Below, piece after piece: positions 1 through 64,000 of a stretch of DNA of 64,000 nt (its first letter is position 1; the number at the start of each line of letters is the position of its first letter). The position numbers were made by a program, and so were the translations under genes. Below the pieces are notes generated by a model, which searched no databases, was not told the DNA's origin, and saw nothing but the letters and a program-made list of their open reading frames with translations. Origin of the DNA: Arthrobacter castelli DSM 16402 (lineage in GTDB: Bacteria > Actinomycetota > Actinomycetes > Actinomycetales > Micrococcaceae); contig NZ_AUMN01000023.1 of the NCBI RefSeq assembly GCF_000430705.1, positions 1 through 64,000 on the forward strand. Reading direction: 5' to 3'.

Positions 1-146
1 CCAGCCAGGGACTGATCCGTTTCAATGCGAAGGAGCAGGCTCTCGGCAGATCCGGTGACGGAGGTGATGTGCACTCCAGTGATACCGAGCAGAGTGTCAG
101 CGCGTTCGCACCAGCGCCCACCGGGACAGGACGTAGAATTAGACAA

Positions 147-204
147 GTCAGGGTCTCTTTTGAGGTTGGAAGTTTGGTCGCTACCAATTCAAAGAGACCC
201 TGAC
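147..204. repeat. Perfect 14-bp inverted repeat, probable hairpin
   Basis: Bases 147-160 (GTCAGGGTCTCTTT) and 191-204 (AAAGAGACCCTGAC) are exact reverse complements around a 30-base loop. It lies between the transposase start and the IS end. It may act as a terminator against read-through into the IS, but no clear T-tract supports this. Confidence 0.7.
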
Positions 205-270
205 CCCGTTCCGTGCGCGCCACGCCGCAGCAGCCGCAGAACATCCCGCCATCTCAAATTCCTGAGGACA

Positions 271-298
271 CCCTAACCACGCTCAAATGCGAAGGGCC
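271..298. repeat. ISL3-like terminal inverted repeat (outer end)
   Basis: The sequence ends GCTCAAATGCGAAGGGCC. The relic at 11989-12015 ends GCTCAACTGCGAAGGGCC, so the two ends share almost the whole terminus in the same orientation. The partner end lies beyond the left edge, so the inverted repeat itself cannot be verified here. Confidence 0.55.
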
Positions 299-299
299 G

Positions 300-1364
300 T
301 TAACGGACGGCCATCTTCTGGTCGGGTGCCGGGAAGGTGACTACGGATTTGATGTTGGTTCCGTTCTCCATCGCCTCGAAACCGGCCTCCCATTCCTCAA
401 GGGAGTAGACGCCGTCGAGAACGGTATCGGGATTGAGTCGACCGCTGGCGAAGAGTGAGAGAATCCGCTCCCAGGTTTCCCACGTGTGCGAGAAGGACCC
501 ATAAATGGTCGCAGCCTTGGCTACCAGCGGATCAAGGCTGTAGCCGAGGGCCTGCGGCCCCCAACCGACCTTGGCGATGGACCCGAGGGGGCGGACAAAC
601 TCCATGGATTGGTTCAGGGCAGCGCTGACCCCGGTGGCGTCGACGACGACGTCTGCACCGATTCCGTCGCCAAGGGTCTTGAGGAGAGCGATAGGGTCGT
701 CGGTTCCCAGTTCCACAGCGTGGTCCGCTCCGAATGTCAGTGCCTTCGCCAGACGCCCCTTATCGGCCGCGGTTCCCACCACGACGATGCTGCTGGCCCC
801 CTGCAATTTCGCGACCTGGACAGCCAGCGAGCCGATCGCACCTGCCCCCTGCACCACAACCACGTCCCCGGCCTTCACCGTCGCGCGTTCCACCAGAGCA
901 TTGAAGGCCACACAGTAGGGTTCGGTCATCGCTGCCTGTTCGAACGTCACCGAGTCGGGGATGCGATGCAGGACACGCGGTTCGGCAACAAGGTAGCCGC
1001 TGAAGGCACCGTCCCTTTTGGCGCCGTAGCCGAGACGGAAGGGGCACAGGTTGTAGCGTCCGGAACGGCAGTAGGCGCACTCGGCGCAGATGTGGGCGGC
1101 TGTCTCACAGACCACGCGGTCGCCAGCAGCCCACCCCGTGACCCCTTCTCCGAGGGAATGAATGACGCCGGCGCTTTCGTGGCCAAGGGCAACCGGAAGG
1201 TCCATCTCCCAGCTCTGCTTGTTGCGCCAGGCGTGGACGTCCGAGCCACACACGCCCACGGCGCGGGTGGCGATCAGAACCTCGCCATGGCCGGGCCGGG
1301 GCTCGGTGATGTCACGGACGTCTACGGCGCCGTCCTCAAATGCATACTTCACGAGTGCCTTCAT
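300..1364 (-). CDS. Zinc-dependent medium-chain alcohol/polyol dehydrogenase
   Basis: A 354-residue protein of the MDR (GroES-like) superfamily, about the usual full length. Visible are the catalytic-zinc region GVCGSDVHAW and GHESAG, the structural-zinc cysteine cluster (CAECAYCRSGRYNLC) and the Rossmann motif GAGAIG near residue 175. It resembles sorbitol, threonine or galactitol dehydrogenases that oxidise a secondary alcohol with NAD(P); the substrate cannot be read from the sequence. A good ribosome site (AAAGGA) precedes the ATG. It follows the TIM-barrel isomerase gene by 27 bases on the same strand, so the two are probably co-transcribed for sugar or polyol oxidation. The stop codon lies two bases from the ISL3 end, so any natural downstream genes have been separated by the insertion. 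Confidence 0.9.
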   Translation of the reverse strand: MKALVKYAFEDGAVDVRDITEPRPGHGEVLIATRAVGVCGSDVHAWRNKQSWEMDLPVALGHESAGVIHSLGEGVTGWAAGDRVVCETAAHICAECAYCRSGRYNLCPFRLGYGAKRDGAFSGYLVAEPRVLHRIPDSVTFEQAAMTEPYCVAFNALVERATVKAGDVVVVQGAGAIGSLAVQVAKLQGASSIVVVGTAADKGRLAKALTFGADHAVELGTDDPIALLKTLGDGIGADVVVDATGVSAALNQSMEFVRPLGSIAKVGWGPQALGYSLDPLVAKAATIYGSFSHTWETWERILSLFASGRLNPDTVLDGVYSLEEWEAGFEAMENGTNIKSVVTFPAPDQKMAVR

Positions 1365-1391
1365 CGGACCGTTCCTTTCACTTCGGTGGTT

Positions 1392-2330
1392 TTATTCGGC
1401 TGCGGGTGCGCGGTCGTGGGCGCGGACCCGCATGGCCCGGGAGCTTGAGAAGAACTGTTCGCGGGCCTCCACGAGGAAGTCGACTGAGCGGGCCATCTCC
1501 TCGAATCCGTTGACACCGTCCTCTATGCTGATCCAGCCGTCATATCCGGCGTCATCGAGAATGCCGAAGATCGCCGGGTAATCATTCAGGCCCTCACCGA
1601 CCGCGCCGTGACGCAGCAGGTTCGAATACCCCTCCGCCCCGTCGGCGGCCTTGAGGTCCTCGAGCGAGGCTCCCGGTGCAAGGGTTCGGTCGGAGGCCTG
1701 CATCGTCACCACACGGTCAATGACGGTTTGGAGGAAATCAACGGGATCGTCACCGGCAACGGTCGCATTCGAAGGATCGAACTGCACGCCGAAGTGTTTC
1801 CGATCCTCGATTCGGTTGAGCAAGGCGAGGAACACCTCCCGCTTCTGCGCGAACTCGGGGTAGGACCAGTAGCCGTCTTTGTAGTGGTTTTCGAGTCCAA
1901 GCACAATATCCAGTTCCCGCGCAAGGGGAAGGAGTGCGTTGATGTTCTCCGCAGCCCAGTCCAGACCTTCCCCGGTTGTCACCTCGGGATGACGCTGGCC
2001 GCTGAGCACGCGGCACGATACCCCGGGCCCGCCGAGGTCCCGGGCAATGCGCATCATTGACACCTGCCGCTCGAATTCACTGCTGCGTACATCCGCGCTC
2101 GGGTGGGTGAAATCGGGGGAGGCACAGAACATCGGCATCTCCAGCCCGGTCTCGGCCAGCACATCCTGAACCGGAGCTAAATCGGGCGCACCGGCGTCGA
2201 ACATTCCCGAGTACAGCTCCACGCCCTCGATGGGAAGCACGGACATGCTCCGGATCCAGGCCGGGACGGACAGGGAACGCTCCACGACGATGGCGTCGAG
2301 CTCACCCTTGGGAAACACGCTGATCTTCAT
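1392..2330 (-). CDS. Sugar phosphate isomerase/epimerase family protein (AP2Ec TIM barrel)
   Basis: A 312-residue protein of the xylose-isomerase-like TIM-barrel family. Metal-binding and barrel segments typical of the family are visible: LGLENHYKDG, FGVQFDPSNA and the late GWISIEDGVNGFEEM. Members epimerise or isomerise keto-sugars, inositol derivatives or hydroxypyruvate, and the specific reaction cannot be deduced. The ATG is supported by GGAGGTGG six bases upstream. It is the first gene of a leftward pair with the zinc dehydrogenase and is divergent from the Ldh2-type gene, so the 187-bp gap probably carries promoters for both directions. Confidence 0.85.
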   Translation of the reverse strand: MKISVFPKGELDAIVVERSLSVPAWIRSMSVLPIEGVELYSGMFDAGAPDLAPVQDVLAETGLEMPMFCASPDFTHPSADVRSSEFERQVSMMRIARDLGGPGVSCRVLSGQRHPEVTTGEGLDWAAENINALLPLARELDIVLGLENHYKDGYWSYPEFAQKREVFLALLNRIEDRKHFGVQFDPSNATVAGDDPVDFLQTVIDRVVTMQASDRTLAPGASLEDLKAADGAEGYSNLLRHGAVGEGLNDYPAIFGILDDAGYDGWISIEDGVNGFEEMARSVDFLVEAREQFFSSSRAMRVRAHDRAPAAE

Positions 2331-2517
2331 TGAACCACCTCCAACTCAATGATAGTACTTTACATTCCTTTGAGCGGGTCCCACAATTGGGAAAAAGCGG
2401 GGAAGTGCATAAATTTGTCAGAAAAAGCTTGACCAGGTATGGGACCAAAAGTAGCATTTTTGAGCATGCGCTGGTGTTTTTCAGCGTTCGGACTCGCTAC
2501 CAAGAGGAAGGCTGAAC
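2331..2517. promoter_or_regulatory. Divergent promoter region with dyads
   Basis: The gap between the divergent isomerase and Ldh2-type genes holds the dyad GGTCCCA (2377-2383) and TGGGACC (2440-2446), a smaller imperfect palindrome CCCACAATTGGG (2381-2392), and the 10-mer ACCAAAAGTA (2444-2453). The same 10-mer recurs in front of the 2-hydroxyacid dehydrogenase (6019-6028). These may be sites for the GntR/FadR regulator at 5.25 kb. This is an inference from position and repetition only. Confidence 0.4.
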
Positions 2518-3543
2518 ATGGATATCGAGGCAGATCTTCTAACTTCGTGGGCAACTGCGCTGTTGCGACGCTGGGGGTATACCGATGCAGATGCCGAATT
2601 TCTTGCCACCACGCTTGTTGATGCGAACGCCCGGGGTGTGGACTCCCACGGGGTGGTGCGCATTCCGGCCTACGAACGCAGGATCGCGGAGAATCTGGTG
2701 GATACACGTGCCGTGCCGAAGGTGGACGTCTCGGGCGCGGTGATCAAGGTTGACGCCAATGGCGCTGCCGGACAGATCGCGGCCAGGGCTGCCGTGGAGT
2801 CGGCGCTGGAGCTGAGTCGTGAGGCTGGGATCGCCTGCGCAGCGGTCCGCGGCAGCACGCACTTTGGCACTGCCGGATATTATGCGCGGTGGCTGGCCGG
2901 TAACGGTGCGATCGGCATTGTGGTGTCCAACTCGGAACCGATCGTTGTGCCCCATGGGGGGAAGAAAGCGCTGCTTGGTACCAATCCCATAGCGTTTGCC
3001 GCACCCACTGAAAGCGACGCGGTGAGTTTGGACATGGCAACGAGCACAAGCGCGATGGGCAAGGTGCTCATCGCCCGGGCCACCGGGCAACAGGTACCCG
3101 ACACCTGGGGTGTCGACGACGCCGGCAACCCCTCCACCGATCCGAATGCCATCAGCGCACTGCTTCCGGCCGCAGGACCAAAGGGATATGGCCTGGCCTT
3201 CCTGGTGGAAATCCTCGGCGGAGTGCTCAGCGGCGCCGCGGTCTCTCACGGCCTTGGCAGTATGTACGCGGATTTCGACCGTCCCCAGGACGTGGGCCAC
3301 TGGATCCTCGCCATCAACATCGAGCATTTCATGCCCGTTGCCGAGTTCACGAAGCGCTCACAAGCGCTCGTCGAGCTGGCACACGCCACCGAACCCGCCG
3401 CACAGGACAACGGCGTACTCGTTCCCGGCGAACCAGAGGAACGCACCAGGGCAGAACGGCTGCGAAAAGGAATTCCGATACCTGATGAAGTGGTCAACGA
3501 GCTTCAACAGGTCGGCGAACGCCACGGCGTCGCCTTCCCATGA
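2518..3543 (+). CDS. Ldh2/malate-lactate-ureidoglycolate-type NAD(P) dehydrogenase
   Basis: A 341-residue member of the Ldh2 family, which is unrelated to classical LDH/MDH and oxidises 2-hydroxy acids such as malate, lactate, 2,3-diketogulonate or ureidoglycolate. Family features seen are DSHGVVRIPAYERR near residue 42, the cofactor-binding run STHFGTAGYYARWLAG, GGKKALLGTNPIAFAAPT, and the glycine-rich GPKGYGLAFLVEILGG. The length is normal. The ATG has AGGAAGG at good spacing. The Nramp-like transporter begins 108 bases downstream on the same strand, so uptake and oxidation of the same acid is plausible. The substrate is not identifiable. Confidence 0.88.
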   Translation: MDIEADLLTSWATALLRRWGYTDADAEFLATTLVDANARGVDSHGVVRIPAYERRIAENLVDTRAVPKVDVSGAVIKVDANGAAGQIAARAAVESALELSREAGIACAAVRGSTHFGTAGYYARWLAGNGAIGIVVSNSEPIVVPHGGKKALLGTNPIAFAAPTESDAVSLDMATSTSAMGKVLIARATGQQVPDTWGVDDAGNPSTDPNAISALLPAAGPKGYGLAFLVEILGGVLSGAAVSHGLGSMYADFDRPQDVGHWILAINIEHFMPVAEFTKRSQALVELAHATEPAAQDNGVLVPGEPEERTRAERLRKGIPIPDEVVNELQQVGERHGVAFP

Positions 3544-3651
3544 GGCCCATGTAAACGGCCAATTGGCCGAACGGCCACATTCGATCATCACCCAGAGTAC
3601 CTCAGCACAAGAAACAGGCGGACAGGCGCCTCAGTTCGAAGGAGAACACCT

Positions 3652-5079
3652 ATGTCATCCGAATCCATCCGGTCACAGCCAGCGGGCACAGTCGTCGAAG
3701 GAGACCCGTACCGACTCGATCCTGCTGCAGTCAAAGAGCCGCCCACCACCTGGCTCAAATCCGTCAAGTTTTTCGGCCCCGGCCTGATCGTCTCAGCGTC
3801 CATCGTGGGCGCCGGAGAACTCATCACCGCAACTGCACTCGGTGCTCAAGCGGGCTTTATCCTGCTTTGGCTCGTCATCTTCTCCACCCTGGTCAAAGTC
3901 GCCGTGCAGGTGGAGATGGCCAGGTACTCGATCGTAACCGGTCAAGGTGGCATGGAGGGGTATGCAAAGGTCCCCCCACGCTTCGGCAAAATCGGGTGGG
4001 TATTCATCATGTGGGCCCTGCTGGCACTGGCGAAACTCATCCAGACCGGGGGGCTCATCGGGGGCATGGCGGCCGCCCTGAGCATCCTCTTCCCCATCGG
4101 CTCCGGACCCCTTGAAGCCACATCGGTGTCCATCTGGGCCGTGGTGGTCACGATTATCGCCATCATCTCCCTCTATTCAAACCGCTACACCCTGATCGAA
4201 AGGGTTGCGGTTTTCCTCACCATGACCTTCGTTGCCGTGACTCTGGTCATCGCACTTGGCCTGCCCCTCACGGAGTACGCATACACCGGTGCAGACCTGG
4301 CCTCCGGCCTGTCACTGCAGCTTCCGGTCGGTGCGATCGGCGTCGCCATCGCCATGTTCGGTCTGACAGGGATCGGGTCCGAAGAGATCACTGCCTACAC
4401 CTATTGGTGTCTTGAGAAGGGGTACGCACGCTGGGCAGGCCCGAACGATGGTTCCGTGGACTACAAGCGGCGCGTGAAGGGTTGGACTGCCGTGATGCAG
4501 CGCGATGCCGTGGCTTCCTGGGTCATCTACACAATCAGCACCATGTCCTTCTACATTATGGGCGCTGCCGTCCTTCATCCGCAGGGACTGGTGCCACAGG
4601 GCAACGACATGATTCTGGTTCTATCCGAAACGTACTCCAGCACGCTCGGTGACTGGGGCCGCATACTGTTCCTCGTCGGCGCGCTTGCCGTGCTTGGCTC
4701 CACCATCTGGGCCGGCATCGCCTCCTGGTCGCGGTCCTGGGCAAACGCGCTGAGCATCCTTGGCGTCTTCGACTGGACCAACGCGACAAAACGCAACAAC
4801 TGGATGAGATTCTTCATCGTTGCCCTTCCGATCCTGTGGCTGCTCACTTTCCTATGGATCTCCGCACCATTCATCATGATCCTCATCGGAGGCATCGCCG
4901 GCGGCATCTTCCTCGCTGGCGTCGGTGTTGCAGCGTGGTACCTGCGCAGGAAGGAAGTCCCCGCAGACCTGCGCGGCGGCAAGTTTTCCAGCGTGGCGCT
5001 CAGCGTCAGCGTCATCGCCATCCTGCTGCTCGGCGTCTACAGCGCCACAAGCGCAACCGGACTATTCAGCATCGGATAG
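3652..5079 (+). CDS. Nramp-family-like membrane transporter lacking the metal-binding motifs
   Basis: A 475-residue integral membrane protein with about eleven hydrophobic segments and clear Nramp (SLC11) architecture, including FFGPGLIVSASIVGAGELIT in the first helix. Metal-transporting Nramps carry DPGN in helix 1 and MPH in helix 6. Here the aligned positions read VGAGE and GIGSEE. Loss of these Mn/Fe ligands suggests that the substrate is not a transition metal, as in other divergent Nramp-related groups. It lies between an Ldh2-type dehydrogenase and a FadR-type regulator, so an organic acid or an acid-metal chelate is a reasonable guess. The start is supported by GAAGGAG eight bases before the ATG. 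Confidence 0.85.
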   Translation: MSSESIRSQPAGTVVEGDPYRLDPAAVKEPPTTWLKSVKFFGPGLIVSASIVGAGELITATALGAQAGFILLWLVIFSTLVKVAVQVEMARYSIVTGQGGMEGYAKVPPRFGKIGWVFIMWALLALAKLIQTGGLIGGMAAALSILFPIGSGPLEATSVSIWAVVVTIIAIISLYSNRYTLIERVAVFLTMTFVAVTLVIALGLPLTEYAYTGADLASGLSLQLPVGAIGVAIAMFGLTGIGSEEITAYTYWCLEKGYARWAGPNDGSVDYKRRVKGWTAVMQRDAVASWVIYTISTMSFYIMGAAVLHPQGLVPQGNDMILVLSETYSSTLGDWGRILFLVGALAVLGSTIWAGIASWSRSWANALSILGVFDWTNATKRNNWMRFFIVALPILWLLTFLWISAPFIMILIGGIAGGIFLAGVGVAAWYLRRKEVPADLRGGKFSSVALSVSVIAILLLGVYSATSATGLFSIG

Positions 5080-5250
5080 GGTACGACCGGCGTCACGGCG
5101 TGGCCTCGCGGAGTGAGAACCAACTTTACGGGGCCACGTTGATGGACCACCGAGCGTGACATTGGCCGCGGGAACCCGCCCCCGTTAGGGGAATAGTAGT
5201 ATTTTGTTAGTAACGTCGGCGGCGAAGGACTGGATCTTGGGTAGGGAACG

Positions 5251-5979
5251 ATGACAGTTGATCGCATTTATGGGGTGCCGAACGAGTCCGGCGGGCTGAC
5301 TCGTTTCGAGATGATCCTCGACGCCTGGGGACGGCGAATCGTCTCAGGTGAATTCGGCCCTGGCCAAGTGGTCCGTTTGGAGGATTTGGAGCGTGAATTC
5401 AACGCATCGCGCACCATCATCCGTGACGTCGTTCGGGTTTTGGAGGCAGCCGGAATAGTTGCTAGCTCCCGCCGGGTCGGCATCACCGTACAGCCTGCAT
5501 CTGATTGGAATCATCTCGACGCACGTCTGCTTGAGTGGCAGTTGGACGATCCGCTGGCCCGTCCGGAGCGGTTACTGAGGCTGTCCGAGCTGCGCTATGC
5601 GGTGGAGCCGGTCGCTGCCTCCTTGATGGCGGCGGACGCCTCCCCGGGGGACCGGTCCCGGCTGGTGCTCGAAGCGGAAAAGCTGTTGCAGTTGGCTACG
5701 GAATCGTCGGAGGAGTTTATGCGCGGGGACATCGCTTTTCATGCACGCATCCTCCGATCATCGGGCAACAATTTGTTCATGGAGTTTGAGGACGGATTTG
5801 CGGCAGCGATACGCGGCCGACACGGCCATTCTCTGATGCCGGAACGCCCCGATCCCGCCGCAGTTCAACTGCATGTCGACGCCGCTCACGCGATTTTCCA
5901 CGGAGACCAGGTGGGATCCGCAGAAATCCTGCGACGTCTGCTCGGTGAGGTCTTGGAACGTTTTACTCCGGCCAGCTGA
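5251..5979 (+). CDS. GntR-family transcriptional regulator (FadR/FCD type)
   Basis: A 242-residue DNA-binding regulator. The N-terminal winged helix (about residues 15-80) contains LEDLEREFNASRTIIRDVVR and LEAAGIVASSRRVGI. The rest is a helical FCD ligand-binding domain with the usual late histidines (IAFHARILRSSGN, DAAHAIFHGD). FCD regulators sense carboxylic acids or sugar acids and often control adjacent dehydrogenases. It sits between the transporter and the 2-hydroxyacid dehydrogenase and probably controls this local regulon, possibly through the shared ACCAAAAGTA sites. The start ATG follows GTAGGGAACG. Confidence 0.9.
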   Translation: MTVDRIYGVPNESGGLTRFEMILDAWGRRIVSGEFGPGQVVRLEDLEREFNASRTIIRDVVRVLEAAGIVASSRRVGITVQPASDWNHLDARLLEWQLDDPLARPERLLRLSELRYAVEPVAASLMAADASPGDRSRLVLEAEKLLQLATESSEEFMRGDIAFHARILRSSGNNLFMEFEDGFAAAIRGRHGHSLMPERPDPAAVQLHVDAAHAIFHGDQVGSAEILRRLLGEVLERFTPAS

Positions 5980-6010
5980 GACAAAGTCCCGCTTGCTTGT
6001 AATCCACCGC

Positions 6011-6028
6011 GTACCGGTACCAAAAGTA
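6011..6028. promoter_or_regulatory. Candidate regulator site before the 2-hydroxyacid dehydrogenase
   Basis: A perfect 10-bp palindrome GTACCGGTAC (6011-6020) runs into ACCAAAAGTA (6019-6028), which is identical to the 10-mer at 2444-2453. It lies about 30 bases ahead of the ATG at 6058. An operator for the upstream FCD regulator is inferred. Confidence 0.35.
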
Positions 6029-6057
6029 ATTATCTGAGCCCAGAAAGTGGCAGCCCT

Positions 6058-7020
6058 ATGAAGATGCTGATTCCGAGCACCATGGAACTCACAGTGAAGA
6101 ATCGTCCTGGCTGGGAAATGGTCGTATACCAACCCGATGTACCCGTCCCCGAGGAGCACCGCGACGCCGAGGCGTTAGTTATCTGGGGTGCCCGGGATCC
6201 CGACGTGGTTGCCCTGGCACAAGAGCTGCCCCGCGTCCGGTGGGTACAGGCACTGAGCGCGGGAACCGATGCGATCACCAATGCCGGATTCCCGCCGGCG
6301 ACGGTCATAACCAGCGGCAGAGGCCTTCACGACGCCACCGTTGCCGAGCATGCGCTCTCGCTGATTCTGGCCGCGGTGCGTTCACTCCCCGGGGCATTGC
6401 GTGCCCAAAACGAGCACCGGTGGGCCGCTGAGCTGGGGGGCATGCAAAGCGAAACCAAGGATGAGCCTCTTAAAACCGTTTCCGGAACGCACATTGTCAT
6501 CTGGGGCTTCGGCAGCATCGGCTCGACACTTGCCAAACATCTTGATGCCCTCGGAGCGGGAGTATCAGGCATCGCGACGAATGCAGGGACCCGTCACGGA
6601 TTCGAGATCACAGCCACTTCCGATGCGCCAGAACTTCTATCGAAGGCCGACATCCTGGTGATGATTCTCCCATCGACCGAATCGACCCGACATGCGCTTG
6701 ACCAGGATCTCATCCGCCTCCTGCCACGCCGCGCCTGGGTGGTCAATGTTGGGCGGGGAAGCACGATCAATGAAGCCGCTCTCGCCGCCGCTCTGTCGGA
6801 AGGGACGATCGCGGGCGCTGCGCTCGATGTCTTCGAGCAGGAGCCGCTTGGCTCCGACTCGCCGCTGTGGGATCTCGACAACGTCATCATCACTCCCCAT
6901 GCGGCCGGCGGCAGGCCACGTGGGGCAGGCCAGCTCATCGAAGAGAATCTCTCAGCCCTTGAAGAGGGCCGCACGCTGAGGAATGTCGTAGGTCGGAAAT
7001 TGCCCGGCCAAACCGGATGA
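6058..7020 (+). CDS. D-2-hydroxyacid dehydrogenase (NAD-binding)
   Basis: A 320-residue protein of the D-isomer-specific 2-hydroxyacid dehydrogenase family. Seen are the region VQALSAGTDAI, the Rossmann motif WGFGSIGSTLAKHL (glycine-rich loop near residue 146), the catalytic Arg segment VVNVGRGSTINEAAL, the Asp/Glu segment ALDVFEQEPL, and the catalytic His in ITPHAAG. Such enzymes interconvert 2-keto and D-2-hydroxy acids, for example glyoxylate or hydroxypyruvate. With the Ldh2-type enzyme it suggests a two-step interconversion of a hydroxy acid. It is the last gene of the rightward group; mobile-element debris follows immediately. Confidence 0.9.
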   Translation: MKMLIPSTMELTVKNRPGWEMVVYQPDVPVPEEHRDAEALVIWGARDPDVVALAQELPRVRWVQALSAGTDAITNAGFPPATVITSGRGLHDATVAEHALSLILAAVRSLPGALRAQNEHRWAAELGGMQSETKDEPLKTVSGTHIVIWGFGSIGSTLAKHLDALGAGVSGIATNAGTRHGFEITATSDAPELLSKADILVMILPSTESTRHALDQDLIRLLPRRAWVVNVGRGSTINEAALAAALSEGTIAGAALDVFEQEPLGSDSPLWDLDNVIITPHAAGGRPRGAGQLIEENLSALEEGRTLRNVVGRKLPGQTG

Positions 7021-7154
7021 CGGCGCGACGAGGTGGCCAAACAAGGCAACCTGGTCGTGGTGTTTACCGCTTCGGCAGATCGTGCGGTGGATTACGACTG
7101 CGGCAGTGCGGTGGAGCCAAAGTGAAGATTGTCAGCCGGAGATGGGTGTTCACG

Positions 7155-7345
7155 CTGCGAGGTGGTCGCCGAGTCAAAATGACGCCGGCAAAAGTTCGGT
7201 TTGGCCATAGCGGGCATGGCCCAGTCCGAGACCAATATCGGCGAACTGTGCAAGGAGCTGGGAGTCACGTGGCAATCGCTCCACCGCCACGTCTTCCCGA
7301 CCTAAGAGCTCCGGTTCGAGGGACAGAAAGTATTAACGAAGCGTC
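7155..7345 (+). pseudogene. Relic of a serine recombinase (resolvase/invertase) C-terminus
   Basis: The C-terminal helix-turn-helix of a Tn3-type resolvase is recognisable but split between frames. One frame carries GGRRVKMTPAKVR up to about 7197. Another, from 7201, carries GMAQSETNIGELCKELGVTW and LHRHVFPT, then a TAA, then ELRFEGQKVL in the same frame. Intact relatives read through this point as HVSPxGELRxxGxKVL, so both a frameshift and a nonsense change are present. The catalytic N-terminal domain is missing. This marks the left border of the islet at 7.1-12 kb. Confidence 0.65.
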
Positions 7346-7766
7346 CGTCCAAACCGCATCGGTAAAGTCCGCGCGGGGGCGCGCCAGTTTTAGAGTGGGG
7401 CATACTTGGGCGCCCAAATAAGGGCGATGGCCGGCTGTGAACCATCTGGCGGAGCAACGGCCGAGCAGGCCGCACTGTACTGTCTATGTATGGCGGCGAT
7501 GAGCCTGGATCCGCCGGGCGGGCCGGCATAGATTTCGGGCACTCTCGGTGATAGATGCGTCTTGAAAAACTACTGCTTTCGAGACAGAAGTCCTTTTCCG
7601 AGCAACCACTTCCATCGGATCAAGTCGAATAAGCCGCGCTGACCGACCGCCATCGCGCGCTGCTGTTGAGCTCAGGTGCGCCCCGAAGCCTGGTCGACAA
7701 TTGTAATTTCACTGTGCGTCGTCGGGAACGCCAAGATTGTCGGTGGCGCAGGGCATACTGGTTCCC
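7346..7766. other. Non-coding stretch
   Basis: I see no supported gene, RNA or repeat here. It separates the recombinase relic from the coiled-coil/HEPN-like gene and presumably carries that gene's promoter. Confidence 0.5.
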
Positions 7767-8672
7767 ATGATCCGAAAAATGACGCCCGCACAGCTCAGAT
7801 CGGCGATGAATAAAGCTGAGCGGGAGCAGAAGCAGGCGATAGACAAGTACAACCGCGAGGCGCGAAGACATAACAGCGCGGTCAAGAAGGGAGTGAACGA
7901 CTACAACCGTGATGTGCGGGCTTACAACTCCAAGGCACGCGTTCACAACGCCAAGGTTGAGAACCAGCGTGGGCGACTCAATCAGGAGATCCAGAGACTG
8001 AACTCGAGACCGGCTGCGACGACCTTCGTGACGTACCGCTCCTCGGTCGACACCCTGACACAAACCTATTCCGTGACAGTGGATAGGCTGGCTAGTCGGA
8101 CCCTGACGCCTGCGGGGCGGGAACTGGTTGACCGCGGCAGCGAAGAGGCAGCTAACAGCGTTTACCTACTCAACGCCATGGACGGCGACGGCGCGCCGGA
8201 GGACGACCCGACCGAGGACGCGCTGCGCAGCCCGAGCATGCAGACCGAGTTGGCCACCTTCGGGCCGGATCTGGTGGACCGATGGACCGGAGCCCTGTTC
8301 TCCCTCAGTCCGCGCAACCCCGACGCCGCTCGCCACTTCTGCACCAGCGCCCGCGAAGTACTCATCGCCATGCTCGATCAGGCAGCGCCGGACTCCGGCG
8401 TCACCGGAGCGAACCCGGAATGCGCTAAGACGGACAAGGGGGTGCCGACACGACGCGCCAAAGTCGAATACCTTCTGCATCGCAAGGGTGTCGAGGAGGA
8501 GTCGATCGAGAACCTCGTAGAAGACGACATGGACAACGCCCTGACGCTGTTCCGCGCCTTCAACGACGGCACCCATGGGCATGCCGGACGGTTCACGATC
8601 ACGCAACTGAACGCTCTCCGAATCCGCGTGGAGTCGGCGATCGGCTTCATCCACGCCCTTTGCACGGCCTGA
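7767..8672 (+). CDS. Coiled-coil protein with HEPN-like R-x6-H motif, possible pPIWI-associating nuclease family
   Basis: A 301-residue protein. Residues 1-80 are highly charged and rich in Asn/Tyr repeats such as KYNREARRHN, DYNRDVRAYN and ARVHNAK, forming a long predicted coiled coil. The C-terminal 120 residues (from ARHFCTSAREVLIAMLDQ) are helical and contain RAFNDGTH (R263 to H270), which fits the R-x(4-6)-H signature of HEPN ribonucleases. The architecture recalls proteins annotated as predicted pPIWI-associating nucleases, but I base this on memory of the family and not on a search. The ATG at 7767 fits the coiled-coil start; a TTG at 7737 is the alternative, and neither has a strong ribosome site. 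It is convergent with the 625-residue HEPN-motif gene. Confidence 0.7.
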   Translation: MIRKMTPAQLRSAMNKAEREQKQAIDKYNREARRHNSAVKKGVNDYNRDVRAYNSKARVHNAKVENQRGRLNQEIQRLNSRPAATTFVTYRSSVDTLTQTYSVTVDRLASRTLTPAGRELVDRGSEEAANSVYLLNAMDGDGAPEDDPTEDALRSPSMQTELATFGPDLVDRWTGALFSLSPRNPDAARHFCTSAREVLIAMLDQAAPDSGVTGANPECAKTDKGVPTRRAKVEYLLHRKGVEEESIENLVEDDMDNALTLFRAFNDGTHGHAGRFTITQLNALRIRVESAIGFIHALCTA

Positions 8673-9127
8673 CCTTTGGGGTGGGTCGCACCCCGCGTTG
8701 TGGCCCGCCGGGTGTGACCTCGGTTGGTCCTGAGAACGCCGAGCAGGCCCCACGTATCGATCGGAGTTGGTTTCGGCTCCTCACACCAATTGCACTATCC
8801 GGCGTGTTTGTGCGGTTAATATGTCAGCGCTGTCTGCACCTAAGTCGATCTGATATCCCCTAAATCCATCCTTCAGCGGCTGCCTCTGTCGTTCCAGGGT
8901 AAACCCGGGTGTGCGGTACTGATCGCGTTGGCGAGCCACTGGTGCGCTGTCGGGTCGAGACGGGAGCAACCAATTCCCGCTAAAAGGGAAAGGGCTGGTA
9001 AGCATACGGTTCCGCAGGTTTGGGGGATGGGGACGCCGGCGGGCCATGGAGCGGCCCCTTTCCTTGCTGCGGTGTCGGCCATTTCATCGGAAAAGTTCAT
9101 GACATCCCAACTCGCGCCGAGTCCGGG
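8673..9127. other. Non-coding stretch between convergent genes
   Basis: No supported gene. The short ORFs here have no ribosome sites or recognisable sequence. It may hold terminators for the two convergent genes, but I see no clear hairpin with a T-tract. Confidence 0.5.
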
Positions 9128-11005
9128 TCAGAGAGGCTTGCCGTCTTTGGCGGTGCTCCAGATGTCCCCGATCGACCTACCGCTCTGGAGTGCATCAAGA
9201 GTAGCCCGTCGACGGTGATCGCTGGCTTTTAGCAGGTCAGCGACAGTCCGGCCCTCGGCTATGCTGCGGATTGAATTGTCCAAGGCTGTGCCCACGATGA
9301 ACCGCGAAAAGCCCCGAACAGATTGAACGCTTTCTAGGGCAACGGGGTTACCGTGCATGAGGGCGTTGCGGCAGCGGCTCAAACGGCCCTTGAGTACACC
9401 AGCTTCCGCTGCGAACGAGGCGAGCATCTTCAACGCCGTGTCTGCATCGCCGATGCTCTCGAGCAAGGTCTCCGCACGGGCGCGCTCGAATCGACCAGGG
9501 CAGGCCGCAATCAGCTGGTCGCGGACATCGAATGCCGTGACAAAACTAAGGTGCCGGCGTCCCGACGGGAAGCTGACGACTTGGTGGAAGAGTGGATCCC
9601 CTCCGCCACCGACCCCTGACAGACATTGCTCGACGGCCCACGCCAGGTTCTGGTGGTAGCGGACGAGGGGCCAATCCGCAGCCAGTTTCGACGCGTATGG
9701 ATCGCCATCCATACCTGTATACGCGGCCAGCCGTTCCATTGCGGCGACCTGGAGCACGATGACCGACTGTTCCGCGATGGTCGCCGTCCCGTTGAGCGCG
9801 TTCTCACGCGAGTCCACCTGTCCCGCCTCTCCGACGAGTCGCAAGGCTTCGGCGACGTCTGTGGGAAGTGGCCCGCTCGACAGCAGACCGGCGAGTTCTG
9901 TCCTATAGTCCTCGAGGGCGTCCGCGAACCCGTTCATCCCGTAGTGGTCCGGCTCCGTGAACAACGACTCGTCACCAGGTCCGAATGAGTACGTGCCCAC
10001 CTCACCATCCATCACGAGGCACGAGAACCCAGCCCGGCGCCAAGAGGGGGCACCGGTACGGACGGTCACGAGGCCCACCACCGAGCGGACCTGCGCTACA
10101 GCCTCCTCCTTCCAGCCAAAGGAAGGACGATGCCCCAGATCGACCCGAGCGATCACCTCGTGGCGAGGATCCGCGTAGGGATCGAAGATACCACGATCGT
10201 GATCGTGTTCAATGACGCGGGTGAGTTCGCTGCGGTACGGATAATCCTGCCATGGAGGCACCAGCGCGTTCGAGATGCACCAATCCGCATCGAAGAAGGT
10301 AACTGGGCCCACCTCCAGCACGAATTCCGGCAGACGCGCCGCGGCGAAGGTCAGCCACGCGACACAGTGTCCCGTCGCCGCGGCTTCGCGCACCAATGCA
10401 TCAGCGGCCGCAAGGCGTTGAGCGTCCGTCCAGCCCGGCGGCACTGCATCCGGGTCGCGAGCCAACGTCGCTTCCGAGGGACTCAAAATGTCGGCCAGAC
10501 GCCCGAACCGCTCCCCAGGGGCCACGCCCGCGCCGACCAGCATCGCGTTCAGCAGTGCGATGCGAGGCTCGATCACGGTGATGTCCGGATGATCCGCGCG
10601 CGCGGCGTCCACGAGATCCTGCCAGGCTGCAACACGCATCGGAGGGGATCGCAACAAAGCTTTGGCTCGACGGGACGCCGCGCCGAGCGACGCAACGTCC
10701 GCACGGCGGTTAGCTTTGGGGCCGACAGCTACTCGGTCTAGCGCTTCTATGACCGGCACGCTGAACGGCTGAAACTGTCCCTGTAGCGCTGAGCCGCACG
10801 TAGACAGCCCAGCCTCGATATCAGCGCGCAGGGAGCGAGCGTTGTCCCGTCGAGCCCACGCCGAGGAGGGTGCACGGTCCGCCCAGTCGCACCCCTCCGC
10901 GACGACCGAGTGCAGAGTGAACGACGACGGCTTCCCGAACCCGCTTGGCAGCGCGGCGGCGAGCGCTGCGCGCCACGAGCCGTCGTCACCCGAACGAAAT
11001 CGCAT
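9128..11005 (-). CDS. Large uncharacterised protein with a C-terminal HEPN-type RNALMH motif
   Basis: A 625-residue soluble protein with no signal peptide or membrane segment. I do not recognise the N-terminal 400 residues. The C-terminal part contains LSRCRNALMHGN, in which R546-N-x3-H551 matches the catalytic R-x4-H motif of HEPN-superfamily RNases, as in ApeA-like and other abortive-infection proteins. The large N-terminal region may be a sensor. The ATG is supported by AGGAG eight bases upstream. It lies beside a decayed vsr gene and is convergent with another HEPN-motif gene, which supports a defence role by context. This is inference; a HEPN-like motif also occurs in non-defence proteins. 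Confidence 0.75.
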   Translation of the reverse strand: MRFRSGDDGSWRAALAAALPSGFGKPSSFTLHSVVAEGCDWADRAPSSAWARRDNARSLRADIEAGLSTCGSALQGQFQPFSVPVIEALDRVAVGPKANRRADVASLGAASRRAKALLRSPPMRVAAWQDLVDAARADHPDITVIEPRIALLNAMLVGAGVAPGERFGRLADILSPSEATLARDPDAVPPGWTDAQRLAAADALVREAAATGHCVAWLTFAAARLPEFVLEVGPVTFFDADWCISNALVPPWQDYPYRSELTRVIEHDHDRGIFDPYADPRHEVIARVDLGHRPSFGWKEEAVAQVRSVVGLVTVRTGAPSWRRAGFSCLVMDGEVGTYSFGPGDESLFTEPDHYGMNGFADALEDYRTELAGLLSSGPLPTDVAEALRLVGEAGQVDSRENALNGTATIAEQSVIVLQVAAMERLAAYTGMDGDPYASKLAADWPLVRYHQNLAWAVEQCLSGVGGGGDPLFHQVVSFPSGRRHLSFVTAFDVRDQLIAACPGRFERARAETLLESIGDADTALKMLASFAAEAGVLKGRLSRCRNALMHGNPVALESVQSVRGFSRFIVGTALDNSIRSIAEGRTVADLLKASDHRRRATLDALQSGRSIGDIWSTAKDGKPL

Positions 11006-11089
11006 GAGAAACTCCTAAACGCGGCTGGCGGGCACCGTCATGCTTGGCGAGGGACTACAGGTACGCTACCGCGGTTGATGGGGTTCTTG

Positions 11090-11270
11090 CGACGAGGGCA
11101 CGAGTCCCATAAGTCCTCGCCGTGGAGACTCGCCGTCTTCGTCGACGGATGCTGCTGGAGCGGCTGCTCAGAACACCGGACTGCTACGAAGGTCAAGGCG
11201 AACTATTGGTAGGCGAAAATCTAACGGCACACCAGCCACAATACGGAAACACCGTCGCTGCGATCACTTG
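11090..11270 (+). pseudogene. vsr: Decayed very-short-patch-repair endonuclease (Vsr-like)
   Basis: Bases 11122-11212 encode WRLAVFVDGCCWSGCSEHRT followed by KVKANYW. Functional Vsr proteins carry VFVDGCFWHGCPxHxTxPKTNxxFW at this place. The conserved FWHGC is altered to CWSGC, so a catalytic-site His is gone. The reading frame then meets a TAG, resumes as AKI, and meets a TAA, in the position of the family's WxxKixxN segment. The N-terminal third is not recognisable. Vsr genes normally accompany a Dcm-type cytosine methylase, which is absent here, so this is a remnant of a former restriction-modification locus. Confidence 0.65.
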
Positions 11271-11574
11271 CTGAGCAGCAGCCTGCCCGGCTCATTCAGG
11301 GGTTCCTCTCTCGCAGATCTGCTCCCTTTTCTCCGGTGTATGAGGCGCGACGGGGGAGTGACAGTCGTTGCGACGAGCATCCAATTGAACCGGCCGGAGA
11401 ATGCGGAACTGTGATTTCTGCACTGTGATACACTTTTAGTGTTCGTATTGCATGCGAAGAGAAGCTGCTGAATGACCCATCCTGAGCTGGGAAACTTCTC
11501 CTCGACTTCCGCGGCCCTCGAGGCCAGTGTCCCATGTTGTTCGGCGGCTGAGTCCGCATACAGATTATGCTTGA
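11271..11574. other. Non-coding stretch
   Basis: Nothing supported. It lies between the vsr relic and the ISL3 relic; the 87-residue minus-strand ORF here resembles nothing I know. Confidence 0.45.
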
Positions 11575-12015
11575 GCCGTCACAGTACCCGTGTCAAAGCC
11601 ACCCAGCTGACGGCATCTGTTTGGGCATACTAAAAAGTGCCGGCCGGACAATCAGGATCGGGGCAGCGCCACACTCGCTTGGCCCCAAACCAGCCGGACC
11701 GGGTGGCCGAAACAGGGAATGTCATGGATCCGGACACGACGGCGTCCATGGCCAACCGCGACGACGCCGCAGATCCGGCAACCGGTCAGAGTTTCATCAG
11801 TCTCGACACCGAGCAGCAGGCAAGCGTCAACATCTTCGATAGAAGTCAGGTGCAAGCCCTCAACTCCGAGTAACGAGTCGGCGCGCTCGCACCAACGACC
11901 GCAGGAACAGGAAGTAAAACGGGACTTTTTTCACGGCCCCGCCACGCAGAACGCCACCAGCTTCCCTACGCGCCCGCGATATCAGCCGCCCAACCATGCT
12001 CAACTGCGAAGGGCC
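11575..12015 (-). mobile_element. Relic of an ISL3-like transposase N-terminus and IS end
   Basis: The minus strand encodes ERADSLLGVEGLHLTSIED, then a zf-ISL3-type segment GCRICGVVAVGHGRRRVRI and DIPCFG, which is the N-terminal zinc-binding domain of ISL3 transposases. The frame is then lost near 11652 (a TGA, with CPAGTF-like coding continuing in another frame), and the catalytic domain is missing. The outer end at 11989-12015 matches the IS end at 271-298. The two copies have the same orientation and enclose 300-11.57 kb. Confidence 0.65.
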
Positions 12016-12095
12016 GATTATGGGGGTGGACTGCGCCAATGACTCGTTGGCCGCGATCGTGCGGGCGTATAGGCTCGCCCAGCAGCCATAATCGG
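12014..12095. repeat. 10-bp inverted repeat abutting the IS end
   Basis: CCGATTATGG (12014-12023) and CCATAATCGG (12086-12095) are exact reverse complements 62 bases apart. The left arm starts two bases inside the ISL3-like end. It could be a footprint of another element or a long hairpin; no protein relic is clear between the arms. Confidence 0.4.
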
Positions 12096-12131
12096 AGAGA
12101 CGCTGACAAATCTCGACATCATACTGGCCTT

Positions 12132-12635
12132 CTACCTTCGTTGTTCCTTTGGTTGCTCTCTTGTTGAACGAGTGCAGCCTCGCCCAGTCGAAGCAGGATT
12201 CACCCTCAGTCTGCAAAGCCAGACCGCGCATAATGCGGCTGTGATGTATTCGACTCCCATGATTATCAACATGGGGACAACGTCGTGGCTATTACTGCCA
12301 GCGGAGCTCTGAACTACGGTGTGGTGATGGCCGGAATGGCCAGCAGGGTGCGACGCAAGCAGGAGAGCCAGATGGATGAGCACCATTGCCAATGACATAC
12401 CCATGAGCATTCTGGCCGCATGTTCTGTGCCCGTGCGCCACATCGATACGACGCAAGGAATGCATCCAGCAGCCATTGCCAGCATAAAGATACTTGCCAT
12501 TGTTCCGTGCGAGTGATCAGTGGCCATCCACACATGAGCCACGGCCGCTGACGCGCCAATCACGGCCACAAGACGTGCGTGCCAAATATTTGCTGGCCTC
12601 CACGAAACGTTTCGTTGTCTCACTGCCGAAATCAT
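12132..12635 (-). CDS. Small histidine-rich membrane protein, unknown function
   Basis: A 167-residue protein with four to five hydrophobic helices (residues 20-125) and a histidine-rich loop (HPAGHSGHHH near residue 95) before the last helices, then an Arg-rich tail. The layout resembles small actinobacterial membrane proteins found near copper genes, but I do not recognise a named family. The His cluster could bind metal. The 3' part runs into the region next to the IS relic, so the Arg-rich tail may be non-native. The start is uncertain because several in-frame alternatives exist. Confidence 0.55.
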   Translation of the reverse strand: MISAVRQRNVSWRPANIWHARLVAVIGASAAVAHVWMATDHSHGTMASIFMLAMAAGCIPCVVSMWRTGTEHAARMLMGMSLAMVLIHLALLLASHPAGHSGHHHTVVQSSAGSNSHDVVPMLIIMGVEYITAALCAVWLCRLRVNPASTGRGCTRSTREQPKEQRR

Positions 12636-12739
12636 TAAGCCCGCCTGGCTATTCGCATGGCTTTAATTATTGTCAGGCATTCAACCGAAGACTCCTCCCA
12701 CTCGGTTGCCACCCACACTGACTTGAACGCGGTCACGAA

Positions 12740-14389
12740 TCAATCCTTCGAATACACTGCCCTGCCATCCACCATCGTCAGTTGCACTTCGATGTCGCTG
12801 AGCTCCCGCGACGGGGTTTTGTACGGGTCCCGGTCCAGCACAATTATGTCCGCCGACTTCCCCAGTTCGAGGGTACCGGTGGCGTCGTCGAGACGGTTGG
12901 CCCGAGCTGCACCTATGGTGTAGGCAGCCAGTGCGTCATGGGTATCAACTGATTCGTCGGGCAGCAGAGGTTCGGTCTGCGACTTCTTGTCCAGGGCGTG
13001 CGGGTCAGTACGGGGTGCGGTTCTGTTGACTGCGACATGGGCTCCCCACAATGGGTCCGGGCTGGAGACGGGCCAATCGCTGGAAAAGGCCAGCGGACTG
13101 CCGGCATCACGGATGGTCCGGAAGGCAAAATGATGGATTTGTTGCTCCCTGGTCAAATATGGCAATTTCGTTGAAACGAGCACCGGGTCCAGACGAGCCC
13201 ATAGTGGCTGCAGATTGGCGATAATGCCCAGATCGCCCATCCGAATGGCATCCGGTTCCTCGATGATGTCCAAGTGAGTGATCTGATGGCGGCGGTCGCC
13301 ATGATTCCGCGGAACCAAACTGAGGGAATCCACGGCGTCCCTGACGGCGCAGTCTCCCACGGCGTGGATATGAACGTCAAATTCTTCAGCGTCGAGGTCT
13401 GCGACCACTGAACGCAACGCTTCCGGTTCGATAAAGGACAGGCCACGGTTATCGCCCTGGTTTCGGTAGGGCTCCAACATGGAACCCGTGAGGTTCTCGC
13501 AGACACCGTCGAGCATGATCTTGACGGCGGTAGCTTGAAAATTGCCGATCTGCCCTTGAGCGCGCCTTTTCAATAGTCGCGCCAACTGCTCCTCGGGATC
13601 AGCGTCGTGATTCCACCAGAGAGCTGCTGTGACCTTCGCGGTCAGCATTCCACGGTTGGCGAGACTGCGATACGTGTCGAACGCATCCGGCATGTCGAGT
13701 GCATTCCCAACGGCAGCATCTTGCCACGCCGTAATCCCGAGACTGTGCAGATACCGTTGAGCTTGCAACAGGGCTGCCTCGATATCGTCTGCCGTTGGCG
13801 GGGGCAGCAGATCTGTGACCAGGTCTGCCGCCCGTTCGATGAGCATTCCGGTAGGTTCGCCATTAGCATCACGATGAATTCGGCCCCCGACCGGGTCTGC
13901 TGTGTCACGGGTGATCCCCGCGCGCTGCAGTGCCTCTGAATTGGCCCATACACCATGACCGTCATGGCTGTTTAACACTATTGGCCTGTGCTGCTCGATA
14001 GCGTCCAACAGGCTCTTGTCCGGGAAGCCATCCTCAAAGACATCGCCGTACCAACCCGCTCCCTGAATAGAGGGGGCCGATGGGTTCGACTTTGCGTACT
14101 CTCCGATCGCGTCGAGATACTCGCTACGGTCGTGCATGCCACTTAGGTCGCATCGCAGCTGGGCGAGCCCGCCAGCTGTCGGATGGATGTGTGCGTCCTG
14201 AAAACCGGGAAGCAGAAACTGACCGTTGAGGTCGACGATTTCCGTCGCCCTGCCTTTCCAGGCTTCCACATCTGGCATACCAATCGCGACAATCAGCCCA
14301 TCCTTAATCGCTACGGCGTGGCTCAACGAATCTCTGCTGGTCATGGTGTGAACCGTGCCATTGTGGAAAATTGTGTCAGCGGATCTCAT
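12740..14389 (-). CDS. YtcJ-like amidohydrolase
   Basis: A 549-residue metal-dependent hydrolase of the amidohydrolase superfamily, YtcJ-like group. It has FHNGTVHTM at the start, the metal site GFQDAHIHPTAGG, the central VHIHAVGD, the aspartate segment FSSDWPVSSPDP, and the C-terminal composite-domain strand GKSADIIVLDRDPY. Such enzymes hydrolyse amide or formamide bonds of diverse metabolites. I place the start at the ATG at 14389, preceded by AAAGGGG, because a longer frame to 14461 begins with an unconserved Arg-rich stretch. It is the last gene of the leftward amine operon, 121 bases after the POT transporter gene. Confidence 0.88.
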   Translation of the reverse strand: MRSADTIFHNGTVHTMTSRDSLSHAVAIKDGLIVAIGMPDVEAWKGRATEIVDLNGQFLLPGFQDAHIHPTAGGLAQLRCDLSGMHDRSEYLDAIGEYAKSNPSAPSIQGAGWYGDVFEDGFPDKSLLDAIEQHRPIVLNSHDGHGVWANSEALQRAGITRDTADPVGGRIHRDANGEPTGMLIERAADLVTDLLPPPTADDIEAALLQAQRYLHSLGITAWQDAAVGNALDMPDAFDTYRSLANRGMLTAKVTAALWWNHDADPEEQLARLLKRRAQGQIGNFQATAVKIMLDGVCENLTGSMLEPYRNQGDNRGLSFIEPEALRSVVADLDAEEFDVHIHAVGDCAVRDAVDSLSLVPRNHGDRRHQITHLDIIEEPDAIRMGDLGIIANLQPLWARLDPVLVSTKLPYLTREQQIHHFAFRTIRDAGSPLAFSSDWPVSSPDPLWGAHVAVNRTAPRTDPHALDKKSQTEPLLPDESVDTHDALAAYTIGAARANRLDDATGTLELGKSADIIVLDRDPYKTPSRELSDIEVQLTMVDGRAVYSKD

Positions 14390-14510
14390 AGTCTTGCCGC
14401 CCCTTTCGGTTGTGTGGTGGGCCTGTCTCCTGGGTCTTTGCCTGCCGAACAATGAACTCACAAACTTGGTCGTTCACAACCGGCCTTTTGATAGGCGCGT
14501 TCGAAGGACC

Positions 14511-15983
14511 TCATACCAGACCGGCCTTCCTGAACAACGGACGGCAGACTACGAGCAACAAAGCCGCAGCAACGGTGATGACGGCTGTTACACCAAAGAA
14601 CAAAGTGTCTCCGGAAGATTCGACGTATAGCTGGCCGGCTATACCCGACAAACTGGCACCGGCGGCGGAGGACAGCCCATGCAAAGCCATCATTTGAGTC
14701 GAAAACGCACGCGGGGCCGCCTGGGTTGTTACTGACATCCACAGTGGCGCGTACATCACCTCGGCCAACCCAAAAATAACCATCCCAATAATAACCGGCC
14801 AAATGTTTATCCGTGCATCAGACCAAATCGGAATAATAGCAAATACGAAGTACGCAAAAGCCATAACACACAATCCCAAGGCCATTTTCATTGCTGTACT
14901 TGGTTGCTTCTTGCCCATCCTTTGCCAGATAAACGCGGTCATCGAGGCGAATACAATACCCGCAACCACTTCGAAGGTACTAATATACGCAGGAGGAATC
15001 CCGACCCCGTTTATGCTCATATGCACGCGCGTTTCAGCATACACCGCAAACGTCGTGAACAGTTGAAGAACGAGAGTCCAAAATATAACGCCCGTACAGA
15101 ACAACGGGATGTAGGCAATAACCTTCAAACGTTCCTGTGCACTAGTCGATGACGAGAATATCAGAACCACGAAATAGGATACTGATGCGATGATGACCAT
15201 AATCATGACTACAAAGTCAATATTCGTGAATGTCAGTATCGATGATCCCACCAGCACCCCGACGGCAATGACGAATAGGCACAAACAACCCAATGCCACC
15301 CGTCGCCCACGGGTGTTTAGGGGGTTCGGTACAACATGTGCAGATTCCGGAAGATGCTTCCATCCCTTCACATACATGGCGAGTCCGATGGCCATCCCAA
15401 CCGCCGCGGCGCCGAATGCAACATGGAACCCGGCGCGGGTCTGCAGAAACCCCGTTACGATGGGCCCCACAAGGGCACCGATCATGATGCCGGTATAAAA
15501 AATTGCAAAACCAGCGTCACGATACGTCGCCTTATTTCTGTACAGCCCTCCCACCATCGTATAAATATTCGGCATCAGGAACCCAGTACCAGCGATGAGG
15601 AAACCGAGGCCCATGAGGAGTCCGGTCAGCCCGGGAACGAGTGCGAGAACTATGTGTCCCGTCATGATTAGGCTGCCACCCAGAAAAGCTACGTATCGAG
15701 CGGCGATCACCCGGTCCGCCACCCATGCGCCGAGTATTTCCACGAAATACACCGAGGCACCATACGCACCAGCGACCCCTAACGCTGTGCTCTGGGGAAG
15801 CCCCAGCCCACCATCAGAAACCGAATAGTAGATGTAATATACAAGAATTACTTGGAGGCCGTAGAAACTTAGCCGCTCCCAGAGTTCGGTTCCTGTGAGC
15901 ATGAACAACCCTCGGGGGTGCCCTGCCACATTTCCTTTCGACGGAGCGTCTCTTTCATCTAGAGCAGTATTATCGTTGGACAT
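14511..15983 (-). CDS. POT/PTR2-family proton-coupled peptide transporter
   Basis: A 490-residue protein with about fourteen hydrophobic segments. The first helix carries ELWERLSFYG, the ExxER signature of proton-dependent oligopeptide transporters. The typical motif region EILGAWVADRVIAARYVAFLGG follows helix 2. It would import di- or tripeptides or related compounds in symport with protons. It lies 87 bases behind the aldehyde dehydrogenase gene on the same strand. Peptide uptake plus amine oxidation suggests use of amine-bearing peptides or their breakdown products. The ATG is preceded by AGAGGGAAA. Local sequence is more AT-rich than its neighbours, which hints at separate acquisition. 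Confidence 0.88.
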   Translation of the reverse strand: MSNDNTALDERDAPSKGNVAGHPRGLFMLTGTELWERLSFYGLQVILVYYIYYSVSDGGLGLPQSTALGVAGAYGASVYFVEILGAWVADRVIAARYVAFLGGSLIMTGHIVLALVPGLTGLLMGLGFLIAGTGFLMPNIYTMVGGLYRNKATYRDAGFAIFYTGIMIGALVGPIVTGFLQTRAGFHVAFGAAAVGMAIGLAMYVKGWKHLPESAHVVPNPLNTRGRRVALGCLCLFVIAVGVLVGSSILTFTNIDFVVMIMVIIASVSYFVVLIFSSSTSAQERLKVIAYIPLFCTGVIFWTLVLQLFTTFAVYAETRVHMSINGVGIPPAYISTFEVVAGIVFASMTAFIWQRMGKKQPSTAMKMALGLCVMAFAYFVFAIIPIWSDARINIWPVIIGMVIFGLAEVMYAPLWMSVTTQAAPRAFSTQMMALHGLSSAAGASLSGIAGQLYVESSGDTLFFGVTAVITVAAALLLVVCRPLFRKAGLV

Positions 15984-16070
15984 TTTCCCTCTTTACGTAA
16001 GAAGATCTTTAGTTCACGACACCGCTCTTTGGCGCCATCGCCCCTATCCTGTCCTGTCCTCCCTTATGTG

Positions 16071-17558
16071 TTAGTCGAACTGAATCCAAGTCGTCTTTGG
16101 CGCGGAGTACGTATCGAGCGCATGTAGCGACAGATCCCGCCCAAAGCCGGATTGTTTGAAGCCGCCGAATGGCGTGGTCACACCCAGGGCGTCGACCGTG
16201 TTGACCGACACTGTGCCGGCGACTACGGCTCCGGATACGCGGTGTGCGCGGGCCAGGGAACCGGTCCATACTGATGCGGCGAGTCCGTAGGGTGTGTTGT
16301 TGGCCAGCCGTACAGCCTCGTCCTCAGTGTCGAACACCTCCACGGTCAGCAGCGGGCCGAACACTTCCTCGTGCAGCGTGAAATGATCGCTCGGCAAGGA
16401 GCCGACGATAGTCGGGGTGATGAAGGCGTCGGAGCCGTTGATGGTCTGGCGTTCTCCACCATGGAGCAGCTTTCCTGCTGTTTTGGCCTGTTTGATGGCT
16501 TCCCATACTTGATCGGCGTGGGCACGGCTGACCATGGCGCCAGTTCCGCTGGCGGCATTGAGCGGGTCTCCCGGCAGGAATCCGTCGCTTGCTGTGGCCA
16601 GCAGCGCGATGAACTCGTCATGGATGGAACGCTCGACCAGTAACCGACAGTTGGCGGAGCAAACTTCACCTTGGTTATAGAATGCGCCGGCCGCTGCCAT
16701 CTGTGCCGCTGATTCAAGATTGTCGGTATCGGCGAATACGATGTTGGCGCTCTTGCCACCTGCCTCCAGGGAGAGGCGTTTCATGTTCGAGCGTCCGGAA
16801 TACTCCAGCAACCGCTTGGCCACTGCGGTGGAGCCGGTGAAGGTGAGGACATCGACATTCGGATGCATGCCGAGGGCCTCGCCGACGTCGGCACCGGGAC
16901 CGGGTACGACGTTCAGCACGCCTTCTGGGATCCCTGCTTCCAAAGCCAGATCCGCCAGCCGCAGCATTGATAGGGGCGACTGGGTGGCGGGCTTATGCAC
17001 TACGCTATTGCCCAGCGCCAAGGCGGGAGCGAGCTTCCACCCCGCGATTTCGAGCGGATAGTTCCATGGTGTGATAGCAGCGACCACACCGATTGCTTCC
17101 CGTGTGACCATGGCGGTGGAACCGGGTGCGGTCGAGGGGATTTCATCGACTAATTTGTCGATCGCTTCGGCATACCATCGATACGTTTCCGCGGTGCCGG
17201 GAATGTCGGCAGTCCTTGCCTCGACGACCGGTTTGCCCATCTCGAGGCTGTCCAGGAGCGCCAGTTCGTCGCCGTGCATTTCGATGAGGTCTGCAAGACG
17301 AAGCATCAAACTCTTGCGGGACTGTGCCGGCAGTGCCGCCCAGCGGCCGTCGTCGAAAGCACTGCGGGCAGCGGCGACGGCACGGTCGACGTCCTCGACT
17401 CCGCAGGATGCGACTTCCGCTATGGCTGTGTCCGTAGCCGGGTTCACGCTGGCGACGGTGTGTCCGGTGGCTGCATCGGCACGCTTCCCGTCGATGACGG
17501 CGCGGCCATCAATGGACAAAGTCATGGTGCGTTCGTTCCAGTCTGGCTCGGGTGTCAT
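16071..17558 (-). CDS. Aldehyde dehydrogenase (NAD(P)-dependent)
   Basis: A 495-residue ALDH-superfamily enzyme. Visible are VAAITPWNYPLE, the cofactor site TFTGSTAVAKRL, the general-base Glu in LSLEAGGKSANIVF, and the catalytic Cys in NQGEVCSANCR. It would oxidise the aldehyde made by the upstream amine oxidase to a carboxylic acid. The reading frame is open for another 110 codons upstream, but the real start is the ATG at 17558: it overlaps the amine oxidase stop as ATGA, has AGAAAGG nine bases before it, and gives the normal family length. Translational coupling with the oxidase is therefore likely. Confidence 0.92.
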   Translation of the reverse strand: MTPEPDWNERTMTLSIDGRAVIDGKRADAATGHTVASVNPATDTAIAEVASCGVEDVDRAVAAARSAFDDGRWAALPAQSRKSLMLRLADLIEMHGDELALLDSLEMGKPVVEARTADIPGTAETYRWYAEAIDKLVDEIPSTAPGSTAMVTREAIGVVAAITPWNYPLEIAGWKLAPALALGNSVVHKPATQSPLSMLRLADLALEAGIPEGVLNVVPGPGADVGEALGMHPNVDVLTFTGSTAVAKRLLEYSGRSNMKRLSLEAGGKSANIVFADTDNLESAAQMAAAGAFYNQGEVCSANCRLLVERSIHDEFIALLATASDGFLPGDPLNAASGTGAMVSRAHADQVWEAIKQAKTAGKLLHGGERQTINGSDAFITPTIVGSLPSDHFTLHEEVFGPLLTVEVFDTEDEAVRLANNTPYGLAASVWTGSLARAHRVSGAVVAGTVSVNTVDALGVTTPFGGFKQSGFGRDLSLHALDTYSAPKTTWIQFD

Positions 17559-19540
17559 TTGCAGCATCCTTTCTCTTTGTTTTCTGTGGTGTTCTGCTGT
17601 GCATCGGTCGCGCAGTGACCGGATACAGGGCGTGGAACATCGAGCGTGGGGTTCTGGTCGAAGAATCCCTGCGGTTTGAGTACGAATCCGCAGGAGTCGA
17701 CGGGCATGATCGGCCAGTCTTCCGGCCGGGGGAAATGGGTCATACCGAAGTTGTGCCAGAGTACGATGTCCGCCCCGTCGATCGTCCGGTCCTGCTTGAC
17801 CCAGTCGGTGATAGTGCCATTTCCCGGATTCTGGTTGACGTAGGTGCCGGATGGGAAACGCTCGTCCGGGTCGTAGGCGGTCACCCACAGGTGCCTGGTG
17901 GCGAATGAGGCGCGTCGGGAGATGGATGAACCGTCATCGGCCAGTAGCGGTGGTTGTCCTTCAGGACGCAGAACGTATCCCACGGGTTCGCCGTGACTGT
18001 TGGTACGGCCAGGGTTGCTGACCTGCCAAACCCGGCCTTCGGTGTTATCAGCGAGCCGGCCTGACTCCGGTTCCCGGTCCAGTCGGGACACGGAGCGGGT
18101 GAATGCGTTCCCGTACGGGTTCTCAGGACCGGTGGGGACCCTTTGGACCTGGATCTCGTCCACAGCATTCTGCGTCCCGTCGACTTGCATATCGAGCCGC
18201 GCGGAGAATAGATGCTGATGGTAGGGCGCCCCGATGCCTTCACCAATCCTGCTGGCGAAGCGGCTGGGGTTCGAATCATCATAGGCGGCCGTATAGACGA
18301 CGCCGGTGGCCTTGCACTCCAGTTCAATGGTCCCATCGAGGTAGAGGTACCAGTAGAAGCCGTAGTCGTAGTTGCCCACAGTCACGAAGAATGAGATGAC
18401 CATCCTGCGTTGACGTCGTACGTCGACCGATCCGGTGTATTCGTCGGTATGCTTCCACAGCACCCCGGCGTCCTCTTCGTGCATGCAGATCGCATTTTCG
18501 ATGGTGCTGGCGTGGCCTAAGGCATCTGCGAGCACAGCGTCCTCGTAGTGGATTTCGCCGAGGCAGTCGCAGCCCAGCTTCAGGGAATTCGCGCTCTTTC
18601 CCAACGAGTATTCGCCGGCATCGAAATAGTTTTGCCAGAATCGCACCGGGCTTGGATCGCCGTAGGGGACTACCATCTCGGCGATCGAGGCACGATAGAT
18701 GATCGGGCGGACACGTCCGTCTTCTTCGAATCCCAGTTGATGCAGTACCAGACCTTCGACGGGATCGAATCCGAGTCGGACCTGCCACTTTTCCCACGTC
18801 AGCACGTCTCCATCGATGGTGAAACTCGGCCCCTCCGGCTGGCTGATTTCGATCGGCTTTTGAGTGGTGCGGGCAGGTGGAAGCCCCTCGTCCAGGTGGA
18901 AGTTGAACCGTTGCTGGGGAATGGGCAGCGCATCGGTCTCGATCAAATCCACCACTTCACCGGTGTTCAGATCCAGGTAGGCAACCAGACCTTCAACAGG
19001 GTGGGCCCACGCATTATCGTTTTCGTCCAGTTGCACGAACGAGGAGCCGCGGATCAGCCGTCTGCCTTCCTCTCCGGGAATGTCGAAGCATCCAGCGCTC
19101 AGGGCACAGATCCGTACCAGAGACATGTCAGTGACGCCCCGCGACTCCATGGCAGCCCGCCAACGGGGGTCACGGCGGATCATCTCTTCGGCCAGCTCGA
19201 ATTCTTCGGCAATGATCGGTGGCTGGCCTTCACCGATAACATCAACCGTTCGTGCTGATACGACGGCGGATTCGTTCAGAGAGGCAGTGATCTCTGTGAC
19301 CTCTCCAGTGTTGCGCTCCAGCAACAGGGACCGGACCAGGCGCGGAGCCGGCGCTGCGGCGCCATGAGCCAAAACCGCATTCTTCTCCGGTTCCAACAGA
19401 CTCACCAGAGTGAAACGCGTCTGGTCGGTGACATATCCAGCAGCGACCAGGATTTGTCGGTTTGCCTCGATTTCGGCACCAGTCAGCCGGTCCAGCGGAT
19501 GCTTGTTTCCGATCGAGATGTCGTGAGCGAGGGTGGTCAT
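17555..19540 (-). CDS. Copper-containing primary amine oxidase
   Basis: A 661-residue topaquinone copper amine oxidase, the normal size. The cofactor precursor Tyr391 lies in VGNYDYG, a candidate catalytic base is Asp307 in YFDAGEY, and the copper ligands are His441 and His443 (YHQHLFSARLD) with His602 in FGMTHFPRPEDW. It oxidises primary amines to aldehydes with release of ammonia and hydrogen peroxide. No signal peptide is seen, so it is cytoplasmic as in other actinobacteria. It overlaps the permease gene by ATGA upstream and the aldehyde dehydrogenase by ATGA downstream, which makes a coupled import-oxidise-oxidise unit. The substrate could be tyramine, phenethylamine, histamine or a similar amine. 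Confidence 0.95.
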   Translation of the reverse strand: MTTLAHDISIGNKHPLDRLTGAEIEANRQILVAAGYVTDQTRFTLVSLLEPEKNAVLAHGAAAPAPRLVRSLLLERNTGEVTEITASLNESAVVSARTVDVIGEGQPPIIAEEFELAEEMIRRDPRWRAAMESRGVTDMSLVRICALSAGCFDIPGEEGRRLIRGSSFVQLDENDNAWAHPVEGLVAYLDLNTGEVVDLIETDALPIPQQRFNFHLDEGLPPARTTQKPIEISQPEGPSFTIDGDVLTWEKWQVRLGFDPVEGLVLHQLGFEEDGRVRPIIYRASIAEMVVPYGDPSPVRFWQNYFDAGEYSLGKSANSLKLGCDCLGEIHYEDAVLADALGHASTIENAICMHEEDAGVLWKHTDEYTGSVDVRRQRRMVISFFVTVGNYDYGFYWYLYLDGTIELECKATGVVYTAAYDDSNPSRFASRIGEGIGAPYHQHLFSARLDMQVDGTQNAVDEIQVQRVPTGPENPYGNAFTRSVSRLDREPESGRLADNTEGRVWQVSNPGRTNSHGEPVGYVLRPEGQPPLLADDGSSISRRASFATRHLWVTAYDPDERFPSGTYVNQNPGNGTITDWVKQDRTIDGADIVLWHNFGMTHFPRPEDWPIMPVDSCGFVLKPQGFFDQNPTLDVPRPVSGHCATDAQQNTTENKEKGCCK

Positions 19541-21048
19541 GATGTTGTTTCCTCCAGCAGTTCGGATGCTTCAGTATCGGGGCGTTGGGAACGGATGTGG
19601 CGGCCGCGGACATAGCCGGTCAGGCAAAGGGCCACCAGTGCGGCGAGGGTGCCGAGGGTGAGGATCTGGAAGGGTACGCGTTCAACCCCCCAGATCTCCT
19701 GGAAGTTGTAGTCGAGCCCCACGAGTGGCCCCAGCGTGCCGGGAAACACCGCGACCCAGGATCCGAGCAGGATCCAGGCGAAGCACAGTATGCCCAGCGC
19801 TGTAAATCCTCGATTGCCGACGCGGACCCGGAAGGGACGTTCGACATCGGGGTACTTCCAGCGCAGTTTGATGGCTGCGGGGATGATCAGTAAGTAGCTG
19901 AGCAGGAATGTAGATATTGCAATGGACAGCACCACGCCGAATAGCGCTGCGGAGGTTCCAGTCAATTGCAGGGCAGTGAGCATGAACACGGTGGCGACGA
20001 CTCCGGAGAGCAGGTTCACGTGAACTGGTGTGCCCAGCCGGGGGTGGAATTTGCCGAAAAAGCCGCCGAAGAAGGAACCGTCGGCCGCTGCCAGTCCCTG
20101 CATCCGGTCACTGATGATCATCCATGCTGCGCCTTGGCATGCCAAAGCCGCAACAAAGATGGCCGCCGCAAGGACCAACAGGATCTCGGAGGCTGGTCCG
20201 TATACGCTGAAGACGGTGCTGACCGCGCCCATCAATCCGCCGATTCCGGTGATGGTGTCTGCGGGAAGCACCAGCAGGATGGCCAGGATGGGCAATAAGT
20301 AGCACGCTGCCGCCGTGGCCCCGCTCCGGGCGATGGCTGCCGGGATATCTCGCTGAGGGTTCTTCATCTCCCCGGACGCGCTGTTCGAGGATTCGAAGCC
20401 CAGATAGGCGAATAGCAACAGCGGAACCAGCCCGAGGAAACCGGCAGTCGTAGGCGCGAATCCGCTCAATTCCAGGTTGGAGACGCCGTGTTCGAAGGCG
20501 TACAGAATGGTGGTGAACAGGAAGAAGGCCAGAAAGAGAAGCTTAAGGATGGCACCAAGGCTGGGAATCCACTTTGCCCGGCTAAGCGAGAGTATGGCGG
20601 CCACCACGGTGAGCCAGATGAAGCCGATCTTGAACGCGTAGTCGGCGAAGGACCCCGGCTCCGTCGGCAGCAGGTAACTGTCCCACACCGCCGATGCCAG
20701 AAAGGCCATCGATCCCCCGACCCACACCGGTTGGGTGATCCAGCTTAGAATCGAGGCCAGGGCGCCAAGGGGGCGGCCGAATGCCTGACGTACCCACAGA
20801 TAGGCGCCGCCCTCGCCAATAAACGTGCTGCCGGTCTCGGCGAAGATCAGTCCGTACGGCACCAGGAAGAAGATGGCCAGCACCAGAGTCCAGGTGAACG
20901 TTTCGCTGCCGAAAGACGCCGTCTTTGCCAGTGTCTCGATTGCAATCACTGCGGCTATGACAAGGAAGACGATGTCGAAGCGGCCGAGCGATTTTTTCAG
21001 ATGTTTGGTCTGTTGGTCGGCGAGCACCGACAAGCTGTGGTCGCTCAT
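19537..21048 (-). CDS. APC-family amino acid/amine permease
   Basis: A 503-residue membrane protein with about twelve helices and the APC-superfamily layout, including the glycine-rich first helix region and ETGSTFIGEGGAYLWVRQAFG. It probably imports the amine oxidised by the next gene. I start it at the ATG at 21048, which has AAAGGAG nine bases upstream; a GTG three codons earlier lies inside that ribosome site. Its stop overlaps the amine oxidase start. It is divergent from the TetR gene, with 127 bases between the two starts. Confidence 0.9.
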   Translation of the reverse strand: MSDHSLSVLADQQTKHLKKSLGRFDIVFLVIAAVIAIETLAKTASFGSETFTWTLVLAIFFLVPYGLIFAETGSTFIGEGGAYLWVRQAFGRPLGALASILSWITQPVWVGGSMAFLASAVWDSYLLPTEPGSFADYAFKIGFIWLTVVAAILSLSRAKWIPSLGAILKLLFLAFFLFTTILYAFEHGVSNLELSGFAPTTAGFLGLVPLLLFAYLGFESSNSASGEMKNPQRDIPAAIARSGATAAACYLLPILAILLVLPADTITGIGGLMGAVSTVFSVYGPASEILLVLAAAIFVAALACQGAAWMIISDRMQGLAAADGSFFGGFFGKFHPRLGTPVHVNLLSGVVATVFMLTALQLTGTSAALFGVVLSIAISTFLLSYLLIIPAAIKLRWKYPDVERPFRVRVGNRGFTALGILCFAWILLGSWVAVFPGTLGPLVGLDYNFQEIWGVERVPFQILTLGTLAALVALCLTGYVRGRHIRSQRPDTEASELLEETTS

Positions 21049-21133
21049 TGTCCTCACTCCTTTGGGAGTTCTTTGTGGTTTAGCTCATAGAATGACACGC
21101 ATCTGTCGGTGCGATAAAGAGGGGACGGGTGTT

Positions 21134-21168
21134 TTATCTATAGCTTTTTCCGATGTGGGCATAGATAA
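21134..21168. promoter_or_regulatory. Candidate TetR operator in the permease/TetR divergent gap
   Basis: TTATCTA (21134-21140) and TAGATAA (21162-21168) form an inverted repeat eight bases ahead of the TetR start. A related GATAAA occurs near 21113. The placement between divergent starts suits autoregulation and control of the amine operon. No experiment supports it. Confidence 0.4.
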
Positions 21169-21175
21169 TTGTTCA

Positions 21176-21790
21176 ATGGCAAGACCGAAGAATCAGACAG
21201 TACGTCGAAATCAGCTGATCGAAGCAGCGAAGAGAGCCATCGCCCATCATGGCTTGAATGGCCTGCAGTCCAAGGATGTTGCCGCAGAGGCGGGCCTGTC
21301 CGCCGGTTCGGTGGCCTACTACTACCCGGACCTCACGGATTTGATACGTGATGTGCATCAGCGGGAACTGGACAGGTTCTACTGGGAGCGGCTGCACGAG
21401 GTTGAGTCAGCGCAGGATCCGCGCACCCAGCTTGGAATGGCGGTCACGAGCGGAATTCCGAAATCGGGTGGGGATATCGACTATCAGGTGCTCAACGAGA
21501 TGCATGTCCAGGCCTTCCGGGATCCGTTCCATGCCCGCCTGATGGCAAACTTGTTCGAACGTGAAGTATCGCTTTACCTATCGATCCTGGATTCTGGCGT
21601 CCGCAAAGGAGTGTTCGAATTGCGTGCCCCGGATCGAACGGTGGCCCGCAATATCGTGGCGTTGGAAGATGCGTACGGCCTGCACATTCTCGGCGGCTCT
21701 TCCGTTTCCGTTGAACAAGCGCTCAGCCTGCTGCTGACCTATGTGGAATCGGCAGTCGGCTGCGAGTTGGCTATTGCAGCGGGTTCATAA
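21176..21790 (+). CDS. TetR-family transcriptional regulator
   Basis: A 204-residue regulator. The N-terminal helix-turn-helix is clear: LIEAAKRAIAHHGLNGLQSK, AAEAGLSAGSVAYYYPD. The C-terminal domain is a helical ligand pocket, with the pattern of BetI-like repressors. The frame is open well upstream, but the ATG at 21176 (MARPKNQ) begins the family-typical N-terminus. It is divergent from the permease-amine oxidase-aldehyde dehydrogenase operon and is its likely regulator, with the amine or aldehyde as a possible inducer. Confidence 0.9.
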   Translation: MARPKNQTVRRNQLIEAAKRAIAHHGLNGLQSKDVAAEAGLSAGSVAYYYPDLTDLIRDVHQRELDRFYWERLHEVESAQDPRTQLGMAVTSGIPKSGGDIDYQVLNEMHVQAFRDPFHARLMANLFEREVSLYLSILDSGVRKGVFELRAPDRTVARNIVALEDAYGLHILGGSSVSVEQALSLLLTYVESAVGCELAIAAGS

Positions 21791-21854
21791 TCAAACGAGC
21801 GGCCGGGCAGCTACAAGCCAAGCGTACTTGGAGTTCACTGAACTTTCTTTCCAG

Positions 21855-22793
21855 CTATGAAGGCCCTCGGCCGAGGTCGTACGTAGGTGCCTCAGTGAAC
21901 ACGGCTTTGGCTGAGGCCACGAAGGCATCCACTCGACGTGTGAGACGGTGTCTGCTTGGGGTAACCACTATTACGCCTAAAGGCTCATAGTCGCCTTGGA
22001 GCTCAACGGCAGCATAGCCTAGCCCCTCGTGACTTGTCGTTTGTCGGGTGCGCTGAGTCAGCAATGAGTACCCGAGCCCGCGAGCTACCAGCCCGCGTAG
22101 CACTTCGTAGTTCCCCGTACGGTACCGCACATTCGGTGTTAATCCCCCTAAATCGAAGAGGGAAAGAAAATATTGATCCGCGGGTTCCAGGCCGAAAAGT
22201 ATTAGGGGGTCATCTGCGAGATCGGCGAGGGAGACGCTGCTTTGTCCGGCTAACCGATGATCAGGCGGTAGCAGCGCGTACGGAGGGATAGAGCCCAGCG
22301 ACGTCGAGCGACCAATTTCGGAAAGATCGTCCTTGAAGCGGTAATCGTAGAGGACCAGAACGTCATGGCGTCCCAGGGTTAAACCTTCGAGCAGTTCGTC
22401 CCGGGAACCTTCCTCGAACCGCACATCCACGTTTGGGTATTTGGCTGCGAAGTCAGCTACTACACGTGGCAGCAACATTGGAGCGATAGTTGAGTAGCAC
22501 CCAATGTTCAGAGTTCCCGAAAGGGCATCGCTCAGTTTGGCTGCGTTGCGCTCAAGATCTTCGGCGTCCCGGAGCAGCGCACGTGCATGGCCCAATGTTT
22601 CTCTGCCCTCGCGGGTGAGGGAAAGGCCTCGAGCTTGCCGAATGAAGAGCTTGATACATAGATGGCGCTCCAGATCGGCGATCGCATTGGATACGGCAGA
22701 CTGAGACACGAAAAGCTGTTGTGCGGCGGCGGTGACAGTTCCGAGGTCTGCCACGGTGGCGAAGTATTCAAGCTGCCGCAGAGTGATGGCCAC
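21855..22793 (-). CDS. LysR-family transcriptional regulator
   Basis: A 312-residue LysR protein with the N-terminal winged helix (LRQLEYFATVADLGTVTAAA, FVSQSAVSNAIADLE) and a periplasmic-binding-like effector domain. A GTG start at 22793 follows GGAGGGTGAC. It lies directly downstream of the MHS transporter gene on the same strand, with 94 bases between, and may form a unit with it. It is about a third identical by eye to the LysR at 24.4 kb, with shared segments such as FVxQSAVSxAIAxLE, EVTG/EGS-type loops and YEVxRxxVARGxGYxxLxQR, which suggests paralogous regulators with similar effectors. Confidence 0.92.
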   Translation of the reverse strand: MAITLRQLEYFATVADLGTVTAAAQQLFVSQSAVSNAIADLERHLCIKLFIRQARGLSLTREGRETLGHARALLRDAEDLERNAAKLSDALSGTLNIGCYSTIAPMLLPRVVADFAAKYPNVDVRFEEGSRDELLEGLTLGRHDVLVLYDYRFKDDLSEIGRSTSLGSIPPYALLPPDHRLAGQSSVSLADLADDPLILFGLEPADQYFLSLFDLGGLTPNVRYRTGNYEVLRGLVARGLGYSLLTQRTRQTTSHEGLGYAAVELQGDYEPLGVIVVTPSRHRLTRRVDAFVASAKAVFTEAPTYDLGRGPS

Positions 22794-22887
22794 GTCACCC
22801 TCCCTCCACCACAGAATGTTTCGCCCGGGGTCGACGCGAGTGCCACGGACCCCGGACGGATGGCGTGTGATTTAGACTAGCAGGCTG

Positions 22888-24258
22888 TCAGTGCTCGTCG
22901 GCTGTGGAGACTTTTACGTTTTCCGTCTTGTTGTCCCCGCTGCGAGCTGTGTCTGAATCGTGGAGCAAGTTGGTGCCCCGGGTTTCTGGAATGGTGGAGA
23001 CTGTGATGAGACCGACCATTCCCACCACCATCAAGGTGAACGCCGGTACCATGTGATTGTTCGTTATGCCAATGAGCCAGGTGTTCACGTAGGGCAGAGT
23101 TCCGGCGAAGAAGGCGCCCGCGATGCTGTACGCCAGCGACAAGCCACTCTGGCGAGTTCGGGTGGGGAAGAGTTCGGCCGCCGTGGATGCGTGGGTACCG
23201 AGGATAAGAGCCAGAATGGCGGCCAGCCCGAAGGTGGAGAGGAAACCGGCCATGGCTGTGCCCTGATTCATGTAGGCAAACAGAGGGTAGGGCAACAGGA
23301 CGAGCAGGAAACCCGCGGTGATCAGCACGGGCTTGCGTCCCAGCCGGTCAGAGGCCATCCCGGACAGCGGAATAATCATAATCGCTGTCAAAGAGGCCAC
23401 AGTGGACAGCACCGCTGCTTGAGCGGATGGAAGTCCCACCATCTGCTCCTGGTAGGTGATCAGATACACGAGCACCACGTAGAAGGTGCAATTCATGAAT
23501 GTTTCGATGCCGATGGTCTGGAAGAACTGCTTGCTGTTATGGCGGAACAATTCACGTATGGGCGCGGCGGGGACAGTGTCCAACTCCTGGAGGGCACGGT
23601 ACTCCGGCGTATCCTCGATCTTCAGTCGAATGTAGAGTCCAACCAGCGCCAGAGGCACTGTGATGAGGAAGGGCAATCTCCATGCCCAGGAGTCGATCTG
23701 CTCCGGAGTGAACATCGCAAACATGGCAGCCACGACCATGGACGCCAGAAGGAAGCCCAGCACTGAACCGAACTCGATCCAGGAGCAGCCGAAGCCGCGC
23801 TTCTTCGGTGGCGAGTATTCGGCCAGAAACGCGGCGGCCGAGCCAAACTCGCCGCCGGCGGCAATCCCCTGAATGATTCGGGCAACGACAAGGAGGATGG
23901 GCGCCCAGATGCCAATCGATTCATAGGAGGGAGTCAGACCAAGCATCAACGTGCCCGCAGCCATCGTGATGATGACAATGGACAAGGTCTTCTTACGGCC
24001 GAGAGTGTCACCAAGGTGACCGAAGATTAGCGATCCAAGAGGACGGACGAAGAACGCAATGGCGAATACGGCAAACACGGACAGCAGGGCTGCGGTCTCA
24101 TCCTGTTGCGGGAAGAAGATGCCAGCGATCGTCGTTGCCAGATAGGCATAGATGGCCCAATCGAACCAGTGCACGAGCACTCCGATAGCACCGGCCGCAA
24201 CATTCTTCCGCAGCCCTTTGCGGTTTCCCTCATCACTCATATTCGCCGCGTCGACCAT
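22888..24258 (-). CDS. MFS transporter, metabolite:H+ symporter (MHS) type
   Basis: A 456-residue twelve-helix transporter. The MHS subgroup is shown by VHWFDWAIYAYLATTIAGIF at the first helix, FGHLGDTLGRKKTL in the loop 2-3 motif, and GIAAGGEFGSAAAFLAEYSP in helix 4. Members import shikimate, 2-oxoglutarate, betaine, proline or aromatic acids. With a LysR gene on each side it probably supplies the substrate for the adjacent monooxygenase-aspartase operon. The ATG has AGGAGG five bases upstream. Confidence 0.92.
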   Translation of the reverse strand: MVDAANMSDEGNRKGLRKNVAAGAIGVLVHWFDWAIYAYLATTIAGIFFPQQDETAALLSVFAVFAIAFFVRPLGSLIFGHLGDTLGRKKTLSIVIITMAAGTLMLGLTPSYESIGIWAPILLVVARIIQGIAAGGEFGSAAAFLAEYSPPKKRGFGCSWIEFGSVLGFLLASMVVAAMFAMFTPEQIDSWAWRLPFLITVPLALVGLYIRLKIEDTPEYRALQELDTVPAAPIRELFRHNSKQFFQTIGIETFMNCTFYVVLVYLITYQEQMVGLPSAQAAVLSTVASLTAIMIIPLSGMASDRLGRKPVLITAGFLLVLLPYPLFAYMNQGTAMAGFLSTFGLAAILALILGTHASTAAELFPTRTRQSGLSLAYSIAGAFFAGTLPYVNTWLIGITNNHMVPAFTLMVVGMVGLITVSTIPETRGTNLLHDSDTARSGDNKTENVKVSTADEH

Positions 24259-24443
24259 TCCGTCCTCCTCGTGATCTTGGGTCCGAAGCCCTCGATTTCT
24301 TTGAAACCCACGCTAGAGGTGTGAGATGGGTTACGACCATCGCCTTATTCAGAATGCCCTATCGGATCGACTCATACCCCATGAACTGCAGCGAGCAGGT
24401 GCACCTGCTTCGCAGTCTGCGATAGATCCGCGAGGAACAAAGG

Positions 24444-25361
24444 TCACGGCTCTTGCCCGCGATTTAGAACTTCACGGCTCTCGTCAATGAACGCCTGTCC
24501 TCGTCGGGAAAGCGTTTCACCTGCCCGATGAGCGACACCGACCTGGAGGTAAGACCTCGTGCCAGTGATGGGAAGCCTGACAATACGTCCTCCGTCATTG
24601 GTCAGGTCATGCACTGGTCTCTGATTGAGAATGGTGTAACCATGACCCCGGGCAACCATGGAACGCACGACTTCGTAGCTTTCGAACCTCTGGTGGATCT
24701 GTGGGCGCAGGTGCGCGTCGTGGAAAATCGAGAGGAAGTAGTTCGTGCTCTTGCCCATATCCAGCAGGATGAGGGGCTCGGGCGCCAGCTCCTCAAGCGA
24801 GACGACTTCTCGGCCGGCCAAATGGCTGTGCTCTGATACCGCAGCATAGACAGGGGCTTCGCTCAACTGCTCAAAATCAATGTCCCGGCCGTAATCGAAG
24901 CCGTACGTCAGGATGACTTCCATCTCGCGCCGCTGCAGGAGCTGCTCCACCTGCTCGCCGGTGACTTCGCGGATTCTCACGTTCAGATCCGGGTAGGCGG
25001 ATTGCAGGCTCTCATACACTCCGGGAAGCCAAAACGGCGCCAGTGTGGTGAAGCAGCCTGCAACCAGCGATCCCGTTAGCCGTTCCGGTTTGAGGGAGTC
25101 GACAGCCTCATCGACAGTATTGAGGATGTCCAGGGCGGCCGCATAAAAGGTCCGTCCCTGTTCCGTCAGCACGATCCCGCGGGAACGTTGTCTGATGAAG
25201 AGCTGACATCCAACCGTCCCCTCCAATTGCGCAATTGCGGTGGAGACGGCGGATTGGGCCACGAATATCTCCGCTGCGGTCGCGGTCATTGAGCCAAGTT
25301 CGGCAGCCCGCACGAAGTACCTTATTTGATTGAGCGTGAGGGACGTCTGTGGCGTCGGCAT
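24444..25361 (-). CDS. LysR-family regulator, divergent from the monooxygenase operon
   Basis: A 305-residue LysR protein with TLNQIRYFVRAAELGSMTAT and FVAQSAVSTAIAQLEGTVG as the DNA-binding domain, and a normal effector domain. I chose the ATG at 25361, which follows GGGAG closely; an in-frame TTG at 25388 is possible. It is divergent from the FMO-RidA-DUF1028-M20-AspA operon, the classic arrangement for a LysR activator of that operon. An inverted repeat sits between them. Confidence 0.9.
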   Translation of the reverse strand: MPTPQTSLTLNQIRYFVRAAELGSMTATAAEIFVAQSAVSTAIAQLEGTVGCQLFIRQRSRGIVLTEQGRTFYAAALDILNTVDEAVDSLKPERLTGSLVAGCFTTLAPFWLPGVYESLQSAYPDLNVRIREVTGEQVEQLLQRREMEVILTYGFDYGRDIDFEQLSEAPVYAAVSEHSHLAGREVVSLEELAPEPLILLDMGKSTNYFLSIFHDAHLRPQIHQRFESYEVVRSMVARGHGYTILNQRPVHDLTNDGGRIVRLPITGTRSYLQVGVAHRAGETLSRRGQAFIDESREVLNRGQEP

Positions 25362-25395
25362 AGCTCCCGTTTCTGGTATCGGATTCAAAACCTAC

Positions 25396-25438
25396 AGGGA
25401 TGAGCGATCCCGCCATCCCTAAGTTGGACCTCATCCCT
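25396..25438. promoter_or_regulatory. Candidate LysR operator (inverted repeat)
   Basis: AGGGATGAG (25396-25404) and CTCATCCCT (25430-25438) are perfect inverted repeats, with a further CATCCCT at 25414-25420. They lie just upstream of the LysR start in the 328-bp divergent gap, where a LysR regulator would bind. No other feature is seen in the remainder of this gap up to 25689. Confidence 0.5.
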
Positions 25439-25689
25439 GGATACCCTTCGTCGATCTTGCAAGAAATCCTACATCTGAAATATTGATGAACAACCTCATT
25501 TTCGACTATTTGCTATCGATATGGTGACGAGCAGAGACTGTAAGCAATCGTCCAGCGGCCGTCGTATCGTCCAAAACCCGGCGACCTTAGATTCGATCGG
25601 TGCAGCCGTCGTCAGTGGCTGGTCGCGGTGAACCGTCCTGAAACATACGACGGTAGATGGATACTCAGGACTTATAGGGAGTGGTAAAG

Positions 25690-26994
25690 ATGTCGTTTCA
25701 AGACACTGAGGTGCTCATCGTCGGCGCAGGACAAGCCGGCGTGGCGATGAGCGAGCACTTGGGCCAGAACGGTGTGCCGCACGTTGTGCTGGAGCGCGAC
25801 CGTATTGCGGAACGATGGCGCACGGCACGGTGGGATTCGCTCGTGGCAAACGGTCCTGCATGGCACGACCGCTTTCCGGGCATGGAATTCAACACCGACC
25901 CTGACGCCTTCGCCACCAAGGAGCAGGTGGCAGACTATTTCGTGGCCTACGCCGAGAAAATCGCGGCACCGATCCACTGTGGTGTCGAAGTCACCTCAGT
26001 CCGCAAGAATATCGGCCGACCCGGATTCCACGCAGAAACGTCCGAAGGAACCATCAATGCTCGCTATGTGGTGGCAGCGACAGGCCCGTTCCAACAACCG
26101 GTCATCCCGGCGATCGTTCCCGACGATGCGGGCATTCATCAAATACACTCCAACTCTTACCGCAACCCCGATCAGTTGCCGGAGGGTGCCACACTCGTAG
26201 TAGGCGCCGGGTCTTCGGGAGTGCAGATTGCCGACGAGATCCGGGAATCGGGCCGGAAGGTCTATCTCTCCGTGGGCCCCCATGACCGTCCCCCGAGAAG
26301 TTATCGAGGACGCGACTTCGTTTGGTGGCTGGGCGTCCTCAACAAATGGGAGGCCGCAGCGCCACCTCAGGGTGCGGAGCACGTCACCATCTCGGTCAGC
26401 GGGGCCAATGGCGGCCGCACCGTCGATTTCCGAGACCTTGCCGCCGACGGCATCAGCCTCGTCGGGCGCACCGCTTCATACGATAACGGAATCATGCGGT
26501 TCGCACCCGACTTGAGCGACAACATCGCCAACGGCGATGCCAACTACTGGTCCCTACTCGACGAAGCCGACGCGTATATCGAGCGCAACGGCCTGGATTT
26601 GCCCGAAGAGCCAGAGGCGCGCATTTTGGGGCCGGAACCGGAATGCGTCAGCGATCCCATTCTCGAACTCGACCTCGCCGGCGCTGGCGTCACCTCGATT
26701 GTTTGGGCGACCGGTTTTTCGGTCGACTACGGATGGTTGCAGGTTGACGCGTTCAACGAAAGCGGAAAGCCGAAGCACCAGCGCGGTGTATCCGTCGAAC
26801 CGGGCGTCTATTTTCTGGGACTTCCTTGGCAATCCCGTCGCGGATCGAGCTTCATCTGGGGTGTCTGGCACGATGCCAAGTACTTGGTTGACCACATCAT
26901 GATCCAACGTGGATATGCGCATTACGAATCGTCTGCTGCAGCCCGATCCGCGCCGGCAAGGCAGTTAAGTGGCGCCGCTGTCTCCGGTTCCTGA
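25690..26994 (+). CDS. Flavin-containing monooxygenase (NAD(P)-dependent)
   Basis: A 434-residue two-dinucleotide-domain flavoprotein. The FAD motif VLIVGAGQAGVAMSEHLG is at the N-terminus and a second motif, TLVVGAGSSGVQIADEI, near residue 175 binds NADPH. An FMO-like segment GIHQIHSNSYRNP lies between them, and the late IVWATGFSVDYGW is typical. Relatives hydroxylate N or S atoms, or act as Baeyer-Villiger enzymes or indole-pyruvate monooxygenases. It is the first gene of the rightward operon and would activate the substrate for the downstream hydrolases. The ATG at 25690 has AGGGAG nine bases ahead; a GTG at 25681 is less likely. Confidence 0.88.
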   Translation: MSFQDTEVLIVGAGQAGVAMSEHLGQNGVPHVVLERDRIAERWRTARWDSLVANGPAWHDRFPGMEFNTDPDAFATKEQVADYFVAYAEKIAAPIHCGVEVTSVRKNIGRPGFHAETSEGTINARYVVAATGPFQQPVIPAIVPDDAGIHQIHSNSYRNPDQLPEGATLVVGAGSSGVQIADEIRESGRKVYLSVGPHDRPPRSYRGRDFVWWLGVLNKWEAAAPPQGAEHVTISVSGANGGRTVDFRDLAADGISLVGRTASYDNGIMRFAPDLSDNIANGDANYWSLLDEADAYIERNGLDLPEEPEARILGPEPECVSDPILELDLAGAGVTSIVWATGFSVDYGWLQVDAFNESGKPKHQRGVSVEPGVYFLGLPWQSRRGSSFIWGVWHDAKYLVDHIMIQRGYAHYESSAAARSAPARQLSGAAVSGS

Positions 26995-27106
26995 TCCAAG
27001 CCCTGAGCAACAATCGAAATAGTTTCAAATCGGGCAAACAGAAGCCGGGGAAACAGACAGCGCGGGGGCGACCAGCCCTCGATCTCGAATCTAAAGGACA
27101 ACACTG

Positions 27107-27529
27107 ATGAAGCACACCAGAATCCGTCCATTCAACACTAAAGAAACCTATCCTGAGCAGAACCTGGACAACGATCTCTGCCAAGCCGTGGTCGCTAACG
27201 GGGTGGTCTACCTCCGCGGGCAAATTGGCCAAGATCTCGACACCCGTGAGTCGGTCGGCATTGGAAACGTGGAAGAGCAGACCGAGAAAGCAATGAGCAA
27301 CATCGCAATGCTCATGGACGAGGCAGGCGGCACTCTCGAAGACATCGTCAAGGTCATCGTCTATGTAACAGACATCCGGTACCGGGAGATCGTCTACCGA
27401 ACTATGGGCAAATGGCTCAAAGACGTCTACCCAGTCTCAACAGGCCTCGTTGTCAATTCATTGGCCCGGCCCGAATGGCTGGTAGAGATCGATGCCACAG
27501 CAGTCCTTTCACAAGAGAGGCAACCATGA
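27107..27529 (+). CDS. RidA/YjgF-family protein, non-canonical
   Basis: A 140-residue Rid-family protein (YLRGQIGQDLD, KAMSNIAMLMDEAGGTLEDIVKVIVYVTD). Enamine/imine deaminases of the RidA subgroup have an essential Arg in RTxVxVxxLP near the C-terminus. Here the aligned segment reads PVSTGLVVNSLARPEW, so the Arg is replaced by Ser or Thr. The protein therefore belongs to another Rid subgroup with unknown or different activity. It overlaps the DUF1028 gene by ATGA and follows the monooxygenase gene by 112 bases. It may hydrolyse an unstable imine made by the monooxygenase. Confidence 0.88.
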   Translation: MKHTRIRPFNTKETYPEQNLDNDLCQAVVANGVVYLRGQIGQDLDTRESVGIGNVEEQTEKAMSNIAMLMDEAGGTLEDIVKVIVYVTDIRYREIVYRTMGKWLKDVYPVSTGLVVNSLARPEWLVEIDATAVLSQERQP

Positions 27530-28200
27530 CATTCAGCATTGCAGGAACCGATGGCAACGGCCGCCTCGGCATTGCCGTCTCATCATCGTCACCGGCAGTA
27601 GCCGCACGGTGCATCCACCTCCATGACAGGATCGGCGCCGTCAGCTCACAGAATATTACCGACCCTCGGCTGGGCGATGTATTACTGTCATATCTCGAGG
27701 AGGGAATGTCAGCGCCTGCCGCGCTGGATCAGCTTCTCTCCAGGGAGGAGACCCGGGATTTCAGACAGCTTGTCGTTCTCGACTCCCGGGCAGAATCCGC
27801 CGTCTTCAGCGGTTCCCACACTCTGGGCACCCATAGCGAAGGAACCGGCAACGACTGTGTCAGCGCCGGCAATATGCTGGCCAACGAAGGTGTTCCCCAG
27901 GCCGCTTGCGATGCTTTCGAGGCGTCAAAAGGGAAAGAGCTGGAAGTTCGACTCATGAGCGGACTTCGCGCCGGTCTCATTGCCGGAGGTGAAGAGGGCC
28001 CTGTCCGTTCGGCTGGACTCTCCGTTGTCTCGGGCCACGGATGGCGTGACACCGATCTCCGTGTTGACTGGCACGAAGATCCCATCACGGAGCTTGAGCG
28101 AATCCTTGAGATCTGGCTGCCACAGCGGGAAGACTACGTCATTCGCGGCCTGGACCCGGCATCATCTGTTGGATATGGAGTACCCGGTGACCAGCGCTGA
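27526..28200 (+). CDS. DUF1028 (Ntn-hydrolase-fold) protein
   Basis: A 224-residue protein of the DUF1028 family, recognised from MTFSIAGTDGNGRLGIAVSS, the QNITDPRLGD segment and GNDCVSAGNMLANEG. The family has an N-terminal nucleophile hydrolase fold and recurs beside RidA and M20 genes in catabolic operons; its reaction is not established. The residue after Met is Thr, which could be the nucleophile. The ATG overlaps the RidA stop, and its own 3' end overlaps the M20 start, so the three genes are tightly coupled. Confidence 0.88.
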   Translation: MTFSIAGTDGNGRLGIAVSSSSPAVAARCIHLHDRIGAVSSQNITDPRLGDVLLSYLEEGMSAPAALDQLLSREETRDFRQLVVLDSRAESAVFSGSHTLGTHSEGTGNDCVSAGNMLANEGVPQAACDAFEASKGKELEVRLMSGLRAGLIAGGEEGPVRSAGLSVVSGHGWRDTDLRVDWHEDPITELERILEIWLPQREDYVIRGLDPASSVGYGVPGDQR

Positions 28201-29341
28201 GAATCTGCGAAATGAGGACAGCGACTTCATTAGGGTCAAAGATGCGGTTAGCTCTCACTCCGACGCCTTGATCGAGCTGTCAGAAATGCTCCACGCCAAT
28301 CCCGAGCTCGGCTGGAAGGAACATCAGGCTGCGGACTGGACCGCCAATTTACTCTCCGATCATGGATTCGAAGTAACAAGGACATACCTGGGCTTCCCAA
28401 CCGCCCTCCGCGCCGTGTTAGGCACTGGCAGCCACCGAATCGGACTGATGGCCGAATACGATGCCCTTCCCGGACTCGGTCACGCCTGTGGACACAACAT
28501 CATCACCGCCATCTCCGTCGGTGCCGCGATCGCACTATCCGAGTTCGCTGATGAACGAGATCTGACGATCGAGGTCTATGCCACCCCCGCCGAGGAAGGT
28601 GGCGGCGGCAAGATCGAACTACTGAAAAAGGGGGCGTTTGCCGGCCTGGACCTGGCAATGATGGCCCATCCAAGCCCAGTGGATTCCGCCAAGGCACGCC
28701 CTTACGCGGTCTCCCACAGTCACATCGAATACCGCGGTAAATCCGCTCATGCCGGGGCATATCCGGATCAAGGCGTTAATGCCAATGATGCATTCGTCAT
28801 CGCACAGGTGTCCCTGGGGCTGCTCCGGCAACAGTTGCCTGCTGAAACGCGTGTCCACGGAGTGCAAACTCGCGGAGGCGAGGCACCAAATGCGATCCCC
28901 GAAAAGACGGAAGGACGCTGGTATGTCCGCGCCGAAACACTGAAGGATCTTAACGCCCTCCAGGCACGGGTTGAGCGCTGCTTCGAATCTGGAGCGTTGG
29001 CAACTGGTTGTGAGTTGGTGATTACACCGGAATCGGAACCATACTCGGAATTCCGGACAGAGCACCGGGCGCTGGAACTATACGTGAAGCACGCCCAGAA
29101 CCTGGGTCGGAATTTCGACGCTCCGGCGGAGCAGGCAACGATGAACCGCGCATCGACTGATATGGGCAACGTTTCGCAGGTGGTGCCGGCTATCCACCCG
29201 TACATCGGTCTCGGTTGCTATCCAACTGCGAATCACCAGCCGCAGTTCGAGTCCCATTGCATCGGCGAGGCAGCCAACCGTGCTATCACCGACGGCGCTA
29301 CTGCCCTTGCATTGACCGCGCTGGACTATTTTGTGGTTTAG
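28187..29341 (+). CDS. M20-family amidohydrolase/peptidase
   Basis: A 384-residue metallohydrolase of the M20D group. Metal-site segments are visible: GLMAEYDALPGLGHACGHN near residue 80 and PAEEGGGGKIELL near 125, and the dimerisation region contains KSAHAGAYPDQGVNAND. Members remove acyl groups from N-acyl amino acids or cleave dipeptides. I favour the GTG at 28187, which has GGAG six bases upstream; an ATG at 28175 is possible. The gene overlaps the DUF1028 gene and ends 27 bases before aspartase, which suggests that it releases aspartate or a related amino acid. Confidence 0.88.
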   Translation: MTSAENLRNEDSDFIRVKDAVSSHSDALIELSEMLHANPELGWKEHQAADWTANLLSDHGFEVTRTYLGFPTALRAVLGTGSHRIGLMAEYDALPGLGHACGHNIITAISVGAAIALSEFADERDLTIEVYATPAEEGGGGKIELLKKGAFAGLDLAMMAHPSPVDSAKARPYAVSHSHIEYRGKSAHAGAYPDQGVNANDAFVIAQVSLGLLRQQLPAETRVHGVQTRGGEAPNAIPEKTEGRWYVRAETLKDLNALQARVERCFESGALATGCELVITPESEPYSEFRTEHRALELYVKHAQNLGRNFDAPAEQATMNRASTDMGNVSQVVPAIHPYIGLGCYPTANHQPQFESHCIGEAANRAITDGATALALTALDYFVV

Positions 29342-29368
29342 CCACTCAGCTCTGATATGGAGAATTTT

Positions 29369-30784
29369 ATGACTTCGGATACTCCTCTAATGCCGGAGAA
29401 TCGAACCGAGTCCGACAGCCTCGGATCCCGGGAGGTACCCGGCGATGTTTATTGGGGTATCAGCACGCTTCGCGCCATGGAGAACTTCCCGATGACGGGC
29501 CGCCAAGTCGGCTCCATGAGATCGATGGTGTGGGCGCTCGGGGCAATCAAGTATTCGGCGGCGCAGGCGAACGGAAGCCTGGGCCTCATTCCTACAGAGA
29601 AGGCCGAAGCCATCAGTACCGCCGCACGTGAGGTGATGGACGGGAACTACGACGATCAATTTATGGTTGATGTGATCCAAGGCGGCGCGGGTACAAGCAC
29701 GAATATGAACGCCAACGAGGTTATCGCAAACCGCGCATTGGAGATCATGGGCTGCGCTAAGGGCGAATACTCGGTGACCCATCCAATCGACCACGTCAAT
29801 CGGTGCCAATCCACTAATGACGTTTACCCCACGGCTGCAAAGATGGCTCAGTCAGTAGAGATCCAATCCCTGCTTTATGAGCACGAGCTCCTCAGCAACG
29901 CCATGGAATCTCGAGCCGTTGATTTCAAAGGCATCTTCAAGGTCGGCCGCACCCAGCTTCAAGATGCGGTACCCATGACTCTGGCACAAGAATTCCGGGC
30001 GTTTGCGGCCACCCTGCGTGAGGACCAGTCCCGCCTGCAGGAACTCCAAAAGCACCTCCTGGAGACGAACCTCGCCGCAACAGCGATCGGTACCGGTATC
30101 ACCGCACCAGAGGGCTACCGAGTACGAGTAGTCCACGAACTCGCTGCGATCAGTGAATTACCCGTCATCCCGGCCGAGAACCTGATCGAGGCCACCAGCG
30201 ACGCAGGGGTATTCATCCTCACCTCAGGAATTTTGAAGCGGACAGCGGTCAAGCTCTCGAAAATCTGCAACGACCTCCGACTTCTATCTTCCGGGCCACA
30301 GTCCGGATTCGGGGAAATAACGCTTCCTGCAGTCCAGGCCGGCTCATCGATCATGCCGGGCAAGGTCAACCCCGTTATCCCCGAAGTGGTGAATCAAGTC
30401 GCCTTCCGGGTGGTTGGCGTCGATGCCGCAGTGACCATGGCCGTCGAGGCCGGTCAGCTACAGCTCAACGCCTTTGAGCCGATCATCGTCGAGGAGCTGT
30501 TCGAGGCCACCACGCTATTGACGCGGGCATGTCGGCAGCTAAGGAAACTGTGCATTGATGGTATTGAGCCAAACGTGGAAACGCTGTCCACACGCATGCA
30601 CGAATCCATCAGCATCGTGACGGGGTTGGCACCACACATCGGCTACGCCACAGCAGCAGAGCTAGCCAAAGAAGCATTGCTCAAACGGCGAAGCGTCCTG
30701 GACCTTGTGTTCGAAAACAAACTCCTCACACAACAAGAGCTGAATCAGGCGATCGATCTGCCTCTGCTGGCCCGCGATTCCTGA
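29369..30784 (+). CDS. aspA: Aspartate ammonia-lyase
   Basis: A 471-residue member of the fumarase/aspartase superfamily, which removes ammonia from L-aspartate to give fumarate. The family signature GSSIMPGKVNPV is present near residue 325, with the substrate-binding GGAGTSTNMNANEV, the THPIDHVNRCQSTND segment and the GRTQLQDAVPMT loop. Length is normal. I place the start at the ATG at 29369, since GGAG lies six bases upstream; an ATG at 29357 adds four residues. As the last gene of the operon it would feed the released amino acid into the citric acid cycle. A related aspartase-like lyase for substituted aspartates cannot be excluded. Confidence 0.9.
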   Translation: MTSDTPLMPENRTESDSLGSREVPGDVYWGISTLRAMENFPMTGRQVGSMRSMVWALGAIKYSAAQANGSLGLIPTEKAEAISTAAREVMDGNYDDQFMVDVIQGGAGTSTNMNANEVIANRALEIMGCAKGEYSVTHPIDHVNRCQSTNDVYPTAAKMAQSVEIQSLLYEHELLSNAMESRAVDFKGIFKVGRTQLQDAVPMTLAQEFRAFAATLREDQSRLQELQKHLLETNLAATAIGTGITAPEGYRVRVVHELAAISELPVIPAENLIEATSDAGVFILTSGILKRTAVKLSKICNDLRLLSSGPQSGFGEITLPAVQAGSSIMPGKVNPVIPEVVNQVAFRVVGVDAAVTMAVEAGQLQLNAFEPIIVEELFEATTLLTRACRQLRKLCIDGIEPNVETLSTRMHESISIVTGLAPHIGYATAAELAKEALLKRRSVLDLVFENKLLTQQELNQAIDLPLLARDS

Positions 30785-31487
30785 TCGCGAAGGCCTTCGC
30801 CTTCTTCTTCTTCTTCTCCTCCTCCGGCGGGTCGCTTACCCTGAATTTTAAGCGTCCCGTGGCGACTATGGGTGGCTTTCGGGTATATCCCACTGCTTCC
30901 AAGGGGCTACAGCTGAACCATTGCCGCGGCAGTCGCTGTCTGGCTACCGTGTAACTGCTGGCTCCGCCTTCCCAGCCCTCCATGACGCAACGGAAGGTGG
31001 AGTCTTCCCAACACTCGATTCGGCTCATCCGCACCGGCGTGGTCGACGTTGATCTCTACCTTTGGCAAGGTCTGCACCTCACGCTGGGCAGAACCGGCAG
31101 GTAAGAGCGCACTCCATCCGGGGGAGGAATCGAATGCTGCTCCCGGTAAGCTCCTGCCGACCCTGTCAGTGAGCTGCCGATGGGGAACAGGCAGCCCCCT
31201 ACTCATCAGTCGCATGAGCCACAAACGACTGTACCAACCACATAAAGGCATTAGTATAGCCGCCAAACCAAAGTTGGCCAGTGACCTCCCACATCCCACG
31301 TTCGAGGTGCGGGTAGTTTCTGAAATGACATGCGACGCGGCCTCGGAATGCAGTTCTGCACGTTGGATATGGCACTGCCTATTGAAATTAGTTTTGACAC
31401 GAAAACTGGGCCTGTGTCTCGTTCGAAGGTTGGCTGCGGGGAAGCGTTTCGTTTCCAAAGAAATAAGGCGCCCGGATGGTGTTCGTC
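30785..31487. other. Non-coding stretch with a CTT-rich tract
   Basis: About 700 bases without a gene I can support. A TTC/TCC trinucleotide tract lies at about 30798-30823, directly after aspA. Several minus-strand ORFs overlap one another in different frames, and none has a recognisable domain. One of them (30726-31034) owes its poly-Lys run to the trinucleotide tract. Confidence 0.45.
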
Positions 31488-32141
31488 TCATAGGGCAGGT
31501 TTTGAAGTGAACATTTCTTCGCTGGGGGAGACGAGCATTTGTTCGAGTTTGTCGATGGTGGCGTCGAGTCCGAGGTTGAAGGCATCGTCTTGGCGTCTGC
31601 CGGTGTGTCCCGATGTCAGCGCTCGTGATAGTGCCGGGCGGACACTGTGGGAGGCTTTCCATGGTGGTTCGGGGGAGGCGGCGTCGACGGCGGAGCCGAG
31701 CGCCAGCACGTCGATCAGGGACAGGGCCTGCAGCAGAAGTTCATCCTGGAACCCGGCTGTTTCAAGGATCTGTACCAGGTTTTCGTAGATGTTGAGCGTG
31801 TCAGTGTCGTCGACGGGTTCGCCGACGAGGGCGGGAATGGCCATGGGGTGGCGCCCCATGGCGTCCCGGTAGTTGATGGCCCATTGGCGCACTTGGCCCT
31901 GCCAGGTGACGCCTTGTGGTGGGAAGTCGCCGCGTGAGTATGCTTCCTGGCTGATGAGTGCCCGGATGCCTTTGATGATGTCGGTACGTCCGCCGCTGAC
32001 GTGGTGGTATAGGGATGAGGGGCTGACCCCGAGGCGTTGGGCGAGCCGGGGGATGGAGAAGTTGTTTTGTTCGTCGAACAGTTCAAGGGCGGCGCGGTGA
32101 ATCTTTTGCGAGGTGAGCAGTTGTGTGCGGGGCCGGGCCAT
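31488..32141 (-). CDS. TetR-family regulator with TetR-type C-terminal domain
   Basis: A 217-residue regulator. The N-terminus MARPRTQLLTSQKIHRAALE with FSIPRLAQRLGVSPSSLYHH is a clear helix-turn-helix, and the long all-helical C-terminal half resembles the tetracycline-repressor pocket class. I start it at the ATG at 32141, which has AAAGG upstream; the ATG at 32159 has no ribosome site. It lies 30 bases behind the truncated dehydrogenase gene on the same strand, so the two once formed a unit. With the promoter-proximal gene truncated, its expression may be altered. Confidence 0.88.
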   Translation of the reverse strand: MARPRTQLLTSQKIHRAALELFDEQNNFSIPRLAQRLGVSPSSLYHHVSGGRTDIIKGIRALISQEAYSRGDFPPQGVTWQGQVRQWAINYRDAMGRHPMAIPALVGEPVDDTDTLNIYENLVQILETAGFQDELLLQALSLIDVLALGSAVDAASPEPPWKASHSVRPALSRALTSGHTGRRQDDAFNLGLDATIDKLEQMLVSPSEEMFTSKPAL

Positions 32142-32171
32142 AGCGGGCCTTTCACTCATGGAGGAGGATTG

Positions 32172-32480
32172 TTAGAACATGATGACGCTGTGTGCCCGCT
32201 CGCCACGGCGCATGGCTTCGAACGCTTCATTGACCTCGTCGAGGCTGATGCGGTCGGATATCAGGTCGTCAACTGGTAGTTTGCCTGCCAGGTACAGCTC
32301 GGCCAGCCGTGGGAAGTCCCGTCCCGGTACGGTGGAGCCATAGTTGGAGCCGAGGATCCGCATCCCGCTTTCGGCCAGTTCAAGGCCGTCGAAGTTGATC
32401 GACTGGCCGGCCGGCGGCAGTCCCACCAGCACGGCGGTGCCGCCGCGTACCAGCAGCGATGGAAGTGATTCGAAGGGTTG
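32172..32480 (-). pseudogene. Zinc-type alcohol dehydrogenase, C-terminal fragment
   Basis: The last 100 or so residues of an MDR alcohol dehydrogenase remain: GGTAVLVGLPPAGQSINFDG, GSNYGSTVPGRDFPRLAELY and ISLDEVNEAFEAMRRGE. The catalytic domain and most of the Rossmann fold (about 260 residues) are missing. Coding similarity stops where a tRNA 3' half begins at about 32480, so the gene was cut at an integration junction. Confidence 0.8.
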
Positions 32481-32505
32481 CTGGTTCGAATCCAGCTGGG
32501 GGAGC
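32480..32505 (+). other. 3' half of a tRNA gene: candidate attachment-site scar
   Basis: GCTGG-TTCGAAT-CCAGC (32480-32496) is a perfect five-base-pair T-arm with a canonical seven-base loop containing the TTC and A58 positions. It is followed by TGGGGGA and a discriminator G, as at a tRNA 3' end. No D-arm, anticodon arm or complementary 5' acceptor precedes it, since coding sequence of a dehydrogenase lies there instead. A strong terminator follows, as behind a normal tRNA gene. The isotype cannot be named. This fits an att site left by integration at a tRNA 3' end. Confidence 0.6.
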
Positions 32506-32516
32506 GAAAATAGAAG

Positions 32517-32567
32517 AAAAAAGGCCCTCTGACTAGGCAAAACGCCAGTCAGGGGGCCTTTCTTTTT
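32517..32567 (+). terminator. Rho-independent terminator
   Basis: AAGGCCCTCTGACT (32521-32534) pairs with AGTCAGGGGGCCTT (32547-32560) with only a G-T wobble, extended by GGC/GCC around an A-rich loop. An A-rich run precedes it and TTTCTTTTT follows, so it could work on the plus strand and partly on the other. It probably ended the tRNA transcript. Confidence 0.85.
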
Positions 32568-32868
32568 GCCTCGAAAAACCCCAGGTACCGGGCAAAGGAT
32601 GTTATTTTCCGGTATCGCGCAAAGCGGATGACCCTCTGTTACTACGACTTACTGCCCATCATGCTGCAGGCCGCACTTGACTCCGACAGGGCGGCTCGGG
32701 CCGCCTCACCTCACCAGACTCGACGGTCGCATCAGAACTGGTAACCCTGTCAGATGGCAGCACGCAGTGCTTGCGCATATTCGAGTAGCAGGCCGCCGTC
32801 GGCCACGTCACAGGAGTCGGGACGCAGGCATCGAGACACAGGCAGTGTGGCAGAGCGGGATTGCCGGC

Positions 32869-33090
32869 TTATTCTTCTTCCAGGATCAGCGGCGTGAAGC
32901 CACCCAAAGCTTCAGGCGACAGGCACGCCGCACAGCAGGGCAGTCCGGCCGAGACGCACTCGAGCAGCAAGTCCCGGTCATGACCGGTGTTCCAGTCGCC
33001 GGTGCGTTCATCGGGTCCGGGCGTGGTCCCGCACCAGGGCAACAGATCAGCCGGGCGGGTATACAGGTGGTGGACGACATCAGTGCTCAT
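32869..33090 (-). CDS. Small cysteine-containing hypothetical protein
   Basis: A possible 73-residue protein starting MSTDVVHHLYTRPADLLPWC. It has Cys residues in LLPWCG, LLECVSAG and LPCCAACL, and an acidic end. The spacing could bind a metal, but no family is recognised. A second in-frame ATG lies three codons upstream, and the ribosome site is poor for both. The 300 bases on its 3' side up to the terminator at 32567 hold no other supported feature. Confidence 0.4.
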   Translation of the reverse strand: MSTDVVHHLYTRPADLLPWCGTTPGPDERTGDWNTGHDRDLLLECVSAGLPCCAACLSPEALGGFTPLILEEE

Positions 33091-33271
33091 AACCACCATG
33101 GTGCCACTGTGGCGGCCACATATGTGAGCCGGGCGCGGTTATTGTATTATCGTCGCGATCGTGGCCGCGAAAACGCGGGGCCACTGACCCATATGCGACA
33201 ATGATAAAGAAAGATGTATGTCAAATGGCATGCAGCGACCAATCAGGCAGCGATACGAAAGAGCACAAGTC

Positions 33272-33685
33272 ATGATATCCGCGTCGACGAAAAGAAGTCT
33301 TCTGACCATGGCGGCAGTGCCCGTGTTGGTTCTGGGACTGGCTGCCTGCGGTGGTGGAGCCGACGGTGAATATATTGGTGAATCCGAGTCCGCCACCGCT
33401 GCCGGTTACAGCACACTCATCATTGACGGTGACACCATGACCTATCAGACATTCCGCTGCGGAAAAGAACCGTATGCGGGTGAAAGAAATACAAGCGTCG
33501 GTCAGCTCAATGATGACCAGACCCATGTCATCTGGACCCAAGAAGGTCAATGGGAAGGTGATAACCAGATCTCTATGACTGAAGATTCCCTCTCGATGTC
33601 AGGTGTGACCTTCACTCGTAAAGGGACTGACGCGGCCCAGGCCCAGCTCAAAGAACATCGGGAAACCTGTTCAGATTCGGATTAA
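33272..33685 (+). CDS. Putative lipoprotein, unknown function
   Basis: A 137-residue secreted lipoprotein. The N-terminus has Lys-Arg, a hydrophobic stretch and the lipobox LGLAAC with Cys26 as the lipid-attachment site. The mature part starts with GGGADGEYIGE, is acidic, and ends in SDSD. It resembles small actinobacterial surface lipoproteins of unknown role. I chose the ATG at 33272 because the signal peptide then has normal length; an earlier start at 33218 would add an unusual Arg-rich extension. A strong terminator follows at 33700. Confidence 0.75.
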   Translation: MISASTKRSLLTMAAVPVLVLGLAACGGGADGEYIGESESATAAGYSTLIIDGDTMTYQTFRCGKEPYAGERNTSVGQLNDDQTHVIWTQEGQWEGDNQISMTEDSLSMSGVTFTRKGTDAAQAQLKEHRETCSDSD

Positions 33686-33699
33686 CTAAACCAGTATTG

Positions 33700-33736
33700 A
33701 AGAAGGCCCGTGGGAATCATCCCCACGGGCCTTCTT
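33700..33736 (+). terminator. Strong terminator hairpin, insertion point of the group II intron
   Basis: AAGAAGGCCCGTGGG (33700-33714) pairs perfectly with CCCACGGGCCTTCTT (33722-33736), a 15-bp stem with a seven-base loop. The stem is symmetrical, so it could act for the lipoprotein gene and for the convergent membrane gene now at 35298. The intron begins five bases behind it. Confidence 0.88.
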
Positions 33737-33740
33737 CACG

Positions 33741-35288
33741 GTACGCCCGGCATGGGCATTCGCTTGGAGGTGGAAGTCCTCTGGAGGAGAAGGTGGTTTA
33801 ACTCCGAGCCAATGGCAACTGCGTCACCGCGAGGTGGGGTGGGAAGGAAGCCGGAGGCGAAACTCTGCATCGAGGGACACGAATCGCATATAAGGCATAT
33901 TGGTCGGGGTGAGGCTGCCGTAGAAGCCGAAGCCCGTTCCACCGAAACGGCCAGTGTGTAAATGCGGCGGTGTAGAGGGAAAGTGAATGTTCTTATCCGG
34001 GGAGGTCTGTCCCAGTGCCTCATCACCGTTTGGCGGTGGTGGGGCGACATTGCTTTAAGGGCCGTGTTGATGGGGCAGAAGTCAGCCGAGGCCATAGTAC
34101 CGGCGGGGAATCGTGATGATTTGCCGGGAAGGGCTGAACGTTAGGAAATGACATGTTGAACGGGTGTTCCTCGTGAACAACACACCGATCGCAGCCAATC
34201 CGCGCAACGCGGGCGAGTATGGGGAGGCAGCGGTGAATCCGTCAGATAACCATATTCAGCGTAGTGATGTTCCGGCGGGTGCCGGTAATACTGTCAGCGG
34301 CCAGCAGGAGGTCCTGTGGGAACGAGTGTTCTCGCGGGATAACCTGCTGGCTGCGTTACGCCGTGTCGAGAAGAACGCGGGGGCGGCTGGTGCTGACGGG
34401 CTGCGTACGGAGGAACTCCGTTCGTGGTGCTTAGGACACTGGACCGGGGTCCGTGAACAACTCGATACGGGCACGTACCATCCTTTGCCGGTGCGTCAGG
34501 TGATGATTCCCAAACCTGACGGCGGTGAACGGAAGTTGGGCGTGCCGGCGGTGCTGGACCGGTTGATCCAGCAGGCCATCGCGCAGGTGCTTGTGCCGGT
34601 GTTTGATCTGGGGTTCGTGCCGGTCTCCTATGGGTTCCGGCCGGACAAGAGCGCCCATGATGCGGTCCGGGCCGCCCGGACCGCGATCGGGCAGGGCCGT
34701 AAGTGGGTGATCGAGGTTGATCTGGATGCGTTCTTCGACCGGGTTGCAACGTTGCTGGGATACGGCTTCTACTTCACCGCCTCCGGGGTGGGACTGCGGG
34801 TCGCGCCGAAGGCCCTCAAACGGGCCAAAGCACGGATCAAACAGCTCACATCCCGGAAGTGGAGCATCAGTATGGGCACACGCATCCGGAGGTTGAATCA
34901 GTACATCCGTGGCTGGATGGGCTATTTCCGTCTGGCCGATACTCCGCGGAAGTTCGCGGATCTGGATGAGTGGTATCGCCGTCGGCTGCGGCAAATCCGG
35001 TGGAAAGAATGGAAACGACCGCGGACGCGGGTGGTCAACCTGGCCCAGCTCGGTATCTCAGCCCAGAAGGCGTGGGAATGGGGCATGAGCAGCAAAGGCT
35101 ACTGGCGTACTGCGGGCTCGCCGATCCTGCAACGGGCACTGCCCAACGAATACTGGCACACCCTGGGCTTGACGTCCTTTCACGACGCCTGGCGCCGCTA
35201 CAGAACACCCTAACGAACCGCCGTATGCGAGACCCGCACGTACGGTGGTGTGAGAGGTGGGCCGGGCAACCCGGCCCACCTACTCGAT
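33741..35288 (+). mobile_element. Group II intron with a deleted reverse transcriptase
   Basis: The 5' end GTACGCCCGGCATGGGC fits the GUGYG-type intron start. The following RNA region (TCCTCTGGAGGAGAAGG, GTTTAACTCCGAGCC) is typical of bacterial group II introns. The 3' end has a domain-V-like hairpin at about 35214-35256 (GCCGTATGCGAGA and GCACGTACGGTGG) and a domain-VI-like hairpin ending near CTACTCGAT. Insertion directly behind a transcription terminator is the known habit of group IIC introns. The exact ends are inferred from consensus, accurate to a few bases. Confidence 0.8.
34164..35213 (+). pseudogene. ltrA: Group II intron reverse transcriptase/maturase with internal deletion
   Basis: A 349-codon open frame. 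The N-terminal RT part is normal (VMIPKPDGGERKLGVP, QAIAQVLVPVFD, YGFRPDKSAHDAV, VIEVDLDAFFDRV). It then jumps directly to LGYGFYFTASGVGLRVAPKA and the maturase domain (LNQYIRGWMGYFRLADTP). The stretch between them, normally about 110-130 residues with TPQGGPLSPLL and the catalytic YADD, is absent without loss of frame. The protein cannot be an active RT but might keep maturase binding. The start is a GTG at 34164 or 34173. Intact relatives have roughly 450-470 residues. Confidence 0.85.
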
Positions 35289-35297
35289 TCGCCGTCT

Positions 35298-35807
35298 TCA
35301 CCCGTCGGCGAGAAAGCCCCGCATCCGCTCGGCCTCGTATTCGCGACAGGTCTGCGGCGGCTTTGACCCTCTTGCGCCGTACCGGTCGATGTAGTCGATC
35401 ACTGACCACTCAAATTTGTTGGTCAGCCGGGAGGCGACCAGCACAGCCACCATCACGGAGGCGACCAGCAGATTCAATACACACAACATCATCAGTGCCG
35501 CCAGCCCGAAAAGCCAGGACCGGTCCCGCGCCGGCGGCGCGGCGGCCAAAGCGATAACAGTAAACACCACCAGGATGCTGTTGGCCACACCGGCAGCGAC
35601 GAAGGCTTCGCCATTGATTTTCGCCAGGGCCGCCGGACGGCGGCGGCAACGCAGCGCAATCACTACACGCGGCAGTAAAATCACTGTCACCACCATCGCC
35701 GCCAGCCACAGACCCAGTTCCCTGCTGCTGATAGCCCACCACTGACGGCAGTGCCACCAGCCGGCCGGGAAATCATCACGGATACGCGATCGGAGACCCA
35801 TCATCAC
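35298..35807 (-). CDS. Small membrane protein of the conjugation module
   Basis: A 169-residue protein with three predicted helices (about residues 30-50, 70-90 and 98-122) and a charged C-terminus with DYIDRYGARGSK. I do not recognise a family. It follows the VirB6-like gene by 52 bases on the same strand and is probably the last gene of the transfer operon. Its stop lies about ten bases from the 3' end of the group II intron, so the intron sits between it and the terminator that originally ended the operon. Confidence 0.65.
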   Translation of the reverse strand: MMMGLRSRIRDDFPAGWWHCRQWWAISSRELGLWLAAMVVTVILLPRVVIALRCRRRPAALAKINGEAFVAAGVANSILVVFTVIALAAAPPARDRSWLFGLAALMMLCVLNLLVASVMVAVLVASRLTNKFEWSVIDYIDRYGARGSKPPQTCREYEAERMRGFLADG

Positions 35808-35859
35808 CCCTGTCTGTCGTCACTGCCGCGGTGTGGGTGCCGATATCGCACATCCTCAG

Positions 35860-38800
35860 TTACTTCGGCCCGGACTGATCAGGACCCTTTGGCTGTCTCG
35901 GCTGCCTGGGCGGCGGCTTCGATTGTGCCGGTTGTACAGGTCGCGCCGGACGCTTTGGCTGCTGCGGTGCCGGACGCTTCGGCTGCTGTGGTTGTGCCTG
36001 CTGCGCTGGTTGTACCGGTTGTGCTCCCTTCGGCTGTTGTGGCTGCTTCGGCTGCTCGCCTGCAGAGGCAGTACCACCGGAGGCTGCAGCACCACCAAAG
36101 GCCGTCGCGCCGACTGAACCACCGGCACTAGTTGCATTCGAGCCACCCTGTGACGACGTGCCGCCGGCCGGGGCCTGAGTACCCTGCGACGGTGAACCCG
36201 AGGCCGGGCTGTTGGTCCCACCAAGGTTCGTGTCAACACCGGCAGTACCGTTGGCCGAACCGACACCGGCACTTGAAGCACCAGGCTTGGATGGCTGCTG
36301 ACCAATTGAGCCACCTGTTGCATTCGAGCCACCCTGTGACGGTGAACCCGGTGTGGGGCCGTTGGTTCCTGACAGGTTCGTGCCTCCACCGACAGTGCCG
36401 TTGGTCGAGCCGGTACCGGAACCTGAAGAACCAGACTTCGAGGCTTCGGGACTCTGCTGACCAGTGGAGCCGGCGGCTGCACTGGTACCACCGGCCAACG
36501 ACGTACTGCCGGCAGCGGCCGGTCCGCCGAGCCTCGACAGCCCGCCCTGGGCGTTGACGTCGCTGGCCACGGCCTTGTCGGTGCGCTCGGCGTTCGATGC
36601 ACCGGCGCTGGTCAGTACCTGCGAACCGGCGGCCGCAGCGGGGCCGCTACCGGCGCGGCCATCAGCCTCGACCGGGTTCTGACCGTTGTCACCGTGGAGA
36701 CCGCCTTCGCCCTGCGAGCCGTCACCGGCGATGCCGTCTTCACTGGTGCCGTCAGCGCCCAACTGACCAGAGCCGCCGACGCCGCCGGCGTGGCCATCAC
36801 CAGGGCCGCTACTGCCAGCCATGACGCCGACATTGGCACCGCTATTGGAGTCAGAGGCACTGTCCGGGCTGTTCTGCCCGTTCGGATCAGCAGGATCGCC
36901 CGACCCGCCGGCACCGCCGGCAGAACCTTCAGCCGGTGATACGCCACCGGCACCACCGGCCGGCAACTGTGACTGCGACCCACCTGAAGACCCCCCGCCG
37001 GACAATTTCTTCGGCCCGTTGGTCCCGCCGGCGTTGGTCCCGCCCGATTTGGAACCGGACCCGCCACCGCCGGTGGTGGGCTGAGAGCCAGACCCGCCAC
37101 TGTTTCCGCCGGACTGCTTGTTCATCAAGCCGCCGGCGGCAGCGGAACCGGCAGCGGAACCGGCAGCGGAGCCGGCACCACCGGCCATGGCGGGCATGAC
37201 ACCACTGCCGCCGCCGGATTGCTGCGGAGGCGTGTTCGTCTCCAGGAACTTGTCCACGAGCTTGGTCACGACCTCGTCCATGGCTTCGAGTACCGACTTG
37301 CGAACACGCATCAGCACAAACGTGACCCCGATAATCATGATCGTCGAAATGGCCGTCATCACGACCACGGCCACGGCCCCGAGAACGCCGCTGCTGAAGA
37401 TACTGGTCTCCGTACCCGAGACCAGATCGGCGATCGGACCTTCAATGATCTGCGGCAGTGAGACCAGAAACTGTGAGACGAACTGGTAGAGGAACAACGT
37501 CACCAGTATTTCCAGGATCAGTGCCACGGTGTAGATGATCACCTTGCTGATGCCGGACAGTGAGCCCATGGTGGCAAACGGCACCGCTGCGATCAGGCTG
37601 AACATCCGCTTAACCGCGGCCACCAGCATGCCGATGGCATAGAAGAAGCCGATGACGACGATCGAAAACAGCAGCACGACCGCGTTGACCCAGTACATGA
37701 ACGAGGCCGGGCCGGTCCCGACCTGGCTGACCGCGTTGTGGGTCTCGCGGGTGAAGCCCGAGGTTGCCTTGTCCGAGGAGAAGATGGTCATCGACTGCGG
37801 CGCGAACGAAGTGTTCAGATAGTTGTATGCGGCCAGTGGGGACAGATTGCAGTTCGCCGGGTTACCCTGGCTGTCGACAATCCGGTAGCCGCAGTCGACC
37901 CTGGCCTCGCTGTGAGTGAAGAAAATCCTTTTCGATCCGCCCATTTTGTTCGCTTGCGAATCCAGGCCCGGCACCCCCGTGGAGATCAGCGGGTGATCGC
38001 GCGGCGACAGACCCGTCTCTTCACCGAACCCCTTGGCCTGCCCATAGCCTCCATCTTTGGTGAACCACTTGCGCTTCTCTTTCTGAGTCACACCATCCGA
38101 TTCTTCGGTCAGCTGGGTGATATTGCTTTTGATGCCGGACTCAAAGTCGGAGGCGGTCACGGACTGGCTGGTGATGTACTGGCCGAGCATGCCCATCGTG
38201 GCCAGGACAGCGTTGCTGTCGGGATTGTCCACACTTGGATCGACCGAGGCCGACTGCCAGGCCTGGTTAGCGGTATGCGACATCATGCCGACATCAATGT
38301 TGGAGAAAGCGTCATGAGACTGTGCGTTGATCGCCAATGCCGAGGTGCGCACCGACAGTATCGACTTTGATGTCGGCTGCCCTTCGTCAGGATTCCACGA
38401 AATGGAGGCCTCTTCTGGAATATAGAGGCGGTTCTGCGTCATCCAGGCATTGAAGTCGACGTACGTGGAAAGCACCACCCTGGTCGGGCCGGCGTGCGAG
38501 CCGACCAGCGAATCGTCGAACTGATCGAGAATGCCGGTATACATGCTGCCGATCAGCGGCAGGCCCAGCCCGATAAAGGCCACGCGCACGACGAGTTTTT
38601 TGATCGCCGATCCGCGGTTCATCTTCTTGAAAAAGACCAGGCTCAACAACAGGAACCCGATGAACAGCGGCACCAAAACAGACCAGGAAATAGTAACCAA
38701 CGTGCTATACCACTGGTTGATAAACGCCGCCAGCCCCGACAGGGGACCATCGGCCAGGGTACTGTCGCCGCCGGCAGTCATCCCGTTGGCGAAGAGCGCG

Positions 38801-39477
38801 CCAGCGGTATTCTTCACCGCCTCAGCGAACCACATGAACGGGTTGAGCAACTGGAGGATCTGAATCACCATCCAGAACAGCCACGACACGCCCATCGACA
38901 GGGCATAGGCGAACCAGATCACCGAACCGGCGATGGCGTGGATCATGCCGCCGCCGATACCCGAAGACATGCTGTCGAAACCCAGAGCCGCGTTGGCAGC
39001 ACCAAAGTGGGCATAATTCAGCAGACCCTGATAAATATTCTCGTCGGCATCAGGAGTCTTGAAGGTGTCATAACTGAGCGTCTGAGACGATCCCGAAACG
39101 GCGGAGAACAGCCACTTGACGGTAAAGCTGAATTCCGGGTCGGCATAGCCCAGCAGTGAACCGGCCATGCCGGGATGCTTAGTAACTTCATGCCATTCGT
39201 CGGTCATCCGCTCGGCGGCAGCGTCTGTGGCCTCGTCGTTGCCGTCCCCTTTGGGGGAGTTCTCGTTGCTGAAGTACGACGACGCGTTCGAGGACAGCTG
39301 ATAGAGACTGTAATCGGCTGTCTCTTCCTCACCGGCGGCAGAGGCCGAGCCGGAAAAGAGCGTCAACACCGCCGGTACCAGTAGGGCCGCCAGCAGCGCG
39401 CCCACAATCGCGCGTACCGCCATCGAGTGCGTCGCAGCCGCGCGTGACCGTGGCGTGGCCGTCATTTTCCGGTTCAT
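35860..39477 (-). CDS. VirB6/TrbL-like conjugation membrane protein with a long low-complexity tail
   Basis: A 1205-residue protein. A signal-like segment lies near residues 20-47 (AIVGALLAALLVPAVLTLF). Several membrane helices follow, notably VIWFAYALSMGVSWLFWMV, ISWSVLVPLFIGFLLLSLVF and a cluster near 620-720 with FSIVVIGFFYAIGMLVAAV. This layout suits the polytopic VirB6/TrbL component of type IV secretion. From about residue 745 to the end, some 450 residues are Gly/Ser/Ala/Thr-rich, then Pro/Gln/Lys-rich (repeated PQQPKRPA). The tail may span the cell wall. The start overlaps the VirB4-like stop as ATGA, with GAAGGAG upstream. Confidence 0.8.
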   Translation of the reverse strand: MNRKMTATPRSRAAATHSMAVRAIVGALLAALLVPAVLTLFSGSASAAGEEETADYSLYQLSSNASSYFSNENSPKGDGNDEATDAAAERMTDEWHEVTKHPGMAGSLLGYADPEFSFTVKWLFSAVSGSSQTLSYDTFKTPDADENIYQGLLNYAHFGAANAALGFDSMSSGIGGGMIHAIAGSVIWFAYALSMGVSWLFWMVIQILQLLNPFMWFAEAVKNTAGALFANGMTAGGDSTLADGPLSGLAAFINQWYSTLVTISWSVLVPLFIGFLLLSLVFFKKMNRGSAIKKLVVRVAFIGLGLPLIGSMYTGILDQFDDSLVGSHAGPTRVVLSTYVDFNAWMTQNRLYIPEEASISWNPDEGQPTSKSILSVRTSALAINAQSHDAFSNIDVGMMSHTANQAWQSASVDPSVDNPDSNAVLATMGMLGQYITSQSVTASDFESGIKSNITQLTEESDGVTQKEKRKWFTKDGGYGQAKGFGEETGLSPRDHPLISTGVPGLDSQANKMGGSKRIFFTHSEARVDCGYRIVDSQGNPANCNLSPLAAYNYLNTSFAPQSMTIFSSDKATSGFTRETHNAVSQVGTGPASFMYWVNAVVLLFSIVVIGFFYAIGMLVAAVKRMFSLIAAVPFATMGSLSGISKVIIYTVALILEILVTLFLYQFVSQFLVSLPQIIEGPIADLVSGTETSIFSSGVLGAVAVVVMTAISTIMIIGVTFVLMRVRKSVLEAMDEVVTKLVDKFLETNTPPQQSGGGSGVMPAMAGGAGSAAGSAAGSAAAGGLMNKQSGGNSGGSGSQPTTGGGGSGSKSGGTNAGGTNGPKKLSGGGSSGGSQSQLPAGGAGGVSPAEGSAGGAGGSGDPADPNGQNSPDSASDSNSGANVGVMAGSSGPGDGHAGGVGGSGQLGADGTSEDGIAGDGSQGEGGLHGDNGQNPVEADGRAGSGPAAAAGSQVLTSAGASNAERTDKAVASDVNAQGGLSRLGGPAAAGSTSLAGGTSAAAGSTGQQSPEASKSGSSGSGTGSTNGTVGGGTNLSGTNGPTPGSPSQGGSNATGGSIGQQPSKPGASSAGVGSANGTAGVDTNLGGTNSPASGSPSQGTQAPAGGTSSQGGSNATSAGGSVGATAFGGAAASGGTASAGEQPKQPQQPKGAQPVQPAQQAQPQQPKRPAPQQPKRPARPVQPAQSKPPPRQPRQPKGPDQSGPK
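36131..36500. repeat. Imperfect 186-bp tandem repeat inside the VirB6-like gene
   Basis: GTTGCATTCGAGCCACCCTG occurs at 36131 and again at 36317, 186 bases apart. The encoded units share TNGT(A/V)G, TNLxGTN and GSPSQG. The period is a multiple of three, so copy changes would keep the frame and alter only tail length. Confidence 0.6.
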
Positions 39478-41840
39478 CGCCCGCTCCTTCGGTTGCCGGT
39501 GGCTCGCTTGCTCATCGTCGTCTTGGACCGTGTCTTAGCCCGATCAGCCGAAAGAGCCTTCCGCTTGGTCCTGGTCATCTTCATCGACCGATCCGCCGAA
39601 CCGTTCGATGAATCATGATCCACAGAACCCGTGCCGGTGTTGTTTTTCGGCTGCGTCGGCTCGCTGGACCGAGTATCCTGCTCGGCTATACCGGCCGCCA
39701 ACGCCATTGCCCGGCGCTGGTCTTCGCGCACGGGATTGATGCCCAGTGCCAGATCGGGTCGAAAGACCACGTTGGAGACGCCGCGACGCAGATACGACAG
39801 GTTCTCGCCGCGGCGGGTGATCAGCCGGGCCAAATCCGGCGGGATCTGCTGGTGCAGCTGCCTCTGATACTCCGTCACGGTCTTGTCCCGCATCGGACCA
39901 AAGATGGTGAAATCGGCGGCGTCGAATTTGTTGAACGCGGTGTCGTCGAGCATCTTGTCGATGTTGTTGTAGCTGAAAACCACCCGTCCGCCACGCTGAT
40001 ACAAGTGTTCGAACTGCGTCTCCATATAGGATTTAACCCGGTCGTCGACGTATTCGGCCCCGTGGATGATGACCGTGTCACCGCGTTCGAGCTTACCGAT
40101 GGCAAAACCGACGATGTTGACCAGCTGTGCCATGGCCACACCCCGGCCGCGGCGCAGCAAACGCGAAAAATCATAGACGACGCGCTTGGCATCACGGATC
40201 CCGTCAACCGCCGGAGCCGTATGGTTATTGAATAGATCGCCGTTGGTCGACAGCATGGACTTGGCAATACCCTGAAGCACGTTGTAAGCGCGCAGCTCGT
40301 CCGGGTCAACCTTGGATGAGTTGATCAGTGCCTTGTGCGCGGTGGCCAGGTAGGAGACGAACATTTGCAGCCGGGGTACCTGCCGGTGCGGGATGCCCAC
40401 CACACGCAGCCGATTTCTTTGGTGCTTGGCGTTGTGCGACCACATGCCCTGTTCAATGTAGAAGTCAGTCGCCACCTTCTCCAGCTGGGACCGGATGATC
40501 GAGGCCACCGAGCCGTCGGTGGATTCGTACAGCTGCTCGAACATGAGCTTGAGCTTCTGCATTTGCATGGAAAAGATCGCCAGCTCATCATCGGCGTCAC
40601 CGAACATTTCAAACATGTTCACGTCACCGCTGTTCAGATCCACCCGGGAGGTGATGCCGTCGAAAGCCGGCCCGAGCCGGTCCAGATCCGCTCCGTCCAG
40701 CACCAGATGGACCACGTTGTGGTTGGATAGCAGCGCCGACTGGGACAGCTTCGAACACCACATGTCGGCGACCTGGGCACCTTCAATATAGTCACCGAGG
40801 GCCGAATCGGCGATCACGGCATGATGATCATAGTTGTTGGCATCGAAGAGCACCGCTGAATTGTTCACATCCCCGACCATGTAGCCGACATATTCGCCGC
40901 GGCGGTCGTTGAGGCCGTTGGTCACCAGCGAATACGAGCCGGCCAGCTCCATGGAGGTGAAATAAAAACCCTTGCCGCGCTTCTTCTCGTTTTTCTTCAT
41001 CAGCGCCGACAACTCCTGGCGCTGTTCGCCGGCGTAGGCGGCCACGCTCAACGTGCCAAACCGTTCGATGTACAACCGCGAAATGGCCTCGATTGACTCT
41101 TCAAGCACTTCCAGGGACGGGGCCTTGAGCAACAGGCGGTTCTGGACGGACAGGTATGAGGCACCATCGGCGAGTTCGTCGATAATGATCTCCAGATCCG
41201 ACGAAACTTTCTCCGCCTTGCGCTTCGACGACTTCGTACCTGTATCGTCCTGCTCACCGGAGTCGAGCTTGTCCAGCTTTTCTGACTGCTTGGTGTTCTG
41301 GTCAATCCACTTCTCGCTCATCCGCGTCACTTGCTCCAGCACCACGGCCGTGACCCGGTCGTCGAGACCGTCCGGGATCCGACCGATGCCCCAAAACGGT
41401 GCGAAGGCATCTTTGGCGGCCTCGTCGTGAAAAAACGCCAGCACGGCCCCGACCGAGTGGTCGACCTCGAAGTAATCCGAGCGAAAGACATATTTTTCTT
41501 TGGGCTTGAGGGCCAGCAGATGAGGATACGATTCGAACCGGCCCTCAAGCTGTTTCATCTGCTGGTGGCGCTTGAACCAGCCCTGCTTCTTTTCCGGTTC
41601 GTCGGTGCCGCCTGTGTCATCGGCGGCATCAAGATGGCCTTGAAGCTGCTTCTTCTGCCGCCGGCGCTTGAGCCGGCTCTGCTTCCCGGCAGCGGCAGCG
41701 TCGTCACCAGCTTCATCCTCGTCGGCCATCGTCGGCTCAGCGGTCCCGATCAGCTCATCGGCCAGGGCCGTCGTACCGGTGTCAGTCTCATCCGCTGCCG
41801 CGGTATCGGCCGTTGTTCGGCCCTTCGTTATCATTGCCAT
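39474..41840 (-). CDS. VirB4-like conjugation protein with degenerate ATPase motifs
   Basis: A 788-residue protein. The N-terminal 100 residues are charged and disordered. A VirB4-type N-terminal domain follows (FRSDYFEVDHSVGAVLAFFH) and then a RecA-like domain. Where VirB4 proteins carry the P-loop GxxGxGKS/T, this one reads HAVIADSALGDYIEGAQVAD, without GK(S/T). The Walker B position reads DTVIIHGAEY in place of hhhhDE. The fold is supported by VVFSYNNIDKML and FTIFGPM near the C-terminus. It may be a structural paralogue needing another ATPase, or use unusual motifs. I place the start at the ATG at 41840, with AGGGG eight bases upstream. It is coupled by ATGA to the VirB6-like gene. Confidence 0.75.
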   Translation of the reverse strand: MAMITKGRTTADTAAADETDTGTTALADELIGTAEPTMADEDEAGDDAAAAGKQSRLKRRRQKKQLQGHLDAADDTGGTDEPEKKQGWFKRHQQMKQLEGRFESYPHLLALKPKEKYVFRSDYFEVDHSVGAVLAFFHDEAAKDAFAPFWGIGRIPDGLDDRVTAVVLEQVTRMSEKWIDQNTKQSEKLDKLDSGEQDDTGTKSSKRKAEKVSSDLEIIIDELADGASYLSVQNRLLLKAPSLEVLEESIEAISRLYIERFGTLSVAAYAGEQRQELSALMKKNEKKRGKGFYFTSMELAGSYSLVTNGLNDRRGEYVGYMVGDVNNSAVLFDANNYDHHAVIADSALGDYIEGAQVADMWCSKLSQSALLSNHNVVHLVLDGADLDRLGPAFDGITSRVDLNSGDVNMFEMFGDADDELAIFSMQMQKLKLMFEQLYESTDGSVASIIRSQLEKVATDFYIEQGMWSHNAKHQRNRLRVVGIPHRQVPRLQMFVSYLATAHKALINSSKVDPDELRAYNVLQGIAKSMLSTNGDLFNNHTAPAVDGIRDAKRVVYDFSRLLRRGRGVAMAQLVNIVGFAIGKLERGDTVIIHGAEYVDDRVKSYMETQFEHLYQRGGRVVFSYNNIDKMLDDTAFNKFDAADFTIFGPMRDKTVTEYQRQLHQQIPPDLARLITRRGENLSYLRRGVSNVVFRPDLALGINPVREDQRRAMALAAGIAEQDTRSSEPTQPKNNTGTGSVDHDSSNGSADRSMKMTRTKRKALSADRAKTRSKTTMSKRATGNRRSGR

Positions 41841-41880
41841 GTCTGATACCCCTGTGTGGTGTTCATGTTTCGTCAAAATC

Positions 41881-42780
41881 TCAGGTTCCGGTGCGGCCGG
41901 TTGTGAACGGATCGTCGTCGACGCCCTGGTAGAAAACCCGCAACGTCTGCCGGGTCTCTTCGCGATCGAGCATCGTTATTTCTTTGACCATCAGCGACGA
42001 CCCTTCAGCTTCGGACTGCAGGATCATCTGCCCCTGGCGGAGACCGTCGGCGCTGACGCCTTTGAGCAGCACGTATTGGTGGATCGAAGTGAACTTGCCG
42101 CCGACGTGTTCGGTCAGGATGTCGTACTGTTCGTCCTGCAGTTCCAGCAGGTCCGGGTCGCGGACTTGAAGTTCGCGATTGCGCTGCTCCAGGTTCGCCA
42201 CCTGGTGGTGGATCCGCTGCGGCTCCTTGGTAGTGATGAAGATGTACTCACATGAGGTCTGGACCTTCCGCCAGAAGGCATCGACCCGATTCAGGATTCC
42301 GCGCCGGTCTTCGTCGAACAGCAGATGGCTGGCCGAGCCGACGATCAAATACAGCTGGCCGACGCTGCCGTCGGAAAAATCGATCCGCCCGTCTTCTTCG
42401 ATGCTGTTGATGCCCACGATCGAAGCGAATTCACTGGGGTCCGAGCTGCGTCTGGCGACCATTTTGCGGGCGCGGGCGGGAAGGTATGACAGCAGTGCCG
42501 GCACCGTCATCAGCCGCAGCTCTTTCGTCTTGGTCAACCCGCCGAGATAGAAGACCATGGCCAGCGACCAGATGACGAATAAGACAATGATCCCGATAGA
42601 GGCGTGAGCCACGAACGTTGAGCTGACAAACCATATAGTGACCAGGATTCCGCCGGTCAAAAACAGCAGTTGCTTGATCGGCGACGGCTTCGCCTGCCAC
42701 CCGCCGCCGGTCAACGTGATCTCGTGATCCAAAAAGCTGCGGTTCAGCGACGAAGGCATCTTGAAAACTTCCTTGGCCAT
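41881..42780 (-). CDS. PrgI/VirB3-like membrane conjugation protein
   Basis: A 299-residue protein. Two adjacent membrane helices lie at about residues 36-80 (LLFLTGGILVTIWFVSSTFV, IGIIVLFVIWSLAMVFYL), as in PrgI/VirB3. The soluble remainder (VGQLYLIVGSASHLLFDEDR, TSCEYIFITTKEPQRIHHQV, a long helix, and EITMLDREETRQTLRVFYQG) resembles the N-terminal domain of VirB4 ATPases. It sits 40 bases upstream of the VirB4-like gene, which matches the usual PrgI-VirB4 order. It would anchor the ATPase at the membrane. Confidence 0.75.
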   Translation of the reverse strand: MAKEVFKMPSSLNRSFLDHEITLTGGGWQAKPSPIKQLLFLTGGILVTIWFVSSTFVAHASIGIIVLFVIWSLAMVFYLGGLTKTKELRLMTVPALLSYLPARARKMVARRSSDPSEFASIVGINSIEEDGRIDFSDGSVGQLYLIVGSASHLLFDEDRRGILNRVDAFWRKVQTSCEYIFITTKEPQRIHHQVANLEQRNRELQVRDPDLLELQDEQYDILTEHVGGKFTSIHQYVLLKGVSADGLRQGQMILQSEAEGSSLMVKEITMLDREETRQTLRVFYQGVDDDPFTTGRTGT

Positions 42781-42896
42781 GTCGACCCCTCACTGTATGT
42801 CTATCACGCCATCATGTTTACTCTGTCTCATAGACGAGTGATCCATTATCCAGCATACAGCATATGAATGATCCAGATAGATCAGTGAAACATCAT

Positions 42897-42930
42897 CGAC
42901 CGTGGTGGTTACGAACAGCCACCACGGTCG
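42897..42930. repeat. 12-bp perfect hairpin between topoisomerase and PrgI-like genes
   Basis: CGACCGTGGTGG (42897-42908) pairs with CCACCACGGTCG (42919-42930) around a 10-base loop. It lies 33 bases behind the topoisomerase stop. There is no clean T-tract in either direction, so it may be an attenuator or an RNA-stabilising hairpin more than a full terminator. Confidence 0.6.
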
Positions 42931-42963
42931 ACAACACCTGTTCTCAACATTCGAGCGCCACCT

Positions 42964-45339
42964 TTAGGCGAAGGCGGGCACGATTTTCTTCTTGCCCTGT
43001 TCTTCTTTCCAGGTCACGGACGCGTCGAAGTTCTTTCCTTTCTTCGAAGTGAAACCCGTGACGAAGACCGACTCGCCGTCGGTGAGCTTCTTCTTTTCCT
43101 CGTCGGTGAAAGAATGCTGGCACCACGAACGCGGCGGCTCATCGACGCCAAAATCCGGGACGATCTTTTTGGTTGATGCGTCCCACGAGACCCTGGCCCC
43201 GAAAGTGTTGCCGGTCCTGGCGCTGACGAAATCGTCGATCTCCAGGGTTTGCCCGGCCTCGAGCTTGACCTTTTCGTCCTCGGTAAACGTGCGCCCGCAC
43301 CAGGATGCCGGCCGGTCGGGGACCTCGAGCTGGAAACCGACGAACTTGCGTCCCTTGAATTCGCCGACGCCGAGCTTGCCAACGGCCGTATAGGCCTTGC
43401 CCGCCTTCGACGTGGCCTCGAACGAGATCGTCTCACCGGCCAACAGCTTCTCAGCCTCTTCGTCGGTGAACTCATGTTGGGAGAAAACCTTCTTGAACGT
43501 GACCTTCTGCGGGCCGGACGGGGCGGCCTGCCACACGCCTTCGCAGCGGCCGACCACCGTTTGTTCGCTCAGGCCCAGCTGCTGACGCATGGATGCCGCG
43601 TTGGTGCGCATCTGCTCGATGTCGGCGCGGACCCAGTCGGCGACCCGGGCCAGGCACTGACCGGCGTCGGCGGTGCCGTCGGCAATGGCGCGCATGTCGG
43701 CGTAGACCTGCTCGGTCAACGACAGGTCCCCGATCCTGGTGCCCGGAAGCAGCATCCAGCTCATCTGTCCGGCCTCGGCCAGGACCAGCTTTTTGCCTTT
43801 CTCCACCAGCAGCGGGTATTTCGCTTTGGTCGAGGTTACGTCCGAATACGTCGAGGTGCGCGTGGCACCGGTGCCCACGTCGCGCTTCTCGAGCTGTTTC
43901 ATCAGCCATTTCATGCTCGGGTGTTCGGGGCGCTTGTTCGCACCCTCGAAGACAAACGGCTCAGCGTTCGAGCCCAGGCCCTTGGCGGACTCGTTCTCGT
44001 CGCCGTCGGCGTCGTCGTCACCGGCGTTGGGATTGAACACCGCTTTCCAGCCGGGTTTCTTCGGCACGTTGGCGAGTCCAACGAAGTTCGGGTACTTTTC
44101 GACATGGCCTTTCTGCTGCTCGTAGACGTAGTCTTCGGCGACCATAGCCAGGTAGTTTTTCGCCAGTGTCTGGTAGATCAGCCGGCCGGTGGCACCGAAG
44201 CGCTGCTCGACGTCCTCGAGCGAGGCCGGCACCTTCGGTCCCGGGCGGTTGGCACCGTGTGCGCCGGCTGCCTTGACGTGAGTCTTGCGTGGTTGCCGGT
44301 GGGTTAACAGCGCTGTATCGACGCCGGCGACAGAGGCGATCTGGTCAAGATGGGGGACAAGTTCGTCAAACTGCTCGCCCGTGATGGTCTTATCCTCGGT
44401 GCGCGGATACGAGACCACCTGTGCCTCATACATTTTCTGATAGGTATCCAGCGTCAACTTCGCCTTGACGCCCTGGCCCACCAGCATCGAAGACAGAGTC
44501 GCCAGATCCAGCAGCCGCGGGGGAGCGGTCTTCTTCGTCTCGGTGCTGTCAACAGTGACCGGCGAGGGGCCGTACTGCTGCGGAACCTGGTCTTTCTTGT
44601 CGAACCGCGGCTCATCCGCGTTCGTGTACATGACTTCGTTTTCATCACGAAACCGGTTCTGGAAGAACGGCTTCTTCACGTAGTCGTTGTAAGCCTTGAG
44701 CTGATCGCCGACCAGCAGCGTCATGGCTGACTTCAGCCGGCCCTGGCGCAGCACGGTGTTCTGTCCGGAGGCGTGTGCCATGTTGGTGGCAATACGCGTG
44801 AACTGCATGCTCAGCAAATCGAACTGAGAGCGGTAGCGTGCCTTCTTGTACTCGTCGAAATCAGCCAGTGAGGCAAGACGCTGGCGCGAGGTGAAAGCTT
44901 TTTGCAGCGACGCCGGTGCCTCATCGGTGAAATACATCCGCGACCAGGACTTCGGTTTGAGTCCGAGCTCAAGGAACGCGTTGACGGCGATCATGCCGCC
45001 CTCGCCGGTGGGATCGACATCAGTGGCGACCACCAGTTCATCACAGCGCGCCAGCTTCTGTTTCACTTCGGAGGCGACCTGGCCGGCCCCTTGGATCGTC
45101 TCCAGCTGCCAGGACAGATCAGCCGGGTTCCAGGGCAGATTCACCAGATCCCATTTTCGATACTTCTCGGCCAAATCCGCATCGGAGACCATCCGGTGCG
45201 GATCGACGAACTCGTACAAATGACCGCGGGCGTGGGCGATCACATACGGCTCGCCGTTGTACGTGCCGCTGTCACCTCCCAGGGCTGCGGCAAAATGACG
45301 TGCCGCGGACGGCTTCTCGGTGAGGATTCCCATAGTCAT
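42964..45339 (-). CDS. Type IA DNA topoisomerase with three C-terminal repeats
   Basis: A 791-residue enzyme of the topoisomerase III/I class. The N-terminal TOPRIM domain starts MGILTEKPSAARHF and has acidic residues Asp107, Asp109 and Glu113 in ATDVDPTGEGG. The catalytic Tyr311 lies in VVSYPRTEDKTI. The last 170 residues form three repeats of about 50 residues, each with F-T-x-E/D-E at the start (HEFTDEE, RTFTEDE, HSFTDEE) and a G-x-x-F/Y-x-A strand, and zinc-finger cysteines are absent. Plasmids and integrative elements often encode such enzymes beside transfer genes. The ATG at 45339 has GGAG seven bases upstream. It is the first gene of the leftward transfer block. Confidence 0.9.
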   Translation of the reverse strand: MTMGILTEKPSAARHFAAALGGDSGTYNGEPYVIAHARGHLYEFVDPHRMVSDADLAEKYRKWDLVNLPWNPADLSWQLETIQGAGQVASEVKQKLARCDELVVATDVDPTGEGGMIAVNAFLELGLKPKSWSRMYFTDEAPASLQKAFTSRQRLASLADFDEYKKARYRSQFDLLSMQFTRIATNMAHASGQNTVLRQGRLKSAMTLLVGDQLKAYNDYVKKPFFQNRFRDENEVMYTNADEPRFDKKDQVPQQYGPSPVTVDSTETKKTAPPRLLDLATLSSMLVGQGVKAKLTLDTYQKMYEAQVVSYPRTEDKTITGEQFDELVPHLDQIASVAGVDTALLTHRQPRKTHVKAAGAHGANRPGPKVPASLEDVEQRFGATGRLIYQTLAKNYLAMVAEDYVYEQQKGHVEKYPNFVGLANVPKKPGWKAVFNPNAGDDDADGDENESAKGLGSNAEPFVFEGANKRPEHPSMKWLMKQLEKRDVGTGATRTSTYSDVTSTKAKYPLLVEKGKKLVLAEAGQMSWMLLPGTRIGDLSLTEQVYADMRAIADGTADAGQCLARVADWVRADIEQMRTNAASMRQQLGLSEQTVVGRCEGVWQAAPSGPQKVTFKKVFSQHEFTDEEAEKLLAGETISFEATSKAGKAYTAVGKLGVGEFKGRKFVGFQLEVPDRPASWCGRTFTEDEKVKLEAGQTLEIDDFVSARTGNTFGARVSWDASTKKIVPDFGVDEPPRSWCQHSFTDEEKKKLTDGESVFVTGFTSKKGKNFDASVTWKEEQGKKKIVPAFA

Positions 45340-45490
45340 CTGCGTGCTCCAATGGATAGACAATTCATTCTATCGCAGAATAATTGGAAATGATCCATCA
45401 AAATGGGTTTATCGTGACAGCGTGAGTGACCACGCCGTTGTCCACCGGCAGCGCCAAGACCAGTCGGTGTAACCGACTTCGGGCGACATC

Positions 45491-45531
45491 TTGAAGAACG
45501 TACGATCAAGTTCTTCAAGGAGGTGACGAGT
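45491..45531 (+). promoter_or_regulatory. Dyad overlapping a perfect ribosome-binding site
   Basis: TTGAAGAAC (45491-45499) and GTTCTTCAA (45510-45518) are exact inverted repeats with a 10-base spacer. The right arm runs into AAGGAGG (45517-45523), an ideal Shine-Dalgarno sequence eight bases before the ATG at 45532. It could be an operator in the topoisomerase divergent region or a hairpin that limits access to the ribosome site. Confidence 0.5.
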
Positions 45532-45675
45532 ATGTCGCAGCACATCGAGCAGGCTATGGCTCCCCATGGGTCGCTATATGGTGCTGAGTATCGTGATCGC
45601 TGGTCTCATCATCGCCAAAGCCGGCGTGGACATTGCTCTTCCGCAACGGTGAACCGATCAGTACTGAACCGATAA
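45532..45675 (+). CDS. Tiny ORF with strong ribosome site (47 residues)
   Basis: A 47-codon frame starting MSQHIEQAMAPHG and ending SVLNR, rich in His and Arg. The ribosome site is perfect, but the composition is unlike a folded protein. A hydrophobic peptide frame (45566-45652) overlaps it. It may be a leader ORF that leads ribosomes to the inner frame, or the front part of a frameshifted small gene. Confidence 0.35.
   Translation: MSQHIEQAMAPHGSLYGAEYRDRWSHHRQSRRGHCSSATVNRSVLNR
45566..45652 (+). CDS. Tiny hydrophobic peptide, single membrane helix (28 residues)
   Basis: The frame reads MGRYMVLSIVIAGLIIAKAG and ends DIALPQR. It has one strongly hydrophobic helix flanked by positive residues, the form of small membrane peptides and type I toxins. 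It has no ribosome site of its own and lies inside the 47-codon frame in another phase. Function unknown. Confidence 0.3.
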   Translation: MGRYMVLSIVIAGLIIAKAGVDIALPQR

Positions 45676-45750
45676 GTACGTCGGGATCCAGGAGCACCGG
45701 CGTACCGGCGGCATAGACTTCTGGCCGGCGGTAATGGCCGGCGTCAGTAT

Positions 45751-46026
45751 CTAACTCGGCTGATCCTTAGCCCGGAACCTTATCGTCCAATGCGAATTGA
45801 AATTTGACGCCGTGGCTTCCGAGTGTGCGAGGCACCTGGTGCCGGCCAGTTGATCCAGCCTGTCGTGGAGGTCGGTGTACCCAAGTTCCGCACTGTGGAT
45901 AATTCGGTTCTCGTCGACCACCATATATCCATGCTCGGACAAGGCATCGCAGCTTAGCCTCGATCTTTCATCGGGGCCCCGCGGTGAGGGCGTGTTTAAG
46001 CGGTGAAAGGTACCCCTGAGGGACAT
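45751..46026 (-). CDS. Hypothetical small protein, weakly supported
   Basis: A 91-codon frame. The part after an internal Met (MVVDENRIIHSAELGYTDLH and onward) looks more protein-like than the Arg/Ser/Pro-rich front, so a start at 45924 is possible. There is no convincing ribosome site and no known domain. Confidence 0.25.
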   Translation of the reverse strand: MSLRGTFHRLNTPSPRGPDERSRLSCDALSEHGYMVVDENRIIHSAELGYTDLHDRLDQLAGTRCLAHSEATASNFNSHWTIRFRAKDQPS

Positions 46027-46627
46027 CTCGTCTTTAAAACGCCGAAGCTGACCCCAAGTTCATCGGTGGATCAAGGCTTAATGGAAAATGACCTACCCCG
46101 TCCGGCGCAGGCTCATGTTGCGCGGGACCTCACCAACTTGAGTCGCATCGTGACGCTCTCATAGAGGGTGCTTTTCCGATGGTCAGGTGCAGGATCTGGA
46201 CGCCGCTGTGCAGCTCCAGTCCGTCCAGACGGATGCGAATGGCGAAGTCATGCCCGGTTACGAGCAGATCTCAGCGACCGTGCGAGAGCAGGCCAGGAGT
46301 CACTCGCAGCGTCGGTCAAAAAGCGGCCCACCTGAGCTAGACGGTATGAGGATACTGGTTGGTGCTTGGTGGTGGAAGATCGACCGCGCTCGGGAGGCCG
46401 GTCTTGGTCTGAACTGCCCGGCGTGTTGCCCCAAAGGGGTACTCTTCCCATCGACCGCCGTTCATAGAGTCATTTTCGATGTCGGGTGCGCATCACCCAC
46501 CGTCGTTAGGCTCTATTGCCTCGGCCGTTTTTAGTTGTGTTCGATCCGCCAAGGACATGGGCATCTTCAGGTTGATGAGCATAAAGCGGCTTAGGAGTAA
46601 ACTTTGCGGAAGAAGAAGGATCGTTCA
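46027..46627. other. Sparsely coding stretch
   Basis: About 600 bases without a supported gene. ORFs on both strands are short and have no recognisable domains or ribosome sites. It may be decayed mobile-element sequence, but I found no transposase motif. Confidence 0.4.
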
Positions 46628-46861
46628 ATGGGAAGCAGTGTGGATACGGATTTGTCGCGGGAAGACGACTGCTCGGCTGTAGAGCCGGGCCAATGAGCCA
46701 GCTTCCATCACGACATTTATCCGCCCATCACCGGAGTGATGGATGCATGTACCAAAGATTGCTCGGTTATGTGGGTCCAGATGAACGATGGGGCCGGTCG
46801 CCGACTGATCCACTGTGAAAATGGATATTGCCTTGAAACGGTCGGAGAGCAAGGTTCTTGA
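46628..46861 (+). pseudogene. Small gene split by an in-frame TGA
   Basis: An ATG at 46628 with GAAGAAGGA seven bases upstream opens a frame of 22 codons (MGSSVDTDLSREDDCSAVEP), ended by TGA at 46694. The same frame continues for 54 codons to a TGA at 46859, encoding the protein-like segment MDACTKDCSVMWVQ, then LIHCENGYCLETV. The four Cys in CxxxC- and CxxxxC-type spacing look conserved. It may be a broken small metal-binding protein. No family is recognised. Confidence 0.4.
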
Positions 46862-47028
46862 GCTACACCCACGCTGGAGTTACATATTTATCCGTTACCA
46901 CCCGCTAACAGCGAGCGTTGACCAGTCGAAAATCCATCCGGAGGGCTACCCGAACGCCGCGCCCGCTGGAGTCTGTTGCCATAAATACTTGAGGCGCAGG
47001 GTAGAGCAATATCAGAAGGGCTTATCGA

Positions 47029-48456
47029 ATGACAGTTCTTGGAGTTGATGAATCGCGACGACCGAACGTTGTCTTAATCGTTTCCGACGATCACGGCTAT
47101 GCAGACCGTGAGCGACTCGGCGTTCATGAGAACGTGAGGACTCCTCGTCTCGATCAACTCGCCGCTGAAGGCGTGACGTGTACGGACGCATATGTCAGTG
47201 CCCCGATCTGTTCACCTTCACGAGCTGGCCTGCTCGCCGGCAGCTATCAGCAGCGCTGGGGAGCCCAATGGTTTGATAGTTCGGCCGTGCCTCCCGAAGA
47301 GTTCCCCACTATCGCGGAACTTTTTCGCCAGGAACAGTACGCTACTGGATATTTTGGGAAGGTTCACTATGGAAACGAGCGCGACGGCGATCGAGGTGCT
47401 CCTCCTGAGCATGGTTTTGATGAATCTCTCTACGGACTCGCGGGGCAATCTATGGGTCGTTTGCATTATCTGCTCCATTCGTCGGAAGCTGCCCACCAGA
47501 TGGGCGAGGAGGCAAGCGCTGTTCATGGTGTAGATGCCCTGTGGGAAGGGAACGGCACGAAAACTAGGCCGGCTGACGCTGACGGTTTTTTGACTGAAGT
47601 CCTCGGTGAGCGCGCGCGTCGCTTCATAACTGAGCATCAGCACGAGCCCTTCTTCACTTACATTGCGTTCAACGCGGTTCATAATTTTACGTGGCAACTG
47701 CCGGAAGATGAGCTTGAAAAGCGTGGATTACCGAAGCATGAGGACTGGTATCCGGGAACGGCAGACTATGTCGATTGGTACGACGGTGCTGTTTCACCGA
47801 ATCTGCCCCATGGCCGTGACTACTATCTCGCACAGCTGGAACTTATGGATCTGGAGATCGGCAGAATCATCGATCAAGTTGATGCCCTTGGGTTGGGCCG
47901 CGATACTTTGTTCATATATTTGACCGACAACGGCGGCAGTATGTGCAATTACGGGTCGAATGAGCCGCTGCGAGGGTCAAAGTACACTCTGTTTGAGGGT
48001 GGTATCCGAGTTCCCTTCATCGCACGGTGGAAAGGAGAGCTGCCGGCTGGGGGCATCCATGACGGGTTGGTCAGTGCCCTGGATATCCTTCCAACCGCCC
48101 TGGCCGCAACGCGTGCAGAGCCTTCGACTTATGAAAATGTGGATGGCCAGGACCAGATGCCATTTCTCCGTGGTGAGCAGCACGGCTCACCTCATACAGA
48201 GCTGCACTGGGACTGTGGCTGGTCTTGGGCTGTACGGTACGGGGTTTGGAAGCTGATCTTCACTGAGACCAATGGTGAAGTAGCGGAGGCCCTACGGAAA
48301 ATCGAGCACACAGAAGTTCCAGAACAACTCGTGCTCACGAACCTCTCCCAAGACATTTCCGAACAAACAAACCTTGCTTCGCAGTATCCTGAGTTGGTCG
48401 CGGAACTCACAACCTTACACCAACAGTGGAAATCCCGCTTCAAGGTTCGCGATTGA
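47029..48456 (+). CDS. Sulfatase (formylglycine, Cys-type), cytoplasmic
   Basis: A 475-residue arylsulfatase-family enzyme that removes a sulfate ester, probably from a sugar. The active-site motif ICSPSRAGLLAG has Cys61 in CxPSR, which is converted to formylglycine by a generating enzyme not present in this window. Metal ligands are seen in VSDDHGY (Asp20, Asp21) and LTDNGG. No signal peptide is present, so it acts in the cytoplasm or leaves by another route. It is convergent with the aldolase-kinase genes of the amino-sugar pathway. The ATG has AGAAGGG upstream. Confidence 0.92.
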   Translation: MTVLGVDESRRPNVVLIVSDDHGYADRERLGVHENVRTPRLDQLAAEGVTCTDAYVSAPICSPSRAGLLAGSYQQRWGAQWFDSSAVPPEEFPTIAELFRQEQYATGYFGKVHYGNERDGDRGAPPEHGFDESLYGLAGQSMGRLHYLLHSSEAAHQMGEEASAVHGVDALWEGNGTKTRPADADGFLTEVLGERARRFITEHQHEPFFTYIAFNAVHNFTWQLPEDELEKRGLPKHEDWYPGTADYVDWYDGAVSPNLPHGRDYYLAQLELMDLEIGRIIDQVDALGLGRDTLFIYLTDNGGSMCNYGSNEPLRGSKYTLFEGGIRVPFIARWKGELPAGGIHDGLVSALDILPTALAATRAEPSTYENVDGQDQMPFLRGEQHGSPHTELHWDCGWSWAVRYGVWKLIFTETNGEVAEALRKIEHTEVPEQLVLTNLSQDISEQTNLASQYPELVAELTTLHQQWKSRFKVRD

Positions 48457-48477
48457 TCTTCCAATTTTCGGTCGAGC

Positions 48478-48499
48478 CCACCGGTCTAGTTCCCGGTGG
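48478..48499. terminator. Weak hairpin between convergent genes
   Basis: CCACCGG (48478-48484) pairs with CCGGTGG (48493-48499) across eight bases. There is no adjacent T-tract, so terminator function is only suggested by its place between the convergent sulfatase and aldolase genes. Confidence 0.4.
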
Positions 48500-48519
48500 C
48501 GCGGTAGAGGTTTGAATTG

Positions 48520-49362
48520 CTAGTTTCGCTTTTTTGCAAAGAGGGATAACAATCGGGCGACCTCAGGGACGATGGCCTCCCGTCCGGCGCCAAGATACTT
48601 ACGTGAATCGACTAGCGTGGGGTTGGTTTGAAGATGTTGACGCACAGAGCGTGTAAAGAAACCGTTTAAGTGGGTGGAAATATTGATTTTAGTCATTCCC
48701 GCCGCAAGAGCGTCGAGAATGTCTTCATCTGCAACGCCTGAAGATCCGTGGAGGACCAGCGGGACGTTTAATCTGCCGCGCAACTCAGATATTAACCCTA
48801 GGTTAAGTGTTGCACTTCGTTCTGTCATTGCGTGTGAAGAACCAACGGCAACGGCGAGGGCGTCGACACCTGTCGAAGCCACGAAATCGGCCGCTTCCGC
48901 GGGATCTGTGCTTACTCCGGGGGCGTGCGGGCCTTCTTTGCCGCCCACCTCGCCCAGTTCGGCCTCTACATAGACTCCTCGAGCATGAGCGTATTCACTA
49001 ACACGTATAGTGGCAGTTACATTGGCCTGGTAGTCCAAGCTCGCTCCGTCATACATAATCGACCCGAACCCGAGGTCGACGGCCTCCAGCGCAAGCCGTT
49101 CGTCCTCGACATGGTCGAGATGGAGGGCCACAGGCACACCGGCTCGTCGAGCGGCGGACATCGAGGCAAGAGCCAGTGGTTCTAATCCACCGTGATACTT
49201 AACGCAGTTCTCAGAAATCTGCAATATAACTGGTAGGGCCGCCATCTCCGCGCCAGCGATTAGTCCCTCAAGGGTCTCCAAATGAATGATATTGAACGCT
49301 CCCAGACCGGTACCTGCGTCCACTGCTTCGTTCATTAAATCTCTCGTGGATGTCAGGGGCAT
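48520..49362 (-). CDS. Class II ketose-bisphosphate aldolase (tagatose/fructose type)
   Basis: A 280-residue zinc aldolase of the FBA class II family. Seen are the zinc-ligand motif LHLDHVEDE, GFGSIMYDGASL, VEAELGEVGG and LHGSSGVADEDI. It would split tagatose-1,6-bisphosphate into glycerone phosphate and glyceraldehyde 3-phosphate. Specificity between tagatose and fructose bisphosphate cannot be read directly; tagatose is inferred from the neighbours. It overlaps the PfkB kinase gene by ten bases and is the last gene of the leftward catabolic operon. Confidence 0.9.
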   Translation of the reverse strand: MPLTSTRDLMNEAVDAGTGLGAFNIIHLETLEGLIAGAEMAALPVILQISENCVKYHGGLEPLALASMSAARRAGVPVALHLDHVEDERLALEAVDLGFGSIMYDGASLDYQANVTATIRVSEYAHARGVYVEAELGEVGGKEGPHAPGVSTDPAEAADFVASTGVDALAVAVGSSHAMTERSATLNLGLISELRGRLNVPLVLHGSSGVADEDILDALAAGMTKINISTHLNGFFTRSVRQHLQTNPTLVDSRKYLGAGREAIVPEVARLLSLFAKKRN

Positions 49363-50342
49363 GGAGATTTCTCCTTAGTGATAACCAACTGTTGTTGAAG
49401 CTCCATATAGTTTTGTGAAATTTCTCCTGCTCGCGGCATCAGCACCGCTGCAGCTGACCACGCCGTGGCGGTGCACAGTATTTGCTCCACGTTTTCGACG
49501 CCCGAAGCCAAGGCTGCGGAAGCCGCTGCGACGGATGCATCGCCGGCGCCAGTCGGGTTCCCATGCAGTGGACGCGGCAGCCGGGCGTGCCAGTAGTGCT
49601 GGCGAGCTTCAGATGTGAAAGCCAACATTCCCTCTGCCCCCATGCTGACCAAGACACGGTGGGCACCGAGTTCAATGAGTTTCTGTGCAGCGCTGCACAG
49701 ATCCGTCTCTCCCATGGCTTCGACCAATTCATGGCTGTTCGGCTTTAACAGGTCAGCTCCGGCTCGTGCAGCATCAATGAGCTGTTGGCCGGAGGTGTCA
49801 ATGATCGCGAACATCTGGTGGGCATGCGCCAACTTGACCAGCATTGGGTAGAAATCAACCGGAGCGTTGGGGGGAAGACTGCCGCAGCCCACGAGCACAC
49901 CTGGATTGGAGCCTCTTTCGGCAGGATTCTCCAACATACCGACGATGGCCGATCTCAAAGCCTGCCATTCTTTCTCATTCAGCGCTGCACCAGACTCATT
50001 CAAGATACTAGTTTGATCATTGACTGTGTCGACCAAAGCAATCGTTCGTCGCGTTTGCTCTTGGATAGGGACCAAAATGTGCGGGATTCCACTGAGTTCA
50101 AGATCAGCACGAATTTGAGACCTGGGAGTGTCCTCAACAGGTGCTATTGCCAGTACGCGGTGGCCCATGTGGTGAGCTACTCGTCCCACATTCAGTCCTT
50201 TGCCGCCAGCGCGATTCAGCGGATTGGGCACCCGGTGGCTCTGCCCAAGCTGAAGGTCATCGATCTGGTATGTGACATCTATGGCGGGATTGGGCGTCAC
50301 GGTAATGATGTCGAGGGCACGGTTCGTTGACGACGATCTCAT
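49353..50342 (-). CDS. PfkB-family sugar-phosphate kinase (1-phosphofructokinase/tagatose-6-P kinase type)
   Basis: A 329-residue ribokinase-fold kinase. The N-terminal ITVTPNPAIDVTYQIDDL and RAGGKGLNVGRVAHHMG, and the C-terminal anion-hole motif GNPTGAGDASVAAASAA with the catalytic Asp, place it with LacC/FruK-type kinases. In this context it would phosphorylate tagatose-6-phosphate to the 1,6-bisphosphate. Its ATG overlaps the ROK kinase stop (ATGA), and its 3' end overlaps the aldolase gene, so the order kinase-aldolase matches the pathway. Confidence 0.9.
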   Translation of the reverse strand: MRSSSTNRALDIITVTPNPAIDVTYQIDDLQLGQSHRVPNPLNRAGGKGLNVGRVAHHMGHRVLAIAPVEDTPRSQIRADLELSGIPHILVPIQEQTRRTIALVDTVNDQTSILNESGAALNEKEWQALRSAIVGMLENPAERGSNPGVLVGCGSLPPNAPVDFYPMLVKLAHAHQMFAIIDTSGQQLIDAARAGADLLKPNSHELVEAMGETDLCSAAQKLIELGAHRVLVSMGAEGMLAFTSEARQHYWHARLPRPLHGNPTGAGDASVAAASAALASGVENVEQILCTATAWSAAAVLMPRAGEISQNYMELQQQLVITKEKSPCP

Positions 50343-51286
50343 CCGGACCGTCCAGTACTGCAGTGCAGACGTTTCTCCATCTCACGTGTTCTTAGGGCTG
50401 CGCCGATAAGACCGGCCTCTTGACCGAGCATGGCCGGGATAATGCGCGGACGCCGTTGGCACCCAAGAAGCTCATTTGTTTTGCGTCGCAGTGGAACAAA
50501 TAGGGCGTCGTCGGCGCGTGAGAGCCCTCCCCCAATAACGATTATCTCCGAGCCCAGCGTGGAAACACACTGAGCAATACTGAACCCCAGTGCGTCTATG
50601 GCCTCGTTCCAAACTTGACGTGCATGCTGCGCCCCGTTCTTGGCCAACCGCAGTACCTCACGAGCGCCGTCCACTTGATCGCCGGTTATCAGCGTGTACC
50701 TGGCCGCAATCGCACCAGCTGACCCAACAGCCTCCAATATGGTCATTTCTCCGGGCCGCTTTGGATCCGGTACAAGGGAGTGGCCCAGCTCTCCAGCATA
50801 ACCATCACCGGTGAGCCGGTGGCCATCGCAAAAAAGGGCACCGGCGATGCCGGTACCGACCACCATTACGACGGCTTGCTTTGCATGCTGGGCTGCGCCG
50901 ATCCGAAATTCGGCATCGCCGGCGGCGCGAACGTCGTGTCCGAAAACTACCGGCATTCCCAGCCGCGTTCGTGCCCGCGTTGCAAAGGGGAAGTCCTTCC
51001 AGCCGAGATTTGCCGAATACTTACCTACTCCTGCGGCCTCATCCACGAGCCCGGGTACGACGAGTCCTATTGCATCGAAGGGATGATCGGGGTATCGCAC
51101 CTGGTAAGACTGCACGAGAGCACAAACTGCGTCGAGCAGCGCTTCGCCCGGATTAGTAGGGTCACGAGGTGAAGCCAGCCGCTGCAAGCCGATAATACGA
51201 TTGGAGGGCAAAATGATGCCGACCTTCATGTCCGTTCCACCGACATCGAGGGCCAGCACGGCTGAATTACCCATCCAGGAACGCAT
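50339..51286 (-). CDS. ROK-family sugar kinase lacking the zinc-cysteine motif
   Basis: A 315-residue ROK-family kinase with the ATP-binding LALDVGGTDMKVGII and a likely catalytic Asp in FGHDVRAAGDAE. GTGIAGALFCDGH and AGELGHSLVPD are also typical. Canonical ROK proteins then have the zinc site CxCGxxGCxE; here the segment reads KRPGEMTILEAVGSAGAIAA, with no cysteines. It would phosphorylate a hexosamine such as N-acetylgalactosamine at C6. It starts ten bases after the SIS gene and overlaps the PfkB gene by ATGA. A start at 51274 (MGNSAVLALD) is also possible. Confidence 0.88.
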   Translation of the reverse strand: MRSWMGNSAVLALDVGGTDMKVGIILPSNRIIGLQRLASPRDPTNPGEALLDAVCALVQSYQVRYPDHPFDAIGLVVPGLVDEAAGVGKYSANLGWKDFPFATRARTRLGMPVVFGHDVRAAGDAEFRIGAAQHAKQAVVMVVGTGIAGALFCDGHRLTGDGYAGELGHSLVPDPKRPGEMTILEAVGSAGAIAARYTLITGDQVDGAREVLRLAKNGAQHARQVWNEAIDALGFSIAQCVSTLGSEIIVIGGGLSRADDALFVPLRRKTNELLGCQRRPRIIPAMLGQEAGLIGAALRTREMEKRLHCSTGRSG

Positions 51287-51296
51287 GCTCAGTCAC

Positions 51297-52214
51297 CTAT
51301 GCGTCCAGAATAACTGAGCGGGCAAGATTACGTGGTTGATCGGGATCGAGTCCCCGTGCACGGGCACGCTCCAGCGACACTTTCTGTGCGCGCACTAGTT
51401 CCGCCAGCGGAGCAGAATTACGGTGGATGTACAGTGCGCCTGTCCTGGTAACATCGGTGCCCAAGTCACTCGATTCTTCACCAAAAAGCCACGTAACACG
51501 GCCCGGGCCGGCAATAGCTATAGGCCCGTGGCGATATTCCATCGCGGGATAGGATTCGGTCCACGATTGCGATGCTTCACGCATTTTCAGCGCGGCTTCG
51601 TGGGCGAGGCCGATAGTCCAGCCGCGCCCCAGGAAACTGAATTGCTCCGCGTCGATGAGTTCCTGGGGCACCGGTTCAGCCACGGCGGTGCGAGCGTCAG
51701 CAATGACCGGGCCCACATCATAGCCCATTGCCGACTGTAGGTATAGCAATGTAGTCGTAGCGAAACGCGTTTGCACCACGGATTGCTCATCGGCGTATGG
51801 AAGTTCCACGACAGTATCCGCTATTTCCGTGAGTGGTGAAGCCGCATCACCCACTATGGCACCAGTGCGTACCTCCCCCTTAAGGTCTGTTAGAGTTTCG
51901 AGCACCTCGGTCGTGGTGCCGGAACGGGTAATGGCCAGAACCTTGTCGTAGTCCCTGTTGATAAAGGCTTCAGAGGCAGTGAATGCGTCAGTAACTCCCA
52001 GCCCCATAGATTCACGCATAGAGGCATAGGACTGGGCCATGAACCATGAAGTGCCGCAGCCAATAACTGCGACCTTCTGACCATTCAAAGGAAGCAGGTC
52101 CTCGGCTTCGCTCATTGCCTCACGGATGGCACGCTCCCATATCTCGGGCTGGGACGATAACTCGGCGTCCATGTGGAATCCAAGATCAGATAAATTGCCA
52201 TGTGGGTCGTTCAT
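51297..52214 (-). CDS. SIS-domain sugar isomerase/deaminase (AgaS/GlmS-C-like)
   Basis: A 305-residue protein with two SIS domains, like the isomerase half of GlmS. Motifs are AVIGCGTSWFMAQSYASM, ITRSGTTTEVLETL and the second-domain FLGRGWTIGLAHEAALKMRE with SYPAMEYRHGP. AgaS-type members convert galactosamine-6-phosphate to tagatose-6-phosphate with loss of ammonia, which fits the PfkB and aldolase genes downstream. It is the first gene of the four-gene leftward operon and follows the DeoR gene by 72 bases. GGAG lies seven bases before the ATG. Confidence 0.9.
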   Translation of the reverse strand: MNDPHGNLSDLGFHMDAELSSQPEIWERAIREAMSEAEDLLPLNGQKVAVIGCGTSWFMAQSYASMRESMGLGVTDAFTASEAFINRDYDKVLAITRSGTTTEVLETLTDLKGEVRTGAIVGDAASPLTEIADTVVELPYADEQSVVQTRFATTTLLYLQSAMGYDVGPVIADARTAVAEPVPQELIDAEQFSFLGRGWTIGLAHEAALKMREASQSWTESYPAMEYRHGPIAIAGPGRVTWLFGEESSDLGTDVTRTGALYIHRNSAPLAELVRAQKVSLERARARGLDPDQPRNLARSVILDA

Positions 52215-52286
52215 GAAAGGTTCTCCGTTTCAAAGGGATACGAATTATTGATATGCTCCACTTTTGCGATTCGTTGGCTGCACACC

Positions 52287-53246
52287 TCATGGTGAATTGC
52301 TCGTTGCGACGATTACATCGACCTCCCATGACCGCAGTTCACGCGCAAAAGCATCATCCACGCCGGAATCGGTGACCAATGTGTCAATTTGTGACCAGTC
52401 GCAAACCCTCACAAGGGACCGATGCCCCATCTTCTCTGACGTCGCTACGACGACAACACGCTCGGCGCGCTTTACCATTGCCGAATTAATTTCAGCCTCG
52501 CCATCATGATGTGCCGAAACGCCCCCTCTCAGCGTCAGTCCATCGACGCCTAATATGAGGACGTCGATCCAAAGTTCCTGAAGGACCAGTTTGGCGAGAG
52601 GCCCGACTTGCTCGTAGGAGTTCGGGCGTGCGACACCACCGAGAGTGACAGTACGAATATGCGGTCGAAGAACCAACTCTGTCGCGATATTCAGTGCATT
52701 GGTCACCACCGTTAGAGCTGGACGATCTGCCCGGTCGGCCAAATCGGACCGGAGCCCCAACTGTCGGGCTGTCGCCGACGTCGTCGTCCCGCCGTTCAAG
52801 GCTACAACGCTACACGCGGGGACAAGTCGGCTTGCAGTCGTGGCAACCTGTTGCTTCGCACGACTGACGTCACCATCTCTGTACTGAACCGGAAGGTCGT
52901 AAGCGCCTGCGGTAGCGACGACACCACCGTGAGTACGGGTTACCAATTGCTGAGCTGCCAAAGCTGTGAAATCTCGGCGAATAGTCGCCGGCGACACCGA
53001 CAAGGCCTCCGAGGCTCCCGCGACCGTCAATTGACCTCTGTCTGAAAGCAAGCCGAGGAGAGCCTGCCAGCGTTGTGGCCTACCAAACGAACCGTCCATG
53101 TAAATATTCTGGCCACCCTCGGTCGTGCCCGCTGGCGAAGATGACGGCTTAGCGACTACTTCATCACTAGTCATCAGACTCTCATTCTCCTCGACTACCC
53201 CGTCCCCGGGGAACAACTTGGATGATGCCACCTTCAGCTGCATCAT
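52287..53246 (-). CDS. DeoR/GlpR-family transcriptional regulator
   Basis: A 319-residue regulator. The DeoR helix-turn-helix lies at about residues 57-110 (RWQALLGLLSDRGQLTV, SVSPATIRRDFTALAAQQLV, THGGVV). The sugar-phosphate-sensing domain follows with VALNGGTTTSATARQL and ILGVDGLTLRGGVSAHHDGEAEIN. The first 50 residues are an unconserved extension; in-frame ATGs at 53174 and 53099 could be the real start. It sits between the leftward pathway operon and the rightward sulfatase-transporter operon and probably represses both until a sugar phosphate appears. Confidence 0.88.
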   Translation of the reverse strand: MMQLKVASSKLFPGDGVVEENESLMTSDEVVAKPSSSPAGTTEGGQNIYMDGSFGRPQRWQALLGLLSDRGQLTVAGASEALSVSPATIRRDFTALAAQQLVTRTHGGVVATAGAYDLPVQYRDGDVSRAKQQVATTASRLVPACSVVALNGGTTTSATARQLGLRSDLADRADRPALTVVTNALNIATELVLRPHIRTVTLGGVARPNSYEQVGPLAKLVLQELWIDVLILGVDGLTLRGGVSAHHDGEAEINSAMVKRAERVVVVATSEKMGHRSLVRVCDWSQIDTLVTDSGVDDAFARELRSWEVDVIVATSNSP

Positions 53247-53294
53247 TGAAACCGCTCCACTCTAGACTTTCACATTTGATTAGTATAAGCGTTG

Positions 53295-53312
53295 TTCGAG
53301 CAGTTTCGAGCA
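53295..53312. promoter_or_regulatory. Direct repeat TTCGAGCA, candidate DeoR site
   Basis: TTCGAGCA occurs at 53295-53302 and 53305-53312, exactly one helical turn apart, in the gap between the DeoR gene and the divergent sulfatase. DeoR-type repressors often bind short direct repeats. No other strong motif was seen in this gap. Confidence 0.4.
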
Positions 53313-53462
53313 TTGACAGTCAGAAAGCGCGCATATAGCGTTTGATCGTAAACCGGGGGTCGAAGTCGTAAGTTCCGGTTGTACTGGAAGTGCCAATGCT
53401 TCCCGGACGCTGGTGTCTTCGTGGGGAACTGATGAAGCACATAACTCGAATGGGAGTTCATC

Positions 53463-54941
53463 GTGGAACGTCCAAACATTGTTTTGATTTGCGTTGACCA
53501 GTGGCGCGGTGACGCTTTGTCTGCGGCAGGCCACCCAAGAGTGCACACTCCCTATCTGGACCAGCTGGCAGCCGTGGGCACACGATTCAGTCGTGCCTAC
53601 TCGGCTACTCCAACATGCGTCCCGGCGCGGGTAGCGCTAATGACTGGACAGTCACAAGAAGCGCACGGACGGGTTGGCTATAGCGACGGCGTCAGTTTTG
53701 ACGAGGCACATCCGGTGACTATGCCGCGCGAGCTACGGAATGCCGGCTATCAGACTCAGGCGATTGGCAAGATGCATGTCTACCCGGAACGCTCGCGAAT
53801 TGGCTTCGACGATGTCCGGCTGCACGATGGGTACCTGCATTACTCACGACGCCGCCACGACCGGGACCTGCGCCAGATCGACGATTACCTACCCTGGTTG
53901 CAAGCACAGGCCGGAGTGTCGGCCATCGAGGACTATACCGACCATGGACTGAGCTGCAATTCCGTGGTCGCGCGTCCGTGGGACAAGGGCGAGGCATTAC
54001 ACCCCACGAACTGGGTTTCAACCGAGGCTATCTCGTGGCTGTACCGTCGCGATCCGACCGTACCGTTTTTCCTGTACCTCTCCTTTCACCGACCGCACTC
54101 ACCGCTCGATCCGCCCCAATGGGCCTTCGACCAATATCTCAACAGACCCCCACGGGAGCGGATCGTGGGGGACTGGACCGACGCGTATGAGACGCATCGG
54201 CGTGACGGTGCCCATGATGCCTTCTTCGGACGGCAAGATGAATGGACCCACCACCGCGCTACTGCCGGCTATTACGGGCATCTCTCCCACATTGATCAAC
54301 AAATCAATCGGTTTCTGGAAGCGCTGTGGGAGATGCGCCTCCGGGAAAATACAGTCGTCATCTTCACCTCTGATCACGGCGACATGATGGGGGACCATGA
54401 CATGTATCGGAAGGGCTTTCCATACGAGGGGTCAGCACACATTCCCTTTATCATGTCGGTGCCGGAGGGATACGGCGAGCGTGGCACAGTGGTGGACGAA
54501 GTCGTTGAGCTCCGCGACATCATGCCAACCCTGCTCGACATGGCCGCGGCACCCATTCCAGAGTCCGTAGACGGTGAAAGTCTTACCCCCTTTCTACGTG
54601 GAGATAGTTCTGTCTCCTGGCGCAAAGACTTGCACGGCGAACACACTTTGCTGGGGCAGTCGCTGCAGTGGGTGACAGACGGCAAGGCAAAGTTCGTTTG
54701 GATGTCGGGGGAGGGACAGGAGCAGTTCTTCGATTTGGTTAACGACCCAAACGAGACCGTGAACCTGATCGAGGATCCATCCTGGAGCGTCGAATCTGGA
54801 AAGTGGCGCCAGCGGCTCATTGACCATCTTAGGGACAGAGAAGAGGGGTACGTGAAAGACAACCGCCTCGTCATCGGGCAGCAACCGGCCACCATGCTGT
54901 CACACGTAGAAGACAACTTGAAAGTTGCGGGATCGTCATGA
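53463..54941 (+). CDS. Sulfatase (formylglycine, Cys-type), cytoplasmic
   Basis: A 492-residue arylsulfatase-family enzyme with the active-site motif TCVPARVALMTG, where Cys52 lies in CxPAR. Metal ligands are at the N-terminus (ICVDQWRGDAL) and in FTSDHGDMMGDHDMYRKG. The pattern resembles choline- and heparan/chondroitin-sulfatase-like enzymes. It has no signal peptide, so sulfate is probably removed after uptake. A GTG start at 53463 is supported by GGGAG six bases upstream. The stop overlaps the solute-binding protein start (ATGA), so desulfation and uptake are co-expressed. Confidence 0.92.
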   Translation: MERPNIVLICVDQWRGDALSAAGHPRVHTPYLDQLAAVGTRFSRAYSATPTCVPARVALMTGQSQEAHGRVGYSDGVSFDEAHPVTMPRELRNAGYQTQAIGKMHVYPERSRIGFDDVRLHDGYLHYSRRRHDRDLRQIDDYLPWLQAQAGVSAIEDYTDHGLSCNSVVARPWDKGEALHPTNWVSTEAISWLYRRDPTVPFFLYLSFHRPHSPLDPPQWAFDQYLNRPPRERIVGDWTDAYETHRRDGAHDAFFGRQDEWTHHRATAGYYGHLSHIDQQINRFLEALWEMRLRENTVVIFTSDHGDMMGDHDMYRKGFPYEGSAHIPFIMSVPEGYGERGTVVDEVVELRDIMPTLLDMAAAPIPESVDGESLTPFLRGDSSVSWRKDLHGEHTLLGQSLQWVTDGKAKFVWMSGEGQEQFFDLVNDPNETVNLIEDPSWSVESGKWRQRLIDHLRDREEGYVKDNRLVIGQQPATMLSHVEDNLKVAGSS

Positions 54942-56215
54942 GTTCCACTCTGAACCGAAGAACATTCTTAAGCACGGCCGCAATCGCCGCCATGGGTGCT
55001 AGCGCCGCAGGATGTTCCAACCCTAAACCTGGAGGAGGGCCGGGAGGCTCGCTGGCATATACGTTTTGGGATCCGAACTTTATGGAGTCGAGCACAAAGC
55101 TTATTTCAAAATTTGAGGCGAAGAACCCGAAAATCGACGTAGAAATAGCGCAAATTCCCATCACCCAGTATTGGACACGGCTTCAAACCACATTTACGGG
55201 TGGGAACGCGCCTGACATAGTTACGATGAACGGGCCAAATTTTCAACTGTACGCGTCAAATGACAAATTGATGCCGCTTGACAGAAGGATCGCTTCCGAC
55301 GACGTAAATCTCGCAAAGTATCCGTCGAATTTGAACGAACTCTACACTTACGAGAATACTCAGTACGCTATTCCCATCAACTTTTCCACCATCGCTCTTT
55401 GGTACAACAAGAACCTCTTTGACGATGCCGGGGTCGCGTATCCGAACGAAGCATGGACTTGGGACGACCTGAAGGACGCTGCGGAAAGAATCACCGATCA
55501 ACGCAGGGGAATTTATGGGATATCACCTGGAAGCCCAATTTCAATGGCGCAGGAGAACTACTACAACACGATCCTTCAAGCCGGCGGATATATAATTTCC
55601 GATGACGGCCGACACTCGGGGTTCGACGACAAGCGGTCTATTGAAGGACTTAAATTTTGGCGGGACTTCATGAAGGAAGGAGTATCGCCCTCATACGCGC
55701 GAATCTCCGAAACCGACCCCACACAAATGTTCCAGAGCGGACAAGTCGCGATGTACTACGGTGGCTCCTGGCGGGCTCCGCAGTGGCGACAAGCGAATAT
55801 GGACGCCGTTGATCTTGCGCTCCTGCCAAGTGGGCCGGTAGGGCGTCAGTGCACGGTCCACGGGATGTCATATGCGGTTGCGGCTGGCTCGGCAAACCCT
55901 CACGATGCATGGAACCTTCTGAAGTTTCTAACCAACCAAGAATCACAGGCGCTGTTCGCGCGAGCAGGCATATTGATCCCTGCCCACGCTGACAGTCAAA
56001 ATATCTGGCTTGAATCGATGCCGGAATACAATCTCAATGCGTTTATCGAAATGCTTGACCATGCTATGCCTTATCCCGTTTCAGAGAACACGCAAACCTG
56101 GCAGACTCAAGCCATCGAAATACTTGCTCAAGCATGGGCCGGACACGAGTCCATGGAAACGGCAGCAGAAGAGCTGGCCGCGAAAATGAACGAATCGCTG
56201 GCAGTGGAAGAATAA
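54938..56215 (+). CDS. ABC transporter solute-binding lipoprotein (sugar type)
   Basis: A 425-residue family-1 extracellular solute-binding protein. The signal has a twin-arginine motif (NRRTFL) and a lipobox ending in Cys26 (ASAAGC), so it is probably exported by Tat and lipid-anchored. Typical parts are LAYTFWDPNF, VEIAQIPITQYWTRLQ, APDIVTMNGPNF and AYP-NEAWTWDDL. It would capture a sulfated oligosaccharide for the two permeases behind it. The first ATG overlaps the sulfatase stop. It is more AT-rich than the central region of the window. Confidence 0.93.
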   Translation: MSSTLNRRTFLSTAAIAAMGASAAGCSNPKPGGGPGGSLAYTFWDPNFMESSTKLISKFEAKNPKIDVEIAQIPITQYWTRLQTTFTGGNAPDIVTMNGPNFQLYASNDKLMPLDRRIASDDVNLAKYPSNLNELYTYENTQYAIPINFSTIALWYNKNLFDDAGVAYPNEAWTWDDLKDAAERITDQRRGIYGISPGSPISMAQENYYNTILQAGGYIISDDGRHSGFDDKRSIEGLKFWRDFMKEGVSPSYARISETDPTQMFQSGQVAMYYGGSWRAPQWRQANMDAVDLALLPSGPVGRQCTVHGMSYAVAAGSANPHDAWNLLKFLTNQESQALFARAGILIPAHADSQNIWLESMPEYNLNAFIEMLDHAMPYPVSENTQTWQTQAIEILAQAWAGHESMETAAEELAAKMNESLAVEE

Positions 56216-56228
56216 GGCGGAATAGCCG

Positions 56229-57170
56229 ATGACGACTGAGACTCAAGTAACTGTTCCGCGGAATTTAAGTCTTGTAACAGCGAAAGGTCGCAAACGTAAG
56301 AAACGAGACACGCTTGCTGCGATCATTTTTATTGGACCAATGACGCTGGGACTTAGTATATTCTATCTGTGGCCCCTCGTACGTACCTTCTTTTTATCGT
56401 TCACTAAATGGGGAGCGTTCGGGGGGACGGAATTTACTGGCCTGGAGAACTACGAGCGCCTTATTAACGATTCGGATGTATGGCAGGCGTTACTCGTTTC
56501 ATTCGGGTACACGGGCATCGTGCTTCTCGGCATCCCGGTGGCTATCGTAATGGCAGTCTTGCTCAATCAAAAAAACCTAAAGTGGCTGACAGGCTACCGA
56601 GTGCTGTTCTTCCTGCCAGTCGTCACGATGCCAGTTGCAGCAGCCTTAGTATGGCGCCTGCTATACAACGGCCGGTACGGCGCAATCAATTACATCCTGA
56701 GCTGGTTTGGAATCGATGGTCCTAGCTGGCTTACCCAACCAGGACTCGCGTTGGTAGCTATCGGAATCGTCGGGGTGTGGCTTCTGCTCGGACAACAAAT
56801 CATCATATTGTTGGCCGGACTTCAGGGGGTGCCTCGGACCCTTCTTGAATCAAGCGCTATTGACGGTGCCAACGCGGTCCAACGGTTTCGCTATGTGACT
56901 CTTCCGCTGCTGACTCCATCGATTTTCTTCGTTGTCGTAATTACAGTGATCGGTTGCTTACAGATGTTCGACCTTGTCTTTGTGATGCTCGAGCCCGGTA
57001 ACCCTGCATTGGCGAGCACAAAAACGATTGTATACTATTTTTATCAAGTCGGTTTTGTCTATAACGACCGAGGCTACGCGGCAGCTATAGCGTTCCTTCT
57101 AATGGTCATTATTTTCATTTTGACGGCGCTTCAGTTCCGTTTGCAAAAACGATGGGTGCATTATGAGTAG
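56229..57170 (+). CDS. Sugar ABC transporter permease (MalF-like)
   Basis: A 313-residue inner-membrane permease with about six helices. It opens with the typical FIGPMTLGLSIFYLWPLVRT and has the EAA-loop sequence ESSAIDGANAVQRFRYVTLP that contacts the ATPase. It forms a heterodimer with the next gene product. It starts 13 bases behind the binding-protein gene and overlaps the next permease by eight bases. No ATPase gene is present in the cluster, so it probably uses a shared MsiK/MsmK-type ATPase encoded elsewhere. Confidence 0.93.
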   Translation: MTTETQVTVPRNLSLVTAKGRKRKKRDTLAAIIFIGPMTLGLSIFYLWPLVRTFFLSFTKWGAFGGTEFTGLENYERLINDSDVWQALLVSFGYTGIVLLGIPVAIVMAVLLNQKNLKWLTGYRVLFFLPVVTMPVAAALVWRLLYNGRYGAINYILSWFGIDGPSWLTQPGLALVAIGIVGVWLLLGQQIIILLAGLQGVPRTLLESSAIDGANAVQRFRYVTLPLLTPSIFFVVVITVIGCLQMFDLVFVMLEPGNPALASTKTIVYYFYQVGFVYNDRGYAAAIAFLLMVIIFILTALQFRLQKRWVHYE

Positions 57171-58020
57171 AAAGCCAGAGCGTACGGATGGCGTGGAACG
57201 GAAGTTCACTAAACCGAAATATTTAGTGCATCTGACTTTACTGGTTGCCGTCATCGTGATGATTTCGCCGTATTTGTGGCAGCTGGCGACGTCGCTGAAA
57301 ACCTTTGAAGAATCTGTTCAGGTTCCGCCGACAACTATCCCGGATGATTTCTACTTCGAAAACTACTCGACGATCTTTGAAGTAATCCCATTTGCTTCGA
57401 TGATGGGTACAACGATCGCGATGACTGTGGGCCGGATCATCGGTCAGTTGGTTGTCATCACATTAGCTGCCTATGGCTTTGCTCGCTTTGAATTCCCAGG
57501 CAAGAACCTGATTTTCCTTGTGTTTCTATCGGTGATGATGGTGCCAGACGAGCTTCTAATTATCCCCCAATATGAGATCATCCAGTCTCTGGGATGGCTC
57601 GACACTTTGCCTGCGTTAATCGTTCCCCGTATTTTCTGGGTGTTTGGGCTTTTCTTGTTGCGGCAGTTCTTTCTTACGTTGCCATTGGAGATTGAGGAGG
57701 CGGCCAGAATTGATGGCGCGGGACGTTTTCGAACCTTTTGGTCGGTGGTCTTGCCTTTGGCGAAGCCGGGGATGATCACGTTAGCGATCTTTTCATGCTT
57801 GTTCTCTTGGAAGGAGCTGCTTTGGCCGCTTATCGTGATGAGCTCTCCCGACAAAATGCCGGTTTCAGTGGGTCTGGCTACCCTGCGTGGTTCATTCTTT
57901 GTCGACTATCCGGTATTGATGGCCGGCTCTACACTGGCAATGTTGCCGCTAATTCTGGTGTTCATTTTCTTGCAGCGGCATTTCATCGAGGGCATTGCAA
58001 CGACCGGCGGTAAGGCGTGA
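57163..58020 (+). CDS. Sugar ABC transporter permease (MalG-like)
   Basis: A 285-residue permease with six helices. It has SLKTFEESVQVPPTTIPDDF before helix 2, and the EAA loop EEAARIDGAGRFRTFWSVVL. It ends in FLQRHFIEGIATTGGKA, the usual MalG-type end. It pairs with the preceding permease to import the cluster substrate. The GH20-like gene follows after 111 bases that hold no other feature. Confidence 0.93.
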   Translation: MSRKPERTDGVERKFTKPKYLVHLTLLVAVIVMISPYLWQLATSLKTFEESVQVPPTTIPDDFYFENYSTIFEVIPFASMMGTTIAMTVGRIIGQLVVITLAAYGFARFEFPGKNLIFLVFLSVMMVPDELLIIPQYEIIQSLGWLDTLPALIVPRIFWVFGLFLLRQFFLTLPLEIEEAARIDGAGRFRTFWSVVLPLAKPGMITLAIFSCLFSWKELLWPLIVMSSPDKMPVSVGLATLRGSFFVDYPVLMAGSTLAMLPLILVFIFLQRHFIEGIATTGGKA

Positions 58021-58131
58021 GAGGGGCTTCGTGGTTTTTGTTCAGTTGTGTTCGGGCCACTTCCAATGCCCGGGCTGAAAGCGCAGCAAAAATGCGCGGT
58101 CTACAACCATGACTAACTGATCGGAATCCCC

Positions 58132-59943
58132 TTGTCTGTAGCAGATGTTCTATTTCCTAAACCGCGCTGGTACAAGGAACATGAAGAGGCAGGCCCCACA
58201 GCTCATACTCCATTGATTGTCGAGGTCGACAAGGCGCTACCTTCGGAGGGCTTTCGGCTGCAGACCAACCGGACACGCATTCGCCTTCAGTACCGGGACA
58301 GCAGGGGCCTTCGCTACGGGCAGCGAGCGCTTGAGCAGATGCGCTCGATGGGTGACTTTTCGAGTGTGTCTGTCAGTGTTGAGGATTGGCCAGATTTTGC
58401 AGTTCGTGGTTGCATGCTGGATGTCAGTCGAGATCGGGTGCCAACCCGGCGAACGCTGATTCGACTCATCGATCTGTTGTCGCTTGCGCGTATCAACCAA
58501 TTTGAGCTCTATACCGAGCATACGTTCGCTTACGCTGGACACGATGTTGTTTGGGAGCAAGCGTCGCCACTCACTGTCGATGACATTCACTGGCTTGATG
58601 ACCAGTGTGCTGCACGGGATATCGACCTGGTGGCAAACCAAAACACATTAGGACACATGGAACGGTGGCTTAAGCATGAGCCGTATCGGCACCGGGCCGA
58701 ACAGAGGGCCGGGTTTGTACGGTTGGGAAAACACCATGAGGCCAGCACCCTTGCACCTACGAGGGAGAATGCTGATTTTGTTGTAGGACTACTCGAAGAA
58801 CTGTTGCCGCTGTTCCGAACCAAGCGCGTGAATATCGGGGCTGACGAGCCATGGGAGCTCGGTCTGGGCGATAGCGCTGCTGAAGTAGCTAGTCGGGGTC
58901 TGGCGGCTGTCTATTTCGATTACGTTTCCTGGATTGTCCGTCCCTGGACAGAGCGTGGATACCAGGTCGAATTTTGGGCGGACATTTTCGGTGAACATCC
59001 CGAACTCATGGGGCAGGTCCCCGCTGGGGCGATTCCGATCGTGTGGCAGTATGACTCCCCGTCGCTTACCCGCGACGCTTTTGAGCGGGCTTCTGATGAA
59101 CAACGTGCACGCTGGTCGAGCATCGGTCTCGATGTTGAAGGATTACAACTAGGGTTCCGCGGCAGTGCCCGAGTGTTGACCGAGGCAGGCGAGAATTTTT
59201 GGGTCGCGCCCGGCACCGGCACATGGCACTCATTTACGGGACGTATAGACAACGCTGTCGAAAACATGATTGACGCTGCAGAGATAGGTCTGGATTACTC
59301 GGCTGGCGGGTATATCAACACGATCTGGGGTGACAATGGCATGTATGATCCCCCTTCCGTCTGGTTCGGACCCGCGCTCTTCGGTGGAGCAGTGAGTTGG
59401 TGTCTCGACACTAACCGTGAGCTGGACATAGCTGAGGTGCTTAACGCCCACGTGGTCATGGATCCTTCGGGCATTCTAGGCCGAGTTCTCGTGGAAATCG
59501 GACGTGCAGCGAGGGCGCTCGATGCCCCACTGCTCAATGGCAGCCAGCTCTTTACGGTGTTGAATGAAGGCGGTGACCTTGTCGAAGGGGAGTGGCCGGA
59601 TGTGGCGGGTATCGAGAATGCCGATAGTATCCTCACGCAATGTCTGCAGGATCTTGATTGCGCGGAGCCGGCAGCTCTCGATGGCAGCGTGATGATGAGT
59701 GAAACAAGACAGGCGATTATGTTCGCCCGGTTCGGAGCTGATCTACTACGCCTACGCCCTGGAGGTATACACGTATTGCCACCGCGACGAGCCCAAGCCT
59801 TACTGAATCGACTCGACTCGCTGCTTGAAGGGCACCGCCAGACGTGGCTGCTTCGCAGTCGCCCCGGTGGTCTCGATGACAGCGTGGCGAGAATGGGGGC
59901 ACTCCGCCGTGTTTTGGTGTCAAAGGCGACCATGTCCCCGTGA
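58132..59943 (+). CDS. GH20-like beta-N-acetylhexosaminidase, cytoplasmic
   Basis: A 603-residue glycosidase. An N-terminal domain (about 1-90) ends with the GH20-typical FRLQT and GLRYGQRALEQM segments. The barrel begins at AVRGCMLDVSRDRVPT (residues 90-104). The catalytic Asp238-Glu239 pair lies in VNIGADEPWELG, a variant of the HxGxDE motif with N in the first position. GH20 enzymes release N-acetylglucosamine or N-acetylgalactosamine by substrate-assisted catalysis. No signal peptide is present, so it acts on imported oligosaccharides. It starts with TTG at 58132 (MSVADVLFPKP), with a weak ribosome site, and the exact start is uncertain. Confidence 0.8.
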   Translation: MSVADVLFPKPRWYKEHEEAGPTAHTPLIVEVDKALPSEGFRLQTNRTRIRLQYRDSRGLRYGQRALEQMRSMGDFSSVSVSVEDWPDFAVRGCMLDVSRDRVPTRRTLIRLIDLLSLARINQFELYTEHTFAYAGHDVVWEQASPLTVDDIHWLDDQCAARDIDLVANQNTLGHMERWLKHEPYRHRAEQRAGFVRLGKHHEASTLAPTRENADFVVGLLEELLPLFRTKRVNIGADEPWELGLGDSAAEVASRGLAAVYFDYVSWIVRPWTERGYQVEFWADIFGEHPELMGQVPAGAIPIVWQYDSPSLTRDAFERASDEQRARWSSIGLDVEGLQLGFRGSARVLTEAGENFWVAPGTGTWHSFTGRIDNAVENMIDAAEIGLDYSAGGYINTIWGDNGMYDPPSVWFGPALFGGAVSWCLDTNRELDIAEVLNAHVVMDPSGILGRVLVEIGRAARALDAPLLNGSQLFTVLNEGGDLVEGEWPDVAGIENADSILTQCLQDLDCAEPAALDGSVMMSETRQAIMFARFGADLLRLRPGGIHVLPPRRAQALLNRLDSLLEGHRQTWLLRSRPGGLDDSVARMGALRRVLVSKATMSP

Positions 59944-60088
59944 GCGAATCAAACAAAGTTTCCTAACCCCGCAACATCGGATGGAAGGTTCCGATAGGTG
60001 CAGACGTTCGTCGGCAGCCCATGCGCTGCGCTACGTCAACATGACAACGATTTGGTGACAAGCAGGATGCGATTCTAGGAGAAGCCCA

Positions 60089-61306
60089 TTGGTCAGCAGC
60101 AGGACAGACTTACGTCTCGGCGTTATCGGGTTGGGTGCACGGCATCAGCTTGCATCATTAGCGCATAACCCCGGCAATGGTTCGCGCATTGTCGCAGTCT
60201 GTGATCCCATCACAGCTCGTCGGGAGAGCGCTAGGAAGACCTTCGGAAACGATCTCGTGATGGCATCTAATCATCGAGATCTCCTCAACATCCGGCTTGA
60301 CGGTGTCTTCATCATTACCCCGGATGCGACGCATGCGGAACTGGCCATTGATTTCCTCCAAAGCGGCATCGCGGTATATATCGAGAAGCCGCTGGCGATT
60401 ACCACTGATGAGGCTGACCGAGTGCTCCAAACGGCGCAGTCCAGCGGCACGCCGCTCTATGTCGGCCACAATATGCGTTATATGCCTTTCACGCGCTTAA
60501 TGCGCGACGTCATTAGCAAAGGTGATATCGGTGAGGTGAAATCCATTTGGTGCCGGCACTTCGTCGGCCATGGCGGCGACTACTACTTTAAAGATTGGCA
60601 CGCGGAGCGAAGCAAAGTTACCAGCCTGCTCCTACAAAAAGGCGCTCATGACATCGATATAATCCATTGGCTCGCTGGTGGATACACCAATCGGCTTAGC
60701 GCCTTCGGGAACCTTTCTGTCTATGGACAGATCGAGGACAGATCCGATCGCAGCAGCCAGGTCATGCAAGATTGGTTTAGTGAGAGCAATTGGCCACCGC
60801 TCGCCCAGCAGGGTTTGAACCCGCTAATTGACGTTGAAGATCTCAGCGTAGTAAATCTTCAACTTGATAATAACATCATTGCAACGTACCAGCAGTGCCA
60901 CTTCACCCCCGACTACTGGCGCAATTACACTGTTATCGGCACTGAGGGACGGCTGGAAAATTTTGGTGACGACAAAGACGCGACCATTAAAGTTTGGAAC
61001 CGCCGTTCCAACTATCGGGCAGAGGGAGACAAGGAGCTGGCAGTTTCGGAGGAATCTGGTACACACGGTGGTTCCGACCGACGCATCATCACCGAGTTTT
61101 TAGATTTCCTGCGTGGCGGGTCACGCACCGAGACCTCGCCGGTTGCCGCGCGCTATGCTGTCGCCACTGGTGTTGCAGCAACAGAGTCATTACGCGCTGG
61201 CGGGACCGTGGTCACGGTGCCGCACTTAGCCCCGGAATTGAATAGTTACTTTGAATGCATTCAAAAGACGGATCAGATAAAAGATCGTTTCAAGCGAAAT
61301 TCATAG
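60089..61306 (+). CDS. Gfo/Idh/MocA-family oxidoreductase
   Basis: A 405-residue NAD(P)-dependent oxidoreductase. The Rossmann motif RLGVIGLGARHQLASLA is at the N-terminus, and the conserved YIEKPLAIT lies near residue 97. The C-terminal alpha/beta domain contains HNMRYMPFTRLMRDV and LLLQKGAHDIDIIHWLAGG. Members oxidise sugars or sugar derivatives, or act as NAD-dependent glycosidases. It is the last gene of the rightward sulfatase-ABC-GH20 group. A TTG start at 60089 has AGGAG seven bases upstream. The 145-base gap before it has no other feature. Confidence 0.9.
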   Translation: MVSSRTDLRLGVIGLGARHQLASLAHNPGNGSRIVAVCDPITARRESARKTFGNDLVMASNHRDLLNIRLDGVFIITPDATHAELAIDFLQSGIAVYIEKPLAITTDEADRVLQTAQSSGTPLYVGHNMRYMPFTRLMRDVISKGDIGEVKSIWCRHFVGHGGDYYFKDWHAERSKVTSLLLQKGAHDIDIIHWLAGGYTNRLSAFGNLSVYGQIEDRSDRSSQVMQDWFSESNWPPLAQQGLNPLIDVEDLSVVNLQLDNNIIATYQQCHFTPDYWRNYTVIGTEGRLENFGDDKDATIKVWNRRSNYRAEGDKELAVSEESGTHGGSDRRIITEFLDFLRGGSRTETSPVAARYAVATGVAATESLRAGGTVVTVPHLAPELNSYFECIQKTDQIKDRFKRNS

Positions 61307-61653
61307 GCGACAGCACCGGTGTCGAGGTGGGCTACTAGGACAACCGCCAGGCTAAGATGAGGTTTGTACACGAAGCTGCCACTGTCCTGTACATGATCAG
61401 AGACGCGGCGCCAACGGGTCCGCTCTGCTATGGGAAGCACGACTTTAGAGAGCTCCTCCGGCCATTCCGGTCCGCCGAAAACTATTGCTTCAAGATCGAG
61501 TGCATTCGCAAGGTTCGAGGCAGCTCGTCCGAATGCACGACCAACTGACTCCAGCAACTCTCGGCAGAACCGGTTCCGGACTCCGCAAGTTCCGAGAGCC
61601 GGGCGATGGCCGCTGCCACTTCGATCGGGTCTTTCGTGCTCACGGAGTGCCAC
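61300..61653 (-). pseudogene. ROK-family protein, C-terminal remnant
   Basis: The minus strand carries LESVGRAFGRAASNLANALD and LEAIVFGGPEW, the C-terminal signature of ROK repressors or kinases, then HLDTGAVA in place of the usual DAGALGAA. The N-terminal two thirds are missing, and upstream similarity (STKDPIEVAAAIARL) is in another frame. The fragment overlaps the 3' end of the preceding oxidoreductase gene slightly. Confidence 0.6.
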
Positions 61654-62007
61654 CTCGGCCGCGGATGGTCGCCGACCGTCTAGCGAGCGAAAAATTGCCC
61701 GCCAACGGCAGAATTGAAGGCTACGGATTCCGAGACGGGCTGTGGTCTGATTCCCCCACAGTCGAGCAACTCGACGATATTTCCCGGGATGTCCCCATCG
61801 TGCTGGTCAGCGGCGACTTGCAAGCGCATTTCGCTCGAGGTCGCGCTGTCATCTTCAGCCCGGCGCGGGAGCCTCGTGCGCGAGGGCGACCCCGCAGACT
61901 TGGTGATCACCGACGCTGACCCGTTCCAGGCGGATACCAAAACTCTACGAAATACGCCTGTTGCGGGCACGTTGTTGGCAGGACGCTGGACCCATCACAC
62001 GCTCTAG
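61640..62007 (+). pseudogene. YtcJ-like amidohydrolase, deleted and frameshifted remnant
   Basis: One frame encodes IEGYGFRDGLWSDSPTVEQL and DVPIVLVSGDLQAHFA, which matches the N-terminal third of YtcJ-like amidohydrolases. From about 61865 another frame encodes the extreme C-terminus of the same family: GDPADLVITDADPF, LRNTPVAGTLLAGRWTHHTL, ending at TAG 62005. About 300 residues between the two are missing. This is a clear deletion relic. Confidence 0.7.
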
Positions 62008-62165
62008 TTGTACTCAGGCAGTAGGTGGTTGACACCGGTTGATGGGTGGTCTCCCCCGATCGCGCTGTGCGTCCGGTGGTTGTTGTAGAAGTCTAACGAT
62101 GCTGTCAGTGCTTCGGCACATTCCTGGTTTGAGGTGTAGGGAAACCGGCAGGCCCAGCCCTTCTG
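62004..62165 (-). mobile_element. IS481/IS3-type transposase C-terminal remnant
   Basis: The minus strand encodes GWACRFPYTSNQECAEALTA, then DFYNNHRTHSAIGGDHPSTG and VNHLLPEYN with a stop. This is the end of a DDE integrase-core transposase of the IS481 type (YNxxRxHxAIGGxxP). The rest is missing. It touches the amidohydrolase relic on one side and the oxidoreductase gene end on the other, so IS-mediated deletion may have created this junction. Confidence 0.75.
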
Positions 62166-62188
62166 CAGACAGCACTCGGCAATTTGAG

Positions 62189-63340
62189 TCAGTACCGCGG
62201 CACTGTGATTCGTTCGCCATCCTGGAGTGCTGACTGATGTGCACAGATGCCGGGTGCTGTCCAAGCCGCAGAGGTTGCGGTGTCGATCATTGGTGGGCGG
62301 TTTTCCATGATACTGGAGATGAACTCATGCACCAGATGCGGGTGGGAGCCCCCATGGGCGGGCACCTTCGTAGGCGTTCCTCCAATGGGCGTCGGGACCT
62401 GGTAAGGCCGCAGATACTTTACCAGTGATTTCGGCAGGCGCGTCTCGCCGTCGTCGAAATCCAAAGTCCCGACAGAGGACCTTCTCCCGCGGAGGCCCGT
62501 GTCTGATTGTTCAGGATCCAGGGGAAGCAGTTCGAACATCCGCATCGGATCATCGTCCAGGGCCGGCCACTCGACACTCCGCTTGCTGCCGTAAACATTG
62601 AAGCCTTCAATGTAGGGTCGTGCGGTTTGGAAGAATGACATGGTGATATCAGCGACCGCTTCGGTGTTGCTGAGCCTGAACAATCCGACTTCGGTGGGAA
62701 AGGGATTGTCGTACTCGCCGCCGCGTCTTTCATTAGTGAGCCGTCCGGTGCCGTAGGCGACCACGTCCTGAACGACACTTCCCGTCAACTGCAGAACGGG
62801 GGAGAGGGCGTGGGTCAGGTACTTCATTGGGGGATAGCCGAGCCAGTAGTGAGGATAGCCATCAAGGTTCTGCACATGGATGCCGTCGTACAAGGTGAGT
62901 TGGCCAAGATCCCCGCTCTCGTGCAGTGCGGTGAGGCCTCGGAACTCGCGGGAGTACACGGTGGTTTCCATCATCATGTAGGTCATGCCTGTCGCGGCTT
63001 GGACGGCAAGGATTGCCTCCAGCTCATCGAGCTCGGTGGCCATGGGCACAGCACAGGCACAATGCTTGCCCGCTTGCATGGTGCGGATCGCGTAGTCGGC
63101 GTGAAATTTCACCGGTGCCAGAATGTGGATGGCGTCCCAGTGTTGATCGGTCAGCACATCGTCAAAGTCCCGATACCGGTGTTTCACTCCGTAGCGGTCG
63201 CCGATGTCGGTCAGGCGCTGGACATCCGGGTCGACGATGCCGACGTCGCCAACATGGGGGTGGTCGCGGTAGATGGGCAGGAAGTCCTCGCCAAAGCCCA
63301 GGCCGACGACGGCGATATTCAGTGTGGTTGGGTTCGTCAT
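62189..63340 (-). CDS. Gfo/Idh/MocA-family oxidoreductase
   Basis: A 383-residue Rossmann-fold oxidoreductase (NIAVVGLGFGEDFLPIYRDH; VDPDVQRLTDIGDRYGV). At the place of the usual EKP motif it has CAVPMATELDEL, seen in a subgroup. The C-terminal domain contains MMETTVYSREFRGL and GSKRSVEWPALDDD. It probably oxidises a sugar or sugar acid. It overlaps the EthD-like gene by one base (TAATG) and is the last gene of the leftward operon in view. The IS481 relic lies 24 bases beyond its stop. Confidence 0.9.
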   Translation of the reverse strand: MTNPTTLNIAVVGLGFGEDFLPIYRDHPHVGDVGIVDPDVQRLTDIGDRYGVKHRYRDFDDVLTDQHWDAIHILAPVKFHADYAIRTMQAGKHCACAVPMATELDELEAILAVQAATGMTYMMMETTVYSREFRGLTALHESGDLGQLTLYDGIHVQNLDGYPHYWLGYPPMKYLTHALSPVLQLTGSVVQDVVAYGTGRLTNERRGGEYDNPFPTEVGLFRLSNTEAVADITMSFFQTARPYIEGFNVYGSKRSVEWPALDDDPMRMFELLPLDPEQSDTGLRGRRSSVGTLDFDDGETRLPKSLVKYLRPYQVPTPIGGTPTKVPAHGGSHPHLVHEFISSIMENRPPMIDTATSAAWTAPGICAHQSALQDGERITVPRY

Positions 63341-63651
63341 TAAAGAACTGTCTCCTCGTTGCCGTACAGGAAGGTGACGCCGCCAGTAGCGAAGTTGTCG
63401 ACGTCGGCCGCGGCGGCTTGGCCTTCATCAGAGGTGAGGACGGCGTCCATGGATTTTTCGTCGGCCGCGTACAGGTCTGCGATGAGATGGACCGCTGGCG
63501 CCATATCGCCGTCCTGCTGTCCTACCCACGTCAATGTCCACCGGGTGAGACCGCGCATTCGTTTTGCGATGGGGATATGGACCTCCCTGTAGTAATGGTC
63601 AAAGGCTTGTAGATCAGTTGGAGTGCCGTACAGAATACTGACTCGATACAT
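63340..63651 (-). CDS. EthD-family small protein
   Basis: A 103-residue dimeric alpha-beta-barrel protein. MYRVSILYGTPTDLQAFDHY and the YREVHIPIAKRMRGLTRW segment are typical of the EthD family. EthD-like proteins accompany degradation genes, but their biochemical role is mostly unknown. It lies directly between the PEP-hydrolase-like gene (no gap) and the oxidoreductase gene (one-base overlap), so the three are translated together. Confidence 0.85.
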   Translation of the reverse strand: MYRVSILYGTPTDLQAFDHYYREVHIPIAKRMRGLTRWTLTWVGQQDGDMAPAVHLIADLYAADEKSMDAVLTSDEGQAAAADVDNFATGGVTFLYGNEETVL

Positions 63652-64000
63652 TCAGCTGTCGCCTTTCGAACGAGATGCCGCGCCGTTCTGCGGTTGGTTG
63701 CGGGTAGAGAGGTCGACAAAGCGCCGCATGCGGTCCACCATCGCGACCTCGGTCGGTAACCGCTCCATGCTGGAGGCGCCTAAAAAGCCGTGTACTCCTG
63801 CGACATTCGACAGAATATACTCGGCGTCTTCAGGTCCAGCGATGGGCCCGCCGTGACAGAGCACTGTTGCGTTCGGGTTGTGGTGTGCGATGACTTTCTG
63901 CAGCTCCGACACCCGCATCGCGGCGTCGTCCAATGTCATAGCGGTTTGGGCGCCGATCATGCCGGACGTGGTCAGTCCCATGTGGGGGACAAGTATGTCT
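63652..64000 (-). CDS. PEP-hydrolase-like TIM-barrel protein (partial, runs off the right edge)
   Basis: The last 116 residues of a TIM-barrel protein of the phosphoenolpyruvate hydrolase-like family are visible. Recognisable are VPHMGLTTSGMIGA, VLCHGGPIAGPEDAEYIL and VAGVHGFLGASSMERLPTE. The start lies beyond base 64000. Genes of this type are often found with a UPF0261 (Tm-1-like) gene, which would be expected just outside the window. The frame is open to the edge. Confidence 0.85.
   Translation of the reverse strand, partial: DILVPHMGLTTSGMIGAQTAMTLDDAAMRVSELQKVIAHHNPNATVLCHGGPIAGPEDAEYILSNVAGVHGFLGASSMERLPTEVAMVDRMRRFVDLSTRNQPQNGAASRSKGDS

Follow-up and report, generated by a model that had tools for sequence, protein, structure and literature searches.

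The sulfatase and amino-sugar gene cluster

The stretch analysed here, referred to as the window, comprises the first 64,000 nucleotides of contig NZ_AUMN01000023.1 of Arthrobacter castelli DSM 16402. A sequence-only reading had placed in it a cluster for sulfated amino-sugar utilisation with desulfation inside the cell. Open reading frame calls and Pfam/NCBIfam profiles established that the cluster at 47029-61306 is real, with the same coordinates, and every gene named in that reading was found:

47029..48456, + strand: sulfatase 1 (S1 type); PF00884, 164 bits
48520..49362, - strand: class II ketose-bisphosphate aldolase (putative tagatose-1,6-bisphosphate aldolase); PF01116
49353..50342, - strand: PfkB-type hexose-phosphate kinase (putative tagatose-6-phosphate kinase); TIGR03168, 246 bits, cut-off 216
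50339..51286, - strand: ROK sugar kinase (putative GalNAc kinase); profile matches
51297..52214, - strand: SIS-domain amino-sugar-phosphate deaminase/isomerase (putative AgaS role); domain match
52287..53246, - strand: DeoR-family regulator, nearest to the AgaR model; NF040755, 165.2 bits, cut-off 260
53463..54941, + strand: sulfatase 2 (S1 type); PF00884, 173 bits; NF010322, 673.6 bits, cut-off 481
54938..56215, + strand: sugar-binding lipoprotein with Tat-type signal; domain match, N-terminus read by eye
56229..57170, + strand: CUT1-type ABC permease 1; 49-51% to a permease of loci L107, L159 and L161
57163..58020, + strand: CUT1-type ABC permease 2; 43-46% to a permease of the same three loci
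58132..59943, + strand: GH20 beta-N-acetylhexosaminidase of GH20C type, without visible signal; PF00728, 43.7 bits, cut-off 22.3
60089..61306, + strand: Gfo/Idh/MocA dehydrogenase, probably accessory; profile and PDB-chain matches

Sulfatase 2 opens a run that continues with the binding protein, the two permeases and the GH20 gene, and it overlaps the next gene; the proposed linkage to an ABC importer was thus borne out. Megablast returned no plasmid relative of window DNA 35000-59000.

Two sulfatases without visible signal peptides

Both sulfatases have the features of formylglycine-dependent S1 enzymes: PF00884 over its cut-off, the C/S-x-P-x-R core, which is of the Cys type as previously noted (C61-S-P-S-R in sulfatase 1, C52-V-P-A-R in sulfatase 2), and metal-site residues (motifs D20-D21 and D300-N301 in sulfatase 1; D12 and D304-H305 in sulfatase 2). 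No signal peptide is visible by eye in either protein, the first core strand starting at residue 13 or 5. The genome holds 12 sulfatase places, none with a signal peptide visible by eye; to judge from these N-termini, the locus does not stand out in this respect. The arrangement had been thought noteworthy on the ground that glycan sulfatases are mostly exported; this argument is weak, as all 12 sulfatases look signal-less and cytosolic desulfation has been published, also for Arthrobacter (PMC10972148).

Sulfatase 2 exceeds the cut-off of the arylsulfatase equivalog NF010322, on which sulfatase 1 scored 117.3 bits (cut-off 481). The PDB matches of sulfatase 2 are 9koq (a broad arylsulfatase) and 7oz8 (a GlcNAc-3-sulfatase), and it is related to BT1918, an S1_46 3S-GlcNAc sulfatase, and matches EfAS, a broad Mn-dependent enzyme. 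The arylsulfatase model, the EfAS match and the 12 sulfatase places would suit a role in sulfur scavenging, in which the two enzymes handle aryl or choline sulfates and lie beside an amino-sugar operon by chance. The distribution of the genes speaks against this reading, which we consider highly improbable. Close relatives of sulfatase 2 occur in 31 other genomes of the family (the closest in genome G553, 79%) and those of sulfatase 1 (53-61%) in 20, and the SIS gene is present in 31/31 and 20/20 of them (Fisher, 2e-19 and 2e-12 respectively, uncorrected for kinship and with the 395 family genomes taken as one set). A point against the pathway proposed below is that genome G398, of the same genus as the window genome, has neither SIS nor either sulfatase. 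The two sulfatases are found together in 18 genomes, 16 of which belong to one genus (g12). Furthermore, a sulfatase gene lies within 25 kb of SIS in 5/31 cases for sulfatase 2 and 3/20 for sulfatase 1, about 1.2% per genome being expected; linkage required both start coordinates to fall on one contig, and pairs separated by a contig break were scored as unlinked. The genome searches for SIS and both sulfatases scored the first few candidates per genome, and misses are possible.

A GH20C-type hexosaminidase and a Gfo/Idh protein

The predicted structure of the GH20 protein (pLDDT 80, pTM 0.83) matched pneumococcal GH20C best (Z 27.6 over 508 residues, rmsd 3.9, 16% sequence identity). The protein combines this fold over the whole chain with the D238-E239 catalytic pair and a W-W-Y acetamido pocket, and R100, D238, E239, W282, W305, Y307, W399 and D401 are identical in 16/16 aligned sequences; relative to GH20C, the first four of these are placed by the printed alignment and W305, Y307, W399 and D401 are equated by motif and order only. 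As claimed earlier for all three enzymes, no signal peptide is visible by eye, and the N-terminus is similar to that of 14/15 relatives (start codons chosen by script), the archaeal relative L055 being shorter. Long matches define a group present in 13 other genomes of the 396 in the order. In GH20C, D375 touches GlcNAc at O4 and O6, and GalNAc at O6 (PMC11308363). By analogy, a terminal sugar with a 6-sulfate, and perhaps one with a 4-sulfate, should fit the GH20 pocket badly. Because the O4/O6-contacting aspartate is presumably retained as D401 (equated by motif and order), desulfation of the terminal residue probably comes first.

The adjacent Gfo/Idh gene is probably part of the module: it is matched in 10/100 of the cassette flanks described below (E 1e-10), 8 at 46-59% identity and 2 at 27-28%. 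We also considered a GH109 identity for its product. Among solved chains, other Gfo/Idh proteins came closest (up to 76 bits, against 30 bits for the GH109 chain 6t2b), and GH109 was left as a candidate.

A conserved amino-sugar cassette

The four genes for SIS, ROK, PfkB and aldolase recur together as a conserved cassette, with SIS present in 111/395 family genomes. We compared 100 flanks, drawn from the 113 SIS places in other genomes (99 genomes, G747 twice; plasmid loci L054 and L056 left outside the count; 10 flanks shorter than 19 kb owing to contig ends). SIS and aldolase were matched in 100/100, ROK and PfkB each in 99/100 and the DeoR regulator in 94/100, and the latter is probably the regulator of the cluster; the intergenic stretches held no convincing operator repeats for it. 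Only 2/100 flanks contained a sulfatase match, which weighs against the sulfated-glycan reading and marks the cassette as a route for amino sugars in general.

The aga/GalNAc pathway consists of AgaR, AgaS, tagatose-6-P kinase and a GatY/KbaY aldolase. The window cassette has the same kinds of enzymes; however, it has a separate sugar kinase and ABC import, and none of its proteins reached the cut-off of a curated Aga-family NCBIfam model. The best NCBIfam scores of SIS were 100 bits for GlmS-type models, 75 for GlmD and 26 for the AgaS family, all under cut-off (529 for the AgaS sugar isomerases, TIGR02815), and its best PDB match is 2dec. PfkB scored 120 bits on the LacC model, under cut-off. 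Since SIS, ROK, DeoR and aldolase stay below curated cut-offs and PfkB passes only the broad hexose-kinase one, we infer the substrates of the cassette enzymes from context. The GalNAc to tagatose-type route previously assigned to these genes is backed by the co-occurrence and linkage in related genomes and by the GH20C-like fold.

By model score SIS is nearer to the glucosamine enzymes GlmS and GlmD than to AgaS, which raises the alternative that the substrate is of GlcNAc type. In that case, sulfated glycans of GlcNAc (fragments of keratan, mucin or heparan) would be imported and desulfated, and SIS would convert glucosamine-6-phosphate to fructose-6-phosphate. The kinship of sulfatase 2 to BT1918 and the acceptance of GlcNAc by GH20C also agree with it. 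However, a dedicated PfkB and a class II aldolase are needless for fructose-6-phosphate, by what is known of the pathway, yet the four-gene block is conserved, and a GH123 gene, of a beta-GalNAcase family, takes the place of the glycosidase behind a related importer in two genomes. We therefore regard the GlcNAc alternative as unlikely, and GalNAc is favoured as the amino sugar.

The importer and its relatives

The binding protein carries RRTFL and an AAGC lipobox at its N-terminus (by eye) and, membrane permeases aside, is the only cluster product with a visible export signal. Its best matches among solved binding proteins were mixed and uninformative as to substrate. Binding proteins and GH123 were searched for in 37 genomes that were chosen, not random (the own genome, 31 with sulfatase 2 and 5 others). 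Relatives of the binding protein (38-41%) were found in 4/36 other genomes, two of them beside GH123: in G430 and G755 the related importer is directly followed by GH123 and Gfo/Idh genes. Among the 31 other sulfatase 2 genomes, the only close relative is that of G607 (39%, on other contigs); the match in G599 is weak (29%), and nothing in G553 reaches E 1e-40.

These counts bear on whether the importer and the sulfatases act on the same compound, as they presumably do. In another arrangement, a beta-GalNAc or beta-GlcNAc oligosaccharide without sulfate would be the substrate of the importer and GH20, and the sulfatases would have a substrate of their own that enters elsewhere, for instance through a sulfonate-type ABC importer. 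The rarity of the binding protein beside sulfatase 2 is compatible with such separate routes, as is the finding of no sulfatase match near the importer relatives of G411, G430 and G755, in the stretches read. Likewise, the 18 loci with GH20 relatives contained a permease match in 12 cases and a ROK match in 6, and a match to sulfatase 1 or 2 in 0/18. A NitT/TauT-type importer is paired with a sulfatase in Arthrobacter Rue61a and in G747, and the Arthrobacter sulfatase SulA1 is active on free GalNAc4S, whereas the oligosaccharides tested with it were not substrates (PMC10972148). Against separate routes stands the position of sulfatase 2 at the head of the importer-GH20 run; in addition, CUT1-type permease genes share one locus with those for a formylglycine enzyme and a sulfatase in G432, G747 and G735, the permeases being less similar to those of the window. 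We consider separate routes rather doubtful. Import before desulfation, the order first proposed, is supported by the co-occurrence and linkage in related genomes and by the GH20C-like fold; the scarcity of binding-protein relatives weakens the case that entry is through this particular importer.

Parts encoded elsewhere and related loci

A deacetylase, the formylglycine enzyme and the ABC ATPase had been reported missing; this holds for the cluster but not for the genome, where each has candidates. A search of the genome turned up formylglycine enzymes (PF03781) at two strong loci (C6, 276 bits; C29, 272 bits) and one partial place (C3, 51 bits), one NagA-like deacetylase candidate (208 bits, under the cut-off of 225.65) and two MalK-type ATPases. 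GH123 was not found in the own genome.

In G747 (loci L066, L165 and L166) and G735 (L113 and L163), the cassette occurs together with a NagA-like gene (in L066, 230 bits, over cut-off), a formylglycine enzyme, a CUT1 importer and a DUF2264 gene, with four sulfatases in each genome's loci and a PL8-type lyase gene nearby (L163 by Pfam, L166 by eye). Plasmid p232 of Arthrobacter Rue61a carries a formylglycine enzyme, a sulfatase and the cassette, a short CDS annotated as hyaluronate lyase lying 8.5 kb on. In G591, the cassette, a formylglycine enzyme, sulfatase 2, GH123 and a GH20 gene fall inside about 28 kb. Chondroitin or mucin had been suggested as the source of the substrate. A sulfated amino sugar is still the probable type; chondroitin fits G747 and G735 better than the present genome, because PL8 (PF02278) is unmatched here, a silence shared by all 14 control genomes, yet the model does match L163.

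Proposed pathway

Taken together, these data make it probable that the genes of the cluster form a regulon for breaking down a short sulfated glycan bearing a beta-linked N-acetylgalactosamine-type residue. In the pathway that we propose, the lipoprotein would capture an intact sulfated oligosaccharide, and the two permeases would import it, driven by a shared MalK-type ATPase encoded elsewhere. Formylglycine enzymes from elsewhere in the genome would mature both sulfatases, which would remove sulfate in the cytosol, and the GH20C-type enzyme would then release the non-reducing HexNAc. GalNAc would be phosphorylated by ROK and lose its acetate to the NagA-like enzyme encoded elsewhere, SIS would deaminate and isomerise the product to tagatose-6-phosphate, and the bisphosphate that PfkB makes from it would be cleaved by the class II aldolase. 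Gene content, sulfatase cores, the lack of visible signals, conservation, linkage and the predicted fold are what was observed; from these we infer every substrate, the order of the steps, the sulfation position and a common compound for importer and sulfatases. A stronger form of this proposal, which we put forward tentatively and think unlikely to hold as a whole, is a cytosolic pathway devoted to whole sulfated oligosaccharides with beta-GalNAc ends (sulfated LacdiNAc-like or chondroitin), in which the two sulfatases would necessarily act first owing to the O4/O6 aspartate, and GH20 and GH123 would be interchangeable behind related importers across Micrococcaceae.

Comparison with known systems

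Sulfated-glycan pathways known in much detail include those of Bacteroides, in which the sulfatases are periplasmic. Our literature search, mostly outside subscription journals, found SulA1 and the Streptobacillus system as the nearest prior descriptions of the scheme. SulA1 of marine Arthrobacter MAT3885 is a signal-less S1 sulfatase active on GalNAc4S, for which the authors infer cytosolic action ending chondroitin breakdown (PMC10972148). The window shares with its chondroitin lyase cluster a signal-less S1 sulfatase in Arthrobacter; in contrast, the window genome has no PL8 match, and the window adds the importer, GH20 and the cassette. It is a G735 sulfatase (L163), not those of the window, whose core and metal-site residues fall at the positions printed for SulA1 with a shift of 2, by printed positions only.

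The glycosaminoglycan system of Streptobacillus moniliformis shares binding-protein-dependent ABC import, its cargo being sulfated disaccharides and its sulfatase predicted cytosolic; it uses lyase products and an unsaturated glucuronyl hydrolase (PMC5430744), whereas in the window a GH20 hexosaminidase occurs and the cassette is a different one. Bifidobacterium breve UCC2003 likewise has an actinobacterial intracellular sulfatase and grows on GlcNAc-6-sulfate, a sulfated monosaccharide being the compound described (PMC7326374). Streptococcus pneumoniae GH20C (SP_2141), the closest solved fold to the window GH20 despite the low identity, binds GlcNAc and GalNAc, was detected in cell lysate and has an adjoining ROK gene; its context in the passages available is one of N-glycan enzymes, with no sulfatase (PMC5215778, PMC11308363). 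PMC4252021 leaves sulfatase unmentioned. The present cluster is novel only to a limited degree, since publications already describe an Arthrobacter GalNAc-4-sulfatase without a signal peptide as well as the uptake of sulfated glycosaminoglycan disaccharides by an ABC importer.

Most likely, the cluster of this soil-type actinobacterium adds to a feeding mode already known from a few other bacteria, in which sulfated sugar fragments are imported whole and desulfated internally, the amino sugar then serving as fuel. If this is true, a scheme that recurs among actinobacteria, combining cytosolic sulfatases and a formylglycine enzyme with a galactosamine-type cassette, would reserve the sulfate as well as the sugar for the cell that imports them, and it would offer testable functions for the two sulfatase groups, for the SIS deaminase of the family and for the GH20 group.

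Gene content of the cluster and its genomic setting

Every gene on the earlier list for the cluster (47029-61306) was found again in the window, which confirms the sequence-only reading that two sulfatases, a GH20 gene and an ABC importer lie together with kinase, SIS, PfkB and aldolase genes. The aldolase, PfkB, ROK, SIS and DeoR genes occupy the minus strand; sulfatase 2, the binding protein, two permeases, GH20 and Gfo/Idh diverge from this cassette on the plus strand, and sulfatase 1, also on the plus strand, lies on the far side of the aldolase gene. The window corresponds to contig C22 in a genome of 4.59 Mb and 49 contigs. The following features surround the cluster:

35860-45363, directly upstream: long genes resembling a conjugation ATPase and a type IA topoisomerase
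61350-61646, minus strand: partial ROK regulator gene
about 61.9-62.2 kb, after the ROK fragment: transposase remnant (called by eye)
62189-63999, minus strand, and 3652-5746 of locus L031: separate run with a second Gfo/Idh gene and a PRK02399 protein

Together with a G+C content that drops to 0.495 at 56-58 kb, over the importer, the conjugation-like genes hint that the cluster may be mobile; the putative conjugation ATPase matches VirB4 very weakly (17 bits) and the putative topoisomerase was called by eye. The ROK fragment shares ∼90% identity across 48 residues with a ROK regulator on contig C12 of the same genome (locus L034, 4286-5557), which adjoins another ABC and sulfatase group.

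The amino-sugar cassette and its association with sulfatases

SIS matches (E 1e-30) were found in 111 of 395 genomes of the same family, own genome included; we take this family to be Micrococcaceae because the top plasmid relatives of the window SIS protein are from Arthrobacter (67-69%). Among 100 flanks, the aldolase and SIS genes were present in 100, ROK and PfkB in 99 and DeoR in 94, together with a NagA-like gene in 13, Gfo/Idh in 10, a formylglycine enzyme in 9 and a sulfatase in 2. As so few flanks hold a sulfatase, the cassette serves amino sugars in general and is sometimes supplied with sulfated ones. Fructose-6-phosphate would require neither a dedicated kinase nor a class II aldolase; since both come after the deaminase, pathway knowledge suggests a route via tagatose phosphates, and thus galactosamine. 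None of the cassette enzymes passed the curated Aga cut-offs.

Close relatives of sulfatase 2 occur in 31 other family genomes (E 1e-90; full-length matches 57-79%; six genera besides the organism's own) and those of sulfatase 1 in 20 (E 1e-70; 53-61%; four such genera), and all 31 and all 20 carry the SIS gene (Fisher, P = 2e-19 and 2e-12, respectively). The distance to SIS is at most 25 kb for five of the sulfatase 2 genes and three of the sulfatase 1 genes. Both sulfatases are found together in 18 genomes, 16 of which belong to one genus, and the P values therefore overstate independence. SIS and both sulfatases are absent from G398, the sole listed genome of the organism's own genus.

Two related genomes, G747 and G735, each have one region with four sulfatases, a formylglycine enzyme, a NagA-like gene, the cassette and a CUT1 importer, as well as a distant Gfo/Idh, a DUF2264 gene and a PL8 gene (called by Pfam in G735 locus L163 and by eye in G747 locus L166). 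In the L163 sulfatase, the core cysteine and four residues of the metal site coincide with the published SulA1 positions once a shift of two is allowed for; according to PMC10972148, SulA1 was active on GalNAc4S among the substrates tested. A conjugative plasmid of Arthrobacter Rue61a carries a formylglycine enzyme, a sulfatase, the cassette and a sulfonate-type importer. Sulfatase 2, a formylglycine enzyme and the cassette are grouped in G432 (∼23 kb; sulfatase 2 at 60%), with a CUT1-type permease, Gfo/Idh and a GH35 gene, and in G591 (∼28 kb), with GH123 and another GH20. Near a formylglycine enzyme, plasmid locus L054 (7478-11597) and G747 locus L165 (809-4914) each combine a sulfatase with an ABC importer of the sulfonate type (NitT/TauT-like), possibly a second importer type for sulfated sugars.

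Importer and choice of sugar

The binding protein was searched for in 36 other, selected genomes; G430, G411, G755 and G607 have a relative (38-41%) and G599 a weak one (29%). In G430 and G755 the binding protein and two permeases are followed by GH123, then Gfo/Idh. GH123 thus fills the position of the window GH20, which favours GalNAc as the sugar type; GH123 lies on a different contig from the binding-protein relative in G607 and was not found in G411. A tight bond between importer and sulfatases is disfavoured, since, of the 31 other genomes with sulfatase 2, the binding protein is shared by just G607 and, weakly, G599, and since no sulfatase was seen beside its relative in the stretches read of G411, G430 and G755. 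Combining this importer with these sulfatases may be a trait of the window alone.

The GH20 model (pLDDT 80.2, pTM 0.83, from five sequences) has pneumococcal GH20C as its nearest structural match (Foldseek E 8e-21, TM 0.66; VIA Z 27.6 over 508 residues, rmsd 3.9); in the structural ranking GH20C and GcnA precede T. suis HEX-2 (Z 24.8, 398 residues). Published work describes a preference for beta-GalNAc in HEX-2 and some bias toward it in GH20C. For eight published sugar-contact residues of GH20C, the counterpart residue is invariant across all 16 sequences, four of the eight being matched by motif and order alone. Across 396 genomes of the order, 28 (own genome included) have a GH20 match, about half of these matches being short or distant, and the own genome is the sole match within its family in this sample. 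No sulfatase 1 or 2 match was found in the 18 loci with GH20 relatives. In the haloarchaeon Halomontanus rarus, a plasmid (L055, 2894-13088) carries, close to a sulfatase and three alpha-L-fucosidase genes, a GH20 relative (33%) whose mapped active-site residues are the same.

Cellular location and parts encoded elsewhere

Only 12 and 4 residues precede the first core strand in sulfatases 1 and 2, respectively. GH20 has no hydrophobic leader and starts like 14 of 15 relatives, and the binding protein has a Tat-type lipoprotein signal (by eye). The absence of signal peptides, first noted for the two cluster sulfatases, holds by eye for both but is not special to this locus: none is visible by eye in the N-termini of the sulfatases at all 12 PF00884 places of the genome, nor on its two strong formylglycine enzymes. 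From these N-termini, cytosolic desulfation looks like a habit of the organism rather than a peculiarity of the cluster.

The proposed genome search for the missing parts yielded strong formylglycine enzymes on contigs C6 (276 bits) and C29 (272 bits), a third, partial place on C3, and a single NagA-like deacetylase candidate on C1 (208 bits, below the cut-off of 225.65). Two MalK-type ABC ATPase places lie on C8 and C13. C29 is also the site of a second sulfatase-rich region (L026, L027), where the formylglycine enzyme is accompanied by a xylulokinase-like FGGY kinase and four sulfatases, two of them 80% identical.

Comparison with published systems

The general kind of system is already published; no prior description of this particular arrangement was found in the literature search, which covered the available parts of PMC10972148, PMC5430744, PMC9067506, PMC7326374, PMC10154612, PMC10154620, PMC11308363, PMC5215778 and PMC12421950. 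Import followed by desulfation, with a GalNAc/tagatose-type route, is supported, the GH123 position and the kinase with class II aldolase favouring GalNAc. Taken together, these results support a role of the cluster in the use of sulfated amino sugars, which may also be the importer cargo, with GalNAc the favoured sugar type.
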